This document shows, one piece after another, positions 1 through 64,000 of a stretch of 64,000 nt of DNA. Below the pieces are notes generated by a model. That model saw only the letters and a list, made by a program, of their open reading frames with translations. It did no database searches and was not told where the DNA came from. The stretch covers positions 62,001 to 126,000 of the forward strand of contig CAJBEZ010000033.1 of assembly GCA_903952205.1 (NCBI GenBank), in the 5' to 3' direction. Within the stretch, counting starts at the first letter, position 1; every line of letters starts with the position of its first letter. Origin of the DNA: an uncultured Desulfomonile sp. (GTDB lineage: Bacteria > Desulfobacterota > Desulfomonilia > Desulfomonilales > Desulfomonilaceae). The translations under genes and the position numbers were made by a program.

Positions 1-206
1 GTGTTGAGGTTAGAAGGTGGCACCCATGATTCGAGATGTTTCGCATCTGACAAGTCTAAGGTTATTCGAGGCCATTGAAGGTTAATGGAGCGTCGCGTAG
101 TTCCGAGAACTTTATAGCCCAAAGAAGCAAGAAATTTTAATAAACTCGAACCTATTAAACCATCGCAACCTACTACCATAACTGATCGTTTATTGCACAA
201 CTCCAT
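1..206 (-). CDS. NAD-dependent epimerase/reductase-like SDR, N-terminal part, cut by the left edge
   Basis: Reading leftward from an ATG at 204-206, the frame stays open to the window edge and gives about 68 residues beginning MELCNKRSVMVVGCDGLIG. The segment VVGCDGLIGSSLL near residues 10-22 is a GxxGxxG-type Rossmann start as in extended short-chain dehydrogenases acting on nucleotide sugars. A GAGG stretch lies 5-9 bases upstream of the ATG, and the ATG follows the stop of the upstream methyltransferase by 26 bp, so it looks like the next operon gene. The catalytic part is outside the window, so substrate and even reductase versus epimerase cannot be told. Confidence 0.7.
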   Translation of the reverse strand, partial: MELCNKRSVMVVGCDGLIGSSLLKFLASLGYKVLGTTRRSINLQWPRITLDLSDAKHLESWVPPSNLN

Positions 207-232
207 TGCTAGCCTCGGGTCAAACCGCCCAG

Positions 233-913
233 TTAATGCTTTTGGGGGCATACCCCTAAGGCAAAAAGGAAACTTGCCATAGGATAAAAACCAGTATGAA
301 CCATCTCATCATTCATTGAGAAAATAAACACATTGTGAAAAAATCGTAACATTAATTCTTTCAGTTCTCTGTGGTCTTTGCAATTTATGTGGCCAGCTTT
401 ACTTTGAGGAGAGGCATAAGCTTGGGATTGCAGAGATGGGGTTCCTAAGATCATAACACCATCCGTTGATAAGCAACTTACAATATTTGACAAGAACTTG
501 TCTTCATTGTCTGGATGAATGTGTTCCAAAACGTCAATGGCATAGGCAGCATCAAACCGCGTGTCAATTGGTCCCGACACAAAGTCATGTACAAAGCAGT
601 CAAATCTCCATTTAGTTTCCATTCTGGATTTAACATCTTCCACAAAAACAGGGTCAAAATCAACGCAGCAGACATAGTCTAATTCTTGCAAAACAAGCCT
701 CGTACCAAACGCATCGCCGCAACCAACCTCTAGAGCTCTCTTTTTGCCACTCAACATTTTTGCAACAAACTTGTACCTGGCTAAAATAAATGCGAGACGC
801 CTTGGATCATCATGATAAACTTGGTTTGTCATCAAACCCAAGGAGGTTAAACCCTTTTGGGCAGCCAAATCAATTACGTCCTGATACTGTGGTTCTCTGG
901 TTTGTTTTCTCAT
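233..913 (-). CDS. SAM-dependent class I methyltransferase
   Basis: A 226-residue protein with the class I methyltransferase signature ALEVGCGDAFG (motif I, near residue 60), followed by VDFDPVFVEDV (motif II, the acidic residue that binds the SAM ribose) and FDAAYAIDVLEHI (motif IV and the usual post-motif of Methyltransf_11/23-type enzymes). It has no signal peptide or membrane segment. It sits at the downstream end of the left operon between a medium-chain dehydrogenase and an SDR, so a sugar O- or N-methylation or a chain-capping role is likely, but the acceptor cannot be read from sequence. Confidence 0.8.
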   Translation of the reverse strand: MRKQTREPQYQDVIDLAAQKGLTSLGLMTNQVYHDDPRRLAFILARYKFVAKMLSGKKRALEVGCGDAFGTRLVLQELDYVCCVDFDPVFVEDVKSRMETKWRFDCFVHDFVSGPIDTRFDAAYAIDVLEHIHPDNEDKFLSNIVSCLSTDGVMILGTPSLQSQAYASPQSKAGHINCKDHRELKELMLRFFHNVFIFSMNDEMVHTGFYPMASFLFALGVCPQKH

Positions 914-958
914 TGTCTAAGGCATACTGTAACATAACGGTTATATGAAATGTTCATT

Positions 959-2008
959 TTAAGTAAATGTGACCAAGACTCTTCCAGCGGTACCACGTTT
1001 AACAATGTCAATGGCATCGTTGATGTCTTCAAGCCTAAAACTGTGCGTTATTAACCCGTCCAATTTCAGCTTTCCAACGCGCCACAACGTCATTAGCCTA
1101 GGAATGTCTACATGAGGGGCAGCGGTTCCTCCATGTGATCCCGAAAGCACTTTTTTGAAATGGAGGGGCAGCGTGTATATCGAGACTTTGTCCCCCTTCT
1201 TAGGGACACCCACAAGTATAGTTTTCCCATCCGGATGAGTTAGCTCGTAAGCCAACTCAATTACGCGGGGATTCCCTGTAGTATCAACCACCACGTCTGC
1301 GCCATTTGGGCCAACAATGTTGCGAATCTGAGTCTCAAGATCTTGAGTTGTTGAGGAATTGAAGCATTCTGTAGCCCCGAACTTTTTGCCCATTTCCAGT
1401 TTTGCGTCAATCACGTCTACGCCTACTATTGGGTAAGCTGAGGCCATGTCGGCGAATTGAATAATGTTGAGCCCAACGCCGCCAATCCCGAATACTGCGA
1501 CAGATTGACCAAATTTTACATTCGCGTCGTTGTTAATAACCCCTGCAGCCGTTGTAACAGCACAACCGAAAAGCGGTATTATTGTAGGGTCTATGTCTTT
1601 GGGCACAGCGGTCAGGCGGTTTTCGGAAACTACAGCGTATTCATTGAACGTAGTAACCCATCCAGCATTTACGGTCTCTCCCTCCCAATCATATTTTGGC
1701 GTCTCAGATTGGATACCATCACTCGGGCGCCAGTGCATACAAACCGTCTCTCCCTGTTTAACCGTCTTTACTCCTGCCCCAACTTCCATGACCGTTCCCA
1801 CCCCTTCGTGCCCGAGCAGATGCGGCAGGAACTTGTCAGGTCCCTTAGCGCCTTCGATCTCATTGATTTGCGCCCCACAAATACCGCTATACTGGACTTT
1901 CACAAGGACCTGGCCAAAATCCAATTTCCCCGGCATGTTTATTTCTGCGACTACTAGCGGTTTCTGAGTTTCGACAAGTATAGCGGCCCTGGTTTTACTA
2001 ATTTGCAC
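959..2008 (-). CDS. Medium-chain zinc-type alcohol/polyol dehydrogenase
   Basis: A 349-residue MDR-family oxidoreductase. The N-terminal catalytic domain shows SGICGAQ (the catalytic-zinc cysteine) and GHEGVGTV (zinc-binding His-Glu), and the nucleotide-binding Rossmann motif is FGIGGVGLNIIQ near residue 175. The structural-zinc four-cysteine loop of classical alcohol dehydrogenases is not seen: the stretch after residue 90 has HWRPSDG instead. The frame begins with GTG; an AGGAG six bases upstream supports that start, although an out-of-frame ATG overlaps it. In this operon it probably oxidises or reduces a sugar or sugar-alcohol intermediate with NAD(P). The closest function (sorbitol, threonine or other polyol dehydrogenase) is not resolvable. 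Confidence 0.85.
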   Translation of the reverse strand: MQISKTRAAILVETQKPLVVAEINMPGKLDFGQVLVKVQYSGICGAQINEIEGAKGPDKFLPHLLGHEGVGTVMEVGAGVKTVKQGETVCMHWRPSDGIQSETPKYDWEGETVNAGWVTTFNEYAVVSENRLTAVPKDIDPTIIPLFGCAVTTAAGVINNDANVKFGQSVAVFGIGGVGLNIIQFADMASAYPIVGVDVIDAKLEMGKKFGATECFNSSTTQDLETQIRNIVGPNGADVVVDTTGNPRVIELAYELTHPDGKTILVGVPKKGDKVSIYTLPLHFKKVLSGSHGGTAAPHVDIPRLMTLWRVGKLKLDGLITHSFRLEDINDAIDIVKRGTAGRVLVTFT

Positions 2009-2026
2009 ATCTATCTCCTGTTTGAG

Positions 2027-2692
2027 CTATTCAAAATAAATGAACTCGTAATCACCCGTATATCCGAAATGATTATAGATCCATATCCACTCGGCTGTGT
2101 CAAAAAAAGATTCAGCCGTAAGGGCCCAGCATTGAAGGTTAAACAGTTCCTGTTCGTTCCGGTAGCTTTCAAGCATCACATAGCCATTCTTGCCAACGCG
2201 TTCAATCTCTCTGAGTGCGGTTTCCAGTTCAAAAATACGCAGGTTGTGGAGACACCCCAAGGAAATAACCAAGTCAAAATAATTGTCTCCCCACGGATAG
2301 GCGTCTTGAGCTCTGTATCTTAAAAGCTTGTCTCCAATCTCTTCCTTTGCATCAGATATCCCATGTTTCGACACGTCGAAGCCAATAATCTCAGCATCCG
2401 GCAGTAGTCTTTGAAGTTCGTAAAGCAGATAGGCTTTGCCGCATCCAACATCAAGGATCTTTGCGTTTCGAGGGAGATTATATAAGTTGATCAAAGGTTG
2501 GGCCACTCTCTTCCAGCGATCGTCGACATAGCGGTATCCACCGTATCCATAGCGCCGGTCTCCATCCCAATAATCGAATTCGTATTCCTTAGCTTTTAAC
2601 ATACAGTTGACCTTGTCATCGGTCATCCGATGAATATAGTCACGTTTGGTCATCTGGTGCAATGGGGTGACAATGTTGAGTAAACGACCCAT
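2027..2692 (-). CDS. SAM-dependent class I methyltransferase
   Basis: A 221-residue protein with motif I AKILDVGCGKAYLL near residues 80-93, the acidic motif II IIGFDVSKHGI, and the motif IV region FDLVISLGCLHNL. A GGAGG lies about 12 bases upstream of the ATG. It starts 26 bp after the transketolase C-terminal subunit and ends 18 bp before the dehydrogenase start, so it belongs to the same operon. The roughly 75-residue N-terminal extension (rich in basic and aromatic residues) has no motif that I recognise. A small-molecule methyltransferase acting on a sugar intermediate is the simplest reading. Confidence 0.8.
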   Translation of the reverse strand: MGRLLNIVTPLHQMTKRDYIHRMTDDKVNCMLKAKEYEFDYWDGDRRYGYGGYRYVDDRWKRVAQPLINLYNLPRNAKILDVGCGKAYLLYELQRLLPDAEIIGFDVSKHGISDAKEEIGDKLLRYRAQDAYPWGDNYFDLVISLGCLHNLRIFELETALREIERVGKNGYVMLESYRNEQELFNLQCWALTAESFFDTAEWIWIYNHFGYTGDYEFIYFE

Positions 2693-2718
2693 GTTGAATC
2701 TTACCTCCGGTTTTGATT

Positions 2719-3645
2719 TCAGGCGTCGAGAAGCTTCAGGATAACAGAAACTACAGATTCCGACGAAATATCGTAATGCCGCATCAGGCTGTCCTGCGAT
2801 CCATATTTGTCCGGAAAGACGTCGGGAATGCCGACTCGTTTGAACTGCTTGGCCGAGTCAAAATTTGTTTCAGCAATTAGTTCAGCGATTGCGCTACCAA
2901 GCCCACCTATAATGGAATGTTCTTCTACAGTGACCACAGCCCTCACACGAGCCACGCCGTCAAGGATGGTTTCTGCATCAACTGGTTTTATAGTCGGCAC
3001 GTGGAGAACCCCCGCGCTAATCCCCCTAGCCTGAAGCTGATCGGCAGCCTTCAACACAATCTTTAGACATATTCCGGTTGAGACCATCAAAGCGTCATCC
3101 CCGGATCGCATAGGGATGGCTTTACCGATTTCGAATGGTACATTATCTGTTGTTACTATTGGATCGAAACCCTTACCCAATCTAATGTATACAGGACCGT
3201 CATGATCAACGGTAAGAGGCATCAAACGACGCATTTCATCCACATCAGCAGGGGCTATGATTGTCATGTTCGGACATGCCCGCATAATCGCTATGTCTTC
3301 AATAGCCAGATGCGTCGGCCCCAAGGGAGCATAAACCAATCCGCCTCCATTGCCAATAAGCCTAACCTTGACATTATGTAAACACAGGTCAAGGATGATT
3401 TGCTCGAAACATCGGCGGGTTATGAATGTGGCAATTGTATTCACATATACGATTTTACCCTCTAAGGCCAAGCCTGCAGCCATGCCGATTACATTTGCCT
3501 CACTAACACCCTCCATGAAAAAACGATCCGGCATCTCTTCCTTAAAAGCCTTAAGTGTTCCAAACCCAAGGTCCGAACCAATAAAGAAGATCCGTTTATC
3601 GGTCTTTGCCAGATTGTAAACCATATCCAGGCAGGTCTTTCGCAT
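2719..3645 (-). CDS. Transketolase, C-terminal (pyrimidine-binding) subunit
   Basis: Split transketolase, subunit with the pyrimidine-binding and C-terminal regulatory domains, 308 residues from the ATG at 3643-3645. That ATG overlaps the TGA of the N-terminal subunit (TGATG), which argues for translational coupling; a longer reading starting further upstream would overlap the neighbour by 70 bp and is unlikely. The segment FFMEGVSEANVIGMAAGLAL carries the conserved Glu that activates thiamine diphosphate, and GPTHLAIEDIAIMR and the C-terminal VEEHSIIGGLGSAIAE follow the family pattern. Together with the partner it should transfer a two-carbon ketol unit between sugar phosphates. Its place in a polysaccharide operon suggests a dedicated sugar rather than the pentose phosphate pathway. 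Confidence 0.92.
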   Translation of the reverse strand: MRKTCLDMVYNLAKTDKRIFFIGSDLGFGTLKAFKEEMPDRFFMEGVSEANVIGMAAGLALEGKIVYVNTIATFITRRCFEQIILDLCLHNVKVRLIGNGGGLVYAPLGPTHLAIEDIAIMRACPNMTIIAPADVDEMRRLMPLTVDHDGPVYIRLGKGFDPIVTTDNVPFEIGKAIPMRSGDDALMVSTGICLKIVLKAADQLQARGISAGVLHVPTIKPVDAETILDGVARVRAVVTVEEHSIIGGLGSAIAELIAETNFDSAKQFKRVGIPDVFPDKYGSQDSLMRHYDISSESVVSVILKLLDA

Positions 3646-4502
3646 CAGTACATCTCCAGACCATTCAACAAAGTAACGATCTCGTTGTCGGATACTTTGC
3701 TCTTGTGATGCCAATTCAGGTCATTTTCAATGCATTCCACACCCTTGCCTTTAACCGTATGGCAAATAATTGCGTTTGGCTTGTCAACGCTAACCGGCGT
3801 TCGTCGCAACGCATCTTGTAATGCTCTTGCATCGTGTCCATCCACTTCCGCAACTACGAAACCAAACGCCCTCCACTTGTCGACAAGAGGTTCCAGATCC
3901 AGCACAGCGTAAGTAGAATCATAAGACTGATGCTTGTTGTAATCCACCAGCACCGTCAGGTTATCCAGTTTATGTTTGGCTGCGGACATGGCCGCTTCCC
4001 AATTCGAACCTTCATCTGACTCCCCGTCGCCGATTATCACAAAAGTCCGATAGTCGAGTTGCTCATATTTTGCATTGAGAGCGAAGCCGACGCCAATTGG
4101 TAGGCCATGACCGAGACTACCCGTAGAAGCTTCCACGCCAGGAATTTTACCGTATTCAGGGTGACCTCCAAGTATTCCATCAGGTTTACAGAATTTCCAC
4201 AATTCCGATTCGGGGAAGAATCCCTTGTCAGCCAGAATTACGTATAGCGCCAAACAGCCATGTCCTTTACTTAGAATGCACCGATCCCTTTTGACCCAAC
4301 GTGGGTTCTGCGAATCGTACAGCATAATATCATCGTAGAGAACTCGCAGAATCTCTATGACCGAGAATGCTGACCCGACATGTCCCCGGCGACTGGCCTC
4401 CAACATACGGATCACAGTTTTACGTAATTCTTTGGACCGTGGGTCTAGAGCAGCGCACCCCAGACTGTTTTCAGCAGTAATAGTAATCGGCAAAGTTGTC
4501 AT
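3645..4502 (-). CDS. Transketolase, N-terminal (thiamine diphosphate-binding) subunit
   Basis: A 285-residue protein holding only the pyrophosphate-binding half of transketolase. It shows SKGHGCLALY, EASTGSLGHGLPIGVG and the thiamine diphosphate motif GDGESDEGSNWEAAM followed by LDNLTVLVDYN (GDG through NN-type motif, near residues 150-180). Full-length transketolases are about 650 residues; here the two halves are separate adjacent genes, joined by a TGATG overlap. The gene overlaps the end of the phosphotransferase gene upstream by 32 bp. Split transketolases are common in secondary-metabolite and sugar clusters, where they carry out two-carbon transfers. Confidence 0.93.
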   Translation of the reverse strand: MTTLPITITAENSLGCAALDPRSKELRKTVIRMLEASRRGHVGSAFSVIEILRVLYDDIMLYDSQNPRWVKRDRCILSKGHGCLALYVILADKGFFPESELWKFCKPDGILGGHPEYGKIPGVEASTGSLGHGLPIGVGFALNAKYEQLDYRTFVIIGDGESDEGSNWEAAMSAAKHKLDNLTVLVDYNKHQSYDSTYAVLDLEPLVDKWRAFGFVVAEVDGHDARALQDALRRTPVSVDKPNAIICHTVKGKGVECIENDLNWHHKSKVSDNEIVTLLNGLEMY

Positions 4503-5517
4503 ATTCTTTTAGAACCCTCTTCAGCATAATCCGGGCCTTTTCCAGTTGCTGATCTTGTAAAGTGTTTCGATCTACAGTCATGTTCTCTGCGAATTCACGA
4601 CGGGTCAATTGATCCGGCAAGAATTCATTGAGGAGAATCAGGGACCATTTTAGGCCGAACAATGGGTAAACAGTTTTGGTACGATTAAGGAGAGCTTCAC
4701 TTCCAAGTTTCTGTACTATGCTCTTTACAAATTGCCGCCTGAATTTGTTTGGCATAGACATGGCTGGGTGGAGCAGGAAATCTGAAATCATTTTGGCGGG
4801 GTCATCCCAGCCAAAATACTCGAAATCTATGAACACTATCAAACCGTCCGGCCTCTTAATTGCGTTGTGAAATCCGAAATCTGATGGACTTAAGGTCCTG
4901 TCTTTTGTAGGTATTTCATCATATGCTTCAATAAAGCATGCCTCTGCTGTTTTTCGAACCCAGGCTTCAACAGTTTTGAACGCTGGGATAAGTTCATGAT
5001 GTAAAAAATCACGAAAAGCCATATAGCCACGATGAGGTTCAATCTGTTCAAGACGACTAAGTCGGGACTTTATATTGTTCAGAATGGTATCCAAAGAAAA
5101 AAAGGCCTCAGACGCGCCGGGGAGTTTTTCGCTGCTTCGGCATTTGCTGGCTTCATACAGGTCTAAAAGAAACTTTGAAGCCTGGTGAATGTCTGTTTCG
5201 TCCAGTTGGCAAGACTGAACGGGCTCACCCTGAACATATTCGAATATCGTTATCCCGAGGTCTTTGCTAGCGGCCATTGGCCGCGGGACATTTGTAATTC
5301 CTGCTTCACGTATAAATCGCAATCCATCAAATTCAGTTTTCTGCCGGTTCCTTGTATCTGTTTTACTATGGAAGTACACTTTTGCGGTAAATTCCATGTT
5401 TTCAGGACAGCCTACTTTATAAACACAACTATTTCGGCCACCTCCCAGTCTTTCCAAGCTGTTTACCGGCATCTGGAGCATTGTTGTCAGACTATTTTTA
5501 ATTTGGTCAAATTCCAT
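4471..5517 (-). CDS. APH/choline-kinase-like phosphotransferase
   Basis: A 348-residue protein of the aminoglycoside phosphotransferase/choline kinase fold. The recognisable core is LSPSDFGFHNAI (catalytic loop; the Asp is present although the usual HGD triplet reads PSD) and GLIVFIDFEYFGWDDPAKMISDFLLHP (the metal-binding DxE/D segment) near residues 215-250. The N-terminal lobe has LGGGRNSCVYKV resembling a nucleotide-binding loop. Such proteins in sugar clusters phosphorylate small hydroxyl compounds. The substrate is unknown; the neighbouring HAD phosphatase and nucleotidyltransferase-kinase suggest a phosphorylated sugar or linker such as an amino alcohol. Confidence 0.78.
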   Translation of the reverse strand: MEFDQIKNSLTTMLQMPVNSLERLGGGRNSCVYKVGCPENMEFTAKVYFHSKTDTRNRQKTEFDGLRFIREAGITNVPRPMAASKDLGITIFEYVQGEPVQSCQLDETDIHQASKFLLDLYEASKCRSSEKLPGASEAFFSLDTILNNIKSRLSRLEQIEPHRGYMAFRDFLHHELIPAFKTVEAWVRKTAEACFIEAYDEIPTKDRTLSPSDFGFHNAIKRPDGLIVFIDFEYFGWDDPAKMISDFLLHPAMSMPNKFRRQFVKSIVQKLGSEALLNRTKTVYPLFGLKWSLILLNEFLPDQLTRREFAENMTVDRNTLQDQQLEKARIMLKRVLKEYDNFADYYYC

Positions 5518-5527
5518 GGTGTTTCGT

Positions 5528-6139
5528 TTATGAGCCCAGGAGAGAAAGAATTTCCTGCCATGAAGACACTACTTTAACATTTCTCAAAGAAGTTTTTTCC
5601 ATGTGCGGATTATAAAGAATTTTTGTAATGTCATCCGGAAAAGACTTTTCCCAAAATGTTTCTTCGAGATCATCCAAAAAATGAGTGCAACCTAACTGTT
5701 TAATACGGGAAATTTTTTCCGTACGTGCCGATTCAAAGAAAACATCCAGCGAAGACAAGGGAGAGATTCTCTCGTCAAAGAACCCGTTCTCCGTCATCCA
5801 TCCCATAGCGCTTTTACGTAGGTTAGTTCTAGTTTTATCGTAAGCTGCGTATTCAGTCTTGTGGCTGATGATGAACACTTTAATGTTTTCGGTTTTGCAA
5901 AAATAAAAAAAATCTGCAACACCTTCCATCAGTCTGGCTTCCATAATCCTTGGACCGTAAACCACACCTTGCACTCTTTGCCACTCGATTTCGCCATCCG
6001 CCAACAACCTGATTGCGTCGCGAATGCTCTTCTTGCTTGTCAACGATAAATCTTTTATTAATCCACGACGAAGAGCGACATCGAAAAAGAGAGCATCGTA
6101 ATCTATGAGAGTGTTGTCAAAATCAACCCCTACTTTCAT
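5528..6139 (-). CDS. HAD-superfamily phosphatase
   Basis: A 203-residue HAD hydrolase. Motif I is the N-terminal VDFDNTLID (nucleophile Asp6 and acid/base Asp8), motif II is IKVFIISHKT (Ser/Thr) near residue 95, and the C-terminal THFLDDLEETF provides the acidic motif IV. It is intracellular. Placed between the epimerase and the phosphotransferase, it could remove a phosphate from a sugar bisphosphate in the manner of GmhB in heptose synthesis, but it lacks enough distinguishing residues to call that. The gaps to its neighbours are about 10 bp, so it is co-transcribed. Confidence 0.85.
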   Translation of the reverse strand: MKVGVDFDNTLIDYDALFFDVALRRGLIKDLSLTSKKSIRDAIRLLADGEIEWQRVQGVVYGPRIMEARLMEGVADFFYFCKTENIKVFIISHKTEYAAYDKTRTNLRKSAMGWMTENGFFDERISPLSSLDVFFESARTEKISRIKQLGCTHFLDDLEETFWEKSFPDDITKILYNPHMEKTSLRNVKVVSSWQEILSLLGS

Positions 6140-6149
6140 GCACCGTCTC

Positions 6150-7148
6150 TCAAGTCAGTTTGACCGCCTGCATGGTCTTGATATTGTAGTATCGCATGTC
6201 GTCCATTGAATTTGGTAATTTCCCCGCCTCGAAGGCTTGTTTCAAGTCCATCACAGCTCGTTCAAGAGTATGCTTGGCTTCAAAGCCGAGTTCTTCCTTT
6301 ATTCTTTTAGAGCTTACATGATAAGAACGATTATCATTGGTGGGGGTAAATTTAATTGGTATAGATCCGCCAATCGTTTTTGCTACGAGTTCCGCAATCT
6401 CCTTAACTTTGTAATTTTCGTATCCTACATTATATATTTTTTTCTGAATCTTTGCGTCCGATTGTTCCAACAAAAACAGATAAAGATCAGTCATGTCGTC
6501 GATATGGATGTTCGGCCGCTTTTGATCGCCTCCGAATACGGTTATCTCGCCCTTATTTACCGCATGGTTGGTAAGTATGTTAACTGTGAGATCCAGCCTC
6601 ATTCTGGGTGAATAACCGCATACCGTAGAGGGTCTGATGGTCGTAACGACGAAGTCATCATTCGCCGCTTCCATGAGTATCCGTTCACATTCAGCCTTGT
6701 ATCTGGAATAGTCCGTGAGAGGTTCCAACGGCAGGTCTTCGGTTACTTCCTGTTCATCCTTGACACCGTATACGCTAGAGCTTGAAGCGTATATAAACCG
6801 TTTAACCTTAGAGTCTTTGGAGATTTGCACCAACGGAAGGAACGCGTCGTAATTAATGGACTTTCCCAGTTCCGGGTCGAGTTCGTAGCTAGGATCGTTG
6901 GATATACAGGCGAGGTGTATGACCGCATCTGTTCCTGGAATCTCCCGACTCAGCAGTTCTTTGTCCCTTATGTCACCTTTGACTTCGATCAAATCGGGGG
7001 AACTTTTCACTTCAGCAAGGACATCTTTACCGTATAGATAAAGGTCAATCACCTTAACCTGATAACCATGACGCAATAACTTAGGCACCAGGACGGCCCC
7101 GACATATCCGGCTCCGCCTGTTACAAGAATTTTTTTCAACTCTGACAT
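6150..7148 (-). CDS. NAD-dependent epimerase/dehydratase (extended SDR)
   Basis: A 332-residue extended SDR. I place the start at the ATG at 7146-7148 because an AGGAG stands nine bases upstream and the protein then begins MSELKKILVTGGAGYVGAV, the canonical TGxxGxxG Rossmann start; an upstream reading would run into the preceding gene. The catalytic signature is SSSSVYG followed by YSRYKAECE (YxxxK) near residue 150. The family includes UDP-glucose 4-epimerase, dTDP-glucose dehydratase and related enzymes, and no feature fixes the substrate. The context (HAD phosphatase, DHS-like protein, nucleotidyltransferase) suggests modification of an activated sugar made by this operon. Confidence 0.88.
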   Translation of the reverse strand: MSELKKILVTGGAGYVGAVLVPKLLRHGYQVKVIDLYLYGKDVLAEVKSSPDLIEVKGDIRDKELLSREIPGTDAVIHLACISNDPSYELDPELGKSINYDAFLPLVQISKDSKVKRFIYASSSSVYGVKDEQEVTEDLPLEPLTDYSRYKAECERILMEAANDDFVVTTIRPSTVCGYSPRMRLDLTVNILTNHAVNKGEITVFGGDQKRPNIHIDDMTDLYLFLLEQSDAKIQKKIYNVGYENYKVKEIAELVAKTIGGSIPIKFTPTNDNRSYHVSSKRIKEELGFEAKHTLERAVMDLKQAFEAGKLPNSMDDMRYYNIKTMQAVKLT

Positions 7149-7164
7149 AAATTTACTCCTGTTG

Positions 7165-8154
7165 TTAAGCCCCTGATTTGTCATCAATTGGCAATATGGC
7201 GGACCAAAGTTGCGGGATGGTATCCCTGTGCTTCCCCTGAATGTAATAACTTTCACCTCCAGAAGAAACGCTTCTCACTAACATTGTCTTCCATGGCCGG
7301 AAATAATAATTCGGATCCCCACGGGAAGCTTCAAGGTGATAGTTTGACGGTAGCGGTTTGAGATCACAGACAAGCGTGGTGAAATTGCCGATTCGTTTAT
7401 TGAATTGATTGGCCACATTTCGAGCCATAGCTAATGCTTTCAAAAAAACTTCAGGCCCCATTACGGCGCTTCCGAAATTCATCACCGTCCCACCTTCAAG
7501 GGACTCCAGTATTTTTGCAAAAATCAGAAAATCCCTGTAACTCGTCTCCCCCCAAGCAGCGCCGTTGCAATTGGGATGTTCATGAACGATGTCATAGCCG
7601 ATGCCTACATGAACCGTCACCGGTACGCCTAAAGTGTATGCTCGAGCCAGCAGACTTATGTCTCTATGAGGAAGGTTCTGTTCCTCAATAAACTTCCCCA
7701 AGGCCTCTCCCAACCCAAGCCCATCTTTAGCGGCGCAAGCCACTATGTCATTGATCAATCCGGTTTCTTTCCACAAGCCAAATTCGCCGGTTTTTATATA
7801 TTTAGCCACGCTTTCGGTTGTCGCTCCAATAAAAGCAAATTCGTAATCATGGATAACGCCGGCCCCATTCATGGCCAGGCAATCTATCAATCCTCTATTC
7901 ATCATATCGATCAGATATCTTTGTACACCGGAACGGATGACATGAGCGCCCATCATAAGAATTACTGAAGGCCTCGGATTGGCTTGTCTGGATTGCTTAA
8001 TTTTTTCAGCCGCTAACCCAATCTTATCACTCACGACTTGAATCTTGCGAAGAGGCAGAATGGCGGACAAGTCAAGATCATGGTCCCGTGTTTCAAGGGG
8101 TCTGAGTTTGAGAAGTGAGGTGTCAAATAACTTGTAACGAGTTAACACGGGCAC
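7165..8154 (-). CDS. Deoxyhypusine synthase-like protein
   Basis: A 329-residue protein resembling deoxyhypusine synthase and the bacterial homologues of that fold. The best evidence is the segment near residues 66-109: MMGAHVIRSGVQRY, then DCLAMNGAGVIHDYEFA, closely parallel to the NAD-binding TNGAGxIHDxE region of the family; GAAWGETSYRDF and GTVMNFGSAVMGPE continue the fold. I do not find the active-site lysine segment (EAVSWGK type) of the eukaryotic enzyme. Bacteria lack eIF5A, so the substrate must be something else. It lies between an NAD epimerase and a sugar kinase/nucleotidyltransferase fusion with 8-16 bp gaps, which suggests a sugar-related NAD-dependent reaction, perhaps an aminoalkyl transfer. 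That last point is inference. The start is GTG. Confidence 0.75.
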   Translation of the reverse strand: MPVLTRYKLFDTSLLKLRPLETRDHDLDLSAILPLRKIQVVSDKIGLAAEKIKQSRQANPRPSVILMMGAHVIRSGVQRYLIDMMNRGLIDCLAMNGAGVIHDYEFAFIGATTESVAKYIKTGEFGLWKETGLINDIVACAAKDGLGLGEALGKFIEEQNLPHRDISLLARAYTLGVPVTVHVGIGYDIVHEHPNCNGAAWGETSYRDFLIFAKILESLEGGTVMNFGSAVMGPEVFLKALAMARNVANQFNKRIGNFTTLVCDLKPLPSNYHLEASRGDPNYYFRPWKTMLVRSVSSGGESYYIQGKHRDTIPQLWSAILPIDDKSGA

Positions 8155-8162
8155 TATTTAGC

Positions 8163-9692
8163 TCATTTCAACAGAGATGTGATGTATTTTTTCACTGACA
8201 ATTTGTCTACCGGCTTTGTATTTCCAATCACTCCAACAGCTAATGCTCCAACCACATTTCCAACGAAGCCTAGAACCTCATAATCAACACCAAGCCTGGC
8301 CAATAACGAGGTTATTGACAAAAATGCGTCCCCTGCTCCCACTCTGTCCACGACCCGAGCCGCAAATGATGGAACCTGAGCAAACCTGTCACCTTTAGAG
8401 CCTATCACGCAACCCCTGCGACCTCTGGTGACCACGAAACAGTCACAATCGAGCTTGCGAGCGAGGGACGTTATCATTGGCCGCAACTTCCCGTTTAAAT
8501 CTCTAGTTTCAACCCTTATCTCATGTTCGGCAATACACACAAAATCGGCTTGAGGATATTTGGTAATAGTGTTAAAACCCCTGTTGCCCGCATTAGCTTG
8601 AGTCATAACTGAGAGGAAAGGCGCATCTTTGGATAACGTCTCGACAATCTTGTTTGATATAGCGCCGTGGCCGAAGTCAGCCGATATGACGATGTCATAA
8701 TTTTTCAAATTCTCAGACAGCCATGAGCATTGGGCGACGTCGATTTCGGCAGGTAAAAAAGAATCATCAAGGACGTAAACCTCGAAAAGTTTTGATAAGC
8801 TGTATCCATCAATATATCTTCTTTTGACGATAGTCGAGGTCTCTGGCTTAAAATAAAAATGTGGTGTGACATTGGGCTGTAACCTGGATCTGACGAATTC
8901 CTCATATGAATCTGCCTCACCCAAGGTGGTGAGCAAATCTACGCTCTTGACAAAGCTAGCAGTATGATTGGCCACAACTAATGCGCCACCGGCGAACAGA
9001 TCACGTGACTGGTACTTCATTGCCAGGCATGGATCTTTAGATGACTTTCCTATGGCCTCACAGTAGTGATAATCATCAATTATTGCATCCCCTATTATCA
9101 AGATATTTAACTCCGAAAGACTGTCTATGGCGCCCAGTATAGAATCCAAGGAATGCCTTCCACGAAATAATGACAAATATTCCTGTATTTCCTGGCTGAA
9201 ATGCGAGAAATGGCGGTTAATTAGGGTGCTAGAACTGAAAACTATGTCCTCGGTAAATCTCAGTTCTGCGCCAATCTCCTTAATAACAAGTTCTTCCCGA
9301 GCAATCTTACCGGTCATGTCAGAGTTGGTATTCTTGAACTCCGAACCCTTTACATAAACATCAGGTTGGAGCAACCTGAGAGTTTCTTCGGCGGTAGGCC
9401 ATTCGTTAATAGCGACGTAGTCGATGCATGACAAAGAGGCTATCGCCTCGGCCCTTAAGGTTTCGGTGAATGCGGGACGATGGAGCCCTTTGTCAACATA
9501 TCGGTCCGGCGTGACTGTCACGACAAGAACATCCCCAAAGGTTCTAGCCTGTTCAAAATATCTAATATGACCTATATGAAGTAAGTCGAAAACACCATGA
9601 CAATGTACGACTCGTCGGCCCTGCTGTTTGTTAAACCGAACGACATCTCGCAATTCAGATATTCTTAGGATCTTTGACGTTGCTGTAAGCAT
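8163..9692 (-). CDS. HldE-like fusion: nucleotidyltransferase (N) plus PfkB sugar kinase (C)
   Basis: A 509-residue two-domain protein. Residues 1-150 are a cytidylyltransferase-fold domain with HGVFDLLHIGHIRYF (the HxGH motif is residues 39-42) like the adenylyltransferase part of HldE/RfaE. Residues about 195-509 are a PfkB/ribokinase-family kinase with ILIIGDAIIDDYHYCE, AGGALVVANH and the anion-hole motif DRVGAGDAFLS near the C-terminus. Canonical HldE has the kinase first and the nucleotidyltransferase second, so the order is reversed here. It likely phosphorylates C1 of a sugar 7-phosphate-like substrate and then transfers a nucleotide. As the first gene of the left operon it defines the product as an activated, possibly higher-carbon, sugar. 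Confidence 0.88.
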   Translation of the reverse strand: MLTATSKILRISELRDVVRFNKQQGRRVVHCHGVFDLLHIGHIRYFEQARTFGDVLVVTVTPDRYVDKGLHRPAFTETLRAEAIASLSCIDYVAINEWPTAEETLRLLQPDVYVKGSEFKNTNSDMTGKIAREELVIKEIGAELRFTEDIVFSSSTLINRHFSHFSQEIQEYLSLFRGRHSLDSILGAIDSLSELNILIIGDAIIDDYHYCEAIGKSSKDPCLAMKYQSRDLFAGGALVVANHTASFVKSVDLLTTLGEADSYEEFVRSRLQPNVTPHFYFKPETSTIVKRRYIDGYSLSKLFEVYVLDDSFLPAEIDVAQCSWLSENLKNYDIVISADFGHGAISNKIVETLSKDAPFLSVMTQANAGNRGFNTITKYPQADFVCIAEHEIRVETRDLNGKLRPMITSLARKLDCDCFVVTRGRRGCVIGSKGDRFAQVPSFAARVVDRVGAGDAFLSITSLLARLGVDYEVLGFVGNVVGALAVGVIGNTKPVDKLSVKKYITSLLK

Positions 9693-9723
9693 TTAAGGAA
9701 CGCTTCCCTTCCTTTTTCTCAAT

Positions 9724-9750
9724 AAAACGCTTGACTAATTCGGGCGTTTT
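9724..9750. terminator. Possible intrinsic terminator between two minus-strand genes
   Basis: An inverted repeat AAAACGC/GCGTTTT with a 13-base loop lies in the 161-bp gap between two minus-strand genes. On the minus strand it ends in TTTTATT, and on the plus strand in a longer T run. It would separate the membrane glycosyltransferase transcript from the operon beginning with the HldE-like gene. The stem is only seven pairs and partly AT, so termination strength is uncertain. Confidence 0.4.
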
Positions 9751-9853
9751 TTTTGCTTTGCGGCTTTTCCAGAAATAAAAGCTGGACCGCTGAACCGTTA
9801 AGTACTGAAAAGCGATAGCCGGTCAGGATTTGCGGCATCGCCCGAATCACTTC

Positions 9854-11881
9854 TTATTCGAAATCTACAACCATATTCTGAACCGATAGACATAACCCTC
9901 TAGCAAGATTATTCACAAAAGCGCCTACTGGCCGAAAGGGGTGACCTAACTTCAACTCTATTAACAATGCGCCAGTAGATGCGCAACCGCCAGGGATAGC
10001 CACGGAATAGGTCCCGGCATCCTTCACTTTCCACTCCCCTAACTCCTCTCCATTGACTACAACTGTCACTTGTTGTGCTGGAACATTAACATCAGTAAGT
10101 CCTCTCATGTTAATTCTTAAAACCATGGGCTTATCAGTTTTTCTAACCCTCAGATCTAGTCTAGCGCAGTAACCATGGGGTCGAATGAATCCGTTTTCCG
10201 CGTCACCCCAGCCACCGGCGCCATATCTCCACTCGATGCCTCTGCTGTCAATTATCTTGCCAATGGCATAATCGTTGCGACACGTAAGAAAATTCGCTCT
10301 ATCTCTCTCGGTGATCCACCGCCATGAGTCATCCAAGATACCAAACGGAACAAATTTAGCGCGAGTCAGTCGGCATTCTAACAAATCTGTACTTCTAGTC
10401 TTAGAAATTTCTATCTCAATATTTTTTATAGATTTACAAAGGTAAGACTTTTCTAATCCGATGACAATTAATTCTTCGTAAGTCCAAACTGTGAAATCGC
10501 TGTATGGCTTCAACCTGTATCCGTCCATGACTAAGTTTATATTGCTGAAATCGACATCAATGTTGGAAGGAGATTTTGAAAAATCGAGGGATATTCCTCT
10601 TAGCTTGTAGGGATGTTCCAGATGAAATGTAGCCGAAAATAGATGGGCCTCGTCATCATATTTGGTTTCAACTTTCATATTTGTTTCATTGGAAGTTGAT
10701 TCCTGATGAGCGGAGAATTCTGCAATCGTGACGTCTCTAACCCCTAAAGAAAGGATTATAATCATAATTGATCCTGTAACCAGCACAACCTTGCGCCAAC
10801 CTAATTCCTTCCAGGATCTCGTGATTCCAACGTATCCTAAGAATCCCAACCACGGTATTATCCATACAAAATAACGTATGCCAGCATGCCAATAAATGTG
10901 GGGCGGAGCCATCCCTCCAAGGGAAAGATTAAATGCAAGACATGACAACATGGCGGCAACCCAGAAATAGATTTTTCTGTGCGTGAGGTTAGATAGTGCA
11001 AAGATCCCCACCACCGAAAAAATAATCCACGGCATTCTCGGGATCAGGCCTGGCATTGGAAAGGCATAGGTAGACGCCCCATCCAGGAAAAATTGGTACA
11101 GCCGAAATGGAAGATCCCCGAAATGGCCTGCAATTCCGGCTACTCCTGTTTCATATCCGCTAATTATCGAACCATAGACATGAAATTTTACCAAGGATTC
11201 AGTTGCGAAGAAAAAGCCCATCATGAGAACGCCAAAACTTAAAAACTGAATTCGCTGTCGGAGCGACTCGCAATCCAATATTCCCGCCGAGTAAATAATC
11301 AATAGAAACGGTCCGGTCTCAGGTCGGCAGAAGAAAGCGTACCCCATTATTATTGCGGAAATTATCATGCTTTTAGTCGTAACACGCCTAAAAATAACGA
11401 GCCAGGTCAGAACAAAAAAACCAGCGTAAGCAGGTATATTGTTCCATGGCGCCACCAACCACTTCCACAAGATACCGTATGTAATAAAAATTAAACCTAT
11501 TGTTAAAAATACAGATTCTAGCCTGGTCAATACTGATCTACATGACCCGTAAAAAGCAACTGCTATTGCAACGAATGAAACTAAATTTGGGATCATGAAC
11601 GCATCTGTCCCAAACATCCTGTAAAAGATGGCACCCAATAGAGGATATCCCAACGGTCTATAATGTGGTTGAAAAGACCATTCCGAAAGGGCTTTCGCCT
11701 GTTTTAGATAAAGGCTCTGATCGGCCCAAGCAAACCATCCGATGTCCCCAGTATTGGTCGGTCTAAGTTCATGGGTTAGATAACAATAAAGGAAATAGAT
11801 ACCAGAAGCTAAAGCCACTAGAATCAAATCATTATCCAGCGCTTTGTTGATCAAATTCGGTAAGCGGTTTTTCAAACTCAC
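9854..11881 (-). CDS. Polytopic membrane glycosyltransferase-like protein (GT-C type) with C-terminal beta domain
   Basis: A 675-residue protein. Residues about 15-395 contain many hydrophobic helices (LILVALASGIYFLYCYL, IPNLVSFVAIAVAFYG, MIIIILSLGV and others) with early loop residues HYRPLGYPLLG and CRPETGPFLL, a layout like the PMT/ArnT family of polyprenyl-phosphate-sugar-using transferases. From about residue 400 it is soluble, ending in a region with MVLRINMRG, VVVNGEELGEWKV and YSVAIPGG that looks like a beta-sandwich carbohydrate-binding module. It probably adds a sugar to a lipid-linked glycan on the periplasmic side. The start is GTG without a strong ribosome site. An IS66-type insertion lies 98 bp upstream and may have separated it from its promoter. 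Confidence 0.7.
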   Translation of the reverse strand: MSLKNRLPNLINKALDNDLILVALASGIYFLYCYLTHELRPTNTGDIGWFAWADQSLYLKQAKALSEWSFQPHYRPLGYPLLGAIFYRMFGTDAFMIPNLVSFVAIAVAFYGSCRSVLTRLESVFLTIGLIFITYGILWKWLVAPWNNIPAYAGFFVLTWLVIFRRVTTKSMIISAIIMGYAFFCRPETGPFLLIIYSAGILDCESLRQRIQFLSFGVLMMGFFFATESLVKFHVYGSIISGYETGVAGIAGHFGDLPFRLYQFFLDGASTYAFPMPGLIPRMPWIIFSVVGIFALSNLTHRKIYFWVAAMLSCLAFNLSLGGMAPPHIYWHAGIRYFVWIIPWLGFLGYVGITRSWKELGWRKVVLVTGSIMIIILSLGVRDVTIAEFSAHQESTSNETNMKVETKYDDEAHLFSATFHLEHPYKLRGISLDFSKSPSNIDVDFSNINLVMDGYRLKPYSDFTVWTYEELIVIGLEKSYLCKSIKNIEIEISKTRSTDLLECRLTRAKFVPFGILDDSWRWITERDRANFLTCRNDYAIGKIIDSRGIEWRYGAGGWGDAENGFIRPHGYCARLDLRVRKTDKPMVLRINMRGLTDVNVPAQQVTVVVNGEELGEWKVKDAGTYSVAIPGGCASTGALLIELKLGHPFRPVGAFVNNLARGLCLSVQNMVVDFE

Positions 11882-11969
11882 AAATAATTTCCAAACTTCT
11901 TAGTCTTTAATTCCAGTCCCTCAGGAAGATCTTAATTGCCTTGTTTGTTTTCGGTCAAGTAAAAAAAAA

Positions 11970-11994
11970 GGTACTGTTGTAACCCCTCAGTTAC
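11970..11994. repeat. Left target duplication and left inverted repeat of the IS66-type element
   Basis: The bases GGTACTGTT at 11970-11978 are repeated at 13582-13590 just beyond the other end. They are followed by the 16-base terminal repeat GTAACCCCTCAGTTAC at 11979-11994. IS66-family ends typically begin GTAA and make 8-bp duplications; here 9 bases match, and one may be part of the element or coincidence. Confidence 0.85.
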
Positions 11995-13581
11995 TCGCGT
12001 TTCTTAGCAAACAGGTGGCACGAGTATATCTCAAGGTTCGGGGAGGTTAGGTCTAGGCCTTTGCGGATATGACTCATCTGAGATATTTTTAATTCTGGTT
12101 GGAAACAAGAGAGAGTATGCATCCAATGTTGGGTCGCGAGCTAAGTTGTCCAGCGCTATTGCAGCCTGATGTTCCGGATCCAAACCTCGTTTTTTGAGCG
12201 TAATAAAGGTGGTCTGGAGGACGCTTCTCGTATTAGCGCCAGCGTCGCTTACAGAGCCAAAGCTGACTTTACGCGCAATCACTGACGGTCGTAAATCACG
12301 TTCCGCCAAGTTGTTCTCTGCAGGAACTCTTCTGTCTTCAGACCAATGGTAGAGCCTATTTTTGTTCTTTCGAAAGATGTCTTGTATGCGCCGGATACCC
12401 AGATGACGAGCCGGTTGATCCATTACAGCTTGTATTTCAGAGCGGATGCGAGCGGCCTGAGCGTAAAATTCCACATCTTCTATCGGCTGTTTGCGTAACT
12501 TGATAGCTGAACTGAGCAAAGGAATGACTACAGCGGTAAAAGTGGAAACTTCCGTATTATCAGGGAACTCCTTTTCCAGGTCTTCCACCTCTCTGAGCAA
12601 ATGTGCGTAACAGTATTGAATTGAGCAGGGAACCTTGTTGTATCCGTTATACCTATCCACAACCAGCGTTCCTTTCAAGGGCTCTTTGCCAAAAACCGCC
12701 AAGGGAACCTGAGCGGATCTATTCTTGCCAAATTGAAAGATGCTTAGGTCTTCGGTAGCAAACAGCCACACGTAGCCGTTCTTCCCGTTTGTTCGCCAGG
12801 TAGTCTCGTCGGCATGCTTTACAGGAGACTCTCGGTATTGTTCAATTAACTTCTGGGGCACATCAGCGAACAAATGAGAGCAACGTCGAAATATTCCCGC
12901 AAGACTGCCGCTTCCTATCCCCAGATTCTCGCAGACCCGCTCAATTGGAACACCGTGGAGATAGTGCATGGTAACGGCTTTGGAAATAAGACGATTCCCG
13001 TAAAGACTCTTGGGAAGAACTCCCTGAGGTTGTGGAGTAAAACTCTTGCGACAATCAGGACAATACCTCTTATGAAGATTGAAAGAAATCTTTTCCGGTT
13101 TGACCAAGGCAATGTCCACGACGCTCCTGCGCTCTATTCCTTTCTTCATTAGTAACTTGCCGCATTCAGGGCATGTTTCTGACACAGGAAAAATGTCTTC
13201 CGTACGATCTTCCCCGTCTCCATGTCCATTCCGACCATGTCCCTTATGGCCAGGACGAGCGCCCTTTGGCTTTTCCTCTTTTTTGTCAGTGGCCTTTTTG
13301 AAAGGTCTTTTTGATGAAGGTGTAGATGAACCAAAAAAACCATCCTCCATCTTGCGCTGTTCTCTGCCCAAAACAGCCCTTAGACTTTTGACCTCGTCTT
13401 CAAGTTCATCTATTCGGCGCTGCTTGTCCAAACATAGAGGACAGTTATTTAGAGCCATCGTTACAGACCTCACACCCTTTGAGGACCATCAACATGGCTC
13501 AATCATCTAATCCATCTCTCCATAAATCGCGAGAAAAAAATATCCACCCTTCAAATTTGCCACCCGTAACTGAGGGGTTAC
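11979..13581 (-). mobile_element. IS66-family (ISBst12-like, single-gene) insertion sequence, apparently complete
   Basis: A roughly 1.6-kb element bounded by a 16-bp perfect terminal inverted repeat (GTAACCCCTCAGTTAC and its complement) and flanked by a matching direct repeat. It carries only the large transposase gene (tnpC) and no tnpA/tnpB, the arrangement of the ISBst12 subgroup. Perfect ends and an intact transposase imply a recent and possibly still active copy. It inserted immediately beside the start of an IS1380-type remnant, upstream of the membrane glycosyltransferase gene. Confidence 0.9.
12031..13473 (-). CDS. IS66-family transposase TnpC
   Basis: A 480-residue transposase. The N-terminal part has a coiled-coil leucine-rich stretch (RIDELEDEVKSLRAVL) and a Pro/Lys-rich linker (KGARPGHKGHGRNGHG), followed by a cysteine cluster (CPECGKLL, YCPDCRKSF) typical of the IS66 zinc-finger domain. 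The DDE catalytic core shows KHADETTWR (first Asp), GTLVVDRYNGYN (second Asp) and NNLAERDLRPSVIARKVSFGS (Glu and the conserved tail). It ends with the small C-terminal IS66 domain (LDNLARDP). The Met at position 6 is an equally possible start. The gene is complete. Confidence 0.95.
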   Translation of the reverse strand: MRSVTMALNNCPLCLDKQRRIDELEDEVKSLRAVLGREQRKMEDGFFGSSTPSSKRPFKKATDKKEEKPKGARPGHKGHGRNGHGDGEDRTEDIFPVSETCPECGKLLMKKGIERRSVVDIALVKPEKISFNLHKRYCPDCRKSFTPQPQGVLPKSLYGNRLISKAVTMHYLHGVPIERVCENLGIGSGSLAGIFRRCSHLFADVPQKLIEQYRESPVKHADETTWRTNGKNGYVWLFATEDLSIFQFGKNRSAQVPLAVFGKEPLKGTLVVDRYNGYNKVPCSIQYCYAHLLREVEDLEKEFPDNTEVSTFTAVVIPLLSSAIKLRKQPIEDVEFYAQAARIRSEIQAVMDQPARHLGIRRIQDIFRKNKNRLYHWSEDRRVPAENNLAERDLRPSVIARKVSFGSVSDAGANTRSVLQTTFITLKKRGLDPEHQAAIALDNLARDPTLDAYSLLFPTRIKNISDESYPQRPRPNLPEP

Positions 13582-13590
13582 GGTACTGTT
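13566..13590. repeat. Right inverted repeat and target duplication of the IS66-type element
   Basis: GTAACTGAGGGGTTAC at 13566-13581 is the exact complement of the left terminal repeat, and GGTACTGTT at 13582-13590 repeats the left flank. The pair marks the element boundary precisely. Confidence 0.85.
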
Positions 13591-13702
13591 CCTGACCATA
13601 ATCGCGCATCAAAAAAAGTAAAAAACCTCGTTGTTCTTGATAAATCAAGATGATAGAATTGATTTGAGATAAGGAATCTATCACCAACGAGGTGAAGGCA
13701 TA

Positions 13703-14077
13703 ATGGCACAGGGAGTATTTGATTTCCAGTATGAAGTTGAGAAGAGAAGTGGGGGGATGACGGGTTTGGCTGGTTTACCTCCGTATTTGGAATTTGGTTA
13801 TGTTATGGGATTAGGATCGGCAATTGCGAATCGTTTAAAGATACGTAGAGGCGATCAGGGTTGGTCGGACGAGCAGGTTGTGATGGCGCTGATATTGCTC
13901 AATCTGGCTGGTGGAGATTGCGTCAGTGATTTAAAGGCCTTGTCTGGTGATGATGGTTTTTGTCGGATTTTGAAGAGTATTCAGGTCAAGGGCCTTTCAC
14001 GCAAGGAGCGCAGGGTTCATCAACGTCGTTTACGCAAAGAGCTAAAGAGCGCTTTTCCTTCAGCGCCCCAAAAATAA
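13703..14077 (+). pseudogene. Truncated IS1380-type transposase, N-terminal fragment
   Basis: A 124-residue reading frame beginning MAQGVFDFQYEVEKRSGGMT. The segments GLPPYLEFGYVMGL, WSDEQVVMALILLNLAGGDC and DLKALSGDDGFCRIL match the N-terminal part of IS1380-family DDE transposases, which are usually more than 400 residues. The frame then runs into unrelated sequence and stops, so the DDE core is gone. The preceding CCTGACC stretch near 13591 could be the left end of the element. Its 3' break coincides with the broken HepT-like gene, so this remnant probably replaced the front half of that gene. Confidence 0.8.
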
Positions 14078-14079
14078 TA

Positions 14080-14364
14080 TGCTCTTTCTGGGAAAATGAC
14101 ATGTCCTCTAATTCAAGTTATTACACATCCCTTTTGAGACGAATGGTTTTTGCGATAGAAGGAATAAGACCGGCCCTGCTTTCTGAAGATAGTCTTCGAG
14201 TACTGGACGAACTTCGGGGTTTTCGGCATATGTTCAGACACGCCTATTCTCATGGCCTTGACGAGGAACGCATCCTTATCCTGTTGAACCGGATAAAATC
14301 ATCGAATCCGATGATCAACAAAGACCTTGCGGATTTCAGGCAGGCTGTAGCATCGATTACTTAA
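14080..14364 (+). pseudogene. HepT-like ribonuclease toxin, C-terminal half only
   Basis: From about 14080 the frame encodes FWENDMSSNSSYYTSLLRRM, then EGIRPALLSEDSLRVLDELR and GFRHMFRHAYSHGLDEER. The R-x4-6-H-x-Y style segment (FRHMFRHAY) is the catalytic motif of the HEPN-type HepT toxin family. Family members of about 150 residues carry some 60 further N-terminal residues, which are missing here; the sequence upstream belongs to the IS1380 remnant in another frame. An ATG at 14101 could start a short product. No MNT antitoxin partner is seen nearby, which fits a decayed module. Confidence 0.72.
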
Positions 14365-14562
14365 TAGTCCCAGCTTATCCGTTATCTTGGTTAATGTCGT
14401 TTATTAACAAGACATGTTAACTTGTTGTAATTTTGTTGCAACACGTCTGATTATATAGTATTAGAACTTCCGTCGTGAACATGTTTTTCACGAGTGGGGG
14501 AACCTCAAGGTCCATTCCACAAAATAAAACCTAGTCTCTAAAACTAAATTCGGGGGGAACCG
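14365..14562 (+). other. Noncoding leader region with palindrome and hairpin upstream of the large glycosyltransferase
   Basis: About 200 bp without a gene. It holds a perfect palindrome TGTTGCAACA at 14434-14443, a TATAGT at 14454-14459 that could be a -10 element without a convincing -35 at proper spacing, and a seven-pair hairpin TCGTGAA/TTCACGA at 14473-14493. A good ribosome site (GGGGGG) lies just before the ATG at 14563. It probably carries the promoter for the plus-strand genes, but I cannot fix it. Confidence 0.35.
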
Positions 14563-17199
14563 ATGAACAAGCGAGCCATATTCACTATCGTCTCCTGCAA
14601 CTATTTTCATTACGCTAAGACACTCATGCATTCTGTGAGGCTGGTCGATTCATCATCCGACCTCTATGTAATAATCGTCGATGATGGCTATGATCCGGCC
14701 CTTTATGCCTCAAAGACTTTTCACGTCACAAATTTCCTCAACATTCCAATTCCTGACAGAAAAAAAATGTGTTTCCAATATGATATACTGGAACTGAATA
14801 CCGCTGTTAAGCCATTTGTATTTAAACACCTGTTCGCCAACGGTTACGAAAAGGTTATCTATCTCGACCCAGATATATTTGTCTTTCACACTTTGGATCG
14901 AGTTTTTGACCTGCTCCACCTGCATGACGCGGTAGTTACTCCGCATCTCACCGAACCTCTCAAAGACAAACGCAAGCCCTGCGATTTGGACATACTGCGA
15001 TCCGGTGTCTACAATCTAGGATTTCTTGCTCTAAAATCCACTAAGCAAGTTCGGAGCTTTATTGCATGGTGGGCCGATAAGCTTGCTGATCATTGCAGAG
15101 TTGCAATTGCCGACGGAATATTTGTCGATCAAAAATGGTGCGATTTTCTACCTTCCTTTGTGGAAAAAGTGTTGGTTGACCATAATCCGGGAATGAACGT
15201 GGCTTACTGGAACCTCAAACACAGGCAGATAACTCATGAACATGGGTCCTGCAAGATCGGAGATTGTCCTCTGATTTTTTTCCACTTTAGTGGACTCGAC
15301 GTAAACGGCTTTTCGTTGCTTTCCCGGCACGAGGATCGTTTTGAATCACATGGGTTGCCCAATGTCGTCCAGAACCTGAAAAGGAATTATCTCGAAAAGC
15401 TCCATGAAAATGGCGCCGGGTTATATTCCATTCAACCATACCATTTTGACCATTTTGCCGACTCCAACATCAGGATTCCCAAAGCAGTGAGAGATTTGTA
15501 CAGGCAGAACACCGACATTCGCTCTGTGTTTGGTTCGGACCCTTTTGACATGTCCAGGGATCCAGGGTTCATGCGAACCTATAATCGACGTGTTTACGGT
15601 TCAAAAAGTCCGGTAACGCTAATTTGTGAATCGATATATTATTCCAAACCGGACCTACAAGCCCATTTCCCCAAACCTTCGGCAAATGGGGGTTGCGAAT
15701 TATGTCATTGGTTTGTGAAAAATGCCCGACGGGAATACGGCCTCGACGATGTCTTCATCTTTCAAATCAGCGAGGATCTCAAGAATACCATGGCTCCAAA
15801 GACTTGTCTGAGAGATCTCCCTAACCTTTTCAAAAGCAGAGTCTTAATTATGGCCGCTCAGTTCATCAGGCAGCGCCACAGACCGATGGACCGCCATGAA
15901 ACATCCACAATACGGTGCTACAGTCGAATTTTTCTCGAAATGATTTCCGGTAATGCCAAAGCATTCGCGAAAAGAATTTTGGGCCTTGAGCGATGTCATA
16001 CAATTAGACAATCCATTGATAAGAAGCTGGCCCAATCGTTCAAGGTTGTTAAACATCACCAAGAAGTGCCCTGTCTAAAGAAAGGACGCAAAAATCGTGG
16101 TCTGAATATTATTGGCTATCTTAAAGCGGAATCCGGCGTCGGCGAATCAGTCAGATCAACAATCCGCTCCGCCAACGCTGTTGGGATCCCCGTCAGCGCG
16201 ATCAACTTTACCCTGGGATGCCATTCGCGCATGCAGGACGTGCCCGGCAACCCCGCTGATGGAGCATCAAATTATTTGGTGAATCTGGCCCACGTTAATG
16301 CAGACCAGACTCCCGCGCTGATTCGAGGGCTGGGATCAGGCTTCTTTTCAGGTCGTTACAATATTGGCTATTGGGTCTGGGAAACAACTGAATTCCCTTC
16401 TGAGTTTCTAAAATCATTTGAATGCTATGACGAGATTTGGACTGCTTCGGAATTCTGCCGGGACGCTCTGTCTAGAAAGTCGCCCAAGGCTGTCCTCAAG
16501 GTGCCTCATTCAATAAGCCTCAAAACTCAGGGTACCATCTCCAGACCAGAATTGGGCTTGCCGGAAAACTCGTTCCTTTTTTTGACCATGGCCGATTTCC
16601 TTAGCGTGCCTGAAAGGAAAAATCCCCTTGGCGTCATCGATTCTTTCTTTAAAGCCTTTGGGAAGAATCAGGATGATGTCAGGCTAGTCGTTAAAATCAG
16701 CAATTCCTGTTATCGCCCCGACGCAAGACAGGCAATTCTCGACAAGATCCAATACAGTAAAGCTGTAATTTTGATTGACGGTTACATGGACAGGCCGTCA
16801 CTGAATTCGCTGATCGCCGCGACAGATTGCTACGTTTCGCTACACCGATCAGAAGGTTTCGGTTTACCGATCGCAGAAGCCATGAGTCTCGGTAAACCTG
16901 TAATTGCAACAGGCTGGTCAGGCAACATGGACTTCATGGACAAGGAAAATTCTTTTCCCGTCAAATACAAACTCACTGAAATCCCTATGAAAAATGGTCC
17001 TTACGGTAACGCGGGCCGCTGGGCGGAACCTGACTCTGATCATGCGGCTGAAATGATGCGCTATGTAGTGGAAAACAGAGATAAGGCTCAACGAATCGGC
17101 TCCATTGCCGGAAATAAAATGGCCGAGGAATATTCTCCCAAGGCCATTGGCGCAGTCATCAGGGACCGTTTGAACTGGATTGAACAATCCATTAACTGA
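14563..17199 (+). CDS. Two-domain glycosyltransferase (GT8-like N-terminus, GT4 C-terminus)
   Basis: An 878-residue cytosolic protein. Residues 1-300 resemble a GT-A enzyme of the GT8 type: FTIVSCNYFHYAKTLMHSV at the start, and YEKVIYLDPDIFVFHTLDR with the metal-binding DPD at residues 102-104. Residues about 510-878 are a GT-B enzyme of family GT4: GYLKAESGVGESVRSTI, LFLTMADFLSVPERKNP, and the donor-binding HRSEGFGLPIAEAMSLGKPVIAT near residue 765. The middle 300 residues are uncharacterised. The fusion implies two consecutive sugar additions by one polypeptide. The 46-bp gap and strong ribosome site before the next gene suggest co-transcription with the membrane protein downstream. Confidence 0.88.
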   Translation: MNKRAIFTIVSCNYFHYAKTLMHSVRLVDSSSDLYVIIVDDGYDPALYASKTFHVTNFLNIPIPDRKKMCFQYDILELNTAVKPFVFKHLFANGYEKVIYLDPDIFVFHTLDRVFDLLHLHDAVVTPHLTEPLKDKRKPCDLDILRSGVYNLGFLALKSTKQVRSFIAWWADKLADHCRVAIADGIFVDQKWCDFLPSFVEKVLVDHNPGMNVAYWNLKHRQITHEHGSCKIGDCPLIFFHFSGLDVNGFSLLSRHEDRFESHGLPNVVQNLKRNYLEKLHENGAGLYSIQPYHFDHFADSNIRIPKAVRDLYRQNTDIRSVFGSDPFDMSRDPGFMRTYNRRVYGSKSPVTLICESIYYSKPDLQAHFPKPSANGGCELCHWFVKNARREYGLDDVFIFQISEDLKNTMAPKTCLRDLPNLFKSRVLIMAAQFIRQRHRPMDRHETSTIRCYSRIFLEMISGNAKAFAKRILGLERCHTIRQSIDKKLAQSFKVVKHHQEVPCLKKGRKNRGLNIIGYLKAESGVGESVRSTIRSANAVGIPVSAINFTLGCHSRMQDVPGNPADGASNYLVNLAHVNADQTPALIRGLGSGFFSGRYNIGYWVWETTEFPSEFLKSFECYDEIWTASEFCRDALSRKSPKAVLKVPHSISLKTQGTISRPELGLPENSFLFLTMADFLSVPERKNPLGVIDSFFKAFGKNQDDVRLVVKISNSCYRPDARQAILDKIQYSKAVILIDGYMDRPSLNSLIAATDCYVSLHRSEGFGLPIAEAMSLGKPVIATGWSGNMDFMDKENSFPVKYKLTEIPMKNGPYGNAGRWAEPDSDHAAEMMRYVVENRDKAQRIGSIAGNKMAEEYSPKAIGAVIRDRLNWIEQSIN

Positions 17200-17245
17200 A
17201 CGAGCGCTTTTCTTCAAAGAGTTAATTTGTCTACAGGGGGGGAGA

Positions 17246-19366
17246 ATGTGCTCGAAGTCGCTCAGGGCAACGATGAAAACCACGGCCTACTCGTTGCTTC
17301 TGAGCGCCATTCTCATTTCGGATCTCGCAATATACGGGCATGCCCTCAGCTTCAGCGGCATTGTTTTTCTGACGTGGCTCCCGTTTTCATGTGTTACTTG
17401 GGGGTTAATCTATTTTAGATCATTCTCACTGTCAGAACGCGATCTGACAACTGTGGAGTCATGCCTGATCACCGGTTTCTCGTTGTCAAGTCTGGCGATC
17501 CTTGTTCCGGTATTCTTGTCGCCGAGTTTCGTTTTTACCTTCGTGTTAATTGCGTCTTGGAACATAGCGCCTTTGTGTTTTTTGATACTGCGCCCAGACG
17601 CGCTCAGGATTATAAACTTACAGTGGTCCAACCTGTGGGTAATGTTAACCGTTGGCCTGGCAATGTCCCTGTGGTGTCAAACGGGTATCATCCAGAAAAT
17701 TCAAGGCGTCGATCAAATCACATTCCTGCCGTGGTCAGACCATTTTGTTCACGCTTCTATAATTCAACGTCTTTACGAGTGTCAGAAACTGGGAATTCCC
17801 CAGGAATTCGGACTAATATGCGGAATTTCAGCTCCACTTTACCATTATGGCTCATACATGATGTCTGTTGTCTTAAGGTCTGTAGACGCGATCCCGGCCA
17901 TCAATATTTCAACGGCATTCTGGCTGCCGATAGGGGCGATACTGTCGGGACTGGCGGCATTTGCCTTGGGAAACAGCTTATGGGGGAAAAACGAGGGGAT
18001 AGCGGCATGCGTAGCGGTTACTCTAATGCCGGATCCGTATATGTACGGCTGTGGCCTCGGATATTTCAGTTACCATTTCCTTGGCCAGACGGGGGCCGCT
18101 CTCTATTACGCTGAGGCCATTGTGGCAATCGGCCTTACCGTGATTGCTACCGCCATGAGATCAGGCGCCAGAAAAGCGCTCATAGCAGGATTCATCCCAA
18201 TCATATCGTCCGTTTTTTTTAAGGCGCATGTTTTTGCTGTCGCATTCCCTGCGGCGTGTCTGTGGACGATCCTGTTTTTTCCATCAATAACGAAAATTGG
18301 GCGCGCGGCGTGGGTGTTGTTAGTCGGAGCTGGTTGTGCAACATCAGTTCTTATCTTATCTCGTCTAGGCTACATAGCGATTGGCGAGCCGTGGGCCCTG
18401 GAATTCTTCCGTGGTATTTTCGCAGGCGCCTCTCCTAATGATCCGTGGATGTATACGCGGCTATTTGCGCTGACTCAAAAAACTATGACAATCTACGATG
18501 ATCTCGTGGTGGGGACTATCCTTTTGTGGTTCACAACATTGGGGCCATTACTCATAATCGGGATAGCCCTGATTTGTTTCTTAAGGTGGAAGAAATCTTT
18601 AAGCTACATCGATTCTCTGCCGTTTTTCTTCCTGGCGGTCTGGACAGCCCTGGTGATCATCCTACCGTCAAATCAATACGGCAATCTTGACGAATTTCAT
18701 CACAGGCCATTCCATGTGGTCTATTACATTTTTGTGATTTGGGTTGCCACCAGGCTCTCTAATTTAATTTTACCGCTCAGTTTCAATAGCTTTCACCAAC
18801 ACCTAGGTTTGCTGGCGCCCATGATTGGGCTGATGTTAATACCCTGGTATTACGGTAAAGACGTTCTGAAAATAGGACCCTGCGCTGAGCGCCATCAGAA
18901 TTTTAAGATAGACAAAGGCATATGGGAAGCGGCAGAGTTCATAAGATCACAGGGAAGACTCGGCGACATCTTCCTTGATTCCCACGAGGATTCATACTTG
19001 AACGTGGTTACAGGGATCAGCGAGCGGCGTCCATTTTTATCCGAACCCTATCATGTTTTTGTATCAAGACATGCTTCAGGTTCAAGCCTAATTCGACATA
19101 GGCAAAAATTGCATGATGAATTAAAGCAATGCGATTCTGTTGAATGTATCAGCAGAATCGCTGAAACTTACAATGTTCGATGGTATTTAACGCATCCGTC
19201 AGACAGTCACACCTGGGAGTTGAACCTCGACATGAAACCGGTGTTTGAATCTCATGGATACCGCGTTTTTGATTTGGATCCGGCTGCTCGAATAAGCTCC
19301 CAATCAGGTTCATTTTTTCCTCAAATAACCACTCGGGTTGGCTGTGAGCATCAATCTTTCCATTGA
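17246..19366 (+). CDS. Large polytopic membrane protein, GT-C/oligosaccharide-handling type
   Basis: A 706-residue protein. I start it at the ATG at 17246, four bases after a GGGGGGGAGA ribosome site; an earlier in-frame start would overlap the upstream gene. It has many hydrophobic helices through residue ~545 and a soluble C-terminal part with EAAEFIRSQGRLGDIFLDSH and YNVRWYLTHPSD. An early loop has LPWSDHFVHASIIQRL and SAPLYHYGSYMMS. This resembles the uncharacterised membrane proteins of polysaccharide loci that look like GT-C transferases, and the protein at 36871-39120 has a similar plan. The last 57 bp overlap the 3' end of the convergent methyltransferase gene. Confidence 0.72.
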   Translation: MCSKSLRATMKTTAYSLLLSAILISDLAIYGHALSFSGIVFLTWLPFSCVTWGLIYFRSFSLSERDLTTVESCLITGFSLSSLAILVPVFLSPSFVFTFVLIASWNIAPLCFLILRPDALRIINLQWSNLWVMLTVGLAMSLWCQTGIIQKIQGVDQITFLPWSDHFVHASIIQRLYECQKLGIPQEFGLICGISAPLYHYGSYMMSVVLRSVDAIPAINISTAFWLPIGAILSGLAAFALGNSLWGKNEGIAACVAVTLMPDPYMYGCGLGYFSYHFLGQTGAALYYAEAIVAIGLTVIATAMRSGARKALIAGFIPIISSVFFKAHVFAVAFPAACLWTILFFPSITKIGRAAWVLLVGAGCATSVLILSRLGYIAIGEPWALEFFRGIFAGASPNDPWMYTRLFALTQKTMTIYDDLVVGTILLWFTTLGPLLIIGIALICFLRWKKSLSYIDSLPFFFLAVWTALVIILPSNQYGNLDEFHHRPFHVVYYIFVIWVATRLSNLILPLSFNSFHQHLGLLAPMIGLMLIPWYYGKDVLKIGPCAERHQNFKIDKGIWEAAEFIRSQGRLGDIFLDSHEDSYLNVVTGISERRPFLSEPYHVFVSRHASGSSLIRHRQKLHDELKQCDSVECISRIAETYNVRWYLTHPSDSHTWELNLDMKPVFESHGYRVFDLDPAARISSQSGSFFPQITTRVGCEHQSFH

Positions 19367-19951
19367 TGTGTCCACAACGAACTCATCGTTATTGGCCAGA
19401 AAATCCCGCACCGCCTCCATCGGCCCCGGCCCAAAGTCCGGAAATACCGGATGACCATTGATGTTGGTGTCTTCCACGATCATGTAGCTTCCTGATGTAA
19501 CCAGATCTTTCAAACAGGTCATCTCCGCCAGAACGTGTTCCCTTGAGTGATCCGAATCCAAAATAACCATCACTGTGCCAAGATTCGCCGATTCTTCTTC
19601 GAGCTTGAGCAGCACAATATCATCGGTAGAAGAACCCTTGATGTATTTAAGCCTTGGATGACGCGGCCGTGGGTTCTGCGCATCAGGACAGTCACTTATA
19701 TCCACGGAAATAACCCGGCCATGATTCATGGTTCCCAGGATCGTGGCCAGGAACAAAGCGGACCCACCATAAAGCGTGCCTGTTTCAATAATCAGGTCAG
19801 GCCTGAGCTCATAGATCAGTTCCTGATAGATCCAGAGATCCGTAGGAAACTTCTGGACAGGAGTCCCCAGCCAATGCGTGCTTCTCCAGGTGTTTTGATC
19901 GTTGTTGTAATAGACCCTGTTAAATTCAGAGATCAGATCATGGTGTGTCAT
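19310..19951 (-). CDS. CmcI-like SAM-dependent methyltransferase (cephalosporin hydroxylase family)
   Basis: A 213-residue protein of the CmcI/rhamnosyl O-methyltransferase family (often annotated cephalosporin hydroxylase). Evidence includes WIYQELIYELRPDLIIETG, TLYGGSALFLATIL (the SAM-binding loop), GRVISVDISDCP, VMVILDSDHSREHVLAE (metal- and catalysis-linked Asp-His segment) and YMIVEDTNINGHP with GPGPMEAVRDFL. Such enzymes methylate sugar hydroxyls in glycans and glycolipids. It is convergent with the membrane protein gene (57-bp coding overlap) and divergent from wzm, with an AT-rich 188-bp intergenic region upstream that must hold its promoter. Confidence 0.85.
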   Translation of the reverse strand: MTHHDLISEFNRVYYNNDQNTWRSTHWLGTPVQKFPTDLWIYQELIYELRPDLIIETGTLYGGSALFLATILGTMNHGRVISVDISDCPDAQNPRPRHPRLKYIKGSSTDDIVLLKLEEESANLGTVMVILDSDHSREHVLAEMTCLKDLVTSGSYMIVEDTNINGHPVFPDFGPGPMEAVRDFLANNDEFVVDTSMERLMLTANPSGYLRKK

Positions 19952-20050
19952 CGATTCCCCCCGCTTGCTTCAAATTTGGGTTGAAGCTAAATTAATTAAC
20001 TAAAACAATTACCTCAATAATTTTATTAAATCAAATTATTTTTTATTCCT

Positions 20051-20079
20051 TTGACTCTCTGATCGAAATGGACTAAAGA
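20051..20079 (+). promoter_or_regulatory. Candidate sigma-70 promoter for wzm-wzt
   Basis: TTGACT at 20051-20056 and TAAAGA at 20074-20079 are separated by 17 bases, in an otherwise AT-rich region 60 bp upstream of the wzm start. The -35 matches five of six consensus bases; the -10 is poor. Confidence 0.35.
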
Positions 20080-20138
20080 GACATTAGAATCATTCAAGTA
20101 AGTCGGTCTGCGCAATATCAGGGGGGAAGATCAGGAAA

Positions 20139-20894
20139 ATGTGTCGTTTTGGGGGACTACTGATAAATCTGGTCTATAGAGACCTGACAGTTCGTTACAA
20201 ACGTTCGGTAATCGGTTTCATGTGGACATTGCTGAATCCTGTCATCATGACCGCTGTTTATACAATGGTTTTTTCGACCATCTTCAGGTTTCCTACTCAG
20301 GATTTCATAGTCTATTTCCTGTCAGCTTATTTGATTTGGCATTTCTTCGCACAATGCACGGTGGAAGCTTGCAAATGTATATTGAACGCAGGGGCACTGG
20401 TTAAGAAGATATATATTCCGAAAATCGTATTAGTCCTGTCAGTGGTTATCTCTGGAATCATCAATTTTGGATTCGCTTTGATACCTTTGATATTTGTTGT
20501 TCTAATCTTTGGCGGGGGTTTTTCTATTAGTATTTTATTCCTAATCGCTCCCGTCATTTTCGTGGTGGTGTTTACCGTTGGGGTGTCTTTAATACTCGCA
20601 TCTTTGACCGTATTTTTCCTCGATGTCGGAGAATTTTACAATGCTCTTTTAATGCCGTGGATGTTTCTCACGCCGATCATATATCCAATGGATATCATTC
20701 CCAAAGAATACCTTTTTTTGATCAAATTGAATCCGATGTATTATCTCGTAGAGTGTTTCAGGACACCAATTTACCAAGGCACAATTCCAAACATCAGCGT
20801 GATAGCGATCAGCGCATTGGTGGCGATTGCGTCGTTGGTCATTGGTTATATCGTGTTTACCAGGGCGGAAGATGATTTTGTGTACTATGTTTAA
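20139..20894 (+). CDS. wzm: ABC-2 type polysaccharide exporter, permease subunit
   Basis: A 251-residue ABC-2 permease. The N-terminal LVYRDLTVRYKRSVIGFMWT is the typical cytoplasmic start of Wzm/TagG proteins. Six or so hydrophobic helices follow (PVIMTAVYTMVFSTIF, VVISGIINFGFALIPLIF, IAPVIFVVVFTVGVSLIL), then FLTPIIYPMDIIPKEYLF and the conserved tail NPMYYLVECFRTPIYQ and RAEDDFVYYV. With Wzt it moves undecaprenyl-linked glycan across the inner membrane. The stop codon abuts the ATG of wzt. Pieces of closely related copies are scattered at 22.4-27.2 kb. Confidence 0.95.
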   Translation: MCRFGGLLINLVYRDLTVRYKRSVIGFMWTLLNPVIMTAVYTMVFSTIFRFPTQDFIVYFLSAYLIWHFFAQCTVEACKCILNAGALVKKIYIPKIVLVLSVVISGIINFGFALIPLIFVVLIFGGGFSISILFLIAPVIFVVVFTVGVSLILASLTVFFLDVGEFYNALLMPWMFLTPIIYPMDIIPKEYLFLIKLNPMYYLVECFRTPIYQGTIPNISVIAISALVAIASLVIGYIVFTRAEDDFVYYV

Positions 20895-21644
20895 ATGAAT
20901 ATGCAGGCAATCAAAATCTCAGGCGTATCCGTCAAATACAGGTTACCGAAGCAGGCGATACGATCTGTCAAGGAGTACGTCGTCTATCGGCTCAAAGGCG
21001 GGCGTTATGATTACCACGAGTTTTGGGCCCTCAAACGTGTATACATAGAGTCGGCCCGTGGCAAGGTGATCGGTATAATTGGCCGTAATGGCGCGGGCAA
21101 GAGCACCCTGCTCAAGGTGCTCGCCGGCGTAATCAAACCGATTGAAGGCAAGGTTGAGATCAACGGCCGGATAGCCCCGCTAATAGAACTTGGAGCGGGC
21201 TTTGATCCTGAACTGACCGGTCGAGAGAACACTTACCTTAATGGCACGATACTTGGCTGCACAAACAGGGAAATGTCCCAAAAGATGGATCAGATAGTAG
21301 CCTTTTCAGAGCTGAATGAGTTCATCGACGCGCCATTGCGTACGTATTCGTCGGGAATGGTCGCTCGGCTAGGGTTCGCCATCGCCACGGATATTGACCC
21401 GGACATTTTGATTGTGGATGAGATTCTTGGTGTAGGAGACGCTGGTTTCCAGGCCAAGTGCGCCAAAAGAGTAGAAGGGTTCAGGGAAAAAGGGGTTACC
21501 ATCCTACTCGTCACTCATGACCTCGGGCAGGTAGGAAAAATGTGCGATTACGTCCATTGGCTGGAACAGGGAACGGTGCGCGCCCACGGTAAACCATCAG
21601 AAGTTGTGGCGCAGTACAGGAAATTCATGGCGGAACGGGCGTAG
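20895..21644 (+). CDS. wzt: ABC-2 type polysaccharide exporter, ATP-binding subunit
   Basis: A 249-residue ABC ATPase. Walker A is GRNGAGKST (residues 63-71), the Q-loop region is ELGAGFDPELTGREN, the signature is YSSGMVARLGFA, Walker B is DILIVDEILGVGD and the switch His is in LLVTHDLG. The N-terminal extension SVKYRLPKQAIRSVKEY is typical of Wzt/TagH. It lacks the C-terminal carbohydrate-binding domain of Wzt proteins that recognise a capped chain end (such as E. coli O8/O9a), so export is probably not coupled to a terminal modification. It begins directly after the wzm stop and ends inside a terminator. Confidence 0.95.
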   Translation: MNMQAIKISGVSVKYRLPKQAIRSVKEYVVYRLKGGRYDYHEFWALKRVYIESARGKVIGIIGRNGAGKSTLLKVLAGVIKPIEGKVEINGRIAPLIELGAGFDPELTGRENTYLNGTILGCTNREMSQKMDQIVAFSELNEFIDAPLRTYSSGMVARLGFAIATDIDPDILIVDEILGVGDAGFQAKCAKRVEGFREKGVTILLVTHDLGQVGKMCDYVHWLEQGTVRAHGKPSEVVAQYRKFMAERA

Positions 21645-21668
21645 ACCGCGTGTCTACTCTCTTTTTTT
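21643..21668 (+). terminator. Rho-independent terminator of wzm-wzt
   Basis: GTAGAC, a five-base CGCGT loop and GTCTAC form a six-pair stem starting within the wzt stop codon and are followed by TCTC and seven T residues. A closely similar hairpin occurs in reverse at 23531-23562. Confidence 0.85.
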
Positions 21669-21830
21669 AATCAAAGATCTGAACGCTCGGCGCTGCAAGG
21701 TTCCCATGTAATCGGATTCAAGTTGGCGCAAAACACAAATTCTCTCTCAAGTTTGTCCAACTGACTGTATTCCGAGTTGATGGATTGTTTTCAAATCTAT
21801 TGGAACCAAATATCTCATTTGATGACATAA

Positions 21831-21851
21831 TAACTTACGTTCGCTAAGTTA
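21831..21851. repeat. Inverted repeat upstream of the DUF4160/DUF2442 pair
   Basis: TAACTTA/TAAGTTA arms separated by seven bases, about 50 bp upstream of the DUF4160 start. It could be an operator for this small module. The rest of the 235-bp gap after the wzt terminator shows nothing I can name. Confidence 0.35.
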
Positions 21852-21902
21852 GATTTAGAAAGGCAATTTTCCTCTCCCATTGCCGAAGGTGACAACGTTC
21901 TC

Positions 21903-22169
21903 ATGCCAATAATCTCTTATTTTTTCGGAATAATAATCAAAATGTACTTTGATGACCATTATCCACCGCACTTTGACGCGGAATATCAAGGGACAGAAGG
22001 AGTTTTTTCTGTTGTCGATGGGACAATGCTTCAAGGGGACCTCCCTCGAAAGGCTGTTGTAATTGTTAGTGACTGGACAACAGACCACAAATTGGAGCTT
22101 TTGGAAAACTGGAACCTCGCAAAAACCCATAGACCACTAAAGAAGATACAGGGTGCGGATAATGATTAA
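21903..22169 (+). CDS. DUF4160 domain protein (toxin-antitoxin-like pair)
   Basis: An 88-residue protein starting MPIISYFFGIIIKMYFDDHYPPHF. The segment ISYFFGIIIKMYFDDHYPPHFDAE followed by LPRKAVVIVSDWTTDH is the DUF4160 signature (family of about 80-90 residues). DUF4160 genes are regularly paired with DUF2442 genes, as here, in what is thought to be a toxin-antitoxin-like module, but the activity is not established. Its stop overlaps the start of the next gene by eight bases (ATGATTAA). A possible operator palindrome lies upstream. Confidence 0.8.
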   Translation: MPIISYFFGIIIKMYFDDHYPPHFDAEYQGTEGVFSVVDGTMLQGDLPRKAVVIVSDWTTDHKLELLENWNLAKTHRPLKKIQGADND

Positions 22170-22404
22170 GATCAAGCGAGTACGAGCGCTAGATAATCAT
22201 CTGCTCGAATGCCTATTTGAAAACAATGAGATTGTCATTTATGACATGGCCTATGTGTTGGAACAAAATTCTCCAATGCTTGATCCCTTAAAAAACGAGT
22301 CTTTTTTTCGAGAGGTATTCCTTGAATCCGGGGCTCCGGTTTGGAAAAATGGCTATGATTTGTGTCCTGGCGCAATCTGGACAAAAACTCGCGATGAACG
22401 CTGA
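22162..22404 (+). CDS. DUF2442 domain protein, partner of DUF4160
   Basis: An 80-residue protein from the ATG at 22162, which overlaps the end of the DUF4160 gene; a GGGTG lies just upstream. An in-frame GTG nine bases earlier is possible. IKRVRALDNHLLECLFENNE, VYDMAYVLEQ-like and PVWKNGYDLCPGAIW match DUF2442, a small protein family frequently encoded beside DUF4160 or helix-turn-helix genes. The overlap implies coupled translation. A broken wzm copy on the other strand begins 29 bp downstream. Confidence 0.8.
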   Translation: MIKIKRVRALDNHLLECLFENNEIVIYDMAYVLEQNSPMLDPLKNESFFREVFLESGAPVWKNGYDLCPGAIWTKTRDER

Positions 22405-22432
22405 TGAAAGAAAGATCATTTAGGGCACACAT

Positions 22433-22588
22433 CGCCGAGAAAAAATAGATGATAAAATCTTTGGTCCCGAACCTGAATATCGTCGAAAAAACAACAGCGC
22501 ACACAGCGGTCATAATGACAGGATTCATCATAGTCCACAGGAATCCGATCATGGATCACTTGTAACGAACCGTACGTCTCCAAGTGTC
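22433..22588 (-). pseudogene. Remnant of a second wzm, N-terminal part with a nonsense codon
   Basis: On the minus strand the sequence reads TWRRTVRYK, a TGA stop, then SMIGFLWTMMNPVIMTAV and FSTIFRFGTKDFIIYFFSA. The intact wzm reads TVRYKRSVIGFMWTLLNPVIM and FSTIFRFPTQDFIVYFLSA in the same places. The Arg codon after RYK is replaced by TGA, and homology ends after FFSA, so about three quarters of the gene is missing. An ATG after the stop gives an open frame, but its C-terminal half has no similarity, so I do not treat it as a gene. Confidence 0.88.
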
Positions 22589-22666
22589 ACGCAATATACC
22601 AAAGATAAGGGAAGCGGTCTTTCTTTTACGTATGACTTGCAGGCGGGATAGATTTCCAGATCAAAT

Positions 22667-22891
22667 TCAAGATGCCTTTTTAAGTCGCTCTGCTATCCAA
22701 AGTTTAATAATAGATTGTCGTGGCACACCCAAACGCCTTGCTTCCTTATCCAGTAACTGGATCATCCACAAAGGGAAATCTACATTTACCCTTTTTTGTT
22801 TTTGCGCTGGCCTCCTCGCTATAGAGGTCTCAATATATTGAGAAATATCTACGCCTTCATCGAATTTATTGTCAAATTCATGAGCTTTCAT
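22667..22891 (-). CDS. CopG/BrnA-like ribbon-helix-helix antitoxin
   Basis: A 74-residue acidic-then-basic protein. The C-terminal half KRVNVDFPLWMIQLLDKEA and RRLGVPRQSIIKLWIAERL is a ribbon-helix-helix DNA-binding domain; the N-terminal HEFDNKFDEGVDISQYI is the usual toxin-contacting part. It overlaps the upstream BrnT toxin gene by 14 bp, giving toxin-first order as in brnTA. It should neutralise BrnT and repress the promoter at 23142-23178. Confidence 0.82.
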   Translation of the reverse strand: MKAHEFDNKFDEGVDISQYIETSIARRPAQKQKRVNVDFPLWMIQLLDKEARRLGVPRQSIIKLWIAERLKKAS

Positions 22892-23141
22892 ATATTTCTA
22901 CCTCCTCTTTTCTGGATCGTCGCACCGAAATAATTCTTATCTTTTCAAGCCGATATGTAATAACGCCTGACCAGTGCTTTCCCAAGATGTTACCGATCAC
23001 CAGAAACCTTGGCTCATCAGTTGTTTTGACTGGAATTTCAATTAAATCAGGATCATTCCACAGGGCTTGGCCTTCATGGAAATCGATCCCATGTTTTTCT
23101 TTATTGCTGTTGCTTTTAATGGTATCAAACTCAAACTCCAT
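22878..23141 (-). CDS. brnT: BrnT-family ribonuclease toxin (system 1)
   Basis: An 87-residue protein: EFDTIKSNSNKEKHGIDFHE matches the BrnT opening (W/F-D-x-x-K-x-x-x-N-x-x-KHG), then ALWNDPDLIEIPV, RFLVIGNILGKHWSGVITYR and IRIISVRRSRKEEVEIYE. BrnT is an RNase of the RelE-like fold that cleaves mRNA when its antitoxin is lost. The ATG lies only nine bases after a good -10 element, so the message would have almost no leader. A wzm 3' remnant ends about 95 bp upstream. Confidence 0.88.
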   Translation of the reverse strand: MEFEFDTIKSNSNKEKHGIDFHEGQALWNDPDLIEIPVKTTDEPRFLVIGNILGKHWSGVITYRLEKIRIISVRRSRKEEVEIYESS

Positions 23142-23178
23142 GGTATAATTAATATACCTTAAATATACATGTTGTCAA
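23142..23178 (-). promoter_or_regulatory. Promoter and operator of BrnT system 1
   Basis: On the minus strand TTGACA (23173-23178) and TATATT (23151-23156) are 16 bases apart, and the start codon follows nine bases after the -10. A 17-base palindrome GGTATA-ATTAA-TATACC (23142-23158) covers the -10 to the start codon and is the likely site for antitoxin binding. Confidence 0.7.
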
Positions 23179-23237
23179 CATTCGACTCCCCCAGAAGGAG
23201 CATCTTTTTGCCGGTGGGTGATGAGTTGAATATTCTC

Positions 23238-23414
23238 CTAAACATAATAAACAAAATCATCTTCCGTTCCTTAAAATACCCTGTACCCGAAGGGCAGAGT
23301 CACCAGCGCGATAAGAAAGCTCATTGCAATAATACCGAAGCTCGGGAGCGCCCTGTTGTAAATTGGACACCTGTAACATTCGACAAAATAGTACATGGGG
23401 TTCATTTTGATAAA
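23238..23414 (-). pseudogene. Remnant of wzm, C-terminal part with an in-frame stop
   Basis: The minus strand reads FIKMNPMYYFVECYRCPIYN, then LPSFGIIAMSFLIALV and TLPFGYRVF, a TAA stop, GTEDDFVYYV and a TAG. This matches the last 58 residues of the intact Wzm (NPMYYLVECFRTPIYQ through AEDDFVYYV). The TAA at 23271-23273 replaces a codon expected to be a positively charged residue. Nothing upstream corresponds to the rest of the gene. It lies just upstream of BrnT system 1 in the place where wzt would be expected to follow. Confidence 0.88.
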
Positions 23415-23491
23415 AACATGAATGTTCTTTCTCCGTTCGAAATGACAATACGTGGTTGGTCGAAATTAGCGTAGCGGACCGTGGCCGACAT

Positions 23492-23516
23492 TTTCCCACG
23501 GTTCTATCGTGGGAAA
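23492..23516. repeat. Nine-pair hairpin in the gene-free stretch 23415-23737
   Basis: TTTCCCACG and CGTGGGAAA flank a seven-base loop. The surrounding 320 bp hold this hairpin and the terminator-like hairpin at 23531-23562, but no coding sequence that I can support. Confidence 0.5.
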
Positions 23517-23530
23517 TAGTGGGGACGCAC

Positions 23531-23562
23531 CCAAAAAAGAGGGTAGACACGCGGGTCTACCC
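23531..23562 (-). terminator. Terminator-like hairpin, reverse copy of the wzt terminator
   Basis: On the minus strand GGGTAGAC, CCGCGT and GTCTACCC form an eight-pair stem followed by TC and six T residues. The core AGACCCGCGTGTCTAC differs from the wzt terminator by one inserted base. It may be the last trace of a second wzt copy, or an independent dispersed palindrome. Confidence 0.6.
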
Positions 23563-23737
23563 CTACGCCAACCCATGAATAAATGGTCACATTCCCGTGC
23601 ATTTGGGGTTATGTAGGAGTTGCCCATGTGTTCGCCCTATTGTTTGCAGATCCATGTCGCAAAGATCTTGCACATAGAGCGACCAAACGTCATTTTGGTT
23701 GTATATAGGCGTTTTCGATGATAAAAGACATCTCACC

Positions 23738-23895
23738 ATGATCATTCAACGAAGGTTCTGGGAACGTTTGCTTTTGCAACTCTGGGAAAAGCGCTCAGTC
23801 CTCTGGGTTTCCGGAGTACGGAGGGCTGGGAAGACTTGTTTATGCTAGGCGATTCCCGGAATCGAATATTTTGACTGCGAACTCCCACGGGTTCG
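23738..23895 (+). pseudogene. N-terminal remnant of a DUF4143-type AAA ATPase
   Basis: From the ATG at 23738 the plus strand reads MIIQRRFWERLLLQLWEK, then RSVLWVSGVRRAGKTCLC with a Walker A motif (GVRRAGKT), a TAG stop at 23846-23848, and AIPGIEYFDCELPRVR before homology ends. This is the front of the AAA_14/DUF4143 family (normally about 380-400 residues). The stop replaces a codon inside the ATPase domain and more than 300 residues are absent. It is a different subfamily from the intact ATPase at 25876-27027. Confidence 0.8.
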
Positions 23896-23949
23896 TGGGG
23901 TTCATTTTGGTTAGAAAAACGGGGTTTACAGACCCCAAACACTGTGACT

Positions 23950-23973
23950 AAAAAGGCTCAATCGGAATGAGCC
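23950..23973 (-). terminator. Intrinsic terminator overlapping the end of brnA
   Basis: On the minus strand GGCTCA, a seven-base loop and TGAGCC are followed directly by TTTTT. The stem lies over the last codons and stop of the BrnA gene. Confidence 0.75.
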
Positions 23974-24239
23974 AGTTCTTCCCTCACAATTCGGCGTAGT
24001 ACCGTCTCAATTTCTTCCTGGCGCATCGCCTGTTTAAGCGTCTCGTTGATCAGCGTCTGATACCCTCGCTGTCCCGCCTTAAGCTTGAAAAACGCAATCA
24101 CTCCCGTATCAATCATGATGTTGACCCTTTGCTTACGGGGAACATCTTGAAGGTTGACTCGGAACCGGGCGCGATCAAGATCAGCCTGCGTGACCATGGG
24201 CGCATCATCAGAGATTTTTGAAGAAGATTTCTTGTTCAT
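23958..24239 (-). CDS. brnA: BrnA-family antitoxin (system 2)
   Basis: A 93-residue protein from the ATG at 24237-24239, preceded by GGGAAAA; a longer reading exists but has no better ribosome site. MVTQADLDRARFR opens the conserved part, KQRVNIMIDTGVIAFFKLKA is the ribbon-helix-helix region, and QRGYQTLINETLKQAM completes the DNA-binding helices, as in BrnA/COG3514. It overlaps the BrnT gene by 32 bp. It should bind BrnT and repress the operon. A terminator overlaps its stop codon. Confidence 0.88.
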   Translation of the reverse strand: MNKKSSSKISDDAPMVTQADLDRARFRVNLQDVPRKQRVNIMIDTGVIAFFKLKAGQRGYQTLINETLKQAMRQEEIETVLRRIVREELAHSD

Positions 24240-24477
24240 TTTTCCCAGCCTTTCGCATGGAGATGATGTGGATTTCATCTGACTTCTCGGTATGAGCGAC
24301 GACCACTACCGAAAAACTGCCCAGACCCATGGTAATCCATCGTTGTTCTCCATAGTCAAACCTCGTATCCTCAAATGTAAAGGTGGGTCCGGCGAAAACC
24401 CTATACACATCAGTAAAGTCAATGCCATGTTTCTTGATATTAGCTATACGTTTCCGTTCATTCCAAGTGAATCGCAT
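24208..24477 (-). CDS. brnT: BrnT-family ribonuclease toxin (system 2)
   Basis: An 89-residue protein from the ATG at 24475-24477. RFTWNERKRIANIKKHGIDF is the classic BrnT opening, followed by DVYRVFAGPTFTFEDTRFDY, GEQRWITMGLG and IHIISMRKAGKNEQEIF. An in-frame GTG 15 bases upstream is possible, but it falls on the far side of the -10 element. With the promoter as placed, transcription would begin at or near the ATG itself. It overlaps brnA by 32 bp. A wzm remnant ends 52 bp upstream of the start codon. Confidence 0.9.
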   Translation of the reverse strand: MRFTWNERKRIANIKKHGIDFTDVYRVFAGPTFTFEDTRFDYGEQRWITMGLGSFSVVVVAHTEKSDEIHIISMRKAGKNEQEIFFKNL

Positions 24478-24483
24478 GGGTTT

Positions 24484-24511
24484 ATTATACACATGATTAT
24501 GCAGATTGCAA
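24484..24511 (-). promoter_or_regulatory. Promoter of BrnT system 2
   Basis: TTGCAA (24506-24511) and a perfect TATAAT (24484-24489) on the minus strand are 16 bases apart; the ATG follows six bases after the -10, which implies a leaderless transcript. Confidence 0.65.
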
Positions 24512-24528
24512 GACGATATATTAACTCT

Positions 24529-24746
24529 CTACACGCAATAAACAAAATCATCTTCGGTTCTCTTAAAATACCTTATACCCGACGGGCAGAGTCACCACCG
24601 CAAACAGCACGCTCATTAGGAATGATACCGAAGCTCGGGAGCGTCCTGTTGTAAATTGGACACCTGAAACACTCCACAAAAGAGTACAAGGGGTTCATTA
24701 TTGCGGATAAAAAATAGATAAGAGATTCTTTGGTCCCGAACCTGAA
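24529..24746 (-). pseudogene. Remnant of wzm with a large internal deletion and frameshifts
   Basis: The minus strand reads FRFGTKESLIYFLSAIMNPL, then YSFVECFRCPIYNRTLPSFG, so the N-terminal segment (FSTIFRFPTQDFIVYFLSA in the intact protein) is joined in frame to the C-terminal segment (NPMYYLVECFRTPIYQ). Some 140 residues between them are missing. After FGII a frameshift leads to MSVLFAVVTLPVGYKVF, then another to RTEDDFVYCV and TAG. Its stop lies 17 bp from the -35 of BrnT system 2. Confidence 0.88.
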
Positions 24747-24831
24747 TTTATGAGCGTTATTTCTTGAAACCAGTGACGATTGTCATTTTGACCTATACAG
24801 GAGTGACACACTTGATTTGGACTAATTTGAG

Positions 24832-24979
24832 GATCGTTGCGCCATAAATTCCTTGTACGCCAGCACAACTTCGTTAGGAATACCACTTGCTCTCACCTCA
24901 TGTATTCCTTGACTGACCGGATCATCTGTTTGGGTAACTGGAATTTAATGGAAACTCCTGATACGCCGAACATGTGCAT
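24832..24979 (-). pseudogene. Remnant of wzt with a large internal deletion
   Basis: From an ATG at 24977-24979 the minus strand reads GVSGVSIKFQLPKQMIRSVK, EYM, the same as the intact Wzt start (SGVSVKYRLPKQAIRSVKEY). It then joins, out of frame, to EVRASGIPNEVVLAYKEFMA ending in TAG, matching the intact C-terminus (TVRAHGKPSEVVAQYRKFMA). All ATPase motifs are deleted. It lies 22 bp downstream of vapC and upstream, on the same strand, of the wzm remnant at 24529-24746, the reverse of the normal wzm-wzt order. Confidence 0.85.
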
Positions 24980-25001
24980 ATTTATAAAATCCAGGATTAG
25001 A

Positions 25002-25415
25002 TCAGCGTAGATTGTGAAGCGTTATGTTCAAGCGCTTCGAGTAAAGTTCAAAATCTTTGTCAGACGTGAAAATCGGAAGGCCTCTCTTTTCAGCAACGGC
25101 GCAAATCAAGAAATCGACCTGAGATCCTTGAATTCCGGACTTGCGACAGGTGTTGAAAAACTCTGCCGCTTGCTCATAATCTTCTTGTTCAAGATTTAAA
25201 TCTTCAAATGTTCGAAGCTTTTCCTTGAGCAAGTCAAATTGGGTCTGATTCGAAATACCGGATAGCAACTCCTGTCGAATGGGTCCGATCAGCGCCACTC
25301 GAACTTCATTAATCAGTTCACTCAGTCCGTTAACCAGAGCCTGGTCTTCTTGGGAGATCGCTCCATGTCTTCTCAACGCTAGAGACCAGATAGAAGTGTC
25401 AACGAGTACTTTCAT
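25002..25415 (-). CDS. vapC: VapC-type PIN-domain ribonuclease toxin
   Basis: A 137-residue PIN-domain protein: MKVLVDTSIWSLALRR with the first metal-binding Asp at position 6, EVRVALIGPIRQELLSG with the conserved Glu, and SQVDFLICAVAEKRGLPIF with TSDKDFELYSK giving the remaining acidic residues. It cleaves RNA (typically tRNA or rRNA) when released from VapB. The start codon overlaps the VapB stop by four bases (ATGA), so translation is coupled. Confidence 0.93.
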   Translation of the reverse strand: MKVLVDTSIWSLALRRHGAISQEDQALVNGLSELINEVRVALIGPIRQELLSGISNQTQFDLLKEKLRTFEDLNLEQEDYEQAAEFFNTCRKSGIQGSQVDFLICAVAEKRGLPIFTSDKDFELYSKRLNITLHNLR

Positions 25416-25612
25416 TGGCGTGATCTTGTTTTCTTATAGTCGTAATCAGTGTCGTAATCTACTGTTCCGAAAAGTGAAATAATCTCGGACTGTTTTCTTC
25501 TTTGAATGTATTCTTTAAGCGCTTCAGTGACGACCGCCTTTTTGGTTTTGGCGCCACTGATAGCTTGAGCCTCAATTATAAGATTGTCATCAATTGCAAG
25601 ATTGGTAGCCAT
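25412..25612 (-). CDS. vapB: VapB-type antitoxin
   Basis: A 66-residue protein from the ATG at 25610-25612, preceded by GGAGG. MATNLAIDDNLIIEAQAISG and TKKAVVTEALKEYIQRRKQ match the VapB family (ribbon-helix-helix-like), and SLFGTVDYDTDYDYKKTRS is the C-terminal arm that occupies the VapC active site. It autoregulates through the palindrome at 25634-25653. Confidence 0.92.
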   Translation of the reverse strand: MATNLAIDDNLIIEAQAISGAKTKKAVVTEALKEYIQRRKQSEIISLFGTVDYDTDYDYKKTRSRQ

Positions 25613-25630
25613 ATTGAACCTCCACACATC

Positions 25631-25659
25631 ATACTACACAGATTAATGTGTAGTGTCAA
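25631..25659 (-). promoter_or_regulatory. vapBC promoter with operator palindrome
   Basis: On the minus strand TTGACA (25654-25659) and TAGTAT (25631-25636) are 17 bases apart. A perfect inverted repeat CTACACA-6-TGTGTAG (25634-25653) fills the spacer and overlaps the -10, a position where VapBC binding would block RNA polymerase. The remaining 216 bp to the next gene show nothing identifiable. Confidence 0.75.
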
Positions 25660-25875
25660 GGGGCTTTGAATCAATCAAAATTTCAGTTACCCCTGAGCTT
25701 CGTCGGCGTGAAGCGACATAACCGGCAAATAGGTAATTCCTTAAGAAACTGGATGTTTCTCGTTGTTCAAAATTACGCGTCCTCTGAAGCTATTTAGAAA
25801 ACGGTTGAATCATTTTAAATGAAATCTCGAAGCTATATATTGATATTTCATTGATAATGCTGTACGCATTGTCTC

Positions 25876-27027
25876 ATGAGCTTTATTCCACGAAAAAAGG
25901 ATTCCCAGGATGTTCAGAAACTCATCTCCCTGTTTCCCTTAACTGCTATTCTTGGACCCAGGCAATGCGGGAAAACAACTCTGGCAAAGACCTTGGACTA
26001 CAATCACTACTTTGATCTGGAGAATCCAAGAGACGCCGCGGCCTTGGAACAACCTCAACTGGCTCTCGAAGATCTTGAAGGCCTAATTGTCATCGATGAA
26101 ATTCAACGCACTCCGAACCTATTTCCCTTGCTCAGGCATCTCGTGGATAACCGGCCTTCCCAGAAATACCTTATTTTAGGCAGCGCTTCACCGGACCTAT
26201 TACAACAGAGCGCTGAATCCCTTGCAGGGAGAATCTCCTATTTTATGCTCGGCGGCCTCACGCTTTCAGACGTCGGGCCTGAAAACCTCAAGTCCTTGTG
26301 GTTACGGGGAGGTTTACCCAAATCATATACAGCACGGACGGACGATGAAAGCGTTTTGTGGAGACAGAATTACATTTCAACTTTTGTGGAGAGGGATATT
26401 CCTCAGTTGGTAATGAGCATTCCGTCTCGTTCAGTGCGTCGATTCTGGATCATGTTGAGCCATTACCATGGACAGGTAATCAACTACTCCGCCCTCGGTA
26501 GGTCCTTTGGAATCTCAGACGTCACGGTCCGAAGATATTGTGAAATTTTAGAGCAAACCTTCATGGTACGGGTGCTCCAACCGTGGAACGTCAATATCGG
26601 CAAACGATTGGTGAAACGGCCAAAAATTTACCTCAGAGATTCCGGGTTGTTCCACTCCCTGCAGTCCATTGAAAGGATGGATGAGCTATTTACCCACCCC
26701 AAGCTGGGGGCTTCCTGGGAGGGTTTTGCGCTGGAATCCGTTTGCAGGATTTTGGACAAGCCGGATCAGGAACTCTATTTTTTCAACACTCATTCCGGGG
26801 TGGAACTCGACCTGCTATGGCAGAAGGCCGGCAGGACATGGGGAGTGGAGTTCAAGTATGCGGACGCCCCAAGGTTGACGAAGTCAATGAAGACTGTCAT
26901 GGAAGACTTAGCCCTTTCCGCTCTTTGGATCGTTTATCCAGGAAAAACCTCATATCGGTTGGCGGAAAACATCCTGGTCATGCCGCTCCGAGAATTGGGA
27001 GAGTCATTTAATTACGTCAATGCATGA
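25876..27027 (+). CDS. AAA-family ATPase with DUF4143 domain
   Basis: A 383-residue protein. The N-terminal AAA_14 domain has Walker A ILGPRQCGKTTLAK (residues about 25-38), Walker B GLIVIDEIQR (about 69-78) and the sensor-like YLILGSASPDLL. The middle part has FVERDIPQLV and a winged-helix region (GRSFGISDVTVRRYCEIL). The C-terminal DUF4143 part shows RPKIYLRDSGLFHSL, GASWEGFALESV and GVELDLLW, with VEFKYADAPRLT, a PD-(D/E)xK-like nuclease pattern. Function is unknown; such genes are scattered in genomes and treated as accessory. It is followed closely by a wzm remnant on the other strand. Confidence 0.9.
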   Translation: MSFIPRKKDSQDVQKLISLFPLTAILGPRQCGKTTLAKTLDYNHYFDLENPRDAAALEQPQLALEDLEGLIVIDEIQRTPNLFPLLRHLVDNRPSQKYLILGSASPDLLQQSAESLAGRISYFMLGGLTLSDVGPENLKSLWLRGGLPKSYTARTDDESVLWRQNYISTFVERDIPQLVMSIPSRSVRRFWIMLSHYHGQVINYSALGRSFGISDVTVRRYCEILEQTFMVRVLQPWNVNIGKRLVKRPKIYLRDSGLFHSLQSIERMDELFTHPKLGASWEGFALESVCRILDKPDQELYFFNTHSGVELDLLWQKAGRTWGVEFKYADAPRLTKSMKTVMEDLALSALWIVYPGKTSYRLAENILVMPLRELGESFNYVNA

Positions 27028-27052
27028 GTCTTTGGTTTGTTAGTGTAGAAAC

Positions 27053-27160
27053 TCTAAACAAAATCATCATCTGCCCTGGTGAACGCCCGATACCCCACGG
27101 CCAGAGCCGTGAGTTCCCGGTGGACGAGGTTGAACATGAGTCCAACCGTATTGACTGAGC
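27053..27160 (-). pseudogene. Remnant of wzm, extreme C-terminal part
   Basis: The minus strand reads ELTALAVGYRAFTRADDDFV and TAG, against SLVIGYIVFTRAEDDFVYYV in the intact protein. It is a third, distinct 3' end. Upstream residues (RSVNTVGLMFNLVHR) keep the hydrophobic character but are only loosely similar. It sits 26 bp from the end of the DUF4143 ATPase gene, on the opposite strand. Confidence 0.7.
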
Positions 27161-27208
27161 GTTTGATGTTTACCCCCCTAATTCTTATGATCTGTTCAGG
27201 ATCTATTT

Positions 27209-29080
27209 GTGTTGAAATTCATATCAGATAAGCACAAAAACATCTATAATGTTTTGATAATCTTTTTGATCCTAATTGAGCCGAGCTTAAAATTGGTCAT
27301 CTCCGTCGTAACACCTTCCTACAACCAAGGCGCTTTCATCGAACGAACAATAAAGTCCGTATTGGATCAAGCAGGTGACTTTTTTATTGAATATTTCATC
27401 GCTGACGGCGGATCAACCGACGACACGGTTCAAATACTTAAAGATTATGAGTCTCAAGTTAAAGAAGGAGTTTATCCAATACACTGCCGAGGTATCGATT
27501 TTAACTGGGTCTCAGAAAAAGATAGCGGCCAGGCTGATGCTGTAAACAAAGGAATTGCAAATACCACTGGAGAGATCATCGCCTGGATCAATTCAGACGA
27601 TATTTATTATCCTGGCGCCTTTTCAACCATTACGACTTTTTTCCGGGACAACCCTTCTGCGCTCACTGTATATGGACAGAGTGATCACATTGATGAAAAT
27701 GATCGTGTCATCGGCCCATATCCGACTGAACCCTGGGATTACAATAGACTATTTGAAACTTGTTATCTTTGCCAGCCAGGGGTGTTTTTTCGAAGGGAGC
27801 TTGTAAACACACTCGGACCACTGGACGCAAGCCTTCAATTTTGCATGGATTACGACCTTTGGTTGCGATACGGCAGTTTCAGAAACTTCCATTATATCGA
27901 GAAGCCACTTTCCGGTTCACGATTTTATGAAAACACGAAAACGCTCGGCCAGGCCGTGCCTGTTCATAGTGAAATGAACGATATGTTCAAGAAAAGTTTC
28001 GGACATGTCCCCAGGAGATGGATATATGCGTTTGCACGTACAATGGCCCAGGATCTTGAAAAAACCGCAGGATCAAAAAAAGGTGATTTGGATCTTGTCA
28101 GAGAGGTCGCTCAAGACGCTTTCTTAAAATGGTGGGGGCATATACCGGCAAGTGAACTCGAATACATGGACATGTATCTCAGTCACCCGAAGACAAATAG
28201 CTGGCAAGTAAAAAAGAAGCTTCAAGGACTTGGTCAACTTAGAATCGGTCTTGATCTGGGATTTTCTTTCAGAGAAACCCCTGGCTTTGAGCAATTTGGG
28301 ACGATGCTTGCGTGTGCTCTCGCAGAAAATGATCCGGATCATCAGTTCCTGATTTATGATTGCTCAACCCCAAACGTTGATGAAAAAGAATTAGACAAAG
28401 AATTTTCTAATTTGGGATTGAAAAACGTACACCTCGTTTCAACTTCGAGAATTGCTTGTCAGCCTTGTGATACTTATGACTCAAATGCGAACAATCTGAT
28501 GGCTATCCTTGGATATCCCGATATTTTGCATACCGACAACTTCAACTCTGTCGACCTGCCAAAAGTGAAAATAGTTTTTTCAATCATCGATGCCTCGTTT
28601 GACAATTCGACTGGGACTCAAAATCAAGAGATTGAGTCATTTTATCGATCACTTGATGGAATGGTTTCTCGTGTTGACATGGTCACTGTATCTACAGACA
28701 TTGAACGAAACAATTTTCTCGAGAAATACCCTGATTTCCCATATAACCGAATCAAAATTTTTAGCTTTCAAAGTTGCTCAGACAAGGTCGATGAAATTGC
28801 GGAAAAATTGCTGGCCATGTACAAAGAGGTATCCATTCTTCCGAAAAGGCTAGGCAGCCTTGATGCAGAAGTAACGGCGAGATTACAAAGTGACTTTCGT
28901 GATTTGGTTCACAGAACAAAAAAAAAAACCAGCGTTACGAACCAAACTGTAGCCTGGTTCATAAGGCTGGCTGAGAAAAACGCGACTATTAAAAACAGAT
29001 TGAAAAAGGTTGGTTTCTTGAAAAAACTAGTTAAATTTGCTCGCCCCAGATTTGCAAGGAAGTTTCCGGATTGGGTTTAG
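27209..29080 (+). CDS. Glycosyltransferase: GT2 N-terminal domain plus a degenerate second domain
   Basis: A 623-residue protein. The GT2 domain begins near residue 29 with LVISVVTPSYNQGAFIERTI and continues with YFIADGGSTDDTVQIL, EKDSGQADAVNKGI and IAWINSDDIYYPGAF (the DDI is the metal-binding DxD). CYLCQPGVFFRRELV and QFCMDYDLWLRYG are typical acceptor-side segments. From about residue 345, LRIGLDLGFSFRETPGFEQF and DILHTDNFNSVDLPKVKIVF look like the N-terminal half of a GT4 enzyme without its donor-binding half. The start is a GTG, with an AGGA about nine bases upstream; the first 28 residues are hydrophobic and might be spurious. An A11 tract lies near the 3' end. Confidence 0.82.
   Translation: MLKFISDKHKNIYNVLIIFLILIEPSLKLVISVVTPSYNQGAFIERTIKSVLDQAGDFFIEYFIADGGSTDDTVQILKDYESQVKEGVYPIHCRGIDFNWVSEKDSGQADAVNKGIANTTGEIIAWINSDDIYYPGAFSTITTFFRDNPSALTVYGQSDHIDENDRVIGPYPTEPWDYNRLFETCYLCQPGVFFRRELVNTLGPLDASLQFCMDYDLWLRYGSFRNFHYIEKPLSGSRFYENTKTLGQAVPVHSEMNDMFKKSFGHVPRRWIYAFARTMAQDLEKTAGSKKGDLDLVREVAQDAFLKWWGHIPASELEYMDMYLSHPKTNSWQVKKKLQGLGQLRIGLDLGFSFRETPGFEQFGTMLACALAENDPDHQFLIYDCSTPNVDEKELDKEFSNLGLKNVHLVSTSRIACQPCDTYDSNANNLMAILGYPDILHTDNFNSVDLPKVKIVFSIIDASFDNSTGTQNQEIESFYRSLDGMVSRVDMVTVSTDIERNNFLEKYPDFPYNRIKIFSFQSCSDKVDEIAEKLLAMYKEVSILPKRLGSLDAEVTARLQSDFRDLVHRTKKKTSVTNQTVAWFIRLAEKNATIKNRLKKVGFLKKLVKFARPRFARKFPDWV
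28918..28928. repeat. A11 homopolymer inside a glycosyltransferase gene
   Basis: Eleven consecutive A residues encode the KKK of RTKKKTS. It is a possible slippage site, but it lies near the 3' end, so the effect of a frameshift would be limited. Confidence 0.6.
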
Positions 29081-29082
29081 AA

Positions 29083-30015
29083 CTATTCGCCGCATAACCC
29101 ATGTTCTCGTTTAAACCAAGTTACATAGCGTGCCAGTCCGGCTTGCCACGTTACTTCAGGTGCCCACCCCCAATCCATAGCCAGTTTAATGTCAGCGAGG
29201 TAGTGAAGCGGATCACCCTTCCGCTGAGCGCCAAAAAACCTAGGAAGGTCTGCCCGCCCCATAAGCCGGAAGAGCTCATTCAATAAATCCCGCACTGATA
29301 CCGACTCACCAAAGCCACCGTTCACGATGGGGCAACTTGATGAAGCATGGTCCGCCGCCTTCACCAACAGTTCTGCAGCATCGGACGCATGCAGCCAATC
29401 TCTTGTCTCATCACCTGTACCAAAAAAGGCAGATTCATTAGCCAGGATTCGTTGGCAGGCATCCCACAGCAATTGCTTGCGAAAGCCTTCTCCGTAGATC
29501 GAAAAGAGCCGGACAATAGCAGTCTTCAATCCAAACAACCGTGAATGTTCCACAATCAATTCTTCGGCCATTTTTTTATGCACACCATACGGCGAAGTTG
29601 GGCGTAAAGAAAACCCTTCAGACAACGGCAAACAATCCGATGTTCCATAAACGGCAGCGCTGGATGGGTATACTAGCGCTGCATCCTGGCAATCAACCCT
29701 AAGGAATTCTAGCACCGCGGCTGTTGTTTCCACAGTCCTCTGAAAATCCGTATGTGGCGCTATAATCGACGCCCCTACTGTGGCACTACCAGCGCAATGT
29801 ATAACTAAAGCGGGCCGGCAATCGAGGGTCCGCAAACGGCCCAAGGACACTTCACCTTCAACCCACGATGAAAGTCCCCAAGCGGTCCAATCGTCAGCAT
29901 TACATGTTCCGTGCCCTATCCCAACCACCTGCCAACTACGCGCTGCTAAGGCTAATGATACATAACGGCCAATCGTGCCGTAAGCTCCTGTGATTAATGC
30001 AATTTTCTGTTTCAT
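29083..30015 (-). CDS. NAD-dependent epimerase/dehydratase (extended SDR)
   Basis: A 310-residue extended SDR: IALITGAYGTIGRYVSLALA gives the GxxGxxG Rossmann motif, LVIHCAGSATVG the cofactor loop, and YPSSAAVYGTS with SPYGVHKKMAEEL the Ser and YxxxK catalytic residues near 145. It is convergent with the preceding glycosyltransferase with only two bases between the stops. It is probably a sugar-nucleotide epimerase or reductase in the assembly of a deoxy sugar; the exact substrate is open. Confidence 0.88.
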   Translation of the reverse strand: MKQKIALITGAYGTIGRYVSLALAARSWQVVGIGHGTCNADDWTAWGLSSWVEGEVSLGRLRTLDCRPALVIHCAGSATVGASIIAPHTDFQRTVETTAAVLEFLRVDCQDAALVYPSSAAVYGTSDCLPLSEGFSLRPTSPYGVHKKMAEELIVEHSRLFGLKTAIVRLFSIYGEGFRKQLLWDACQRILANESAFFGTGDETRDWLHASDAAELLVKAADHASSSCPIVNGGFGESVSVRDLLNELFRLMGRADLPRFFGAQRKGDPLHYLADIKLAMDWGWAPEVTWQAGLARYVTWFKREHGLCGE

Positions 30016-30042
30016 AAATTCGAATTGAATTTCAGTACGTTA

Positions 30043-31290
30043 TTAAAATTGTGTGTTTTTTCTATTACCATTTTTAGGATGAGTAATTGCCTCGTCAATA
30101 ATAGCCACAAACTGATGAGCGGCATCCAGGCGCCTTGTGTCCCTTTGCTGTCCTGCTAATTTTTCTAACATGGGAATCGGCCCCTTTTGCAAGTCTGGCC
30201 ATAATGCTGCAATCAACTGAGAAAGATCTACAGGATCGGATGTACGAAACAAGCGTGCCCCTGCCACACTAGACAGCTGCTCTCGATGCACAGCTATATC
30301 AGAAGCGATAATTGGCTTCCCCAACGCTTTGGCATCTTCGATGACCGTACTCCAACCTTCAAAGCGAGATGGTTGTAATACTGCAGCTGCGGCCCGAAAT
30401 ATTTGAATTTGTTCATATCGTGGGATCACACCCAAAAAACGCACTTGGTCCTGAAGTCCTTGACGCCGCAGTGTTTTTATCAAATAGTCAAAATAAGCTG
30501 GGTCACGGCGGTCATGTTGAAGGCCAGTGCACACGAGTGGTATTTTTATCCCCTTATCCCGCAATATCCGCAACGCTTCAAAAGCCGTTGCGTGGTCTTT
30601 ATGTCGCCAAAACTGGTTTGCAATGTAGAGAAATTTTTCTGGTAAACCAAATCGATCGACTATTTCTTTGAACGCATTTGAAGGCCCGGCATCAATACTG
30701 CTACAAAATGACCAGACACGTGGCGCAACAGTCGGTCTTGGATAAAATCGGTGGAAATCCGCTAGCGTTGCGTTACTCGATAACAGCAAAACGCCGCGTG
30801 AATTGGCGATCTCCTGGTAGGCCTGCATGCGCAGGGATATCTCCTCTGAATCAAATAACTCTGGCAGGTGATGATGCTGAAAGTCAGGGATCCAATACAG
30901 GTTCCTTCGCCAGGACTGCCTTGCATCAAAAGAGGGGAAATACAGTTCGTCATGCGGCATACTAGATAGAGTGCCGACCCAACGCCAACGACGGGCCAGC
31001 CCACGGTACGCCCGTCTTGTAGCAGCCGTCAAATCTTCAACCCAACGGTTATGTAATTTTCTCTGCTCGACTACAGGATGAGTGAACAAACGCTTAGCCA
31101 AAGGCGTTGATGGAGAAGACAAAAGTCGTACGCGGACGTGAGGGCGCTCTACTGCCGGCAAGACAGAAAGTGTAGTCAGCAGATTGTCTATATAAATCGA
31201 TCCGCCCAGCCAATGGACATCTTCTATGAATTCAATCACCAATGTATGGCGCTGTCGGTGAATTCCTTGCTGCATAAGTGAAACCATCAC
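30043..31290 (-). CDS. Glycosyltransferase family 4
   Basis: A 415-residue GT-B enzyme. The acceptor-side domain begins with LVIEFIEDVHWLGGSIYIDN; the donor-side domain has FLYIANQFWRHKDHATAFEA, LVCTGLQHDRRDPAY, FLGVIPRYEQIQIFRAAAAV and LQPSRFEGWSTVIEDAKALG (the E-x7-E motif) near residues 320-335, and KPIIASDIAVHREQ. It adds a sugar from a nucleotide donor, with retention of configuration, to a lipid-linked acceptor on the cytosolic side. The start could be either of two adjacent Met codons or the Met a few residues later. Confidence 0.88.
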   Translation of the reverse strand: MMVSLMQQGIHRQRHTLVIEFIEDVHWLGGSIYIDNLLTTLSVLPAVERPHVRVRLLSSPSTPLAKRLFTHPVVEQRKLHNRWVEDLTAATRRAYRGLARRWRWVGTLSSMPHDELYFPSFDARQSWRRNLYWIPDFQHHHLPELFDSEEISLRMQAYQEIANSRGVLLLSSNATLADFHRFYPRPTVAPRVWSFCSSIDAGPSNAFKEIVDRFGLPEKFLYIANQFWRHKDHATAFEALRILRDKGIKIPLVCTGLQHDRRDPAYFDYLIKTLRRQGLQDQVRFLGVIPRYEQIQIFRAAAAVLQPSRFEGWSTVIEDAKALGKPIIASDIAVHREQLSSVAGARLFRTSDPVDLSQLIAALWPDLQKGPIPMLEKLAGQQRDTRRLDAAHQFVAIIDEAITHPKNGNRKNTQF

Positions 31291-31363
31291 TTTTCTTAAT
31301 CAGTGGTATCCTTTCAATTGCGTTGCCGATTAGGTATCCGAGTGAATGAGGATCGTAGAATCC

Positions 31364-32242
31364 TCAAGCCACCACCTTACGCACGGGTTTGCGTGCCAGA
31401 AATGAATAGAGGCGCCCAGGGGTTTGATCAAGGCGATTACGAACTCTCACCAACATCCGCATTAGCCCTCTGCCGAAGAAGTGACGAGAGCCAAAAATCA
31501 TGTTTGTAAAAGTTCTGCCTAAGATTATGGTTATGGGGCTGGTGCAGTGATAGAAAAACTGTTCACTCGTCATTGGGAAATAGTTGATAGGTGAGTCGAG
31601 TGGCGCCATCAACTTTTCCACTTTCAGCCCGGCAATACGCATTGCCGAGAGGTATTCATCGAGCAAGTAAGCGTTTTCCCCTCCGTAAAATTTGTGGAGG
31701 GGGTGGCTATCGAGAAAACGTTGAAGGTCCTCTCTCCTGCTAATGACATGTTCCCGAGTCGCAATGATTATGCCTCCAGGCTTGAGCACTCGGAATATCT
31801 CCTTACATGTTTGATTTAGGTCTCGTGCGTGGTGCAAGACCTGCCTACAGTTCACAACGTCAAAACTATTCTCTTGAAATGGCAATTTTTCGGAATATTC
31901 GCTTACCACTTCGATAGGAATTCCCGTTTGGTCTATCAGGGACTGAATGGCTCCGGCGCCAACCAAATTGCTAGGGTCCGGTTCAAGCGCAGTCACTTGC
32001 CAGCCATCTCGTGCAAGTGCGTAACTGCTGATGCCTCGGCCTGCGCCAAGATCGAGGGCATGGCCATTATTGCTTGGGAGCCAAGTCGCTATAGACTTCC
32101 ATTCGACGCTTTGCCAAAAACGTTCCGCAGCCTCTTGCAGTGGATCATCAAAATAACAAGCTCGTACGAGTTCTTGCTGATCGGGCTGTTCTCTAAGCCA
32201 CAAAACAGCTTGCTCCCAAGATACAAATTCACTCTCGTTCAT
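31364..32242 (-). CDS. SAM-dependent class I methyltransferase
   Basis: A 292-residue methyltransferase. Motif I is HALDLGAGRGISSYALARDG near residue 60, motif II is VTALEPDPSNLVG, and NSFDVVNCRQVLHHARDL is the motif IV/post-motif. FRVLKPGGIIIATREHVISR is motif V/VI of the Methyltransf_11 type. The C-terminal 90 residues are basic and may hold a hydrophobic, membrane-facing patch. It overlaps the acetyltransferase gene by 14 bp, so the two are probably translated together. The acceptor is unknown. Confidence 0.85.
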   Translation of the reverse strand: MNESEFVSWEQAVLWLREQPDQQELVRACYFDDPLQEAAERFWQSVEWKSIATWLPSNNGHALDLGAGRGISSYALARDGWQVTALEPDPSNLVGAGAIQSLIDQTGIPIEVVSEYSEKLPFQENSFDVVNCRQVLHHARDLNQTCKEIFRVLKPGGIIIATREHVISRREDLQRFLDSHPLHKFYGGENAYLLDEYLSAMRIAGLKVEKLMAPLDSPINYFPMTSEQFFYHCTSPITIILGRTFTNMIFGSRHFFGRGLMRMLVRVRNRLDQTPGRLYSFLARKPVRKVVA

Positions 32243-32807
32243 CGTCAGTGAGTTCCCTAACCACCTTTGCGGGATTCCCGGCTACTATGGTAAATGATGG
32301 CACATTTGATATTACCACACTGCCGGCCGCAACAATAGAGCCTTCCCCGATAGTAACACCTTTTAGAATGATCGCATCGAATCCAATCCATGCTTTGTTT
32401 TCAATCTTGACCGCACTACGCTTGACGTAAGTCCAATCCTTTTTCCCTTCTAACCATAACAGAACATCGTTTTGCCTTTTAGTCCATGAGAGAGCATGAG
32501 AATTGTGATCTACAATAGTGCATCCCCAAGCGATCAGTACGTCGTCGCCTAAAGTAATTTGCTCTGCACATACCAATCGAGCCCCCCCCCCAACGAATGT
32601 ACGGTTTCCAATGAGTACAGACGCCTCTTCCTTATCAAATGCGATGCCGCCCTCTATCAGTGAATTTGTCCCAACTTTTACCGTGCAATTTTGCCGCATC
32701 GAAATCAACCGACAATGAATCTTAGAGTTACGCCCGATAGAAATGCTATTGCCAAGTTTTTGCCGTGCCATCATGTCGGCAAGATTACCGAGCCATTGTC
32801 TAACCAT
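32229..32807 (-). CDS. Hexapeptide-repeat O-acetyltransferase (WbbJ-like)
   Basis: A 192-residue left-handed beta-helix acyltransferase. The repeats include ISIGRNSKIHCRLISM, VGTNSLIEGGIAFD, VLIGNRTFVGGGARLV and ITLGDDVLIAWGCTIVDHNSH, with NKAWIGFDAIILKGVTIGEG and SIVAAGSVVISNVPSFTIVA. The VDHNSH segment carries the catalytic His of the family. A ribosome site AGGAGAT precedes the ATG. It likely acetylates a hydroxyl (or amine) of a sugar in the repeat unit. A run of ten G residues in the coding strand lies within the VGGGA segment and could slip. Confidence 0.9.
   Translation of the reverse strand: MVRQWLGNLADMMARQKLGNSISIGRNSKIHCRLISMRQNCTVKVGTNSLIEGGIAFDKEEASVLIGNRTFVGGGARLVCAEQITLGDDVLIAWGCTIVDHNSHALSWTKRQNDVLLWLEGKKDWTYVKRSAVKIENKAWIGFDAIILKGVTIGEGSIVAAGSVVISNVPSFTIVAGNPAKVVRELTDDERE
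32582..32591. repeat. G10 tract in the acetyltransferase gene
   Basis: Ten C residues on the plus strand, ten G in the gene, encode the middle of FVGGGARL. A one-base slip would end the protein early, so the tract is a candidate for phase variation. Confidence 0.8.
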
Positions 32808-32954
32808 GCCATCTCCTTAGAAGTCATCAGAGCCCAATTTTGATCTGCCGAAGATCTTACAAAATAATCAAACATCCACGCGTTTTCAGCGGGGGCACTA
32901 GCCATCCGCTGTAGGGATTTTAAAATTAGACTTGGTTGATGGAACTTTTGAAAA

Positions 32955-33905
32955 TTAGCTGCTACCTCTAAGTGACCGAAGCGTTTGGGCCAATGACGAG
33001 ACCCCTGGCAATTTCCGAAGGATGCTTTTGAATGCAATTTGTTCTCTGATTCCTAATACATGCCGTTCTATCCATTTATCAGCCGCCACATCCCTGATCA
33101 TGTAATTGGGATGGCTTAACGGGAACGCCATTTTTTCGCGCGGAAGGTTTTTAATTACCTTGTTCCCCGATCGTGTGTGTGTACTGCCGTCTCCAAAACC
33201 GATATTGGTCACAAGATTTTTAGATGGTAAAATAGTCAGACCATTTTGAGCCCAACAGGAAAATGTCCACTGATAGTCCCAAGTGTCTATAGTACCAGCA
33301 TATACCGCATCGAAGATGCGTTTCCAATATTCTGCGAAGAGTCTGCTACCATCTCCCTTGGCACGCAGCCAGTGAGTATCTCTTACCGCAGACCAAAGAT
33401 TCATTTCGAGATCGTACAGCTTCCAGGCCCGGCGCCAGGTTGCCCAGCCCCAGCAATGGAAATAGCGACTAAAGAAATAGCTGTGCGGTGGAGTGTGCGC
33501 ATCACGGTGAAAATGCTGGGCGGAAATATTCATGATACGCTCATCGTCTTGGTATTTTGTGAGTAGTTCTTCAGCAAATGGGAACCATGTCTGGGCTGGT
33601 AAACAGTCGTCTTCGAGAATAATTCCTTCTTCTTCGTGCTTAAAGAACCATGAGATTGCCTGTGATACGGCGTGCTTACACCCTAGGTTGTTATCACGAA
33701 ACAAGGTTATGATTTCACAGGGCCAATCAACCGTTGTGGCGATACTGCGGACTTCTTCGCACAATTCATGTTCGCCTATACGACCGGGTCGAGGTCCATC
33801 CGCCGCTACGTAAAGCTTAGCAGGCTGTTCTTTTCGAATGGCCGCGAATACCTGACGAGTAGTCTCCGGCCTATTGAAAATTAGGAAAAGAATTGGTGTC
33901 TTCAC
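32955..33905 (-). CDS. GT-A fold glycosyltransferase (HlpA/GNT-I-like)
   Basis: A 316-residue nucleotide-diphospho-sugar transferase. The start PILFLIFNRPETTRQVFAAI is characteristic, KLYVAADGPRPGR follows, and EGIILEDDCLPAQTWFPFAE contains the metal-binding EDD near residues 97-99. FHCWGWATWRRAWKLYD and DTWDYQWTFSCWAQNG are further family motifs. It is cytosolic and probably adds one residue to the growing unit. A 147-bp gap separates it from the acetyltransferase gene; nothing clear is coded there. Confidence 0.85.
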   Translation of the reverse strand: MKTPILFLIFNRPETTRQVFAAIRKEQPAKLYVAADGPRPGRIGEHELCEEVRSIATTVDWPCEIITLFRDNNLGCKHAVSQAISWFFKHEEEGIILEDDCLPAQTWFPFAEELLTKYQDDERIMNISAQHFHRDAHTPPHSYFFSRYFHCWGWATWRRAWKLYDLEMNLWSAVRDTHWLRAKGDGSRLFAEYWKRIFDAVYAGTIDTWDYQWTFSCWAQNGLTILPSKNLVTNIGFGDGSTHTRSGNKVIKNLPREKMAFPLSHPNYMIRDVAADKWIERHVLGIREQIAFKSILRKLPGVSSLAQTLRSLRGSS

Positions 33906-33950
33906 GCTGTAATTGGACTCTAAATGAAGAAGAAATTTTGGTGATAAGCG

Positions 33951-35459
33951 CTACTTCTCGACAAATTTGTTGATTGGGCCCGTCATTTTTCGGAATTGTC
34001 TTTTTAAATAACTAATACGCAGGCGCGACCTTATAGGTCTGGCATCGGGCGACAGGACATGAAACTTTTCGTCATTTTTCGAAAAAAATGACCCGGCATA
34101 AAACCCATCAGCTCTAAAATAAATAAAAGTTTTACCCCTAGTTGTAAAATAGTAACCATACATCAGAGCCCCCAATTTAGGCTTGGGTGGCAGATTTTTA
34201 CTAAGCAGGTCCATTAACTCATTGTGTGTTTTTGGATTATAAGTTGCCTCCAGATCTTGGTAAAGACTGCGGCCAGCTAGTATAGACGGTTTGCCCCAGA
34301 ATGTCGCTTCTATTCCAACCGTGGATCCAAAGGTCAAAACCTTTGTAGCTTTTGCCATCAACGCATAGGAACTGATGGGGCTATCCGCTCCAATAACTGT
34401 CAAATGTTCAGCCGTTAACGAATTCAGAAATCTCGTCTGAGTGTTGTCAAAACCCTTCAAATTGGGGTGTACTCTTAAGTAAATGTGGAAGTCGTCATTA
34501 CCTGTCAACGAATGGACAATTCTCCGGATACCATCATTCTGGTCAACGTAGATCGGATTTAGCCAAGTTTCGTCTATAGCCACGAATTCGTCTTCTGAAC
34601 TAACGAAAATTACCAGGTTATGTTTAGATTCATCCCAATCACTCGGGAGAAGACCTTTTTTTTGTTCAGATGTAAATGAATACCATGAATGAGAAATTCC
34701 CGCGCTGGAATCCAAAAAAAATTTAGATGCAATCATTTCACGATCTGGATTTGAGGTCGCTGCTTCCCATGCAGACCTTATGAATAAGTTGGTTTGGATA
34801 ATATCGTGGGGCAGACTATTTTGAAAGAGTTGATAACGATCCTTGTCAGAGCCTCTCTCATGAGCAAAAAATCTTACCCCAACTTTTTCACACGCCCTCA
34901 TTACTGCTCTCAATGACGCGAAACGGCCGTTGAAGAAATAAACTTCATCAAATCTCTCTCGCTTTAGATGATTTAGAACAGAAAAATAGACTTGAGCCGC
35001 CCCAATTAATGTCTTTTCCACCATATTCTTGTTACGTTGATCTTGTAAATCCGGGACCGGTTCGCGCAGGAAACCTGTGAGGGTGGAAAGCACGCCCCAA
35101 CCAATGTCAAAGTTATCGATAAAAAATGATTTTAGATCACTTAAATATTCTAAGTTGTTTTCAAGTTGGTGGATTCGACGAAGATCATTTTCATTCAACA
35201 TTAACAAAGGCCGCTCAACAACCCCAGGGGAAAGCAACCGCAGCCCGTCCCTCCTCATATTAATACACAAGTCACATCGGTATTCATCGTGAAAATAATT
35301 AAATTCACAAGTCGGTAGGCTTGAATCGCAATATAAATATGTTAAGGTGTGCCCCTTATCAAGCGCCCCTTGAGCTAGTTCTAGCTCTGTTTCAAAGTGA
35401 GGTGTACAAATAGCACAAGGCGAAGCAATTAGTATGTTAAGCGGGTTTTGTTGTTTCAA
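33951..35459 (-). CDS. Capsule-synthesis-type glycosyltransferase-like protein (KpsS/KpsC-like)
   Basis: A 502-residue protein. The N-terminal NILIASPCAICTPHFETELE and the C-terminal LRVHPNLKGFDNTQTRFLNS, LTVIGADSPISSYALMAKAT and VLTFGSTVGIEATFWGKPSI are typical of the capsule polysaccharide biosynthesis (KpsS/LipB-like) superfamily and related CDP-glycerol or surface-glycan transferases. LRVHP binds a phosphate or nucleotide and GSTVGIEA is the donor-site loop. It overlaps the next upstream gene by 23 bp; that gene encodes a protein of the same superfamily. The specific sugar cannot be told. Confidence 0.72.
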   Translation of the reverse strand: MKQQNPLNILIASPCAICTPHFETELELAQGALDKGHTLTYLYCDSSLPTCEFNYFHDEYRCDLCINMRRDGLRLLSPGVVERPLLMLNENDLRRIHQLENNLEYLSDLKSFFIDNFDIGWGVLSTLTGFLREPVPDLQDQRNKNMVEKTLIGAAQVYFSVLNHLKRERFDEVYFFNGRFASLRAVMRACEKVGVRFFAHERGSDKDRYQLFQNSLPHDIIQTNLFIRSAWEAATSNPDREMIASKFFLDSSAGISHSWYSFTSEQKKGLLPSDWDESKHNLVIFVSSEDEFVAIDETWLNPIYVDQNDGIRRIVHSLTGNDDFHIYLRVHPNLKGFDNTQTRFLNSLTAEHLTVIGADSPISSYALMAKATKVLTFGSTVGIEATFWGKPSILAGRSLYQDLEATYNPKTHNELMDLLSKNLPPKPKLGALMYGYYFTTRGKTFIYFRADGFYAGSFFSKNDEKFHVLSPDARPIRSRLRISYLKRQFRKMTGPINKFVEK

Positions 35460-36831
35460 GGTACAGGATTTTGCACAATGAATGGCAGATGTTTTTTATG
35501 TTGGTGTCTCTGTTATAATTCTTGACGACGATACTATAAGCAGGGTCAACAACACCACAGCCTGTCTTACTCATGAGTTCGGCAAATGATTGCTGAAGCG
35601 CTTCATGATCAATCTTATACTCTGAAATAGCTTCAAGGTCGATGGCGGGGGCGTATCTAAAAACACCGGCCAAAGTTAAATACCATGGGCGGCCAAAAAC
35701 GAGGGCTGGTTTACCCCCTTTTATAGCCTCCCAGCCTGCTGTACCAGTAATAGTAGCTACAAATTTGGATTTTGATATTAGCTCGAATGTGTCAGCGCTT
35801 GTTGGAACCAACGCCACATTATGCAGGGTGCCTAATCGCTGAAAAAAGAGTTCACCTCGTTGACAGGAAGTTTGCTTCGGATTTTCCTTGAGCAGTATTT
35901 TCCAGCCGTTCGGCAACAAAGAAGACAAGCGCTCTAGTGCCAGCATCTGGTCGGCGAAAATATCCCCCAAGGCTGACGTGGTTAATTCCGGTTGAAGATG
36001 GAGAGGAAAATAAATGTATGGAAGATTCGTATATTCGACCATCTGATCCTGTGTTATCATTATGTTTTGTATTGAGTTGTTGTAGTCTTTCTCCCTTGAT
36101 AAAAAAGATATTCTGTAACCTATTTCCCTAAGAATCCCTCGCTCCAACCGATGAGGTCGCCACTGTCCTGATTTGACAAATCTAAGAAACAATCCGAAAT
36201 TATTTACAATCCATTGGGCAAAGTGTTTTTTCTGCGGTTCAGCCTTTTTCATATAGAATAATTCGGTTTGATGAGTTCGTTCAATAAGGTATGGTTGTTT
36301 CTCCGATATTGAATGGCTTTTAGAGAAATAGCCAAAATCTTCCAAGCTAAATGAATAAAAAAATCTGTTCTCGAAAAGAGACTGATGGAACAATATTGTG
36401 GGGATATTAAGTTCTTTTGCCACGAGATAATAGATGAAGTCAGCTCCTTCATGTGGAATGTTTGAAAATAGGACTACTTCGGTGTTTGGAGCTAAATCCT
36501 TGTAAGCGGAATAACTAAACATGTTAAAAGCGTCTAAATAATAATGTGGCAGCCGGGCGTCGGTCTTATAATGACGTGTAAACATGTCAATGAACTGAAA
36601 AATATTGGCGTAAATGGAATCATAAATTGCCAAGAAGGTGGGATCTTTGGGAATGTCGTAACTTAATTGATGAATCCGGGTGCAACGATTGATTTCGCTC
36701 GCCCAAGGTTCAAAGGTTATCCATTTAGTTACGGTCAGGTTGCATTCTCGCTCAAACTCGTTGAGCAAATCCTGCTCTAAATCTTCGAACCCCAAAACCA
36801 CCGCGCGGATATTTTTTCTACTCATGTCCAA
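35437..36831 (-). CDS. Capsule-synthesis-type glycosyltransferase-like protein
   Basis: A 464-residue protein. The C-terminal half has LPYIYFPLHLQPELTTSALG, LPNGWKILLKENPKQTSCQR and ELISKSKFVATITGTAGWEA with KGGKPALVFGRPWYLTLAGV, as in capsular polysaccharide synthesis proteins of the KpsS type. The N-terminal half (VLGFEDLEQDLLNEFEREC) is unassigned. The pairing with the previous gene, with a 23-bp overlap and the same strand, suggests consecutive action on the same glycan, possibly in making a reducing-end linker or a capsule repeat. Confidence 0.7.
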   Translation of the reverse strand: MDMSRKNIRAVVLGFEDLEQDLLNEFERECNLTVTKWITFEPWASEINRCTRIHQLSYDIPKDPTFLAIYDSIYANIFQFIDMFTRHYKTDARLPHYYLDAFNMFSYSAYKDLAPNTEVVLFSNIPHEGADFIYYLVAKELNIPTILFHQSLFENRFFYSFSLEDFGYFSKSHSISEKQPYLIERTHQTELFYMKKAEPQKKHFAQWIVNNFGLFLRFVKSGQWRPHRLERGILREIGYRISFLSREKDYNNSIQNIMITQDQMVEYTNLPYIYFPLHLQPELTTSALGDIFADQMLALERLSSLLPNGWKILLKENPKQTSCQRGELFFQRLGTLHNVALVPTSADTFELISKSKFVATITGTAGWEAIKGGKPALVFGRPWYLTLAGVFRYAPAIDLEAISEYKIDHEALQQSFAELMSKTGCGVVDPAYSIVVKNYNRDTNIKNICHSLCKILYLETTKPA

Positions 36832-36870
36832 TGTTTTGGTCGTATTCTTGCTATCCCAATTGGGATAGCA

Positions 36871-39120
36871 TTAAGGATTGTGCCCAATGCAGGCCCTTGA
36901 CATCAGCGTCTCAGGGCTCGTGTTCTCATCAACCTCGACTAATTGAGAAAAACCTTTTTGTTTTGCTCTAAAGCAGAGATCAATACGCTCTAACTCTTGT
37001 GAATGATTTGTACGTATGGCCGACGCATAAATTTCATAGCCCCAGTGGGACAACTCGCACTTACTTTGCGGAACACCTTCCAGCATCGCTATGCCAGTAA
37101 TGCCGGGAACCAAAAATGGGGCGCTCCGGCAATCTGGATACATAGTCCAAAACGATTCAAATTTCTGGGGTATGTAAACGACCGTTTTTCTTTTTTCTTC
37201 TGGACTGAGCCGTGATAGCTCCTGCAGAATAGATAGGATCTTGTAACTTTTCAAGCCTGTCAAATCAGAATGTTTAACTACACTGCCCCACAATAAAGCA
37301 TCTCGAGCCATTAAAAAATTCCCGCTCACCATGCTAGTTCGCAACAAAGAAAATCTTGCGAAACCTGAACTGCCGGTGGCACCATACAATTCCTTGCGAA
37401 TCTTGGCCTGCCACGCAAAGAAATCGTAATATGACCGCTCAAAGTTGATTCCCGGACAGATGCAACAAATTATGACAATGCCGACAATAGTAAACCGACT
37501 GGCCCTGGATACCTTGATGTTAGGAATTCCACGAACTTTTTCACTCCAAAGCTGAGTGACCATGATTGTGAAATTTTCCAGATTCGCCAAAATCAATCCA
37601 AGTGAAAACCATCGCTGAAAATCACTAAAATAATACGCCCCTCCTCCATCAATGGCTAAGAACATGCCAGGGGCAGCGCCGAGAACGCATACAACCACCA
37701 CAGCTTCAATATCTAGGATTTTTCGCGACGCGATTGCTTCGCCTAGTTGACTCAGATGCATAATACGTTGTTGGAACAGCTTCATAGCTATGAAGAGCCA
37801 AGACCAAAAGAACTCTGACAGATAGAAGAAGGGCCACCACTCGGGACGAACATACCCTCTGAGAAAATGACATAAGGAGATATGCGCACCACTAGGTTGT
37901 GTCCCGACGGAAAAGACCAATTTGAAAGTTACAAGAAAAGAAATGACTAAAGTTACTAGTAATAGTATACCGAGAAACTTTTTATAGATCCCCAATCTAA
38001 AACAAAAATAACTGCCTAATCCAACAAGCAAATACATTAACGAAATCTTGCAAATGCCCACTAGGGGGATCGCAATAGAGACCATCAATACTAGCAAGAA
38101 CCATTGCGCGTCACATTTATTAGAGGGAGAGTGCAAGATCCCCATGAAAGAACCCAGACCTAATGACACGAAATTAAAAGCAAGGATGAGCCCACAAGAG
38201 TACGATTCCGACACGAGCTGGCTATTCCAATTACTGTAGGCCAACGGGACAACCCCCAGATGTGCCATGAACAAAAGAGCCCAAAAGATCGTATTGGATC
38301 TGAGATATCTGTGGTCATTCCGTAATTTAGGCAAGAGTCCTTTAATCTCCGCAGCGAAGAGAAGAATGCTGTTTAAAAACAAAGGTAAAACGATGATGGG
38401 AAACCCGATATGGTAGGAATCCAGTATGCTCACGTTCATAAGGCTGGATAATTTGGCCAGAAGCCAATGTGAACCAAAATGGTACGGTATGTAAGGAAGG
38501 CCGTCCAAACCAGTGCTAGGGACACCGTAGGTCTGCAGCATACTTGACACTGCACAGTGCATCAGGGTATCAGTTTTTCCTTCACCTATCAGAATTCTTT
38601 CAATGAATAAAGGGTCTTGGTAACCTGAACCGAAAACCGTTGCCGCTACCCAGGAACCGAAGGCAAGGGTTACTGCAAGAAATGCAATACTCGCCAGAAC
38701 CGGGCCTTTCTTCAGCCAATGTATGAATCCCCAAAAGAGAAATCCTGTCCCGGAGGCGTAAATTACTACTCCAGAATTTGGTCCGATGATTTCTGCAAAG
38801 AAACCTATGAGAACTAATATACCAATCGCAGTCAGTTGAAAAAAGGCCGAGGACGGAGAGTTCGCGCTCTTCATAAGGGATGCAGCTTGATACCCCACTG
38901 GCGCGGCAAACAGCAGGAATGCACTAACGCTCAAACTCTTTAATATTGGTGTTGTGTGAAATTCACTGAGCCCTAATCGCGCAATGAAATGAACTCCAGC
39001 TATTGCCGCAGCGACTGTAAATGCGAAAACCGCAGAGGTCAGAAGCCAATCAATTCGTTCCTCGAACTCAACCACCCTGCAATGGCCCATTCTGTTTAGA
39101 CAACGAACCAGCGTTTCCAA
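36871..39120 (-). CDS. Large polytopic membrane protein, GT-C/oligosaccharide-handling type
   Basis: A 749-residue protein with many hydrophobic helices (LLTSAVFAFTVAAAIAGVHF, FLLFAAPVGYQAASL, LILANLENFTIMV and others) and a short soluble C-terminal tail (DENTSPETLMSRACIG). The loop TLMHCAVSSMLQTYGVPSTG and YIPYHFGSHWLLAKLS resemble the first periplasmic loop of the protein at 17246-19366, and the overall plan is the same. The 5' end overlaps the methyltransferase gene by 53 bp; a Met at position 11 would shorten the overlap to 23 bp. The function is inferred as a lipid-linked-sugar transferase or glycan polymerase-like enzyme. Confidence 0.65.
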   Translation of the reverse strand: METLVRCLNRMGHCRVVEFEERIDWLLTSAVFAFTVAAAIAGVHFIARLGLSEFHTTPILKSLSVSAFLLFAAPVGYQAASLMKSANSPSSAFFQLTAIGILVLIGFFAEIIGPNSGVVIYASGTGFLFWGFIHWLKKGPVLASIAFLAVTLAFGSWVAATVFGSGYQDPLFIERILIGEGKTDTLMHCAVSSMLQTYGVPSTGLDGLPYIPYHFGSHWLLAKLSSLMNVSILDSYHIGFPIIVLPLFLNSILLFAAEIKGLLPKLRNDHRYLRSNTIFWALLFMAHLGVVPLAYSNWNSQLVSESYSCGLILAFNFVSLGLGSFMGILHSPSNKCDAQWFLLVLMVSIAIPLVGICKISLMYLLVGLGSYFCFRLGIYKKFLGILLLVTLVISFLVTFKLVFSVGTQPSGAHISLCHFLRGYVRPEWWPFFYLSEFFWSWLFIAMKLFQQRIMHLSQLGEAIASRKILDIEAVVVVCVLGAAPGMFLAIDGGGAYYFSDFQRWFSLGLILANLENFTIMVTQLWSEKVRGIPNIKVSRASRFTIVGIVIICCICPGINFERSYYDFFAWQAKIRKELYGATGSSGFARFSLLRTSMVSGNFLMARDALLWGSVVKHSDLTGLKSYKILSILQELSRLSPEEKRKTVVYIPQKFESFWTMYPDCRSAPFLVPGITGIAMLEGVPQSKCELSHWGYEIYASAIRTNHSQELERIDLCFRAKQKGFSQLVEVDENTSPETLMSRACIGHNP

Positions 39121-39781
39121 CCAGTACTATCATATCATTAAAAAACGGGTTTTGCTTGCATGACAATGAAAGAACATGCGATTTCCAAGTTAAGCTTTGC
39201 TTAATTATGAAATATTGGGATACAATGTCCTCGTATTGTGACGCCGGTCGAACATGCCTGCCTTGCTCCAGTTTCATGAACTGACGATGAAGGAACGAAT
39301 CTTTGTCAACTGGGATCTGGAGGATGTCAATCATGACGAATATACCTGTTGGACTAAGGAAAGCCTCGCTAATTTCACGTAGCTCCATGTTGAGATCGTG
39401 ATCGGATATATGATGTGCGCAGCAATTCATCAGAATAAGATCAAATGGAGCCCATCTAGCAAGCTCGTCCTTGGTGAATGCGAACTTGGCCAACGGATAC
39501 ATCCGTCTCGCAAATTCAATGAGAGAAGGGTCAACATCATATCCTGTATACTGCCATCCATAACGAAAAAAAAGTGGTGTAAAAAGACCAGTGCCGCAGC
39601 CAAAATCCAAGACGCTACTTGCTTTTGATAGACCAAAAGTTTTGACTAATCGGTCAATATTGACCTTCTGTTCATACTTGTTGAGACTCAAAATACGCTG
39701 TGCGAAATCATTAACTAGGGCCTTTAACAAAATCTTTTCCCCTCTCTCATATTCAGTGACCCTGAAAGAATCACTGATCAT
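39068..39781 (-). CDS. SAM-dependent class I methyltransferase
   Basis: A 237-residue methyltransferase with SSVLDFGCGTGLFTPLFFRY (motif I, near residue 56), YTGYDVDPSLIEFARRMYPL (motif II), and FDLILMNCCAHHISDHDLN (motif IV). EISEAFLSPTGIFVMIDILQ is the post-core region. The preceding gene on this strand is the 811-residue membrane protein, 78 bp away. A lipid or sugar methylation in the repeat unit is possible; there is no more specific clue. Confidence 0.85.
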   Translation of the reverse strand: MISDSFRVTEYERGEKILLKALVNDFAQRILSLNKYEQKVNIDRLVKTFGLSKASSVLDFGCGTGLFTPLFFRYGWQYTGYDVDPSLIEFARRMYPLAKFAFTKDELARWAPFDLILMNCCAHHISDHDLNMELREISEAFLSPTGIFVMIDILQIPVDKDSFLHRQFMKLEQGRHVRPASQYEDIVSQYFIIKQSLTWKSHVLSLSCKQNPFFNDMIVLVGNAGSLSKQNGPLQGG

Positions 39782-39858
39782 CGTTCAAGACAGTTCTAAA
39801 AGAGTAATAGACGTTTTCAGGTCCATCCCAATCAGATAGAAGACCATCGCTTATATGA

Positions 39859-42294
39859 TCAAGGGCTTACACGAATTACCAGGTGCCTTCGATCGTCATA
39901 AACAACCTTGAGATACGTAAAGTGTTTTTCCCCGGCCCATTGATGCAAGAGAACTTTTACATCATCATACTCGTTGGGTTCAACCAGCAGATATTGTACC
40001 TTATAATTCTCGATTAAGGATGTAAGCATTGGGGGGTGACTCAAAATCGACTTGACCCAGAATCCGTTCTCAAGTTCGTTTCTGAATCTGTTTTCAAAAT
40101 TGTCATTAAGGGTTAGTGAGCCATGAAATTCCCCATTGTAGGTGTAAACGGGCGCATAAACATTACAGTAAACGAGTAGTTTTGCCGTGCTAGCAGAGAC
40201 CCACACACTTCCAACTGGAATGTTAGAACGAATCCATTGGAACGTCGAAGGATCAACTTCCAATGGATATTGGCCTATGACACCAGCGGGGGATGTGTTC
40301 AAATAGCCCGCAACCGCAAGACGATTCAGATCAAAGACTGTGTTCCCTGTGAATGTTGAAGGCGAATATTCGAATTCAAAATAATCCCGAAGCGAACGCA
40401 AGTTAAGAAGGGGATTCGTCCGGCCCTCATAATGTGGAGGTTTGTAGTTGGTGACCACAGCCGCCCCGAGTATCGAAAACAGAATAATAGAGATTATCGC
40501 TCTTGATCCTATGGATTCCAGGCCCTGCTTCCAAACGAAAGTTTTTACGGTAGTTCTGCCTGCAGCTAATGATTTTGCCTTCAGGAAACACAAGACGCAA
40601 CATGATAAAAAAACAATAGCATCAACTTGGACCCTGCCGAAGATTGTATAATTAGCAGTCAGTCCCATGAATCTCAATGATGGTACCAACAGCAAAGATG
40701 CCAGGACAAGAAACAGATAGGAATAGCTTTTCCATGACATAGTGGAAGGCGATTTCAGCGGTCGTGCGGCTTGATACACCGCATGGGCAAAAACCATAAG
40801 CCCGCAAAGAATGAAGAGGAAATTGAGTGAAAATAGGTACCGAGAAGACACCAGCATCATGATCAAAGCCTTGCCTGTCCCCCACATTGTAAGGAGAGCG
40901 CTTAAGCACAGGACTAGGGGCAGGAAAAGTTGATAGATGCTTTTCGCTCTCAAGATGTACGCAGGCATCAATAGTACGGCAGAGTAGAAAAAGAGCAAGC
41001 CAGGGCTGAAGAAAATCGCCAGCATATTCTTGCCGTCGATATACGAGTCCCCTATTACGGGTCCGCCATAAATAGCTTTCACGAAGCCATGTTGCGACAC
41101 CCACTGACTCAATGTTGTCCAAGCTTCTAAACGCATTTCAGCAGTAAACGCCTTCAGTTCAGGGTTAATAGAAAGGTTGGTCAGCTTGTACAAGACGAGC
41201 ACACCCACGCAGACAGAGACCAACACCAGACAACGCTTAAGTTGCTTTGAATATGCCTTTCCGTGACAAACAGCCAGCATCATGAACGCACAGATCATTC
41301 CTAGCATGATAAGACATTCCTTAGCATGGACGAAGGCTATTTCTACAATGAGATAAATCAGTGCCACAAACATGCCAACGTTAGTCTTCTCATCTCTCAT
41401 ATGGATCATAAAATGAACCAAGGCCAAGGGTAGCAAGCACATTGCCGCAAACGCATAACGATCAGCAGTTGGGAGAAAACTAACGATTATATCAGAACGC
41501 CAATGCTGGTAGAAAATGCTGTGGATAAAGCTCATGATAATAATTACGAACGCTGGCCATCGGCTTTCGGTAATTAAAAAAGAAAGCTGGACCAAACACA
41601 GCAAGGAGACTAAAGCAGTAAAAGCCCACATTACCGAAATAGCCACCACTACGTCATGACCAATAAAAACACTAACCATTGCCATGAATAGATAAAAAGG
41701 TACAAAAAGATATGCAGTACAAAGGTTCGGCATAAACGAGAGATTGTTAATCTGGATACTGGGATTTTCAACCAACTTCCTCAAAGTGATCATTTCTTCG
41801 GGAAACATCCCATATGGATTATATGTATAAGGAAAATAACAGAAGGCTGTTACTGCTGCTGCGATCAATCCTATTTTGATTACCTTCGAAAACTCCACCA
41901 GGTTGGCTTTGGGTTCCTGAGAGCCACGCAGCGAAAAGATAAGTACCAGATAAAGACAAACGCTCCCCCCAAAATGGAAAACAATAGCTTGATGTATGTT
42001 CAACTTCATAACGAATATGATCAAGTTCAAGATGAAATTATATGAAAAACTGTGGGAGAAAGAGACAATAATGTTGGAAAGAACATCATAATGTTCGTTC
42101 TTATTTCGTGAGAGGAGGCTGAACACGGCGAAACCTGGGGCAAAACCGAAGCAAAAGCAGGCAATCGTGAAGCGAAGCGACAAAGGGAGAAATGCTGAAA
42201 CTGAACCAAAGTATATCGCTGCGCCGAAAATTATTACGACCAGGAAAACTGTTGATATTGTACGACGGCACGAGAAGAATTGGCTTTTAATCAT
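39859..42294 (-). CDS. Very large polytopic membrane protein, GT-C-like
   Basis: An 811-residue protein. Hydrophobic helices fill residues about 13-625 (VFLVVIIFGAAIYFG, LRFTIACFCFGFAPGFAVFS, IISIILFSILGAAVV), and a soluble domain ends the protein (STFQWIRSNIPVGSVWVSAS, SLIENYKVQYLLVEPNEYDD). Loop segments such as FPEEMITLRKLVENP are placed as in GT-C transferases. An IS256 element is inserted 7 bp upstream of its ATG, after a TAAGGA, so its original promoter and leader are displaced. The gene upstream of the element (the GT2 at 43790) was probably once in the same operon. Confidence 0.65.
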   Translation of the reverse strand: MIKSQFFSCRRTISTVFLVVIIFGAAIYFGSVSAFLPLSLRFTIACFCFGFAPGFAVFSLLSRNKNEHYDVLSNIIVSFSHSFSYNFILNLIIFVMKLNIHQAIVFHFGGSVCLYLVLIFSLRGSQEPKANLVEFSKVIKIGLIAAAVTAFCYFPYTYNPYGMFPEEMITLRKLVENPSIQINNLSFMPNLCTAYLFVPFYLFMAMVSVFIGHDVVVAISVMWAFTALVSLLCLVQLSFLITESRWPAFVIIIMSFIHSIFYQHWRSDIIVSFLPTADRYAFAAMCLLPLALVHFMIHMRDEKTNVGMFVALIYLIVEIAFVHAKECLIMLGMICAFMMLAVCHGKAYSKQLKRCLVLVSVCVGVLVLYKLTNLSINPELKAFTAEMRLEAWTTLSQWVSQHGFVKAIYGGPVIGDSYIDGKNMLAIFFSPGLLFFYSAVLLMPAYILRAKSIYQLFLPLVLCLSALLTMWGTGKALIMMLVSSRYLFSLNFLFILCGLMVFAHAVYQAARPLKSPSTMSWKSYSYLFLVLASLLLVPSLRFMGLTANYTIFGRVQVDAIVFLSCCVLCFLKAKSLAAGRTTVKTFVWKQGLESIGSRAIISIILFSILGAAVVTNYKPPHYEGRTNPLLNLRSLRDYFEFEYSPSTFTGNTVFDLNRLAVAGYLNTSPAGVIGQYPLEVDPSTFQWIRSNIPVGSVWVSASTAKLLVYCNVYAPVYTYNGEFHGSLTLNDNFENRFRNELENGFWVKSILSHPPMLTSLIENYKVQYLLVEPNEYDDVKVLLHQWAGEKHFTYLKVVYDDRRHLVIRVSP

Positions 42295-42309
42295 TCCTTA
42301 CAATCCAGG

Positions 42310-43758
42310 GGAAGTGTTCAAAATTCTGTGTCAAAGTTGATGGCTTTCCGATTTTGCACCCACTTGAGCGGAAGCAGACGCCAGGTCCGAGAATGGGCCT
42401 CTCAAATGAGCTCGTCGGAGGAGTTGGTGTCTGCTGGAGCGGATAAATGGGGATCGGCTTTTCATTGACTGCCAACCTATCAGAGTTTCAGTTCCTTATC
42501 CAGCCTTCCTTCAAAAAATATTGCCAGCTGTGAAAGGGTAAGTGACCAGTTTTGTATCGGCATTGTCCATTTCTTGCAGGCATTCTGAATCCCCATATAC
42601 AATAATTTCAGCAGGCTGTCCTGGTTGGGAAAGGCGCCTTTGGTTTTGGTCAGCTTACGGAACTGACGGTGCACCGCCTCAATGATATTGGTTGTGTAGA
42701 TGATCCTGCGAATATCTTCCGGATATTTGAAATATTGGCTCAGCCTCTCCCAATTATTCCGCCAGGATTTGATCACAATCGGATATTTGTCGCTCCACTT
42801 TCCAGCCAAAATATCCAGCTCTTCCGTCGCCAGCTCTTTAGTGCTGGCCTTATATATACGTTTCAGATCACCCATGAATTCTTTCTGATTCTTCGAACCG
42901 ACATACTTCAGGGAATTGCGGATCTGGTGGACAATGCAGAGCTGAACCTCAGTATTGGGAAAAAGCGCTTCAATTGCCTCGGGGAAACCTTTGAGACCGT
43001 CAACACAGGCGATCAGGATATCTTTCACTCCACGATTCGTAAGATCCGTTAAAACTTGTAGCCAGAAATTGGCTCCTTCATGCTCAGAGAGATACAGACC
43101 AAGAACTTCTTTCCTGCCTTCGAGATTTACGCCCAGAATCGTATAGACCGCCTTGCTGACAACCTTACCATTCTCACGGATCTTATAGTTAATGGCATCC
43201 AGCCAGACAATTGGATACAGGGCTTCCAACGGCCGGGCCTGCCATTCCTTCACGGTATGGATAATCTTATCGGTAACGGCGCTCAGCGTGCCGCTTGAAA
43301 CCTCAATGCCATACATCTCCTCGATATGTGAAGAGATGTCTTTATAGCTCATACCCAGCCCATACAGAGCGATTATCTTCTGTTCAATCTCATCGTTCAG
43401 GGTGGTTTGATGTTTCTTGACCAACTGCGGGGAAAATGTCCCGTCCCGGTCACGGGGCGTGCGCAACTCAAAATTGCCATTCAACGATTTTATCGTCTTT
43501 GTGCCTTTTCCATTCCGGCGGTTTGCGGAAATTTCCCGGCCGAGGTGAGAGTCCAGTTCAGCCTCGAGAGCAGCCTCAGTCAGCTTTTTTATTAATGGCG
43601 TGAGAAACCCTTCCTTGCCCAGCAGCGGTTTCCCTGCCTGTATTTCCTGGAGGGCTTGCTGAAAATCGAATCCTTTATCTTCTTCCATCCTGTCAGTTCT
43701 CCTTGTTCTACTGATCATATCAGCTTTCAGTTAACTGACACAGAATTCTGAACACCCT
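42310..43758 (-). mobile_element. IS256-family insertion sequence with target duplication
   Basis: A 1.45-kb element with imperfect inverted ends that share GTGTTCA, then one variable base, then AATTCTGTGTCA. The flanks carry a 9-bp direct repeat CAATCCAGG (42301-42309 and 43759-43767), the length IS256 elements duplicate. The single transposase gene is intact. It is inserted between the GT2 gene and the large membrane protein gene, which would otherwise be about 37 bp apart. Confidence 0.92.
42480..43718 (-). CDS. IS256-family transposase
   Basis: A 412-residue transposase. The DDE core shows PIVWLDAINYKIREN (first Asp), ILIACVDGLKGFPEAI (second Asp) and TTNIIEAVHRQFRKLTK (Glu). GISVSSGTLSAV-like and CIVHQIRNSLKYVGSK segments are also family markers. 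The N-terminal region with KLTEAALEAELDSHLG is the usual DNA-binding part. The Met at position 11 may be the true start. It appears complete and functional. Confidence 0.95.
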   Translation of the reverse strand: MISRTRRTDRMEEDKGFDFQQALQEIQAGKPLLGKEGFLTPLIKKLTEAALEAELDSHLGREISANRRNGKGTKTIKSLNGNFELRTPRDRDGTFSPQLVKKHQTTLNDEIEQKIIALYGLGMSYKDISSHIEEMYGIEVSSGTLSAVTDKIIHTVKEWQARPLEALYPIVWLDAINYKIRENGKVVSKAVYTILGVNLEGRKEVLGLYLSEHEGANFWLQVLTDLTNRGVKDILIACVDGLKGFPEAIEALFPNTEVQLCIVHQIRNSLKYVGSKNQKEFMGDLKRIYKASTKELATEELDILAGKWSDKYPIVIKSWRNNWERLSQYFKYPEDIRRIIYTTNIIEAVHRQFRKLTKTKGAFPNQDSLLKLLYMGIQNACKKWTMPIQNWSLTLSQLAIFFEGRLDKELKL

Positions 43759-43789
43759 CAATCCAGGTCCCAATAATTTCAATTATTCT

Positions 43790-44662
43790 CTAGTCGCATC
43801 GAACGACTCTTCCATTTGACAAGTATTTTCGTCTATTTAGAATAACCCATTTGAACCATAGACGAAAAATGTCCCACAAAGAAGCAATTATCGCGTTAAT
43901 TCGAGTACCTTTTGCTTCCCCCTGCGTTCGAGCAATGAAGTTTATAGCAACCTCTTTTATTGACATGCCATTCCAATAAGATTTGATGATACCTTCTGGA
44001 TTGACGAAAGAACTACGTGCCTCGAATTCAATTGATTGAATCCACTTAGTTGGGTAAAAAGTTACATTCTGATAATCGGAAACAGGCACTTGAAACAAGG
44101 CTCTTATTAGACAATAATTAATGACAGATACCAATGCCTTAGAAACAGTATCCGATCTTCGTGTCAGATGCTTGATACCAAACAACTGAAAAATAGCGGC
44201 GATTGGTTTAACTAGTTTACCTTGAACATTCACCGGTCGTCTACGTGCCCCCTGAACTATGTCATAGCTTTTAAGATGTTCCAGGAATTCTCTTAACTTT
44301 CCTATATCGTAACACCAATCAATAGTCTGCCAAAAAAGATATTCCTTTGACGCTAGCTGAATAGCTCGTCTTGACGATATTCCAACACCCATATTTCGTC
44401 CGTTGGGATAAATTTTGAGTCTAGGGTTGGTTCGTTGATATTCTTGGGCTATCTTCAGTGTGTTATCAGTGCTTCCGTCATCGATAAGCACAATCTCATA
44501 GTCTTGCACAGACATATCCATTAGAATAATCGCCCTGTCTAAGAATTCACCTATAATGGTTTGCTCGTTATAGGCCCAGCAGAGCAGCGAGACACTCTTG
44601 TCAAACTTTGGCAAGGATTCTATTGCCTCAGAATCACTAATTGGTGGAATGATGTAAGTCAA
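43790..44662 (-). CDS. Glycosyltransferase family 2
   Basis: A 290-residue GT-A enzyme: SVSLLCWAYNEQTIIGEFLD, EIVLIDDGSTDNTLKIAQEY and LKIYPNGRNMGVGISSRRAI are the GT2 start, and EYLFWQTIDWCYDIGKLREF replaces the usual DxD region. The tail (MSIKEVAINFIARTQGEAKG and SLWDIFRLWFKWVIL) resembles DPM1-like transferases that attach a sugar to polyprenyl phosphate, but has no transmembrane helices. It overlaps the following GT5-like gene by four bases (ATGA). IS256 sits 32 bp beyond its stop codon. Confidence 0.85.
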   Translation of the reverse strand: MTYIIPPISDSEAIESLPKFDKSVSLLCWAYNEQTIIGEFLDRAIILMDMSVQDYEIVLIDDGSTDNTLKIAQEYQRTNPRLKIYPNGRNMGVGISSRRAIQLASKEYLFWQTIDWCYDIGKLREFLEHLKSYDIVQGARRRPVNVQGKLVKPIAAIFQLFGIKHLTRRSDTVSKALVSVINYCLIRALFQVPVSDYQNVTFYPTKWIQSIEFEARSSFVNPEGIIKSYWNGMSIKEVAINFIARTQGEAKGTRINAIIASLWDIFRLWFKWVILNRRKYLSNGRVVRCD

Positions 44663-46212
44663 CGCATTATCTCTTTGGAGGGCTTATCGGGAAAATACAA
44701 TTTGGCTAGATACATATCGACAGTCTTTGATATACTGGAATCAAAATTCATTGCCCTGGAAACTATTTCTTGCCACAATTGATAGTTATTGAACCAAATA
44801 TCCATTGCAGTTGCTACCCGTTTCACGAAGTCCGCGGCGTCTGTGGGATCCTTCAATAGAAATCCCCATCCGTCTTTATGCTCGGTGACCGGTTTAACCG
44901 TATCAGGCAGGCCACCGACTGCGCTTGCCAGTGGTACGGCTCCAAATCGCATGCCTTCGAGCTGGCAAAGGCCGCACGGTTCCCAGACAGACGGCATTAA
45001 AAAAAGGTCGGAAGCAGCGTAATACAAGAAACGATCAATGAATATGCCTTCGTCGGCAAGAGACAAGTCTCTGTCATACGGCGAGAGAAACGCCAAATTG
45101 TACCGGTATCTCTTGGAGAGGGCAACGAGTTTTTTCCAGAGGTCTATGTCTGGATCATCATTGCCTGGTTCTGGCCACGCTCTAAGATATATTTGCGGCC
45201 GACGATTCAATTGCATGAGACCGTCCATAGCTCTCTCAATAAGACCAAAGTTTTTTTGATCACAAAATCTGTGGCCCATACTTATAAGAAAAGCAGAAGG
45301 ATCCAAGGGTAAACAAGCGGTAGCCTGAAAAATTTCTTTAGCTCGTCTCTTGTGCTCAAACACTCCAGATTGAGTCGGTGTTATGCATAATCCATTGTCG
45401 CGAAGCACAGGAATGCAACGCCAATCGACAAGATCATTATCAATTCCGTTCAATATACCAACAAGACGTCCCTGATCATACAATTCTCTGAACACTTTTT
45501 CCAATCCACCCCCATTGGGACGGACCTGAATTTCGCGGGCATAACTAGGGCTTACGGTGTGAACAATGTCCGCCGAATTAAGTCCGGAAAGCAGGAAATT
45601 GAATTCACCCTCGCAACTCGGTCTCAATGAATGAAAAATCTCGTGTGTATCCAAAACTTGTGAGCTGAAACGGCCTTGCTCTTCCAGCACGTCTACTGTA
45701 AGGACCAGTTGTGCTTTAGGTCTCCATTGGACACGGTTCAGTAGAGCTAATAACGGAGCGCTTTGCCAATGAAAAATGTGAGCTATTACTTTCTCAACGT
45801 TGTCGAATTCCCTTTCCTTAAGCCCATCTATGAGCATGAGAACCGAGTGACAAAAGTCCAACCATGAGCGACCACTCGTCTCTGTTCGCGAACCAACTCC
45901 TCCCTGCTTGATGTAGTCCCACAAACTGTCTCCGGGTAGGAAATAATAATGTATTCCTTTCTCGTCCTCTCCAACTCTGACCTCCTGGGTCCTGAGTTGT
46001 CCCTGAAAAACTCTGCGAATAGTAATCGGTTCCTTAAATCTTATCCCGCTATATTGTGAATCAAACAATGGAGCTATGACGATGATCTTGAATCCTAGTT
46101 TTGACAGTTCGGACAAAATTGATCGAATCAAATCGCCCATTCCAGTAATTTTGAAATACGGGGACAACTCTATCGTCACAAAAATCAAGAGCGAAGAGTC
46201 AATTGAATACAT
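44659..46212 (-). CDS. GT5/starch-synthase-like glycosyltransferase
   Basis: A 517-residue GT-B enzyme. The start LLIFVTIELSPYFKITGMGD is the glycogen/starch synthase type (the usual KTGGLGD reads KITGMGD). The C-terminal domain has SMGHRFCDQKNFGLIERAMD, DLFLMPSVWEPCGLCQLEGM and FGAVPLASAVGGLPDTVKPV, which match the ADP-glucose-binding half of GT5. In a surface-polysaccharide operon it could make an alpha-glucan-like segment or use another nucleotide sugar. It shares four-base overlaps with the GT2 gene, and ends close to the aminotransferase gene. Confidence 0.8.
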   Translation of the reverse strand: MYSIDSSLLIFVTIELSPYFKITGMGDLIRSILSELSKLGFKIIVIAPLFDSQYSGIRFKEPITIRRVFQGQLRTQEVRVGEDEKGIHYYFLPGDSLWDYIKQGGVGSRTETSGRSWLDFCHSVLMLIDGLKEREFDNVEKVIAHIFHWQSAPLLALLNRVQWRPKAQLVLTVDVLEEQGRFSSQVLDTHEIFHSLRPSCEGEFNFLLSGLNSADIVHTVSPSYAREIQVRPNGGGLEKVFRELYDQGRLVGILNGIDNDLVDWRCIPVLRDNGLCITPTQSGVFEHKRRAKEIFQATACLPLDPSAFLISMGHRFCDQKNFGLIERAMDGLMQLNRRPQIYLRAWPEPGNDDPDIDLWKKLVALSKRYRYNLAFLSPYDRDLSLADEGIFIDRFLYYAASDLFLMPSVWEPCGLCQLEGMRFGAVPLASAVGGLPDTVKPVTEHKDGWGFLLKDPTDAADFVKRVATAMDIWFNNYQLWQEIVSRAMNFDSSISKTVDMYLAKLYFPDKPSKEIMR

Positions 46213-46217
46213 GGGTT

Positions 46218-47351
46218 TTACCCAATCCTCTTTACCACTTTCTTAACTTTGTCAACCACGAAATCTATCTCGGTATCTTGCAAACCAGGATAAAGCGGCA
46301 GACTAATAGTCCTGCTACCTATCATTTCTGCCATGGGAAAGTCACCTTCTCTAGAGCCAAGCTTCTCTCTAAAAAGAGTATAAAGGTGCAGCGGTCTATA
46401 GTTTACTGCAACTCCGACCCCTTCATCCTGAAGGGCCCAAAGAATTATATCCCTCTTTTCATGATTAACCAGTATGGTGAACATGAGATGTGACTGTGTT
46501 ACTCCCCCTAACAGTTGTAACATTTCTAATCCGTCAACACTTGAAAAAGCTGCCCTATAATACAGCGATATTTGCTCTCTGCGTTGTCTCCATTGTTCTA
46601 TCATATCAATCTGGTCCATCAACAAGGCGGCTTGCAGATTGGACATGTTATATTTCCATCCTTCAACGTCAACATCATAATGTCGGTACAATTTTGTGTA
46701 TCTGTCAGCAGCATCGGTAGACATTCCGTGCAACCGCAGCTTTCTAAGCTTCGAGGCCAATTCACTGTCGTTCGTGGTCACTGCTCCACCTTCGCCGCAA
46801 GTGATGCTCTTTGTGGCGTAGAAGCTGAAACAAGCAGCGTCGGCCAGTTCGCCGACTCGTATTCCGTCGCGACTGCCTTCGAGGCAATGAGCAGCATCTT
46901 CAACTATTAGTAGCCCAGATTTTCTAGCTAGTTCGCTCAGCTTGATCATATCAATCATCTGACCGTAAAGGTGCACAGGGATGATAGCTTTGGTTCGAGG
47001 CGTAATAACAGCACCAATTCTTGACACGTCAATATTGCCGGTCTCTGGTTCAACGTCCACCATTACCGGCTGGGCTCCAACATGCATGATAGCGAGGCTT
47101 GTGGCCACGAAAGTCAACGGCGTTGTGATTACCTCATCGCCATGGCCGACACCCAGGGCTAAAAGTGAAAGATGAAGCGCCGCCGTAGCGCTTGTTAAAC
47201 CGACAGCGTGATTCTGATCCAAATATGACGCAAATTTATCCTCGAACAGACCGACTTCTTCGCCTGTGGTCAAAAAGATTGAATTCATGACCTTTTCAAA
47301 TCGTCTTAAATTAATCTCACCCAATTGATGACGAAAGAACTCTACCTTCAT
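46218..47351 (-). CDS. DegT/DnrJ/EryC1-type sugar aminotransferase
   Basis: A 377-residue PLP enzyme. I start at the ATG at 47349-47351, preceded by GGGGAAG, because an earlier in-frame region of 51 residues is unlike the family. Motifs: TTGEEVGLFEDKFASYL, GLTSATAALHLSLLALGVGH, VHLYGQMIDM, EDAAHCLEG and SFYATKSITCGEGGA with the PLP lysine. It overlaps the flippase-like gene by 35 bp. It is distinct from the PseC-like enzyme at 60696 and probably aminates another keto-sugar nucleotide in this locus. Confidence 0.92.
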   Translation of the reverse strand: MKVEFFRHQLGEINLRRFEKVMNSIFLTTGEEVGLFEDKFASYLDQNHAVGLTSATAALHLSLLALGVGHGDEVITTPLTFVATSLAIMHVGAQPVMVDVEPETGNIDVSRIGAVITPRTKAIIPVHLYGQMIDMIKLSELARKSGLLIVEDAAHCLEGSRDGIRVGELADAACFSFYATKSITCGEGGAVTTNDSELASKLRKLRLHGMSTDAADRYTKLYRHYDVDVEGWKYNMSNLQAALLMDQIDMIEQWRQRREQISLYYRAAFSSVDGLEMLQLLGGVTQSHLMFTILVNHEKRDIILWALQDEGVGVAVNYRPLHLYTLFREKLGSREGDFPMAEMIGSRTISLPLYPGLQDTEIDFVVDKVKKVVKRIG

Positions 47352-48360
47352 CTTCTTCCCCAATCCTGTTTTCCGACAAGTACAATACGGCGCCTGCCAA
47401 ACTGCTGACCGCTGCAACCATTCTATAGACCAACCACAATGAGGCTCCAAAGGCAAAATCCTGCGATGACCACACCAACCCAGCCCACCATTCTTGCCAT
47501 CCAATATTACCTGGCGAGAGGGGAATCATTCCGATTAAAAAAACCTGCAGGCCCAAAACAATTGTCTGGACGAAAGATATTTCGCCATTCATTGCCACAG
47601 AAACCATGTACAGGGCCGTGCAACCCACAAGGTTGATAACTAAAGATATTCCAATACAGGCAAATATAAGCCTCCAGTTAGTACCAAACTCCGAGAACTG
47701 CCTCAGTAAGTTAAGCAATAACCTGCCTATGAAAACTCTGCTGATAATATTTTCAAGAGATTTGAGCCGTATCTTACCGAATATTACAGTAAAAGCAAAA
47801 ATTGCTATCAAAGCTCCTGTAATTCCCAGCCCTCCCCACCCGATGTTACCTGGCCATATTAAGCCGAACGCCTGATAAAGAATCAGCCCTTGGGCGCAGA
47901 GGGCCAAGAGCGCCAGTCCTAGTAAACCTAAAAAACGATCATATAGTAACGTTCCGACAATCTCGGACAATTTGTTTCTGTTTGGTGTGGCAAGATAGTA
48001 GCCAACAACAATATCGCCACCGCCGGATGTCGGCAAGAAATTATTGTAAAAGAATCCTATCAGGACTGTTTTGGCGCAACGGCCAAACGGCAACATAACG
48101 CCACTGGTTCTTAATAGCAACCAAAGCCGAAAACTTCTAAATATTTGGATGCACAACACTAAAGCGCCGCAGAGAAAAATGAGTAAAAACGATTTGAAGT
48201 TCAGCAAATCTTTTAGTACAAAAACTGATATTTTTCCTGAATAGAACAAATAGAAGATGAGTCCAAAGGCCACTATTAATTTAAGACCAAACATCAATTT
48301 TGAGCTAACATTCTTGCTCTTCAAGGAAAACATTAATAAGTTTTGTGAATAATCTGTCAC
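47317..48360 (-). CDS. LPG-synthase-type (flippase-like) integral membrane protein
   Basis: A 347-residue protein with about eight hydrophobic helices. SFLLIFLCGALVLCIQIFRS, FFYNNFLPTSGGGDIVVGYY and YDRFLGLLGLALLALCAQGL match the transmembrane part of the lysylphosphatidylglycerol synthetase/AglD family, and VNLVGCTALYMVSVA and PLSPGNIGWQEWWAG are also typical. The family includes proteins proposed to flip lipids or lipid-linked sugars. It starts with a GTG whose bases overlap the stop of the radical SAM gene by four bases (GTGA). Confidence 0.85.
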   Translation of the reverse strand: MTDYSQNLLMFSLKSKNVSSKLMFGLKLIVAFGLIFYLFYSGKISVFVLKDLLNFKSFLLIFLCGALVLCIQIFRSFRLWLLLRTSGVMLPFGRCAKTVLIGFFYNNFLPTSGGGDIVVGYYLATPNRNKLSEIVGTLLYDRFLGLLGLALLALCAQGLILYQAFGLIWPGNIGWGGLGITGALIAIFAFTVIFGKIRLKSLENIISRVFIGRLLLNLLRQFSEFGTNWRLIFACIGISLVINLVGCTALYMVSVAMNGEISFVQTIVLGLQVFLIGMIPLSPGNIGWQEWWAGLVWSSQDFAFGASLWLVYRMVAAVSSLAGAVLYLSENRIGEEDEGRVLSSSIG

Positions 48361-49343
48361 AATGCTTCGTCTCTCCTTGATTTAGTCTTCGTGTGTTCCG
48401 CATCTGATATTATTTTCCAATAATTGTAGTTCCAAGATCGATATTGCCAGTCAGGACACGATAAACAAATGGGAATCTTGTGTCCTCGCCCAGAAAGGTG
48501 TTTCGCCCTAAAATCTTCAAACTCGGAACCTAGCCATATTTCCTTGATAGATTTTTCAAAGATATTTGCAAATTTGTGGTCGAAAGCGATGTCCTCGCCA
48601 CATAGCGTGACATCCCCTCTAGTATCTATGTTTAGACGCTCAAAAAGCCATGGGCAAGGGATACGCTCTTCCGGTGGAAGATATGGAGTCGGATCTCCGG
48701 AACAGTCCACATTGTATCCCCATGTCAAGAACTTCCTGATCTGGACCTTGTCAACAATATTTTGCCAATGTCTCTCGGCCATTTCCACATCCACCCCCTG
48801 CTGGTCAATGATACTTGCGATGATTCGGGTGCGTGATTTGAGTCTATCCCTTATAGCTACAGCCATATTAACATTTCTATTAACTTTTTTCCAATCCAGC
48901 CCACACCTTACTTGACCATAGGTTTCTTCATCGCCTGCATCAACACTAAATTCCAGATTGTCGACTTCCGACTCTATTAATGCTTCCAAATTCTCTTCGT
49001 CGAATATCGATCCATTAGTTATGAGTCCTATACGAGCCCCTTTTCTCTTGGCGTAAATCAGGAGATCCGTGGCCTTTGGATGAAGCATGGGTTCACCGCC
49101 GCCAGAAATTCTCAAATATGCGCTATATTTGGCACATTCGTCAGCGATTCTCTTGAAAACCTCTTCTGCCATGAACAGGGCGTCTTTATATCGATTTCTT
49201 ATCGTCGAATTATTGTAAGGGCAGTTGGGGCACTTGGCATTACATACGTATACAAACGAAAGGACAACCATGAGAGGAAATTCCTGAGCTCCTTCGCGCA
49301 TGGTATACTCTGATTTGGTGTGTAAAAAAACATCTTTCGCCAA
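48357..49343 (-). CDS. Radical SAM protein with SPASM-like C-terminus
   Basis: A 328-residue protein. Cysteines in CNAKCPNC (C34, C38, C41) bind the iron-sulfur cluster used to cleave SAM. RISGGGEPMLHPKATDLL and SVDAGDEETYGQVR complete the barrel. The C-terminal IPCPWLFERLNIDTRGDVTL, CGEDIAF and ICLSCPDWQY contain the extra cysteines of SPASM proteins. The start is TTG, chosen because an AGGAG lies 6-7 bases upstream. The substrate is unknown. A second, related radical SAM gene lies nearby with the same CPDWQ ending. Confidence 0.88.
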   Translation of the reverse strand: MAKDVFLHTKSEYTMREGAQEFPLMVVLSFVYVCNAKCPNCPYNNSTIRNRYKDALFMAEEVFKRIADECAKYSAYLRISGGGEPMLHPKATDLLIYAKRKGARIGLITNGSIFDEENLEALIESEVDNLEFSVDAGDEETYGQVRCGLDWKKVNRNVNMAVAIRDRLKSRTRIIASIIDQQGVDVEMAERHWQNIVDKVQIRKFLTWGYNVDCSGDPTPYLPPEERIPCPWLFERLNIDTRGDVTLCGEDIAFDHKFANIFEKSIKEIWLGSEFEDFRAKHLSGRGHKIPICLSCPDWQYRSWNYNYWKIISDAEHTKTKSRRDEAL

Positions 49344-49355
49344 TGTTTTCTCCTG

Positions 49356-50087
49356 TTAGGTAAAGGTCAAGGATGAATGGTCTGCCGGCATGTCACTGTT
49401 GCCGACCACATAATATTTGGCCGATGGGCCGCAGTTCATTAGCACATCTATCGCCGACAGGTGTGCCACAAAATCTCCGTATGGTTGCGGATAAATCCGA
49501 CAACGATAATCTTGAAAGACAACCTTGATTTCAGCTTCGTCAAACATCTCAAGGCGCAGGTAATCCCGGCCCGCTGCACCCTCATAGAAAATGTCAGCGC
49601 CGAGAGCCTTACAAATTTCCACAAGGCGACGACTGGGATCATCATCATGGCAGCCAAGTTGGCTGGAAAATATAATATTGCTCTTGACGTCTAGCCAGGT
49701 TGCCAGCATTTTAATCAATTCCATATTGAGATCCATGAGTTTTACCCATCTACATTTGAGAACCCTTTCCAATTCATAAAAATAATCACTGAAGAAAGGC
49801 GTTTTCCCATAAAACTGTTTTATAGAGCCGCAATGCCTCTTACCCCAATTGGACTGATTTGTATCTATGACGACATCGCTGATTATTGGCTTGTTTTTCC
49901 CGGTAGTTCTAACCGGAACTGTCAACCATACAGGCCCATTAGAGCCTTTGATTCTGTTTCGGTTCCGCCACCCATGTTTATCATACTGCACATCATCATA
50001 GATTACAAAAACCTCTGAACGAAGCTGCTGCTCGAAAAAGCCTAGCCAAGGCAAGTACCCCGGCTGCAATATACCTACGGTTTTCAT
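49356..50087 (-). CDS. WbqC-family protein
   Basis: A 243-residue protein with GILQPGYLPWLGFFEQQLRS, FVIYDDVQYDKHGWRNRNRI and WLTVPVRTTGKNKPIISDVV, matching the WbqC family seen in O-antigen clusters with viosamine or similar amino sugars. No catalytic motif is recognised for this family here. It lies between two radical SAM genes and next to a formyltransferase gene, so a role in amino-sugar acyl modification is likely but not proven. Confidence 0.85.
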   Translation of the reverse strand: MKTVGILQPGYLPWLGFFEQQLRSEVFVIYDDVQYDKHGWRNRNRIKGSNGPVWLTVPVRTTGKNKPIISDVVIDTNQSNWGKRHCGSIKQFYGKTPFFSDYFYELERVLKCRWVKLMDLNMELIKMLATWLDVKSNIIFSSQLGCHDDDPSRRLVEICKALGADIFYEGAAGRDYLRLEMFDEAEIKVVFQDYRCRIYPQPYGDFVAHLSAIDVLMNCGPSAKYYVVGNSDMPADHSSLTFT

Positions 50088-50127
50088 TTTAGTCTTTTAC
50101 CAACGCTTCAGTATTCAATTTTACCGA

Positions 50128-51141
50128 TCATTGATCATGATGCCAAAAAGGTCTCGACCAGTCCAATGCTTGCTTGTCTTCCTCAGATACATATTTTGCC
50201 CCTACCACCTGCCAGTCCGGGCAGCCCTTACAGACCTCTGGAACATTTTCCCAATCGTGACGAAGATGGCGTTCGCGCAATCCAGCACGATGTGACGTCT
50301 GCCATATTTCTTTAATTGATAGCTTCTCAACATTACCAGCTATGAATCGGCCTTCGTAATCTACTGGGCAGGCAACCAAGTTTCCGTCCTGGTGTATGGC
50401 CGTAGAGTTTACCCCCCACGGGCAAGGGATTCGAAATTCATTTCCCAAATTTAACTCCCGAGCTTTTATCGTTCCAGTAGATGTCCAGGTAAGTTTCTGT
50501 CGAATTTTGATTTCAGCTTTCCTTGCCATCCAGAATTCCTTGAATTGTTCCACCTCAGTCTCATTTTCTTCCATCACAGAGAATTGGCATTGAATTACAG
50601 GATACATCAACCCCAATTCCTCCTTCCGGCGAAGCAGTTCTTCTACTGCCGCATATATCTTGTCTCGTTTTCCGCCCACCCGTATTTTTTCGAAAGTTTC
50701 TTTTGTAAATCCATCCAGGCTTAGTATGAAGCGCTTCAACGGCGATGAAAGGACTTGGTCAATGACTCCTTTTCGACCTAGTAAAGAGCCGTTAGAATTC
50801 AACACTATGTTGTTGCATCCTACCTCCTCTGCGTATTTGAGCCATTTCCACAAAGTGTCTCCCAACAATAAGGCTTCACCATAAAATGTTGGCCATATCT
50901 CACAATCTGGCGATTCCAACGCTATCTCTTCAACAATTCTTTTAAATAGAGACTCCGCCATGTGGGCTCTTGGCCGCTTCATCTCTTTGTGCGAGCAATG
51001 TAGGCATTTCATATTGCAACGAGATGTGGTTTCAATAACCAATTGCTTTGGGAATGGGATATCGCTAAGGCCCTTTTCAATATTTTCTAGGGCTATTAGT
51101 CTAGCCTCACTTGGTTGATATTTATTACCCATATCCTTCAT
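50128..51141 (-). CDS. Radical SAM protein with SPASM-like C-terminus
   Basis: A 337-residue protein from the ATG at 51139-51141, which overlaps the stop of the formyltransferase gene (ATGA) and has AAGGGAG upstream. TTSRCNMKCLHCSHKEM gives the iron-sulfur cysteines C42, C46, C49; WPTFYGEALLLGDTLWKWLK and FILSLDGFTKETFEKIRVG belong to the barrel. The C-terminus has IPCPWGVNSTAIHQDGNLVA, CPVDYEGRF and CKGCPDWQVV, the SPASM cysteines. Its overall layout matches the other radical SAM protein at 48357-49343, so the two are paralogues acting in one pathway. Confidence 0.88.
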   Translation of the reverse strand: MKDMGNKYQPSEARLIALENIEKGLSDIPFPKQLVIETTSRCNMKCLHCSHKEMKRPRAHMAESLFKRIVEEIALESPDCEIWPTFYGEALLLGDTLWKWLKYAEEVGCNNIVLNSNGSLLGRKGVIDQVLSSPLKRFILSLDGFTKETFEKIRVGGKRDKIYAAVEELLRRKEELGLMYPVIQCQFSVMEENETEVEQFKEFWMARKAEIKIRQKLTWTSTGTIKARELNLGNEFRIPCPWGVNSTAIHQDGNLVACPVDYEGRFIAGNVEKLSIKEIWQTSHRAGLRERHLRHDWENVPEVCKGCPDWQVVGAKYVSEEDKQALDWSRPFWHHDQ

Positions 51142-51968
51142 GGCAAAATTACTCCCTTTTCTAAAATCCGATCGGGAACAAGCCACACTACGCCATCAAT
51201 CGTAGCAATTAGACATCCTTCGGATGAACTGTAGAGAATCTCACCATTCGTTTCAGACGCTAGGTAATTTAAAAATGAGACTTCGGTTCCATCTGGAAGG
51301 CTTGAAAATGCAGGATAATCATGTCCACCGGCACGGACTAAATCGAGAATTTTAGCAGATGACATACTCCAGCAAATTTTACCATCTACTGGCTTTCTTC
51401 TGGTCCAGTAACTAGAAGACTCTAAACAATAATAGCCAGGTTTATGCAAAGCTCCACGACGCAGATCGTCACATAGCTCGACTAGCATGCTAGCAGCCAT
51501 GCCAGCGAGTTCTGATGCAATGTCAGGGTATTTTCGTTCAACCCCAAATCGCTTGGCTCTAAACATTATTGCTTCACCTTCATCAATCTCGTCAGTCATT
51601 GTATGCACAGTTACCCCGAGTACTCGCTCCCCTTGACTCACCGCCCACTGTATTGCATGTCTCCCACGATAGAATGGGAGCAGAGAAGGATGAGCATTGA
51701 AAGCTCTGCCAGAGAATGATTCCAAGATTCCTTTAGAGACTTTACGCCCGTATCCGCTACACATTAAAACATTGCCGGAGCCTATACAATTTTTTAGGTT
51801 GTAGGTTCTCAAATCCGGGATATCCGGAGCGGAACCTGTAGATTCATCCCATACTATGCCGACAACAATGTCTCTGTGTGACTCGTGTAGTCGACGGGCC
51901 GCTATTTGGCCAGCCACTCCCCCTCCAAAAAATGTTATTCTGATATCATTATCTGAATCAGTCATCAT
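51138..51968 (-). CDS. Formyltransferase (WbkC/VioF-like sugar N-formyltransferase)
   Basis: A 276-residue protein with the formyltransferase core. Asn91, His93 (FNAHPSLLPFYRGRH) and Asp129 (TMTDEIDEG) form the catalytic triad, with FGGGVAGQIAARRL as the start and VLGVTVHTMTD before the Asp. The SLLPxYRG motif is present, as in WbkC, VioF and methionyl-tRNA formyltransferase; the protein lacks the C-terminal tRNA-binding domain of the latter. It probably uses N10-formyl-tetrahydrofolate to formylate the amine of a sugar nucleotide. It overlaps both neighbours by four bases. Confidence 0.88.
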   Translation of the reverse strand: MMTDSDNDIRITFFGGGVAGQIAARRLHESHRDIVVGIVWDESTGSAPDIPDLRTYNLKNCIGSGNVLMCSGYGRKVSKGILESFSGRAFNAHPSLLPFYRGRHAIQWAVSQGERVLGVTVHTMTDEIDEGEAIMFRAKRFGVERKYPDIASELAGMAASMLVELCDDLRRGALHKPGYYCLESSSYWTRRKPVDGKICWSMSSAKILDLVRAGGHDYPAFSSLPDGTEVSFLNYLASETNGEILYSSSEGCLIATIDGVVWLVPDRILEKGVILP

Positions 51969-53851
51969 CCAATCACCGTTTCATACCATATTTGAAAGCA
52001 TAGCAGGTTCCAGATTTTTGCTGAAAAATCTGTTGCTCCAGAATAGTGAGCCTGCAAAAGCTCCGCAACCCTGGGTTCATTCAGAAATCCATGCCTGCTA
52101 AGACGCGTTTCAGAAAGAGTTCCTACTACCCAAGGTTTAAGTGAACTCTTCATCCATGAGTAGTTCGGTTGAACAAAACCTTCTTTTGGTCGATCAACCA
52201 GTTCTTGTGGCAGAAGATCCTGAACAGCCAATCTGTGAACATACTTGATTGCTGCCCCACGTATTTTCATGCTTCCGGGAAGGCGATTCACATATTCTAT
52301 AATCCGGTAATCCAAGAAAGGGCAACGCACCTCTATTGAATGTGCCATGGACAACCGATCCACAAAAGGTAAGACTTGATTGGGCAACAGTTCTTTCTGG
52401 TCTATCTCCAACGCCGCATTGAGTGGATCAAGGGCAGACGTCTCCTCTAACATCCCCCTGTAAAAAGTTGCCGTGTTTGCATTTACAGTTGCGGCAAGAA
52501 AATCCTTTGTCAGCAAACGGTGCTTTTCGATTTCATCAAATACGGCGAGACGCATTCTCCAAATGGCTTGATCAGGGTTGGCCATTAATTTAAGGAATTG
52601 GTACTGGTCTGGGGTATGGAATGGCTCCAATGAGACTATTTCGGCCTGGCTAAGTTTACTATTTCCTCTCGACTGAATTAGACGCAAGTAACGATCTATA
52701 GGCAAAGCAAGTCTGTGGGCCAAATAGCTGCCAAAAAGTTCGTCGGCTCCGTCACCGGAAAGCGCCACCTTTACATGACTTCGAATGAGGGTGCTTAGAA
52801 AAAAAGTTGAAATGGTACCAGAAAAAGGTTCGTCAAACGACCGCATCACGTCGGGTAAACGATCAGCAAACTCATCATAGCTCAAAATATATTCGTAATG
52901 TTCTGTTCCAAGCTGCTTGGACATCATTCTTGAATATTTGATATCCATAGCTTTACCCAAAAACTGGCCATGAGGCGCTTCGGCATAACCGAGACAAAAC
53001 GTCTTTAACGGTTGGCTCTGGTATCTAGCCATAAGCGAAACCACAGAGCTGGAGTCTATACCTCCCGACAAATATGCCCCATAGGGCACATCACACTGCA
53101 TTCGAAGGCGAACAGCATCCTCAAACAGTTCTCGGATCTCACCAGCGGCTTCTTCGGCGGTAATACCTTCAATAGGGTGACTGAAATCGAGACCCCAATA
53201 CTTCTCTATTTTGATTTCACCATTCTCCCAAACCAAATAATGTCCAGGCAACAACTGCTTTACATTGAGATAGACGGTAGCAGGAGCGCTAATATTTTTT
53301 AGACTGAAATAGTGGTACAAAGCTCCATAGTCAAGCTCCCTGGACACCCTGTCATGGGCGACTACAGCCTTAATTTCTGAACCAAAAACAATGTCTTGTC
53401 CGATTCTGGACCAGTAAAGGGGCTTCTTGCCTATCCGATCACGGTACAAGACTAATCTGTTTCGACTTGAGTCCCAGATGGCGACCCCAAACATCCCGTT
53501 TGCACCTGATTTCGCGGGCCACAAATCTCCGTATTCCTCATATAAATGCACTATTGTTTCTGTATCGCTGTGATGAGTAGAGAATTTATGGCCTCTTTTT
53601 ACCAAAGATTCTCGCAGTTCAACATGATTGTAAATTTCACCGTTGAGCACAACCCAAATGCTTTTGTCCTCATTGGAAACAGGCTGTTTTCCAGTTTCAA
53701 CATCCACGATTGCAAGTCGACGCATACCTAAACGTACTATCGCGTCAATGCGATAGCCCTCATCATCTGGCCCACGGTGTGTCAGTTTCCGATTCATCCG
53801 CTGCAGGAGCTTCAGTGTTCCGCTACCCGTGAATCCGCAAATCCCGCACAT
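51965..53851 (-). CDS. asnB: Glutamine-dependent asparagine synthase-like amidotransferase
   Basis: A 628-residue AsnB-type protein. The N-terminal MCGICGFTG exposes Cys2 after Met removal for glutaminase activity; RGPDDEGYRI and VLNGEIYNHVELRE are glutamine-binding segments. The synthetase domain has AYLSGGIDSSSVVSLMARYQ (the ATP PP-loop) and VALSGDGADELFGSYLAHR. In glycan clusters such enzymes amidate the carboxylate of uronic or aminouronic acids. It is preceded by AAGGGAG and overlaps the formyltransferase by four bases. The 194 bp upstream, up to pseI, carry no gene I can support. Confidence 0.9.
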   Translation of the reverse strand: MCGICGFTGSGTLKLLQRMNRKLTHRGPDDEGYRIDAIVRLGMRRLAIVDVETGKQPVSNEDKSIWVVLNGEIYNHVELRESLVKRGHKFSTHHSDTETIVHLYEEYGDLWPAKSGANGMFGVAIWDSSRNRLVLYRDRIGKKPLYWSRIGQDIVFGSEIKAVVAHDRVSRELDYGALYHYFSLKNISAPATVYLNVKQLLPGHYLVWENGEIKIEKYWGLDFSHPIEGITAEEAAGEIRELFEDAVRLRMQCDVPYGAYLSGGIDSSSVVSLMARYQSQPLKTFCLGYAEAPHGQFLGKAMDIKYSRMMSKQLGTEHYEYILSYDEFADRLPDVMRSFDEPFSGTISTFFLSTLIRSHVKVALSGDGADELFGSYLAHRLALPIDRYLRLIQSRGNSKLSQAEIVSLEPFHTPDQYQFLKLMANPDQAIWRMRLAVFDEIEKHRLLTKDFLAATVNANTATFYRGMLEETSALDPLNAALEIDQKELLPNQVLPFVDRLSMAHSIEVRCPFLDYRIIEYVNRLPGSMKIRGAAIKYVHRLAVQDLLPQELVDRPKEGFVQPNYSWMKSSLKPWVVGTLSETRLSRHGFLNEPRVAELLQAHYSGATDFSAKIWNLLCFQIWYETVIG

Positions 53852-54045
53852 AATTCTCCCTTATAATAAGAATATCAAGCCAATGGAATGTTGATGGTAC
53901 AGTGGGAGTCTAGTGAAATCAGCAGCGTTATTGTTGGAATTAATGCTGCCGAGGCTGACAAAATTCTTATCTAAACGAAAAGGCAGTCCCTTCCTAGAGC
54001 AACAACGATCTTTTCCTTGGCGGTTATTCCCGTATTCATAAATAC

Positions 54046-55092
54046 CTATCGCCAGCACATCTGCCATTCCATCGGTGTCCCTTTCCTCACATCACGGTTG
54101 ATGCGCTTACCCATCAACATCTCATAATATTTTGGCGCAAGCCCGTAGCCTGGGCGGATTGCTCTCAGATTATCTTTGGTCAACATATCACCAGCCTTCA
54201 TGTCCTCAGTAATGTACAAAGACCGCCGAAATACTAGCGAGTCTTTTTCAGAGTTAGTGGGGCCATAGCTAACCCATCCTAGGGCTTGCCAGGCTCGTTC
54301 AGACTCATCGACTAAACACCTCATCTCGTCTGGCTCTAAAGAAAATGCGCTGTCCACTCCACCATCGGCACGGCTCAATGTAAAGTGTTTTTCGATAACC
54401 GTGGCCCCCAATGATACAGCCGCTATAGCAGCGCCAACGCCCGCAGTGTGATCGGAGAGCCCTACCTCACAATTGAAAAGTTCGCGCATATGCGGGATGG
54501 TGCGTAGATTTGAATCTTCCGGAGACGCCGGATAATTACTCGTACATTTTAGAAGTATCAAGTCATCGCAGCCATTCGCTCGGGCTGCTTGGACAGTCTC
54601 ATCCAACTCTGCGATGTTAGCCATACCGGTGGAGATAATTAACGGCTTTCCGGTGGCTGCGACCCGTTTAATAAGGGGAATATCAGTATTCTCAAACGAG
54701 GCTATTTTATAGCATGGGGCATCAAGTGATTCCAGAAAATCGACCGCTGTCTCATCAAATGGAGTGCTAAAACAAACTAACCCCAATTCTCTTGCCCGAT
54801 CCATAATTGGCTTGTGCCATTCCCAAGGAGTATAGGCTTGCTGATATAAGCTGTACAAGGTATTACCATGCCACAACGAATTCGGATCATCGATAAAAAA
54901 TTCCCTCTCATCGAGGTCTAGTGTCATAGTGTAAGCAGTGTAAGTTTGCAACTTTAGTGCGTGGGCCCCGGATTTAACCGCAGCTTCAACAATCTCAAGC
55001 GCTCTGGCCAGCGACTGGTTGTGGTTGCCGGACATTTCGGCGATGATGAAAGGTCTACAATTAAGCCCAATTTCAAATCCGTCTATTCTCAA
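54046..55092 (-). CDS. pseI: Pseudaminic acid synthase
   Basis: A 348-residue NeuB-family enzyme. It condenses phosphoenolpyruvate with 2,4-diacetamido-2,4,6-trideoxy-L-altrose (or a variant) to form pseudaminic acid. FIIAEMSGNHNQSLARALEI, AHALKLQTYTAYTM, VCFSTPFDETAVDF, YKIASFENTDIPLI and EVGLSDHTAGVGAA are family motifs, and the C-terminal SAF-type domain is seen in DMLTKDNLRAIRPGYG and RINRDVRKGTPM. The start is TTG with GAGG seven bases upstream. The PseI rather than NeuB assignment rests on overall motif pattern and on the neighbouring pseB, pseC and pseG. Confidence 0.92.
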   Translation of the reverse strand: MRIDGFEIGLNCRPFIIAEMSGNHNQSLARALEIVEAAVKSGAHALKLQTYTAYTMTLDLDEREFFIDDPNSLWHGNTLYSLYQQAYTPWEWHKPIMDRARELGLVCFSTPFDETAVDFLESLDAPCYKIASFENTDIPLIKRVAATGKPLIISTGMANIAELDETVQAARANGCDDLILLKCTSNYPASPEDSNLRTIPHMRELFNCEVGLSDHTAGVGAAIAAVSLGATVIEKHFTLSRADGGVDSAFSLEPDEMRCLVDESERAWQALGWVSYGPTNSEKDSLVFRRSLYITEDMKAGDMLTKDNLRAIRPGYGLAPKYYEMLMGKRINRDVRKGTPMEWQMCWR

Positions 55093-55183
55093 TAGTCAAC
55101 CTCACACTGGAACCTCGGCGATTAAAGGAGCAATCGACTGTTTTTATCGGAGGTCTAAGTGGCCGCAGCAACGCTTATTTCGA

Positions 55184-55978
55184 TCATGTTAAGTTCCCCC
55201 AAATCCAAAGACGTGTCTGGCCCAGATCGAGAGCAGCAAATTCCCTTAAGTGGCTAATCTCAAGCGCTAATCGATTTACGGGGGCATTGTATTGAGGTTC
55301 CAATCCCTCCTGCTTTGCCAACCATGCGTTAACAACTCTACTAAGAAAGTAGTAAGCCGAAGTAAAATCCAACTCTGCCAATTTTCTTGCAAAATCAACT
55401 TCATCCAGTTCCTTGCGGCTAAGATATCTATTGTGCCATGGCATATGGATGACAGGAAGATCTAATTTGATGCGCAACGCATTGAGGTTGTCTAGCCCTT
55501 CTTTTAGGTTCTCACACATGAGATAAACCCCTCCTGGATTAAGCAGCCCCACTAGATCACGGATGGCGCATTTCTGTTCATGCCAAGAGGCCAGGTTGAT
55601 CAGAACTCTTTCCGTTATGACGACGTCGTAGCGTTCCACGATCGAAGCGATATGACGAACATCCTGAGTTCTGAAATTAATGATCGATTCTTCTATCCCA
55701 AGTCGTTGTTGCTCTATTTGAGCTTGAGCTATCATTTCAGGTGAATAATCCAAAGCCGTTACCTTAGCTGATCGATGTCTTGCCAAATAGAAAGCGGTCA
55801 ATCCGTTCCCGCAACCTACATCCAGAACTGATTGTCCGATCTTAATGTGATTTGCGATTTCGTTCATTTCTAGTTCTTTTGCCAGAAGGTCATTCGTACC
55901 GGCTAGATCTCTCATACTAGCTCGTTCGTTCCAGAAGTTCAGCACATCAACTTCTCGATTACCTGTTTGCTTTTTCAT
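55184..55978 (-). CDS. SAM-dependent class I methyltransferase in the pse operon
   Basis: A 264-residue methyltransferase: QSVLDVGCGNGLTAFYLARH (motif I, near residue 50), VTALDYSPEMIAQAQIEQQR (motif II) and YDVVITERVLINLASWHEQK (motif IV), then LLNPGGVYLMCENLKEG. It lies between pseG and pseI with short gaps, so it may methylate a nonulosonic acid or its precursor. A role outside the pathway cannot be excluded. Confidence 0.82.
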   Translation of the reverse strand: MKKQTGNREVDVLNFWNERASMRDLAGTNDLLAKELEMNEIANHIKIGQSVLDVGCGNGLTAFYLARHRSAKVTALDYSPEMIAQAQIEQQRLGIEESIINFRTQDVRHIASIVERYDVVITERVLINLASWHEQKCAIRDLVGLLNPGGVYLMCENLKEGLDNLNALRIKLDLPVIHMPWHNRYLSRKELDEVDFARKLAELDFTSAYYFLSRVVNAWLAKQEGLEPQYNAPVNRLALEISHLREFAALDLGQTRLWIWGNLT

Positions 55979-55983
55979 GCCAA

Positions 55984-57075
55984 TTAAAGCCTCACGTTTG
56001 GATGATAGAAAATCGCGGATGTTCTAGAGGTACCTAAACCATCAACCAAAGCCAATCCATTTTCGATGAATTCACATGTGCTTCGCAACAATACTATTCC
56101 CAAGATACTCAAATAATTTTCTGGGCACAATTCCCGGGAATTTCCCATGAGAATTATGCGTCTTTCTTGCGCTAGTTTCCTAGTAGACTCAGCCTGATTA
56201 TCAGCTATAATCGTTACCACTGCGGGCAATCCCAAACAACACCTTTCCCAAGACGCAGTTCCTCCTGCCCCTATCGCCAAATCTGCGGCTGCCATCAATT
56301 CAGCCATATTAGATATTTGCTGGTGGAAAGTAACATTGTTCATGCCCCGACAAATGGCTTCAATTTTTTGGCCGTTGGGGTTGTTGCTACCGACGACAAC
56401 ATCCACAGCTATGTCTGGTCGCCTTAACATTTCCAGAGCTTCCAGAGCCTTTTCTGTTTCTCCTGTAGGGTCAACTCCTCCAAAAAAGACCAGTATTCGC
56501 CGAATTATTCCGTCCCTCCCTCGTAACGTTTCTCTAGCTCTACGGAATTCCGGCCGTAACAATGCGAATCTTGGTCCTAATAATTTTCTACACTGTTGAG
56601 GAACCAGTTCTTTATAAGTGTTTTCCAGATCATCCAGCAGATTCTGATTTAACAAAACATCACAGTCATGAGGGCGATTAGCAAGGTCATCTATGACAAA
56701 GATCTTGTCGACATGTCCCTTGAGTCCCTTTTCCCATGACTCATCCAATCCGTAATGATCCACAACAAGCCAATCAGGTTTAAAATCACCTAACGCTTCT
56801 ATGGTCTGTTCCGCGTCTTCAGATTGTTCGACCCCTAACCACGCTGAATAGTCAGGCTTATCAGGCTGAACAATATTCAAAGAATCGGGAGGAGGCAACA
56901 CAGTGACGGAGTAACAGTCTGCCCTAAGTAGGAGAACCAAATTGCCCGGATGATCCCTGCAAATAAAGCACACTTCTGAGCCTCGTTTACGCAGTTCGTC
57001 AGCGAGCGTTTTGCAACGCATGACGTGGCCGGAACCGATTAGAAGAGAAGCGTCAGTGCGGATGGCGACTTTCAT
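55984..57075 (-). CDS. pseG: UDP-2,4-diacetamido-2,4,6-trideoxy-L-altropyranose hydrolase
   Basis: A 363-residue GT-B-fold hydrolase that removes UDP from the trideoxy sugar nucleotide in pseudaminic acid synthesis. The start AIRTDASLLIGSGHVMRCKT is the PseG signature (the His in GSGHVMR is catalytic), followed by CFICRDHPGNLV, LVVDHYGLDESWEKGL, FFGGVDPTGETEKAL and LAIGAGGTASWERCCLGLPA. It starts three bases after the stop of the class III aminotransferase gene, within the same operon. Confidence 0.93.
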   Translation of the reverse strand: MKVAIRTDASLLIGSGHVMRCKTLADELRKRGSEVCFICRDHPGNLVLLLRADCYSVTVLPPPDSLNIVQPDKPDYSAWLGVEQSEDAEQTIEALGDFKPDWLVVDHYGLDESWEKGLKGHVDKIFVIDDLANRPHDCDVLLNQNLLDDLENTYKELVPQQCRKLLGPRFALLRPEFRRARETLRGRDGIIRRILVFFGGVDPTGETEKALEALEMLRRPDIAVDVVVGSNNPNGQKIEAICRGMNNVTFHQQISNMAELMAAADLAIGAGGTASWERCCLGLPAVVTIIADNQAESTRKLAQERRIILMGNSRELCPENYLSILGIVLLRSTCEFIENGLALVDGLGTSRTSAIFYHPNVRL

Positions 57076-57078
57076 GGA

Positions 57079-58368
57079 TCATCTGACCTTGAACAGAGGA
57101 ACTAAGGGTTCACACTTCAGATGTTCTTTCAAGGTTCCGTTGTCAATCGAGCCCTTTATCAATTGAAACACTTCTCCATAGCTTCTTAGAAGGGTTTCGA
57201 TATCACTGTCATTGTGAGCATAACTAAGGTTGTGTGTTCCTATGGTATAAACGCCCCTTTCGAACATTTCCTGCATGAACAGGGTCTTGATCTCCCATGC
57301 TGAATAAGGAGAGAAATCTTTGAATAACAAGAACGACCACGTAGGATGACCACTTATGTTTAGAACCTGTTCCAATTCATTGTCACTGATAATCCGATTT
57401 ACGCTATCTATGATCTTCTGGCCTTGTGCTTTGAGTGTGGCGATCACGGGTTCCTGGCGTAACTTCGTCAATACTGCCTTGGCCGCCGCTAGCGACAAGG
57501 TTTCCCCACCGAAAGTACCGGAGAAAAAGATTTTATCAATAACATCCATGTATTGAGTTTTACCCACCAGAGCTGACAGCGGATACCCGTTAGCCATACC
57601 CTTGCCGAATGTAGCAATGTCAGGGGTAACGCCAAATTCTTCCTGAGCGCCGCCTTTCGAATATCGAAAACCAGTGATGGTTTCATCAAAAATTAAAAGG
57701 GCCCCGTGTTGCTGTGTGATATCTCTAACCTTTTCAAGAAACCCATCTTGCGGGTATGCCACGTTCATAGGTTCAAGAATGACAGCGGCAAATTCTCCAC
57801 GGTGTTTTTCAAGGACACTGGCCAAAGAATCTATATCATTATAATTAAAAACATGAGTAAGCTCTTTTACTGCCTTGGGTACGCCGAGATCTCGTGTGGT
57901 GCTACCAATATACCAGTCCTGCCATCCGTGGTAGCCACATACCGCTACACGATCACGTCCCGTATGGGCGCGAGCCACTCGAATTGCGCCAGACGTGGCA
58001 TCTGTGCCATTCTTTGCAAAACGGACCTTTTGGGCGCAGGGGATCATTTCCACGAGTAACTCCGCAACTTCCATTTCCAGTTTGTGAGGTAAAGAAAAGG
58101 TTACGCCGTTTTCCATTTGCTCGCGTACAGCCCTGTCAACGTCTGGATCACAGTAACCCAGAGTCACACAGGCTAGCCCGTTGACAAAATCTATGTATTC
58201 ATTCCCATCTACATCCCAGAAATGGCTGCCCTTGGCATGATCCACGAAATACGGTGACACACCAAAAGGGAGTTGAGTTTTACTCTTGCTAAAGGTTTGC
58301 GAGCCCAATGGTATGGTTTTAAGGGCACGTTCAAGCAATTCTTCTGATATTTTATATCGCATTGACAT
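57079..58368 (-). CDS. Class III aminotransferase (glutamate-1-semialdehyde aminomutase-like)
   Basis: A 429-residue PLP enzyme. KGSHFWDVDGNEYIDFVNGL, RFAKNGTDATSGAIRVARAH and LLIFDETITGFRYSKGGAQ are family motifs; ATFGKGMANGYPLSALVGK holds the PLP lysine. Enzymes of this type occur in nonulosonic acid and spore-coat clusters and act on small keto compounds or side chains. It has no part in the standard PseB-C-H-G-I-F pathway, so it may modify the product. The start overlaps the stop of the cytidylyltransferase gene by one base (TAATG). Confidence 0.88.
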   Translation of the reverse strand: MSMRYKISEELLERALKTIPLGSQTFSKSKTQLPFGVSPYFVDHAKGSHFWDVDGNEYIDFVNGLACVTLGYCDPDVDRAVREQMENGVTFSLPHKLEMEVAELLVEMIPCAQKVRFAKNGTDATSGAIRVARAHTGRDRVAVCGYHGWQDWYIGSTTRDLGVPKAVKELTHVFNYNDIDSLASVLEKHRGEFAAVILEPMNVAYPQDGFLEKVRDITQQHGALLIFDETITGFRYSKGGAQEEFGVTPDIATFGKGMANGYPLSALVGKTQYMDVIDKIFFSGTFGGETLSLAAAKAVLTKLRQEPVIATLKAQGQKIIDSVNRIISDNELEQVLNISGHPTWSFLLFKDFSPYSAWEIKTLFMQEMFERGVYTIGTHNLSYAHNDSDIETLLRSYGEVFQLIKGSIDNGTLKEHLKCEPLVPLFKVR

Positions 58369-59141
58369 TATTTATTTTGTCCAAGAAAGTTGGAATCAGC
58401 TACTAATGATTTTTTGACACCCTCGTTTCGCTCAAATTTGGAATTAATTGACTGCAAATGGGGATGTTCCTCAAGTACCTGAATAATGTCGTCTGTTCCA
58501 AAATCCGGCTTGGCCGGATAAAGCTTCTCATAAATAGATCTAACAAATTCAAAGTCTTCGGGTTCATCCACAGTCCACCGTAAATGGGAGCGGTTTGTAT
58601 CACACGCGTAATTCCCTAACCGAAACCGTTCTGGGTGAGAACGCAGGAAAGGGGTCACATGTTCCCTGTGAGATGGCAGCACAGCCTCGCGATGGGCAGT
58701 TTCGAGGCAGGAAAATTTAATCACTTCCACATCAAGTCCATCTGGGAAAGTTGTGGGATCGCAATTGGTAACGTAATCAAAATCTCCTTCCCAGAAATAT
58801 TCAATCACCTTGTCGATTAGTTCTGGGTCCGCCAAAGGACAGTCACCTGTGAGACGAACGATGGCTTCGGGCTCGTAAGACCTTGCGGCTTGAACGAATC
58901 GGTCCAGTACGTCATCTAGGCTACCTCTAAAACATTTTATTCCTCTGTTTTCGCACTCGCGCGCCAGTGTAACATCTGTACTATCGTCACTTGTGGCCAC
59001 AATGAGTTCGTTGACGCTAATGCAACGATTTAGTCTCTCAAGTTGCCTAAATAACATTGGCTCGCCAAGTATCGGCAGAAGGACCTTACTTGGGAGGCGA
59101 GAAGACGAAACCCTTGCCTGAAGAACTCCTAGCGTTTTCAT
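58368..59141 (-). CDS. pseF: CMP-sugar cytidylyltransferase (PseF/SpsF-like)
   Basis: A 257-residue nucleotidyltransferase of the CMP-KDO/NeuA superfamily: TLGVLQARVSSSRLPSKVLL with the nucleotide-binding QARxxSxRLPxK, VRLTGDCPLADPELIDKVIE (metal-binding Asp) and VEVIKFSCLETAHREAV. RWTVDEPEDFEFVRSIYEKL is also conserved. It should activate pseudaminic acid as CMP-Pse. It is more like the SpsF branch than the Campylobacter PseF, so the symbol is given on context. It overlaps the methyltransferase gene by four bases. Confidence 0.82.
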   Translation of the reverse strand: MKTLGVLQARVSSSRLPSKVLLPILGEPMLFRQLERLNRCISVNELIVATSDDSTDVTLARECENRGIKCFRGSLDDVLDRFVQAARSYEPEAIVRLTGDCPLADPELIDKVIEYFWEGDFDYVTNCDPTTFPDGLDVEVIKFSCLETAHREAVLPSHREHVTPFLRSHPERFRLGNYACDTNRSHLRWTVDEPEDFEFVRSIYEKLYPAKPDFGTDDIIQVLEEHPHLQSINSKFERNEGVKKSLVADSNFLGQNK

Positions 59142-59818
59142 GGGAACTCAAGATAACCGCTATTGGCTTGTTTATACAAAACCCAAGACGCTACACGCTC
59201 ATTGGGGTCGGGGTGAAAACCCTCTGACTCGTGACTGAAAGAGATCTTTTCCACAAGCACGTAGGCAGGGTTTGCAAGCCACAAATCAGCATACTGCATC
59301 TTGTAAGTCCATATCCCTTCATGGTGCTTGAACGCCCTCCGATGAGGTATTTCAGGATCAAAATCAGTAACCATTAACCATCCCCCCCCCCTCAACACTC
59401 GGTCCGCTTCAGCAACCACCCTCATTAGAAGGCCACGATCCACCAGATATAGACAAAAACCAAAAATGACTGCGTCGAAGTAATTATCATCATATTGGAG
59501 ACTGTCTGCAGTTCCACGATTTAGCCGCAAATCTGGATATTTTGCCTTACCATCGTGTATTGCGACCGGCGAAGGATCGATACCGTATGCATCACAATTT
59601 GTGATTCTACGTATTTGTTCAAGAAAACGTCCGTTGGAACAGCCTATCTCAATTACTTTATGGTTTTTACGGATATGAGAGGCGAAAATTTTTGTGGAGT
59701 TTGACGAGCCCAAATCTGCATCCAGTGTCTTTTGATTACGTTTGAAGTAGTCATCTGCAGCGTCACCATTTTTCCATGCGGAATGTTGAATATCCATTTC
59801 CGTTTTCATATCTCCCAC
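59138..59818 (-). CDS. SAM-dependent class I methyltransferase with G10 tract
   Basis: A 226-residue protein. HKVIEIGCSNGRFLEQIRRI is motif I (near residue 55), YGIDPSPVAIHDGKAKYPDL motif II, YFDAVIFGFCLYLVDRGLLM motif IV. VLRGGGWLMVTDFDPEIPHR is the post-motif, and its GGGW is encoded by a run of ten G. It overlaps both neighbours (4 and 13 bp). The family is often found in nonulosonic acid loci, where it may modify the sugar or act as a regulator of chain decoration. Confidence 0.85.
   Translation of the reverse strand: MGDMKTEMDIQHSAWKNGDAADDYFKRNQKTLDADLGSSNSTKIFASHIRKNHKVIEIGCSNGRFLEQIRRITNCDAYGIDPSPVAIHDGKAKYPDLRLNRGTADSLQYDDNYFDAVIFGFCLYLVDRGLLMRVVAEADRVLRGGGWLMVTDFDPEIPHRRAFKHHEGIWTYKMQYADLWLANPAYVLVEKISFSHESEGFHPDPNERVASWVLYKQANSGYLEFP
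59382..59391. repeat. G10 tract in a pse-operon methyltransferase gene
   Basis: Ten C on the plus strand, ten G in the gene, encode RGGGW. Loss or gain of one base would truncate the enzyme. Confidence 0.8.
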
Positions 59819-60695
59819 CTGGAAGGATCGACAACCTTTTCATCGTTGATTGCGTATGATTCGAGTTCTGGAAGGCTGCTAGGTGATTTTTCCGCAATTT
59901 TAAGAATTTGTGTGAGTTGCCCAAGAGTTTCACAACCAACGATGATCTTGTCGATATATGGTTGATTAAGACAATAGCTGAGGCAGCCATCCAGCGGGCT
60001 CAGTCCAGACTTACTAAGTTCATTATGCAATTTCGCCTGACGCATGCGGATAGAATCAAAATAGTCGGGCATATTCTCTGGGCTCATGAAAATCAGTCCT
60101 TGTAAGAATGCGCTGCGAGCATGGGTTTCGATGCCGGCCATTTGCAATTTTTCTAACAACCCTGTTTGTGCAAAGCGTTGATCGTATATGTTGTATGGAA
60201 ATTGGACTATATCTATCTCGTAGCGACTCATAATGTCATCAAGTTGTTGCGGATGATATACGGAAACACCAATCTTTTCAACGCTCCCGCAGGCTTTGAA
60301 TTCCTCAAGCACAGCCCACAAACGTTCGCCTCCGTCTGATAAAAGATTGTCAACATTATGTATTAACATTCCATAAACTCGGCCCGTTTGCATTCGTTTC
60401 AGTGACTCATCAAATGCGCTGGAAACTAATGCGACATCTTCTTTCGATATACTAGAACCGCGGATAGGAATTGTCTTGGTGACGACATTAAACCCTAGGC
60501 TAGATGCTCGTTCCTCTCCTAAAATCTCTTCGGCTTCACCATAAGAGCAGGCTGTATCAATGATTGAGATTCCTCTTTGATAAGCGCAGGATAACATTTC
60601 GGATATTTCCTCGCGATTTGGCTGCCCATTCCGATTGGCGATGCCGTAAAGCATTCCCCACTGCGCTGTACCAAGTCCTATCTTTTGACAAAGAC

Positions 60696-60699
<4 letters not shown>
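59806..60699 (-). CDS. Aldo/keto reductase in the pse operon
   Basis: A 297-residue AKR: IGLGTAQWGMLYGIANRNGQ, GISIIDTACSYGEAEEILGE (the catalytic Asp and Tyr) and VYGMLIHNVDNLLSDG (the His) are the active-site pieces, and LSYCLNQPYIDKIIVGCETL is the cofactor-binding end. It is an NAD(P)-dependent reductase of aldehyde or keto groups. Such genes accompany pse clusters in many bacteria, and may reduce a keto intermediate in a variant of the pathway. It overlaps pseC by four bases. Confidence 0.88.
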
Positions 60700-62863
<2,164 letters not shown>

Positions 62864-62928
62864 TTACATAAGCCTATAAACAAAGATATCGATATTCGAA
62901 AAATCCTGAAGTTAGAAACGTAACCACT

Positions 62929-64000
62929 CTATGCTACCGCCAGCGCCATATTCCTGAATGTTGGACTCCTCTCCAGGAGTTGATCATAAGAACCTTGCGC
63001 CACGATTTTCCCATTGGCCATTTCAAAAATTATATCACAACTTTGCACCGTGGTGAGTCGATGAGCAATAATCACAATGGTGAGATCCTGCCCTAAACCT
63101 CTGACGGATTCCATGACAGCCTGTTCCGTTGTATTGTCAAGAGAGCTAGTCGCTTCGTCAAAAACCAAAACTGAAGCTTGTTTATATAGGGCCCGGGCTA
63201 TACCAATTCGTTGACGTTGGCCACCAGATAATCGAATGCCGCGTTCACCAACCACTTCATTGTAACCATTATGCCGGCTTTCAATAAATTCAGCTAGTTG
63301 AGCTTTCTTGGCTGCTTCGTGAATCCGGTTCATGTTGATTTCACCCTTGGGAATCCCGAAAGCGATGTTTTCAGCTATGGTCATGTCAGCTATGAATATA
63401 CTTTGTGGCACGTAAGCAACTGATTTTTGCCAGGCTCTAATTCGCCCGTTCTTAATAGGCTCGCCATCAACCGATATTTCTCCCTCTACTGGTTCGAGAA
63501 GCCCCATAATTAAGTCGGCCGTAGTCGTTTTCCCGCTTCCGGTGATGCCCACAAATCCTACTCTAGATCCTTTTGGAATCTTAAAGCTAACTCCATTGAG
63601 TACCCATGGGCCATCATTTGTGTAACGAAATCGTAGTGCTTCAAAGTGAATCGAATCTTTGAATTCAAGTGGCGCAGACTCGAGATCAATGTTGTCCTTG
63701 GGCATGGGCTGCTCTAGTAACAAAATAGCGTCTACGACCGACGCCTGGTTGCCAGCAATGGTTGCCCAATTAAAATAAATTTGCTGGAGGGCGGGAATTA
63801 TACGTTGCGCCCCTAAGGCCAAAGCGCCCAAGACTGGTAAAGCTTCTCCTATCCCTCCATCCCTCTTGCTCAGAGCAAAAGCTAATCCGGAGATTAGCAA
63901 AATTCCGACGACTTCCATTAGAAAACGGGGACTCACTGCTATGACAACGTTGCCAGCTTTTGCGATACGTTCGGAAGCATCCGCCCGACGGTAAATGTCA
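62929..64000 (-). CDS. ABC exporter/flippase with fused permease and ATPase, C-terminal part, cut by the right edge
   Basis: From the right edge to the stop at 62929 the frame stays open; the upstream residues YRRADASERIAKAGNVVIAV are still in frame, so the start lies outside. The visible part ends the transmembrane domain (VVGILLISGLAFALS and LPVLGALALGAQRIIPALQQ) and contains the complete ATPase: Walker A GITGSGKTTTADLIMG, signature LSGGQRQRIGIARALYK, Walker B VLVFDEATSSLD and the switch His IAHRLTT. It resembles half-transporters of the MsbA/PglK type, which flip lipid-linked oligosaccharides. The gap to pseB is 68 bp. Confidence 0.9.
   Translation of the reverse strand, partial: DIYRRADASERIAKAGNVVIAVSPRFLMEVVGILLISGLAFALSKRDGGIGEALPVLGALALGAQRIIPALQQIYFNWATIAGNQASVVDAILLLEQPMPKDNIDLESAPLEFKDSIHFEALRFRYTNDGPWVLNGVSFKIPKGSRVGFVGITGSGKTTTADLIMGLLEPVEGEISVDGEPIKNGRIRAWQKSVAYVPQSIFIADMTIAENIAFGIPKGEINMNRIHEAAKKAQLAEFIESRHNGYNEVVGERGIRLSGGQRQRIGIARALYKQASVLVFDEATSSLDNTTEQAVMESVRGLGQDLTIVIIAHRLTTVQSCDIIFEMANGKIVAQGSYDQLLERSPTFRNMALAVA

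Follow-up and report, generated by a model that had tools for sequence, protein, structure and literature searches.

A candidate amino-sugar tailoring module with two BtrN-like radical SAM proteins and a WbqC protein in an uncultured Desulfomonile sp.

A block of four genes in an uncultured Desulfomonile sp. may encode the tailoring steps in the synthesis of an unusual amino sugar that is N-acylated, linked to a lipid carrier and bound for the cell surface. We hold this reading, in which we infer the substrates, the amide step, the order of the steps and the type of radical SAM reaction, as a serious but tentative one. The first-pass annotation had proposed that the encoded proteins could jointly modify a sugar, or the acyl group on it, by radical chemistry. 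The shared pathway is supported by conserved gene context, and the BtrN-type architecture of the radical SAM pair suggests a radical oxidation, but WbqC is better read as a sugar-amine acylase than as part of the radical chemistry.

Operon layout and the radical SAM pair

Within the window, that is, the whole stretch of 64,000 nucleotides analysed, the four genes lie on the minus strand at 48357-51968, as first annotated. The formyltransferase gene (51968-51138) precedes the first radical SAM gene, rSAM1 (listed open reading frame 51186-50128), and WbqC (50087-49356) is flanked by rSAM1 and by the second one, rSAM2 (49343-48357). These genes belong to the front part of an operon of nine, which runs on the minus strand from AsnB to a GT2 glycosyltransferase (53851-43790) with gaps or overlaps of -49 to +40 bp when start codons are taken as listed; the remaining five genes encode AsnB, a flippase, a DegT aminotransferase and a pair of glycosyltransferases. 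The ATG at 51141, which forms an ATGA overlap with the formyltransferase stop, is more likely to be the rSAM1 start than the listed GTG at 51186. The features are as follows.

54046..62860, minus strand: pseudaminic-acid operon, upstream neighbour outside the module (TIGR03586, TIGR03590, TIGR03588 and TIGR03589 above cut-off)
51965..53851, minus strand: AsnB-type glutamine amidotransferase (PF00733, 1e-92; TIGR01536; motifs)
51138..51968, minus strand: formyltransferase (PF00551/PF02911; Asn91-His93-Asp129 triad; PDB match ArnA)
50128..51141, minus strand: rSAM1, BtrN-type twitch radical SAM enzyme (Pfam; BtrN best by profile and fold)
49356..50087, minus strand: WbqC family protein, predicted HUP fold (PF08889, 2e-71; model; PIG-L adjacency)
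48357..49343, minus strand: rSAM2, second radical SAM/twitch enzyme (Pfam; BtrN best by profile)
47317..48360, minus strand: flippase-like membrane protein, LPG_synthase_TM (PF03706, 1e-28; TIGR00374 above cut-off)
46218..47351, minus strand: DegT-family sugar aminotransferase (PF01041, 8.5e-115)
44659..46212, minus strand: GT5/GT4-type glycosyltransferase (PF08323, PF00534)
43790..44662, minus strand: GT2 glycosyltransferase, candidate polyprenyl-phosphate glycosyltransferase (PF00535)

The motifs initially read in both radical SAM proteins are present, namely CxxxCxxC (57-64 in rSAM1, 34-41 in rSAM2), IPCPW (at 253 and 228) and, about 30 residues before the C-terminus, CPDWQ (at 322 and 296), and the two proteins are indeed homologous, with 28% of residues identical in an alignment of 294 residues (E 1e-27). 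Both have Pfam Radical_SAM and SPASM matches, PF04055 scoring 42.9 bits for rSAM1 and 64.1 bits for rSAM2 against a cut-off of 29.5. The earlier SPASM label is imprecise, as each protein has only four C-terminal cysteines, with BtrN-type twitch spacing, and both lack the seven-cysteine motif for two auxiliary clusters that characterizes a full SPASM domain (PMC6231123). Numbered from the GTG at 51186, the rSAM1 cysteines are Cys57/61/64 and Cys255, 273, 319 and 322, and those of rSAM2 are Cys34/38/41 and Cys230, 248, 293 and 296. We defined a BtrN-type twitch by four cysteines fully ligating one auxiliary cluster, arranged as C-x17-C and C-x2-C, and found this cysteine spacing in nearly all relatives from both rSAM clades. 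Judged by sequence, rSAM1 and rSAM2 therefore end in a twitch domain with four cysteines, as in the dehydrogenase BtrN, and not in a full SPASM domain. In profile searches of the PDB, both proteins match BtrN best, and rSAM1 matches nothing else, with the alignment in register over the twitch; BtrN is also the top match of the predicted rSAM1 fold (Z 21.9 at 2.5 Å rmsd).

BtrN (PDB 4m7s/4m7t), the 2-deoxy-scyllo-inosamine dehydrogenase of butirosin, acts on an amino cyclitol and shares with the pair the radical SAM core and the twitch. However, its identity to rSAM1 is about 19% in structural alignment and, unlike BtrN, the module has two paralogues, placed in a glycan operon with WbqC. Because of this low identity and different context, rSAM1 or rSAM2 is unlikely to be BtrN itself, the DOIA dehydrogenase that performs a two-electron oxidation of 2-DOIA. 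All NCBIfam radical SAM equivalogs scored far below cut-off, and therefore none was assigned; for the reaction type, similarity in SPASM/twitch sequence is a poor predictor (PMC6231123). In the tree, each of the two proteins belongs to a supported clade of its own (100/100 for that of rSAM2), and members of both clades co-occur in distant loci, which rules out a recent duplication into close paralogues.

Predicted fold and gene neighbours of WbqC

The WbqC protein (243 residues) matches PF08889 with 240.6 bits (cut-off 21.3, E 2e-71). Its structure model (pLDDT 84.9, pTM 0.84) aligns best with BshC (PDB 4wbd; Z 13.2, rmsd 3.3, 222 of 243 residues), followed by class I LysRS (Z 10.9) and then GluRS, PPAT (Z about 7.0) and PanC (6.6); on this predicted model, WbqC has a HUP, class I aaRS-like fold. 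A plain Foldseek search yielded nothing significant, its top rows being metal-binding proteins with very poor superposition, which we set aside in favour of the structural alignments above. At the sequence level, profile comparison did not relate WbqC to BshC (hhalign E 0.15 and 0.36), the Pfam search gave no match to the BshC family PF10079, and a sequence search of the PDB returned nothing for WbqC. The canonical HIGH histidines, which class I aaRS and PanC have at the start of helix 1, are absent, and the motif conserved across 50 WbqC sequences is QPxxxPWxGxF. Conserved WbqC residues include Q8, D31, R43, N44, Y199, Q201 and D214, candidates for lining the HUP pocket. A search for an E. 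coli relative with Proteus wbqC DNA gave no match. Our literature search found no functional study of WbqC and, for WbqC together with radical SAM proteins, only an expression table with a WbqC-DegT gene pair of Bacteroides thetaiotaomicron.

WbqC was present in 28 of the 148 genomes sampled from the phylum; the control genomes that had it were those of Caulobacter vibrioides and a Bacteroides species. Its gene tends to adjoin those of PIG-L deacetylases and DegT aminotransferases: a PIG-L gene lies directly beside 11 of the 33 wbqC genes surveyed, versus 0.026 expected. WbqC is likewise found within 8 kb of BtrN-like radical SAM genes in 10 of 17 cases (0.11 expected), and one locus, L086, shows the run DegT, PIG-L, WbqC, rSAM, formyltransferase, rSAM. 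The Desulfomonile operon itself has no PIG-L gene. PIG-L is the family to which BshB and MshB are taken to belong, and by analogy the WbqC-PIG-L adjacency recalls the BshB/BshC couple. BshB deacetylates GlcNAc-malate and BshC is the presumed, or putative, cysteine ligase working on an amino sugar in bacillithiol synthesis, its reaction not having been shown in vitro as of a 2015 review (PMC4360819). WbqC differs from BshC in being less than half as long (243 versus 540 residues in the 4wbd chain) and in its context, surface glycans instead of thiols. A second parallel is MshC, which adenylates cysteine and then joins it to the amine of glucosamine (PMC2922099). LysRS and GluRS come next to BshC in fold and MshC couples an amino acid to a sugar amine, but WbqC, unlike these class I aaRS-like ligases, has no HIGH histidines and is too short for an anticodon-binding domain.

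Since its predicted fold is BshC/class I aaRS-like and its neighbours are PIG-L and DegT, we propose that WbqC acylates a sugar amine, probably with an amino acid; substrate and chemistry are what we infer here. We consider it unlikely that WbqC is, instead of a BshC-like ATP-dependent ligase, a PPAT/PanC-like enzyme, nucleotidyl- or acyl-adenylate-forming, or a user of aminoacyl-tRNA. PPAT and PanC do align with the model, and a compact single-domain protein without HIGH histidines resembles the cyclodipeptide synthases, HUP enzymes that have lost HIGH and use aminoacyl-tRNA (PMC2922099). Yet the Z of BshC, aligned over most of the protein, is clearly above those of PPAT and PanC, and the PIG-L neighbourhood is compatible with an amine acceptor.

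Recurrence of the gene set and proposed pathway

The neighbourhood survey indicates that the block is not accidental, since the gene set recurs in distant genomes. Selection by rSAM1 alone picked 7 other genomes among 394, six with WbqC within 6 kb and the seventh with a formyltransferase. Of 395 genomes of the phylum, 3 have rSAM2, and all of these also have rSAM1, WbqC and AsnB. The set is accompanied by a dehydratase, DegT and GT2 in loci L012, L013, L031, L035 and L039/L042, except that L013 has no GT2 match and the truncated L031 locus no DegT. AsnB copies are 46-64% identical in L012, L013, L031, L035 and L039, DegT copies 48-57% in L012, L013, L035 and L039, and GT2 copies, beside an SDR gene, 55-69% in L031, L035 and L039. 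The flippase-like protein has a relative in L035. A formyltransferase homologue (45% identical) occupies the same position in L012, and several modules that are complete in other respects (L013, L035, L039) lack the gene. A scan of viral contigs with rSAM1 gave no match; those with WbqC and rSAM2 found module-bearing contigs, which are probably bacterial fragments.

The accessory enzymes retain their signatures. The formyltransferase has the N91, H93, D129 catalytic triad of N10-formyl-THF-dependent formyltransferases and the motifs NAHPS and DEGEAI, and its PDB relatives are ArnA (best) and PseJ. AsnB keeps the MCGI N-terminus and the SGGIDSS ATP motif, and scores 433 bits for TIGR01536 (cut-off 267) and 459 for TIGR03108, the XrtA/PEP-CTERM amidotransferase model with WbpS/WbqG kin, below its cut-off of 816.9. 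DegT is nearest in the PDB to QdtB, ArnB and perosamine synthetase; it differs from the PseC encoded in the neighbouring operon and scores below cut-off for the PseC model. A dedicated 4,6-dehydratase gene is missing from the Desulfomonile operon, the closest in the genome being 39% identical.

Full modules carry a 4,6-dehydratase, so their probable product is an NDP-4-amino-sugar destined for a lipid carrier. An RmlB-like 4,6-dehydratase, encoded in the other loci and here perhaps supplied by the genome's own rmlB, would act with DegT to give an NDP-4-amino-(4,6-)dideoxy sugar. WbqC, acting as a compact class I aaRS/BshC-type enzyme, would then form an amide on the sugar amine, most likely with an amino acid. 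The formyltransferase would cap an amine, of the sugar or of the amino acid, and AsnB would amidate a carboxylate. The 5'-deoxyadenosyl radical of rSAM1/rSAM2 would abstract a hydrogen, with an electron passing to the auxiliary cluster, so that the sugar ring or the acyl group would lose two electrons or would undergo epimerisation or a lyase step driven by oxidation. Finally, GT2 would load the sugar onto polyprenyl phosphate and the flippase would move it.

The formyltransferase and WbqC could, with low probability, serve the neighbouring pseudaminic-acid operon, replacing PseH in the N-acylation at the 4-amino stage, with no separate sugar being made. That operon encodes PseI, a methyltransferase, PseG, a class III aminotransferase, a cytidylyltransferase, another methyltransferase, an aldo/keto reductase, PseC and PseB, with PseB, PseC, PseG and PseI all above cut-off. 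This idea draws on the genome-wide search, which gave no PseH above cut-off, on PseJ among the formyltransferase relatives, and on a Mariluticola plasmid with the run PseB-PseC-PseF-PIG-L-PseG-PseI-formyltransferase-WbqC. However, the L012, L013, L035 and L039 blocks have their own dehydratase and DegT, and mostly GT2, with no Pse gene matched alongside, and the Desulfomonile block lies in one operon with a DegT, a flippase and a GT2 of its own, separated by a 194 bp gap from the PseI side of the other.

It is rather improbable that the radical SAM pair, acting like DesII, deaminates or rearranges an NDP-4-amino-4,6-dideoxy sugar without an acyl group, WbqC working on a different sugar. The DesII substrate is the kind of sugar made by a dehydratase with DegT, DesII is among the close folds of rSAM1 (Z 19.5, 272 aligned, 4.1 Å rmsd), and a radical SAM gene directly adjoins DegT in L013, L035 and L039 and in Lawsonia, Smac51 and Solidesulfovibrio plasmids. 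Against this, BtrN is closer in both sequence and fold, the four twitch cysteines are conserved in nearly all relatives, and every surveyed genome that has rSAM2 also has WbqC. Glycan loci are mosaic, gene order varies from locus to locus and the close relatives searched lack the module, but an accidental neighbourhood in a variable glycan locus is extremely unlikely, being ruled out at the level of co-occurrence by the rSAM1, rSAM2 and WbqC surveys, with co-occurrence in unrelated genomes far above chance, and disfavoured by the operon overlaps.

Related systems and significance

The proposed N-acylated sugar pathway shares its aminotransferase, formyltransferase, glycosyltransferase and flippase logic with the ArnA/ArnB/ArnC pathway to L-Ara4N, in which the glycosyltransferase acts on polyprenyl phosphate. 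The latter differs in having no WbqC, AsnB or radical SAM protein, and a decarboxylase instead of a dehydratase. The P. gingivalis Wbp/Vim system, as presented in the excerpted text of PMC7468200, likewise involves a surface amino sugar with aminoacyl (seryl/glycyl) amides, a putative deacetylase (VimE) and AsnB-like amidation (WbpS), but its aminoacyl step is attributed there to the FemAB/GNAT-like VimA, and that excerpt describes no radical SAM enzymes.

Antibiotic sugars are a familiar setting for radical SAM enzymes, which are little described in bacterial surface glycans; the module offers a defined operon for studying one in the latter context. The useful new lead is WbqC, a widespread protein for which the predicted BshC-like fold and strong PIG-L adjacency provide a specific, testable hypothesis where no settled function existed. 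Speculatively, WbqC could represent a large, previously unassigned BshC-like family that acylates surface-sugar amines arising from PIG-L or DegT, with amino acids or other acyl groups, and the twitch radical SAM pair found here could oxidise such an aminoacyl sugar to an undescribed glycan building block. If true, the acylation hypothesis would account for many glycan loci together.

The WbqC operon and its surroundings in the window

Four adjacent genes encode a formyltransferase, two radical SAM proteins (rSAM1 and rSAM2) and a WbqC protein, at the positions and in the block reported by the first-pass annotation. A separate pseudaminic-acid operon lies upstream of the AsnB operon to which they belong, 194 bp away.

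51968-51138, minus strand, formyltransferase (Pfam Formyl_trans_N/C)
51186-50128, minus strand, rSAM1 (Pfam Radical_SAM and SPASM)
50087-49356, minus strand, WbqC (Pfam WbqC)
49343-48357, minus strand, rSAM2 (Pfam Radical_SAM and SPASM)
54046-62860, minus strand, pseudaminic-acid operon, with an extra aldo/keto reductase, a class III aminotransferase and two methyltransferases

The AsnB operon (53851-43790) reads AsnB-formyltransferase-rSAM1-WbqC-rSAM2-flippase-DegT-GT5-GT2, with intergenic spacing of -49 to +40 bp for the listed start codons; moving the rSAM1 start to the ATG at 51141 turns the -49 into an ATGA overlap. The formyltransferase carries the triad N91/H93/D129. The operon contains no 4,6-dehydratase; genome-wide, the best match shares 39% identity and is located on the same contig. 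Since a dehydratase adjoins this GT2 gene in three compared loci (L031, L035 and L039) and is missing here, a Mutator-family (IS256-type) transposase (42480-43718, minus strand), 71 bp past the GT2 gene, may mark its loss or a rearrangement. Past the transposase lies an 811-aa protein (39859-42294, minus strand), hydrophobic by eye, for which a Pfam search gave no match; in L035, the comparable position is occupied by a PMT-type glycosyltransferase.

In the neighbouring operon, PseB, PseC, PseG and PseI all score above curated cut-offs. A genome-wide search found no PseH above cut-off, which means that some other enzyme must supply the N4-acyl group.

Recurrence of the module

An accidental grouping of these genes, raised as a possibility in the first-pass annotation, does not agree with their distribution, as they co-occur beyond chance in the surveyed genomes and contigs. 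An rSAM1 scan covering a single genome for each species found two close loci, one in a Desulfarculus MAG (L012; AsnB-formyltransferase-rSAM1-rSAM2-WbqC-[dehydratase]-DegT) and one in a MAG labelled Marinimicrobia (L013; DegT-rSAM1-rSAM2-AsnB, WbqC and dehydratase nearby). When genomes of the phylum were selected by rSAM1 only, 7 of 394 others were positive; WbqC lies within 6 kb of rSAM1 in six, and in the seventh a formyltransferase is found at a distance of 0.8 kb. rSAM2 is found in only 3/395 genomes, each time in a locus that also holds rSAM1, WbqC and AsnB. Among 28 WbqC-bearing genomes, 10 of the 17 genes for BtrN-like radical SAM proteins are no more than 8 kb from a wbqC gene, against 0.11 expected, a count mildly biased by the few sequences found via WbqC in the profile.

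Whole or partial modules also occur on IMG/VR contigs classed as viral (L039/L042, DegT-rSAM1-AsnB-rSAM2-WbqC-dehydratase-GT2; L038, rSAM2-WbqC-dehydratase-DegT; and L041), which may be misclassified bacterial DNA. Consistent with a complete pathway, the L035 cluster additionally encodes a nucleotidyltransferase along with a PMT-type glycosyltransferase. The copy in genome G079 (L031, 2446-6550) has an additional radical SAM protein and a metallophosphoesterase, as well as a PylC-like ATP-grasp protein, which is a second candidate for forming the amide. Plasmids of Lawsonia intracellularis (L019, 8986-14740) and of a cockroach deltaproteobacterium (L017, 8947-13907) carry a twitch-type radical SAM gene with DegT, methyltransferase and AsnB genes, without WbqC nearby.

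The radical SAM pair

As noticed in the first-pass annotation, rSAM1 and rSAM2 are paralogues (28% identical, E 1e-27) that share CxxxCxxC, IPCPW and CPDWQ. Its SPASM label has to be corrected: each C-terminal domain has exactly four cysteines (C-x17-C...C-x2-C), a pattern kept in nearly all relatives and corresponding to a twitch domain, not to the seven-cysteine SPASM (PMC6231123). In a PDB profile search, rSAM1 matched only BtrN (2-deoxy-scyllo-inosamine dehydrogenase) and rSAM2 matched it best, with the twitch aligned in register. BtrN is also the best fold match of the predicted rSAM1 model (pLDDT 80; Z 21.9, 2.5 A, 233 residues), followed by SPASM peptide enzymes (Z about 20) and DesII and BlsE (19-20). 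Because BtrN performs a two-electron oxidation in which the fully ligated auxiliary cluster is the likely electron acceptor (PMC9012708), oxidation would be our first guess for the pair, bearing in mind the warning that sequence similarity predicts function poorly in this subfamily (PMC6231123). In the tree, rSAM2 forms one clade (100/100), the window rSAM1 groups with its L012 and L013 counterparts (100/100), and one genome has both the window-type rSAM1 and a second rSAM1 subtype; the two are old paralogues travelling together.

WbqC and the proposed pathway

A sequence search found no solved structural relative of WbqC, and a literature search, with subscription papers mostly outside its reach, returned no functional study. 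Structure prediction gave a confident model (pLDDT 84.9, pTM 0.84). Plain Foldseek gave no significant match; a structural second look placed BshC, the putative cysteine ligase of bacillithiol synthesis, on top (4wbd; Z 13.2, 3.3 A, 222/243 residues), then class I LysRS (Z 10.9), GluRS (about 8), and PPAT and PanC (near 7). The predicted fold is the HUP type found in class I aminoacyl-tRNA synthetases; the loop past strand 1 has a conserved QPxxxPWxGxF, without the HIGH histidines. Profile comparison of 50 WbqC with 4, later 7, BshC sequences detected no relation, so it is from structure only that WbqC looks related to BshC.

The gene neighbours point in a similar direction. A PIG-L deacetylase gene directly adjoins 11 of 33 wbqC genes (0.026 expected), and DegT aminotransferases are common neighbours. 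Mycobacterium branderi also has WbqC-PIG-L, and in Mariluticola a formyltransferase-WbqC pair sits inside a Pse cluster that includes a PIG-L gene. During bacillithiol synthesis, BshB removes the acetyl group from an N-acetyl amino sugar, and BshC presumably ligates cysteine onto the amine (PMC4360819), a step whose equivalent MshC performs by adenylation (PMC2922099). By analogy, WbqC beside PIG-L looks like BshB/BshC-type logic on surface sugars. L086 (6282-12488; consecutive genes for DegT, PIG-L, WbqC, rSAM, formyltransferase, rSAM) joins the PIG-L and radical SAM contexts and embodies the idea of the window block in a second arrangement; it comes from a genome of another family, and its radical SAM proteins are more distant. 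A Streptomyces vietnamensis plasmid (L067, 2450-8542) carries consecutive genes for two radical SAM/SPASM proteins, a flavoprotein resembling UDP-galactopyranose mutase, WbqC, DegT and a nucleotidyltransferase, possibly a natural-product version.

From the operon, its families, motifs and predicted folds, we infer the following substrates, reactions and step order. Dehydratase and DegT would yield an NDP-4-amino-deoxy sugar, on whose amine WbqC would form an amide, probably with an amino acid. The formyltransferase would cap an amine, AsnB would amidate a carboxylate, and the two twitch enzymes would carry out an oxidation on the sugar or on its acyl group, the lipid-linked product being handled by GT2 and the flippase. 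Surface sugars bearing amino acids are real: PMC7468200 describes uronic acids carrying 2-N-seryl and 2-N-glycyl groups in P. gingivalis and T. forsythia, attributes the seryl/glycyl step to VimA after deacetylation by VimE, and has the uronamide of the Wbp/Vim pathway made by the AsnB-like WbpS. Among known systems, BtrN, BshB/BshC and the Wbp/Vim and ArnABC pathways come nearest, but the module is a member of none: its parts are known and their combination is new.
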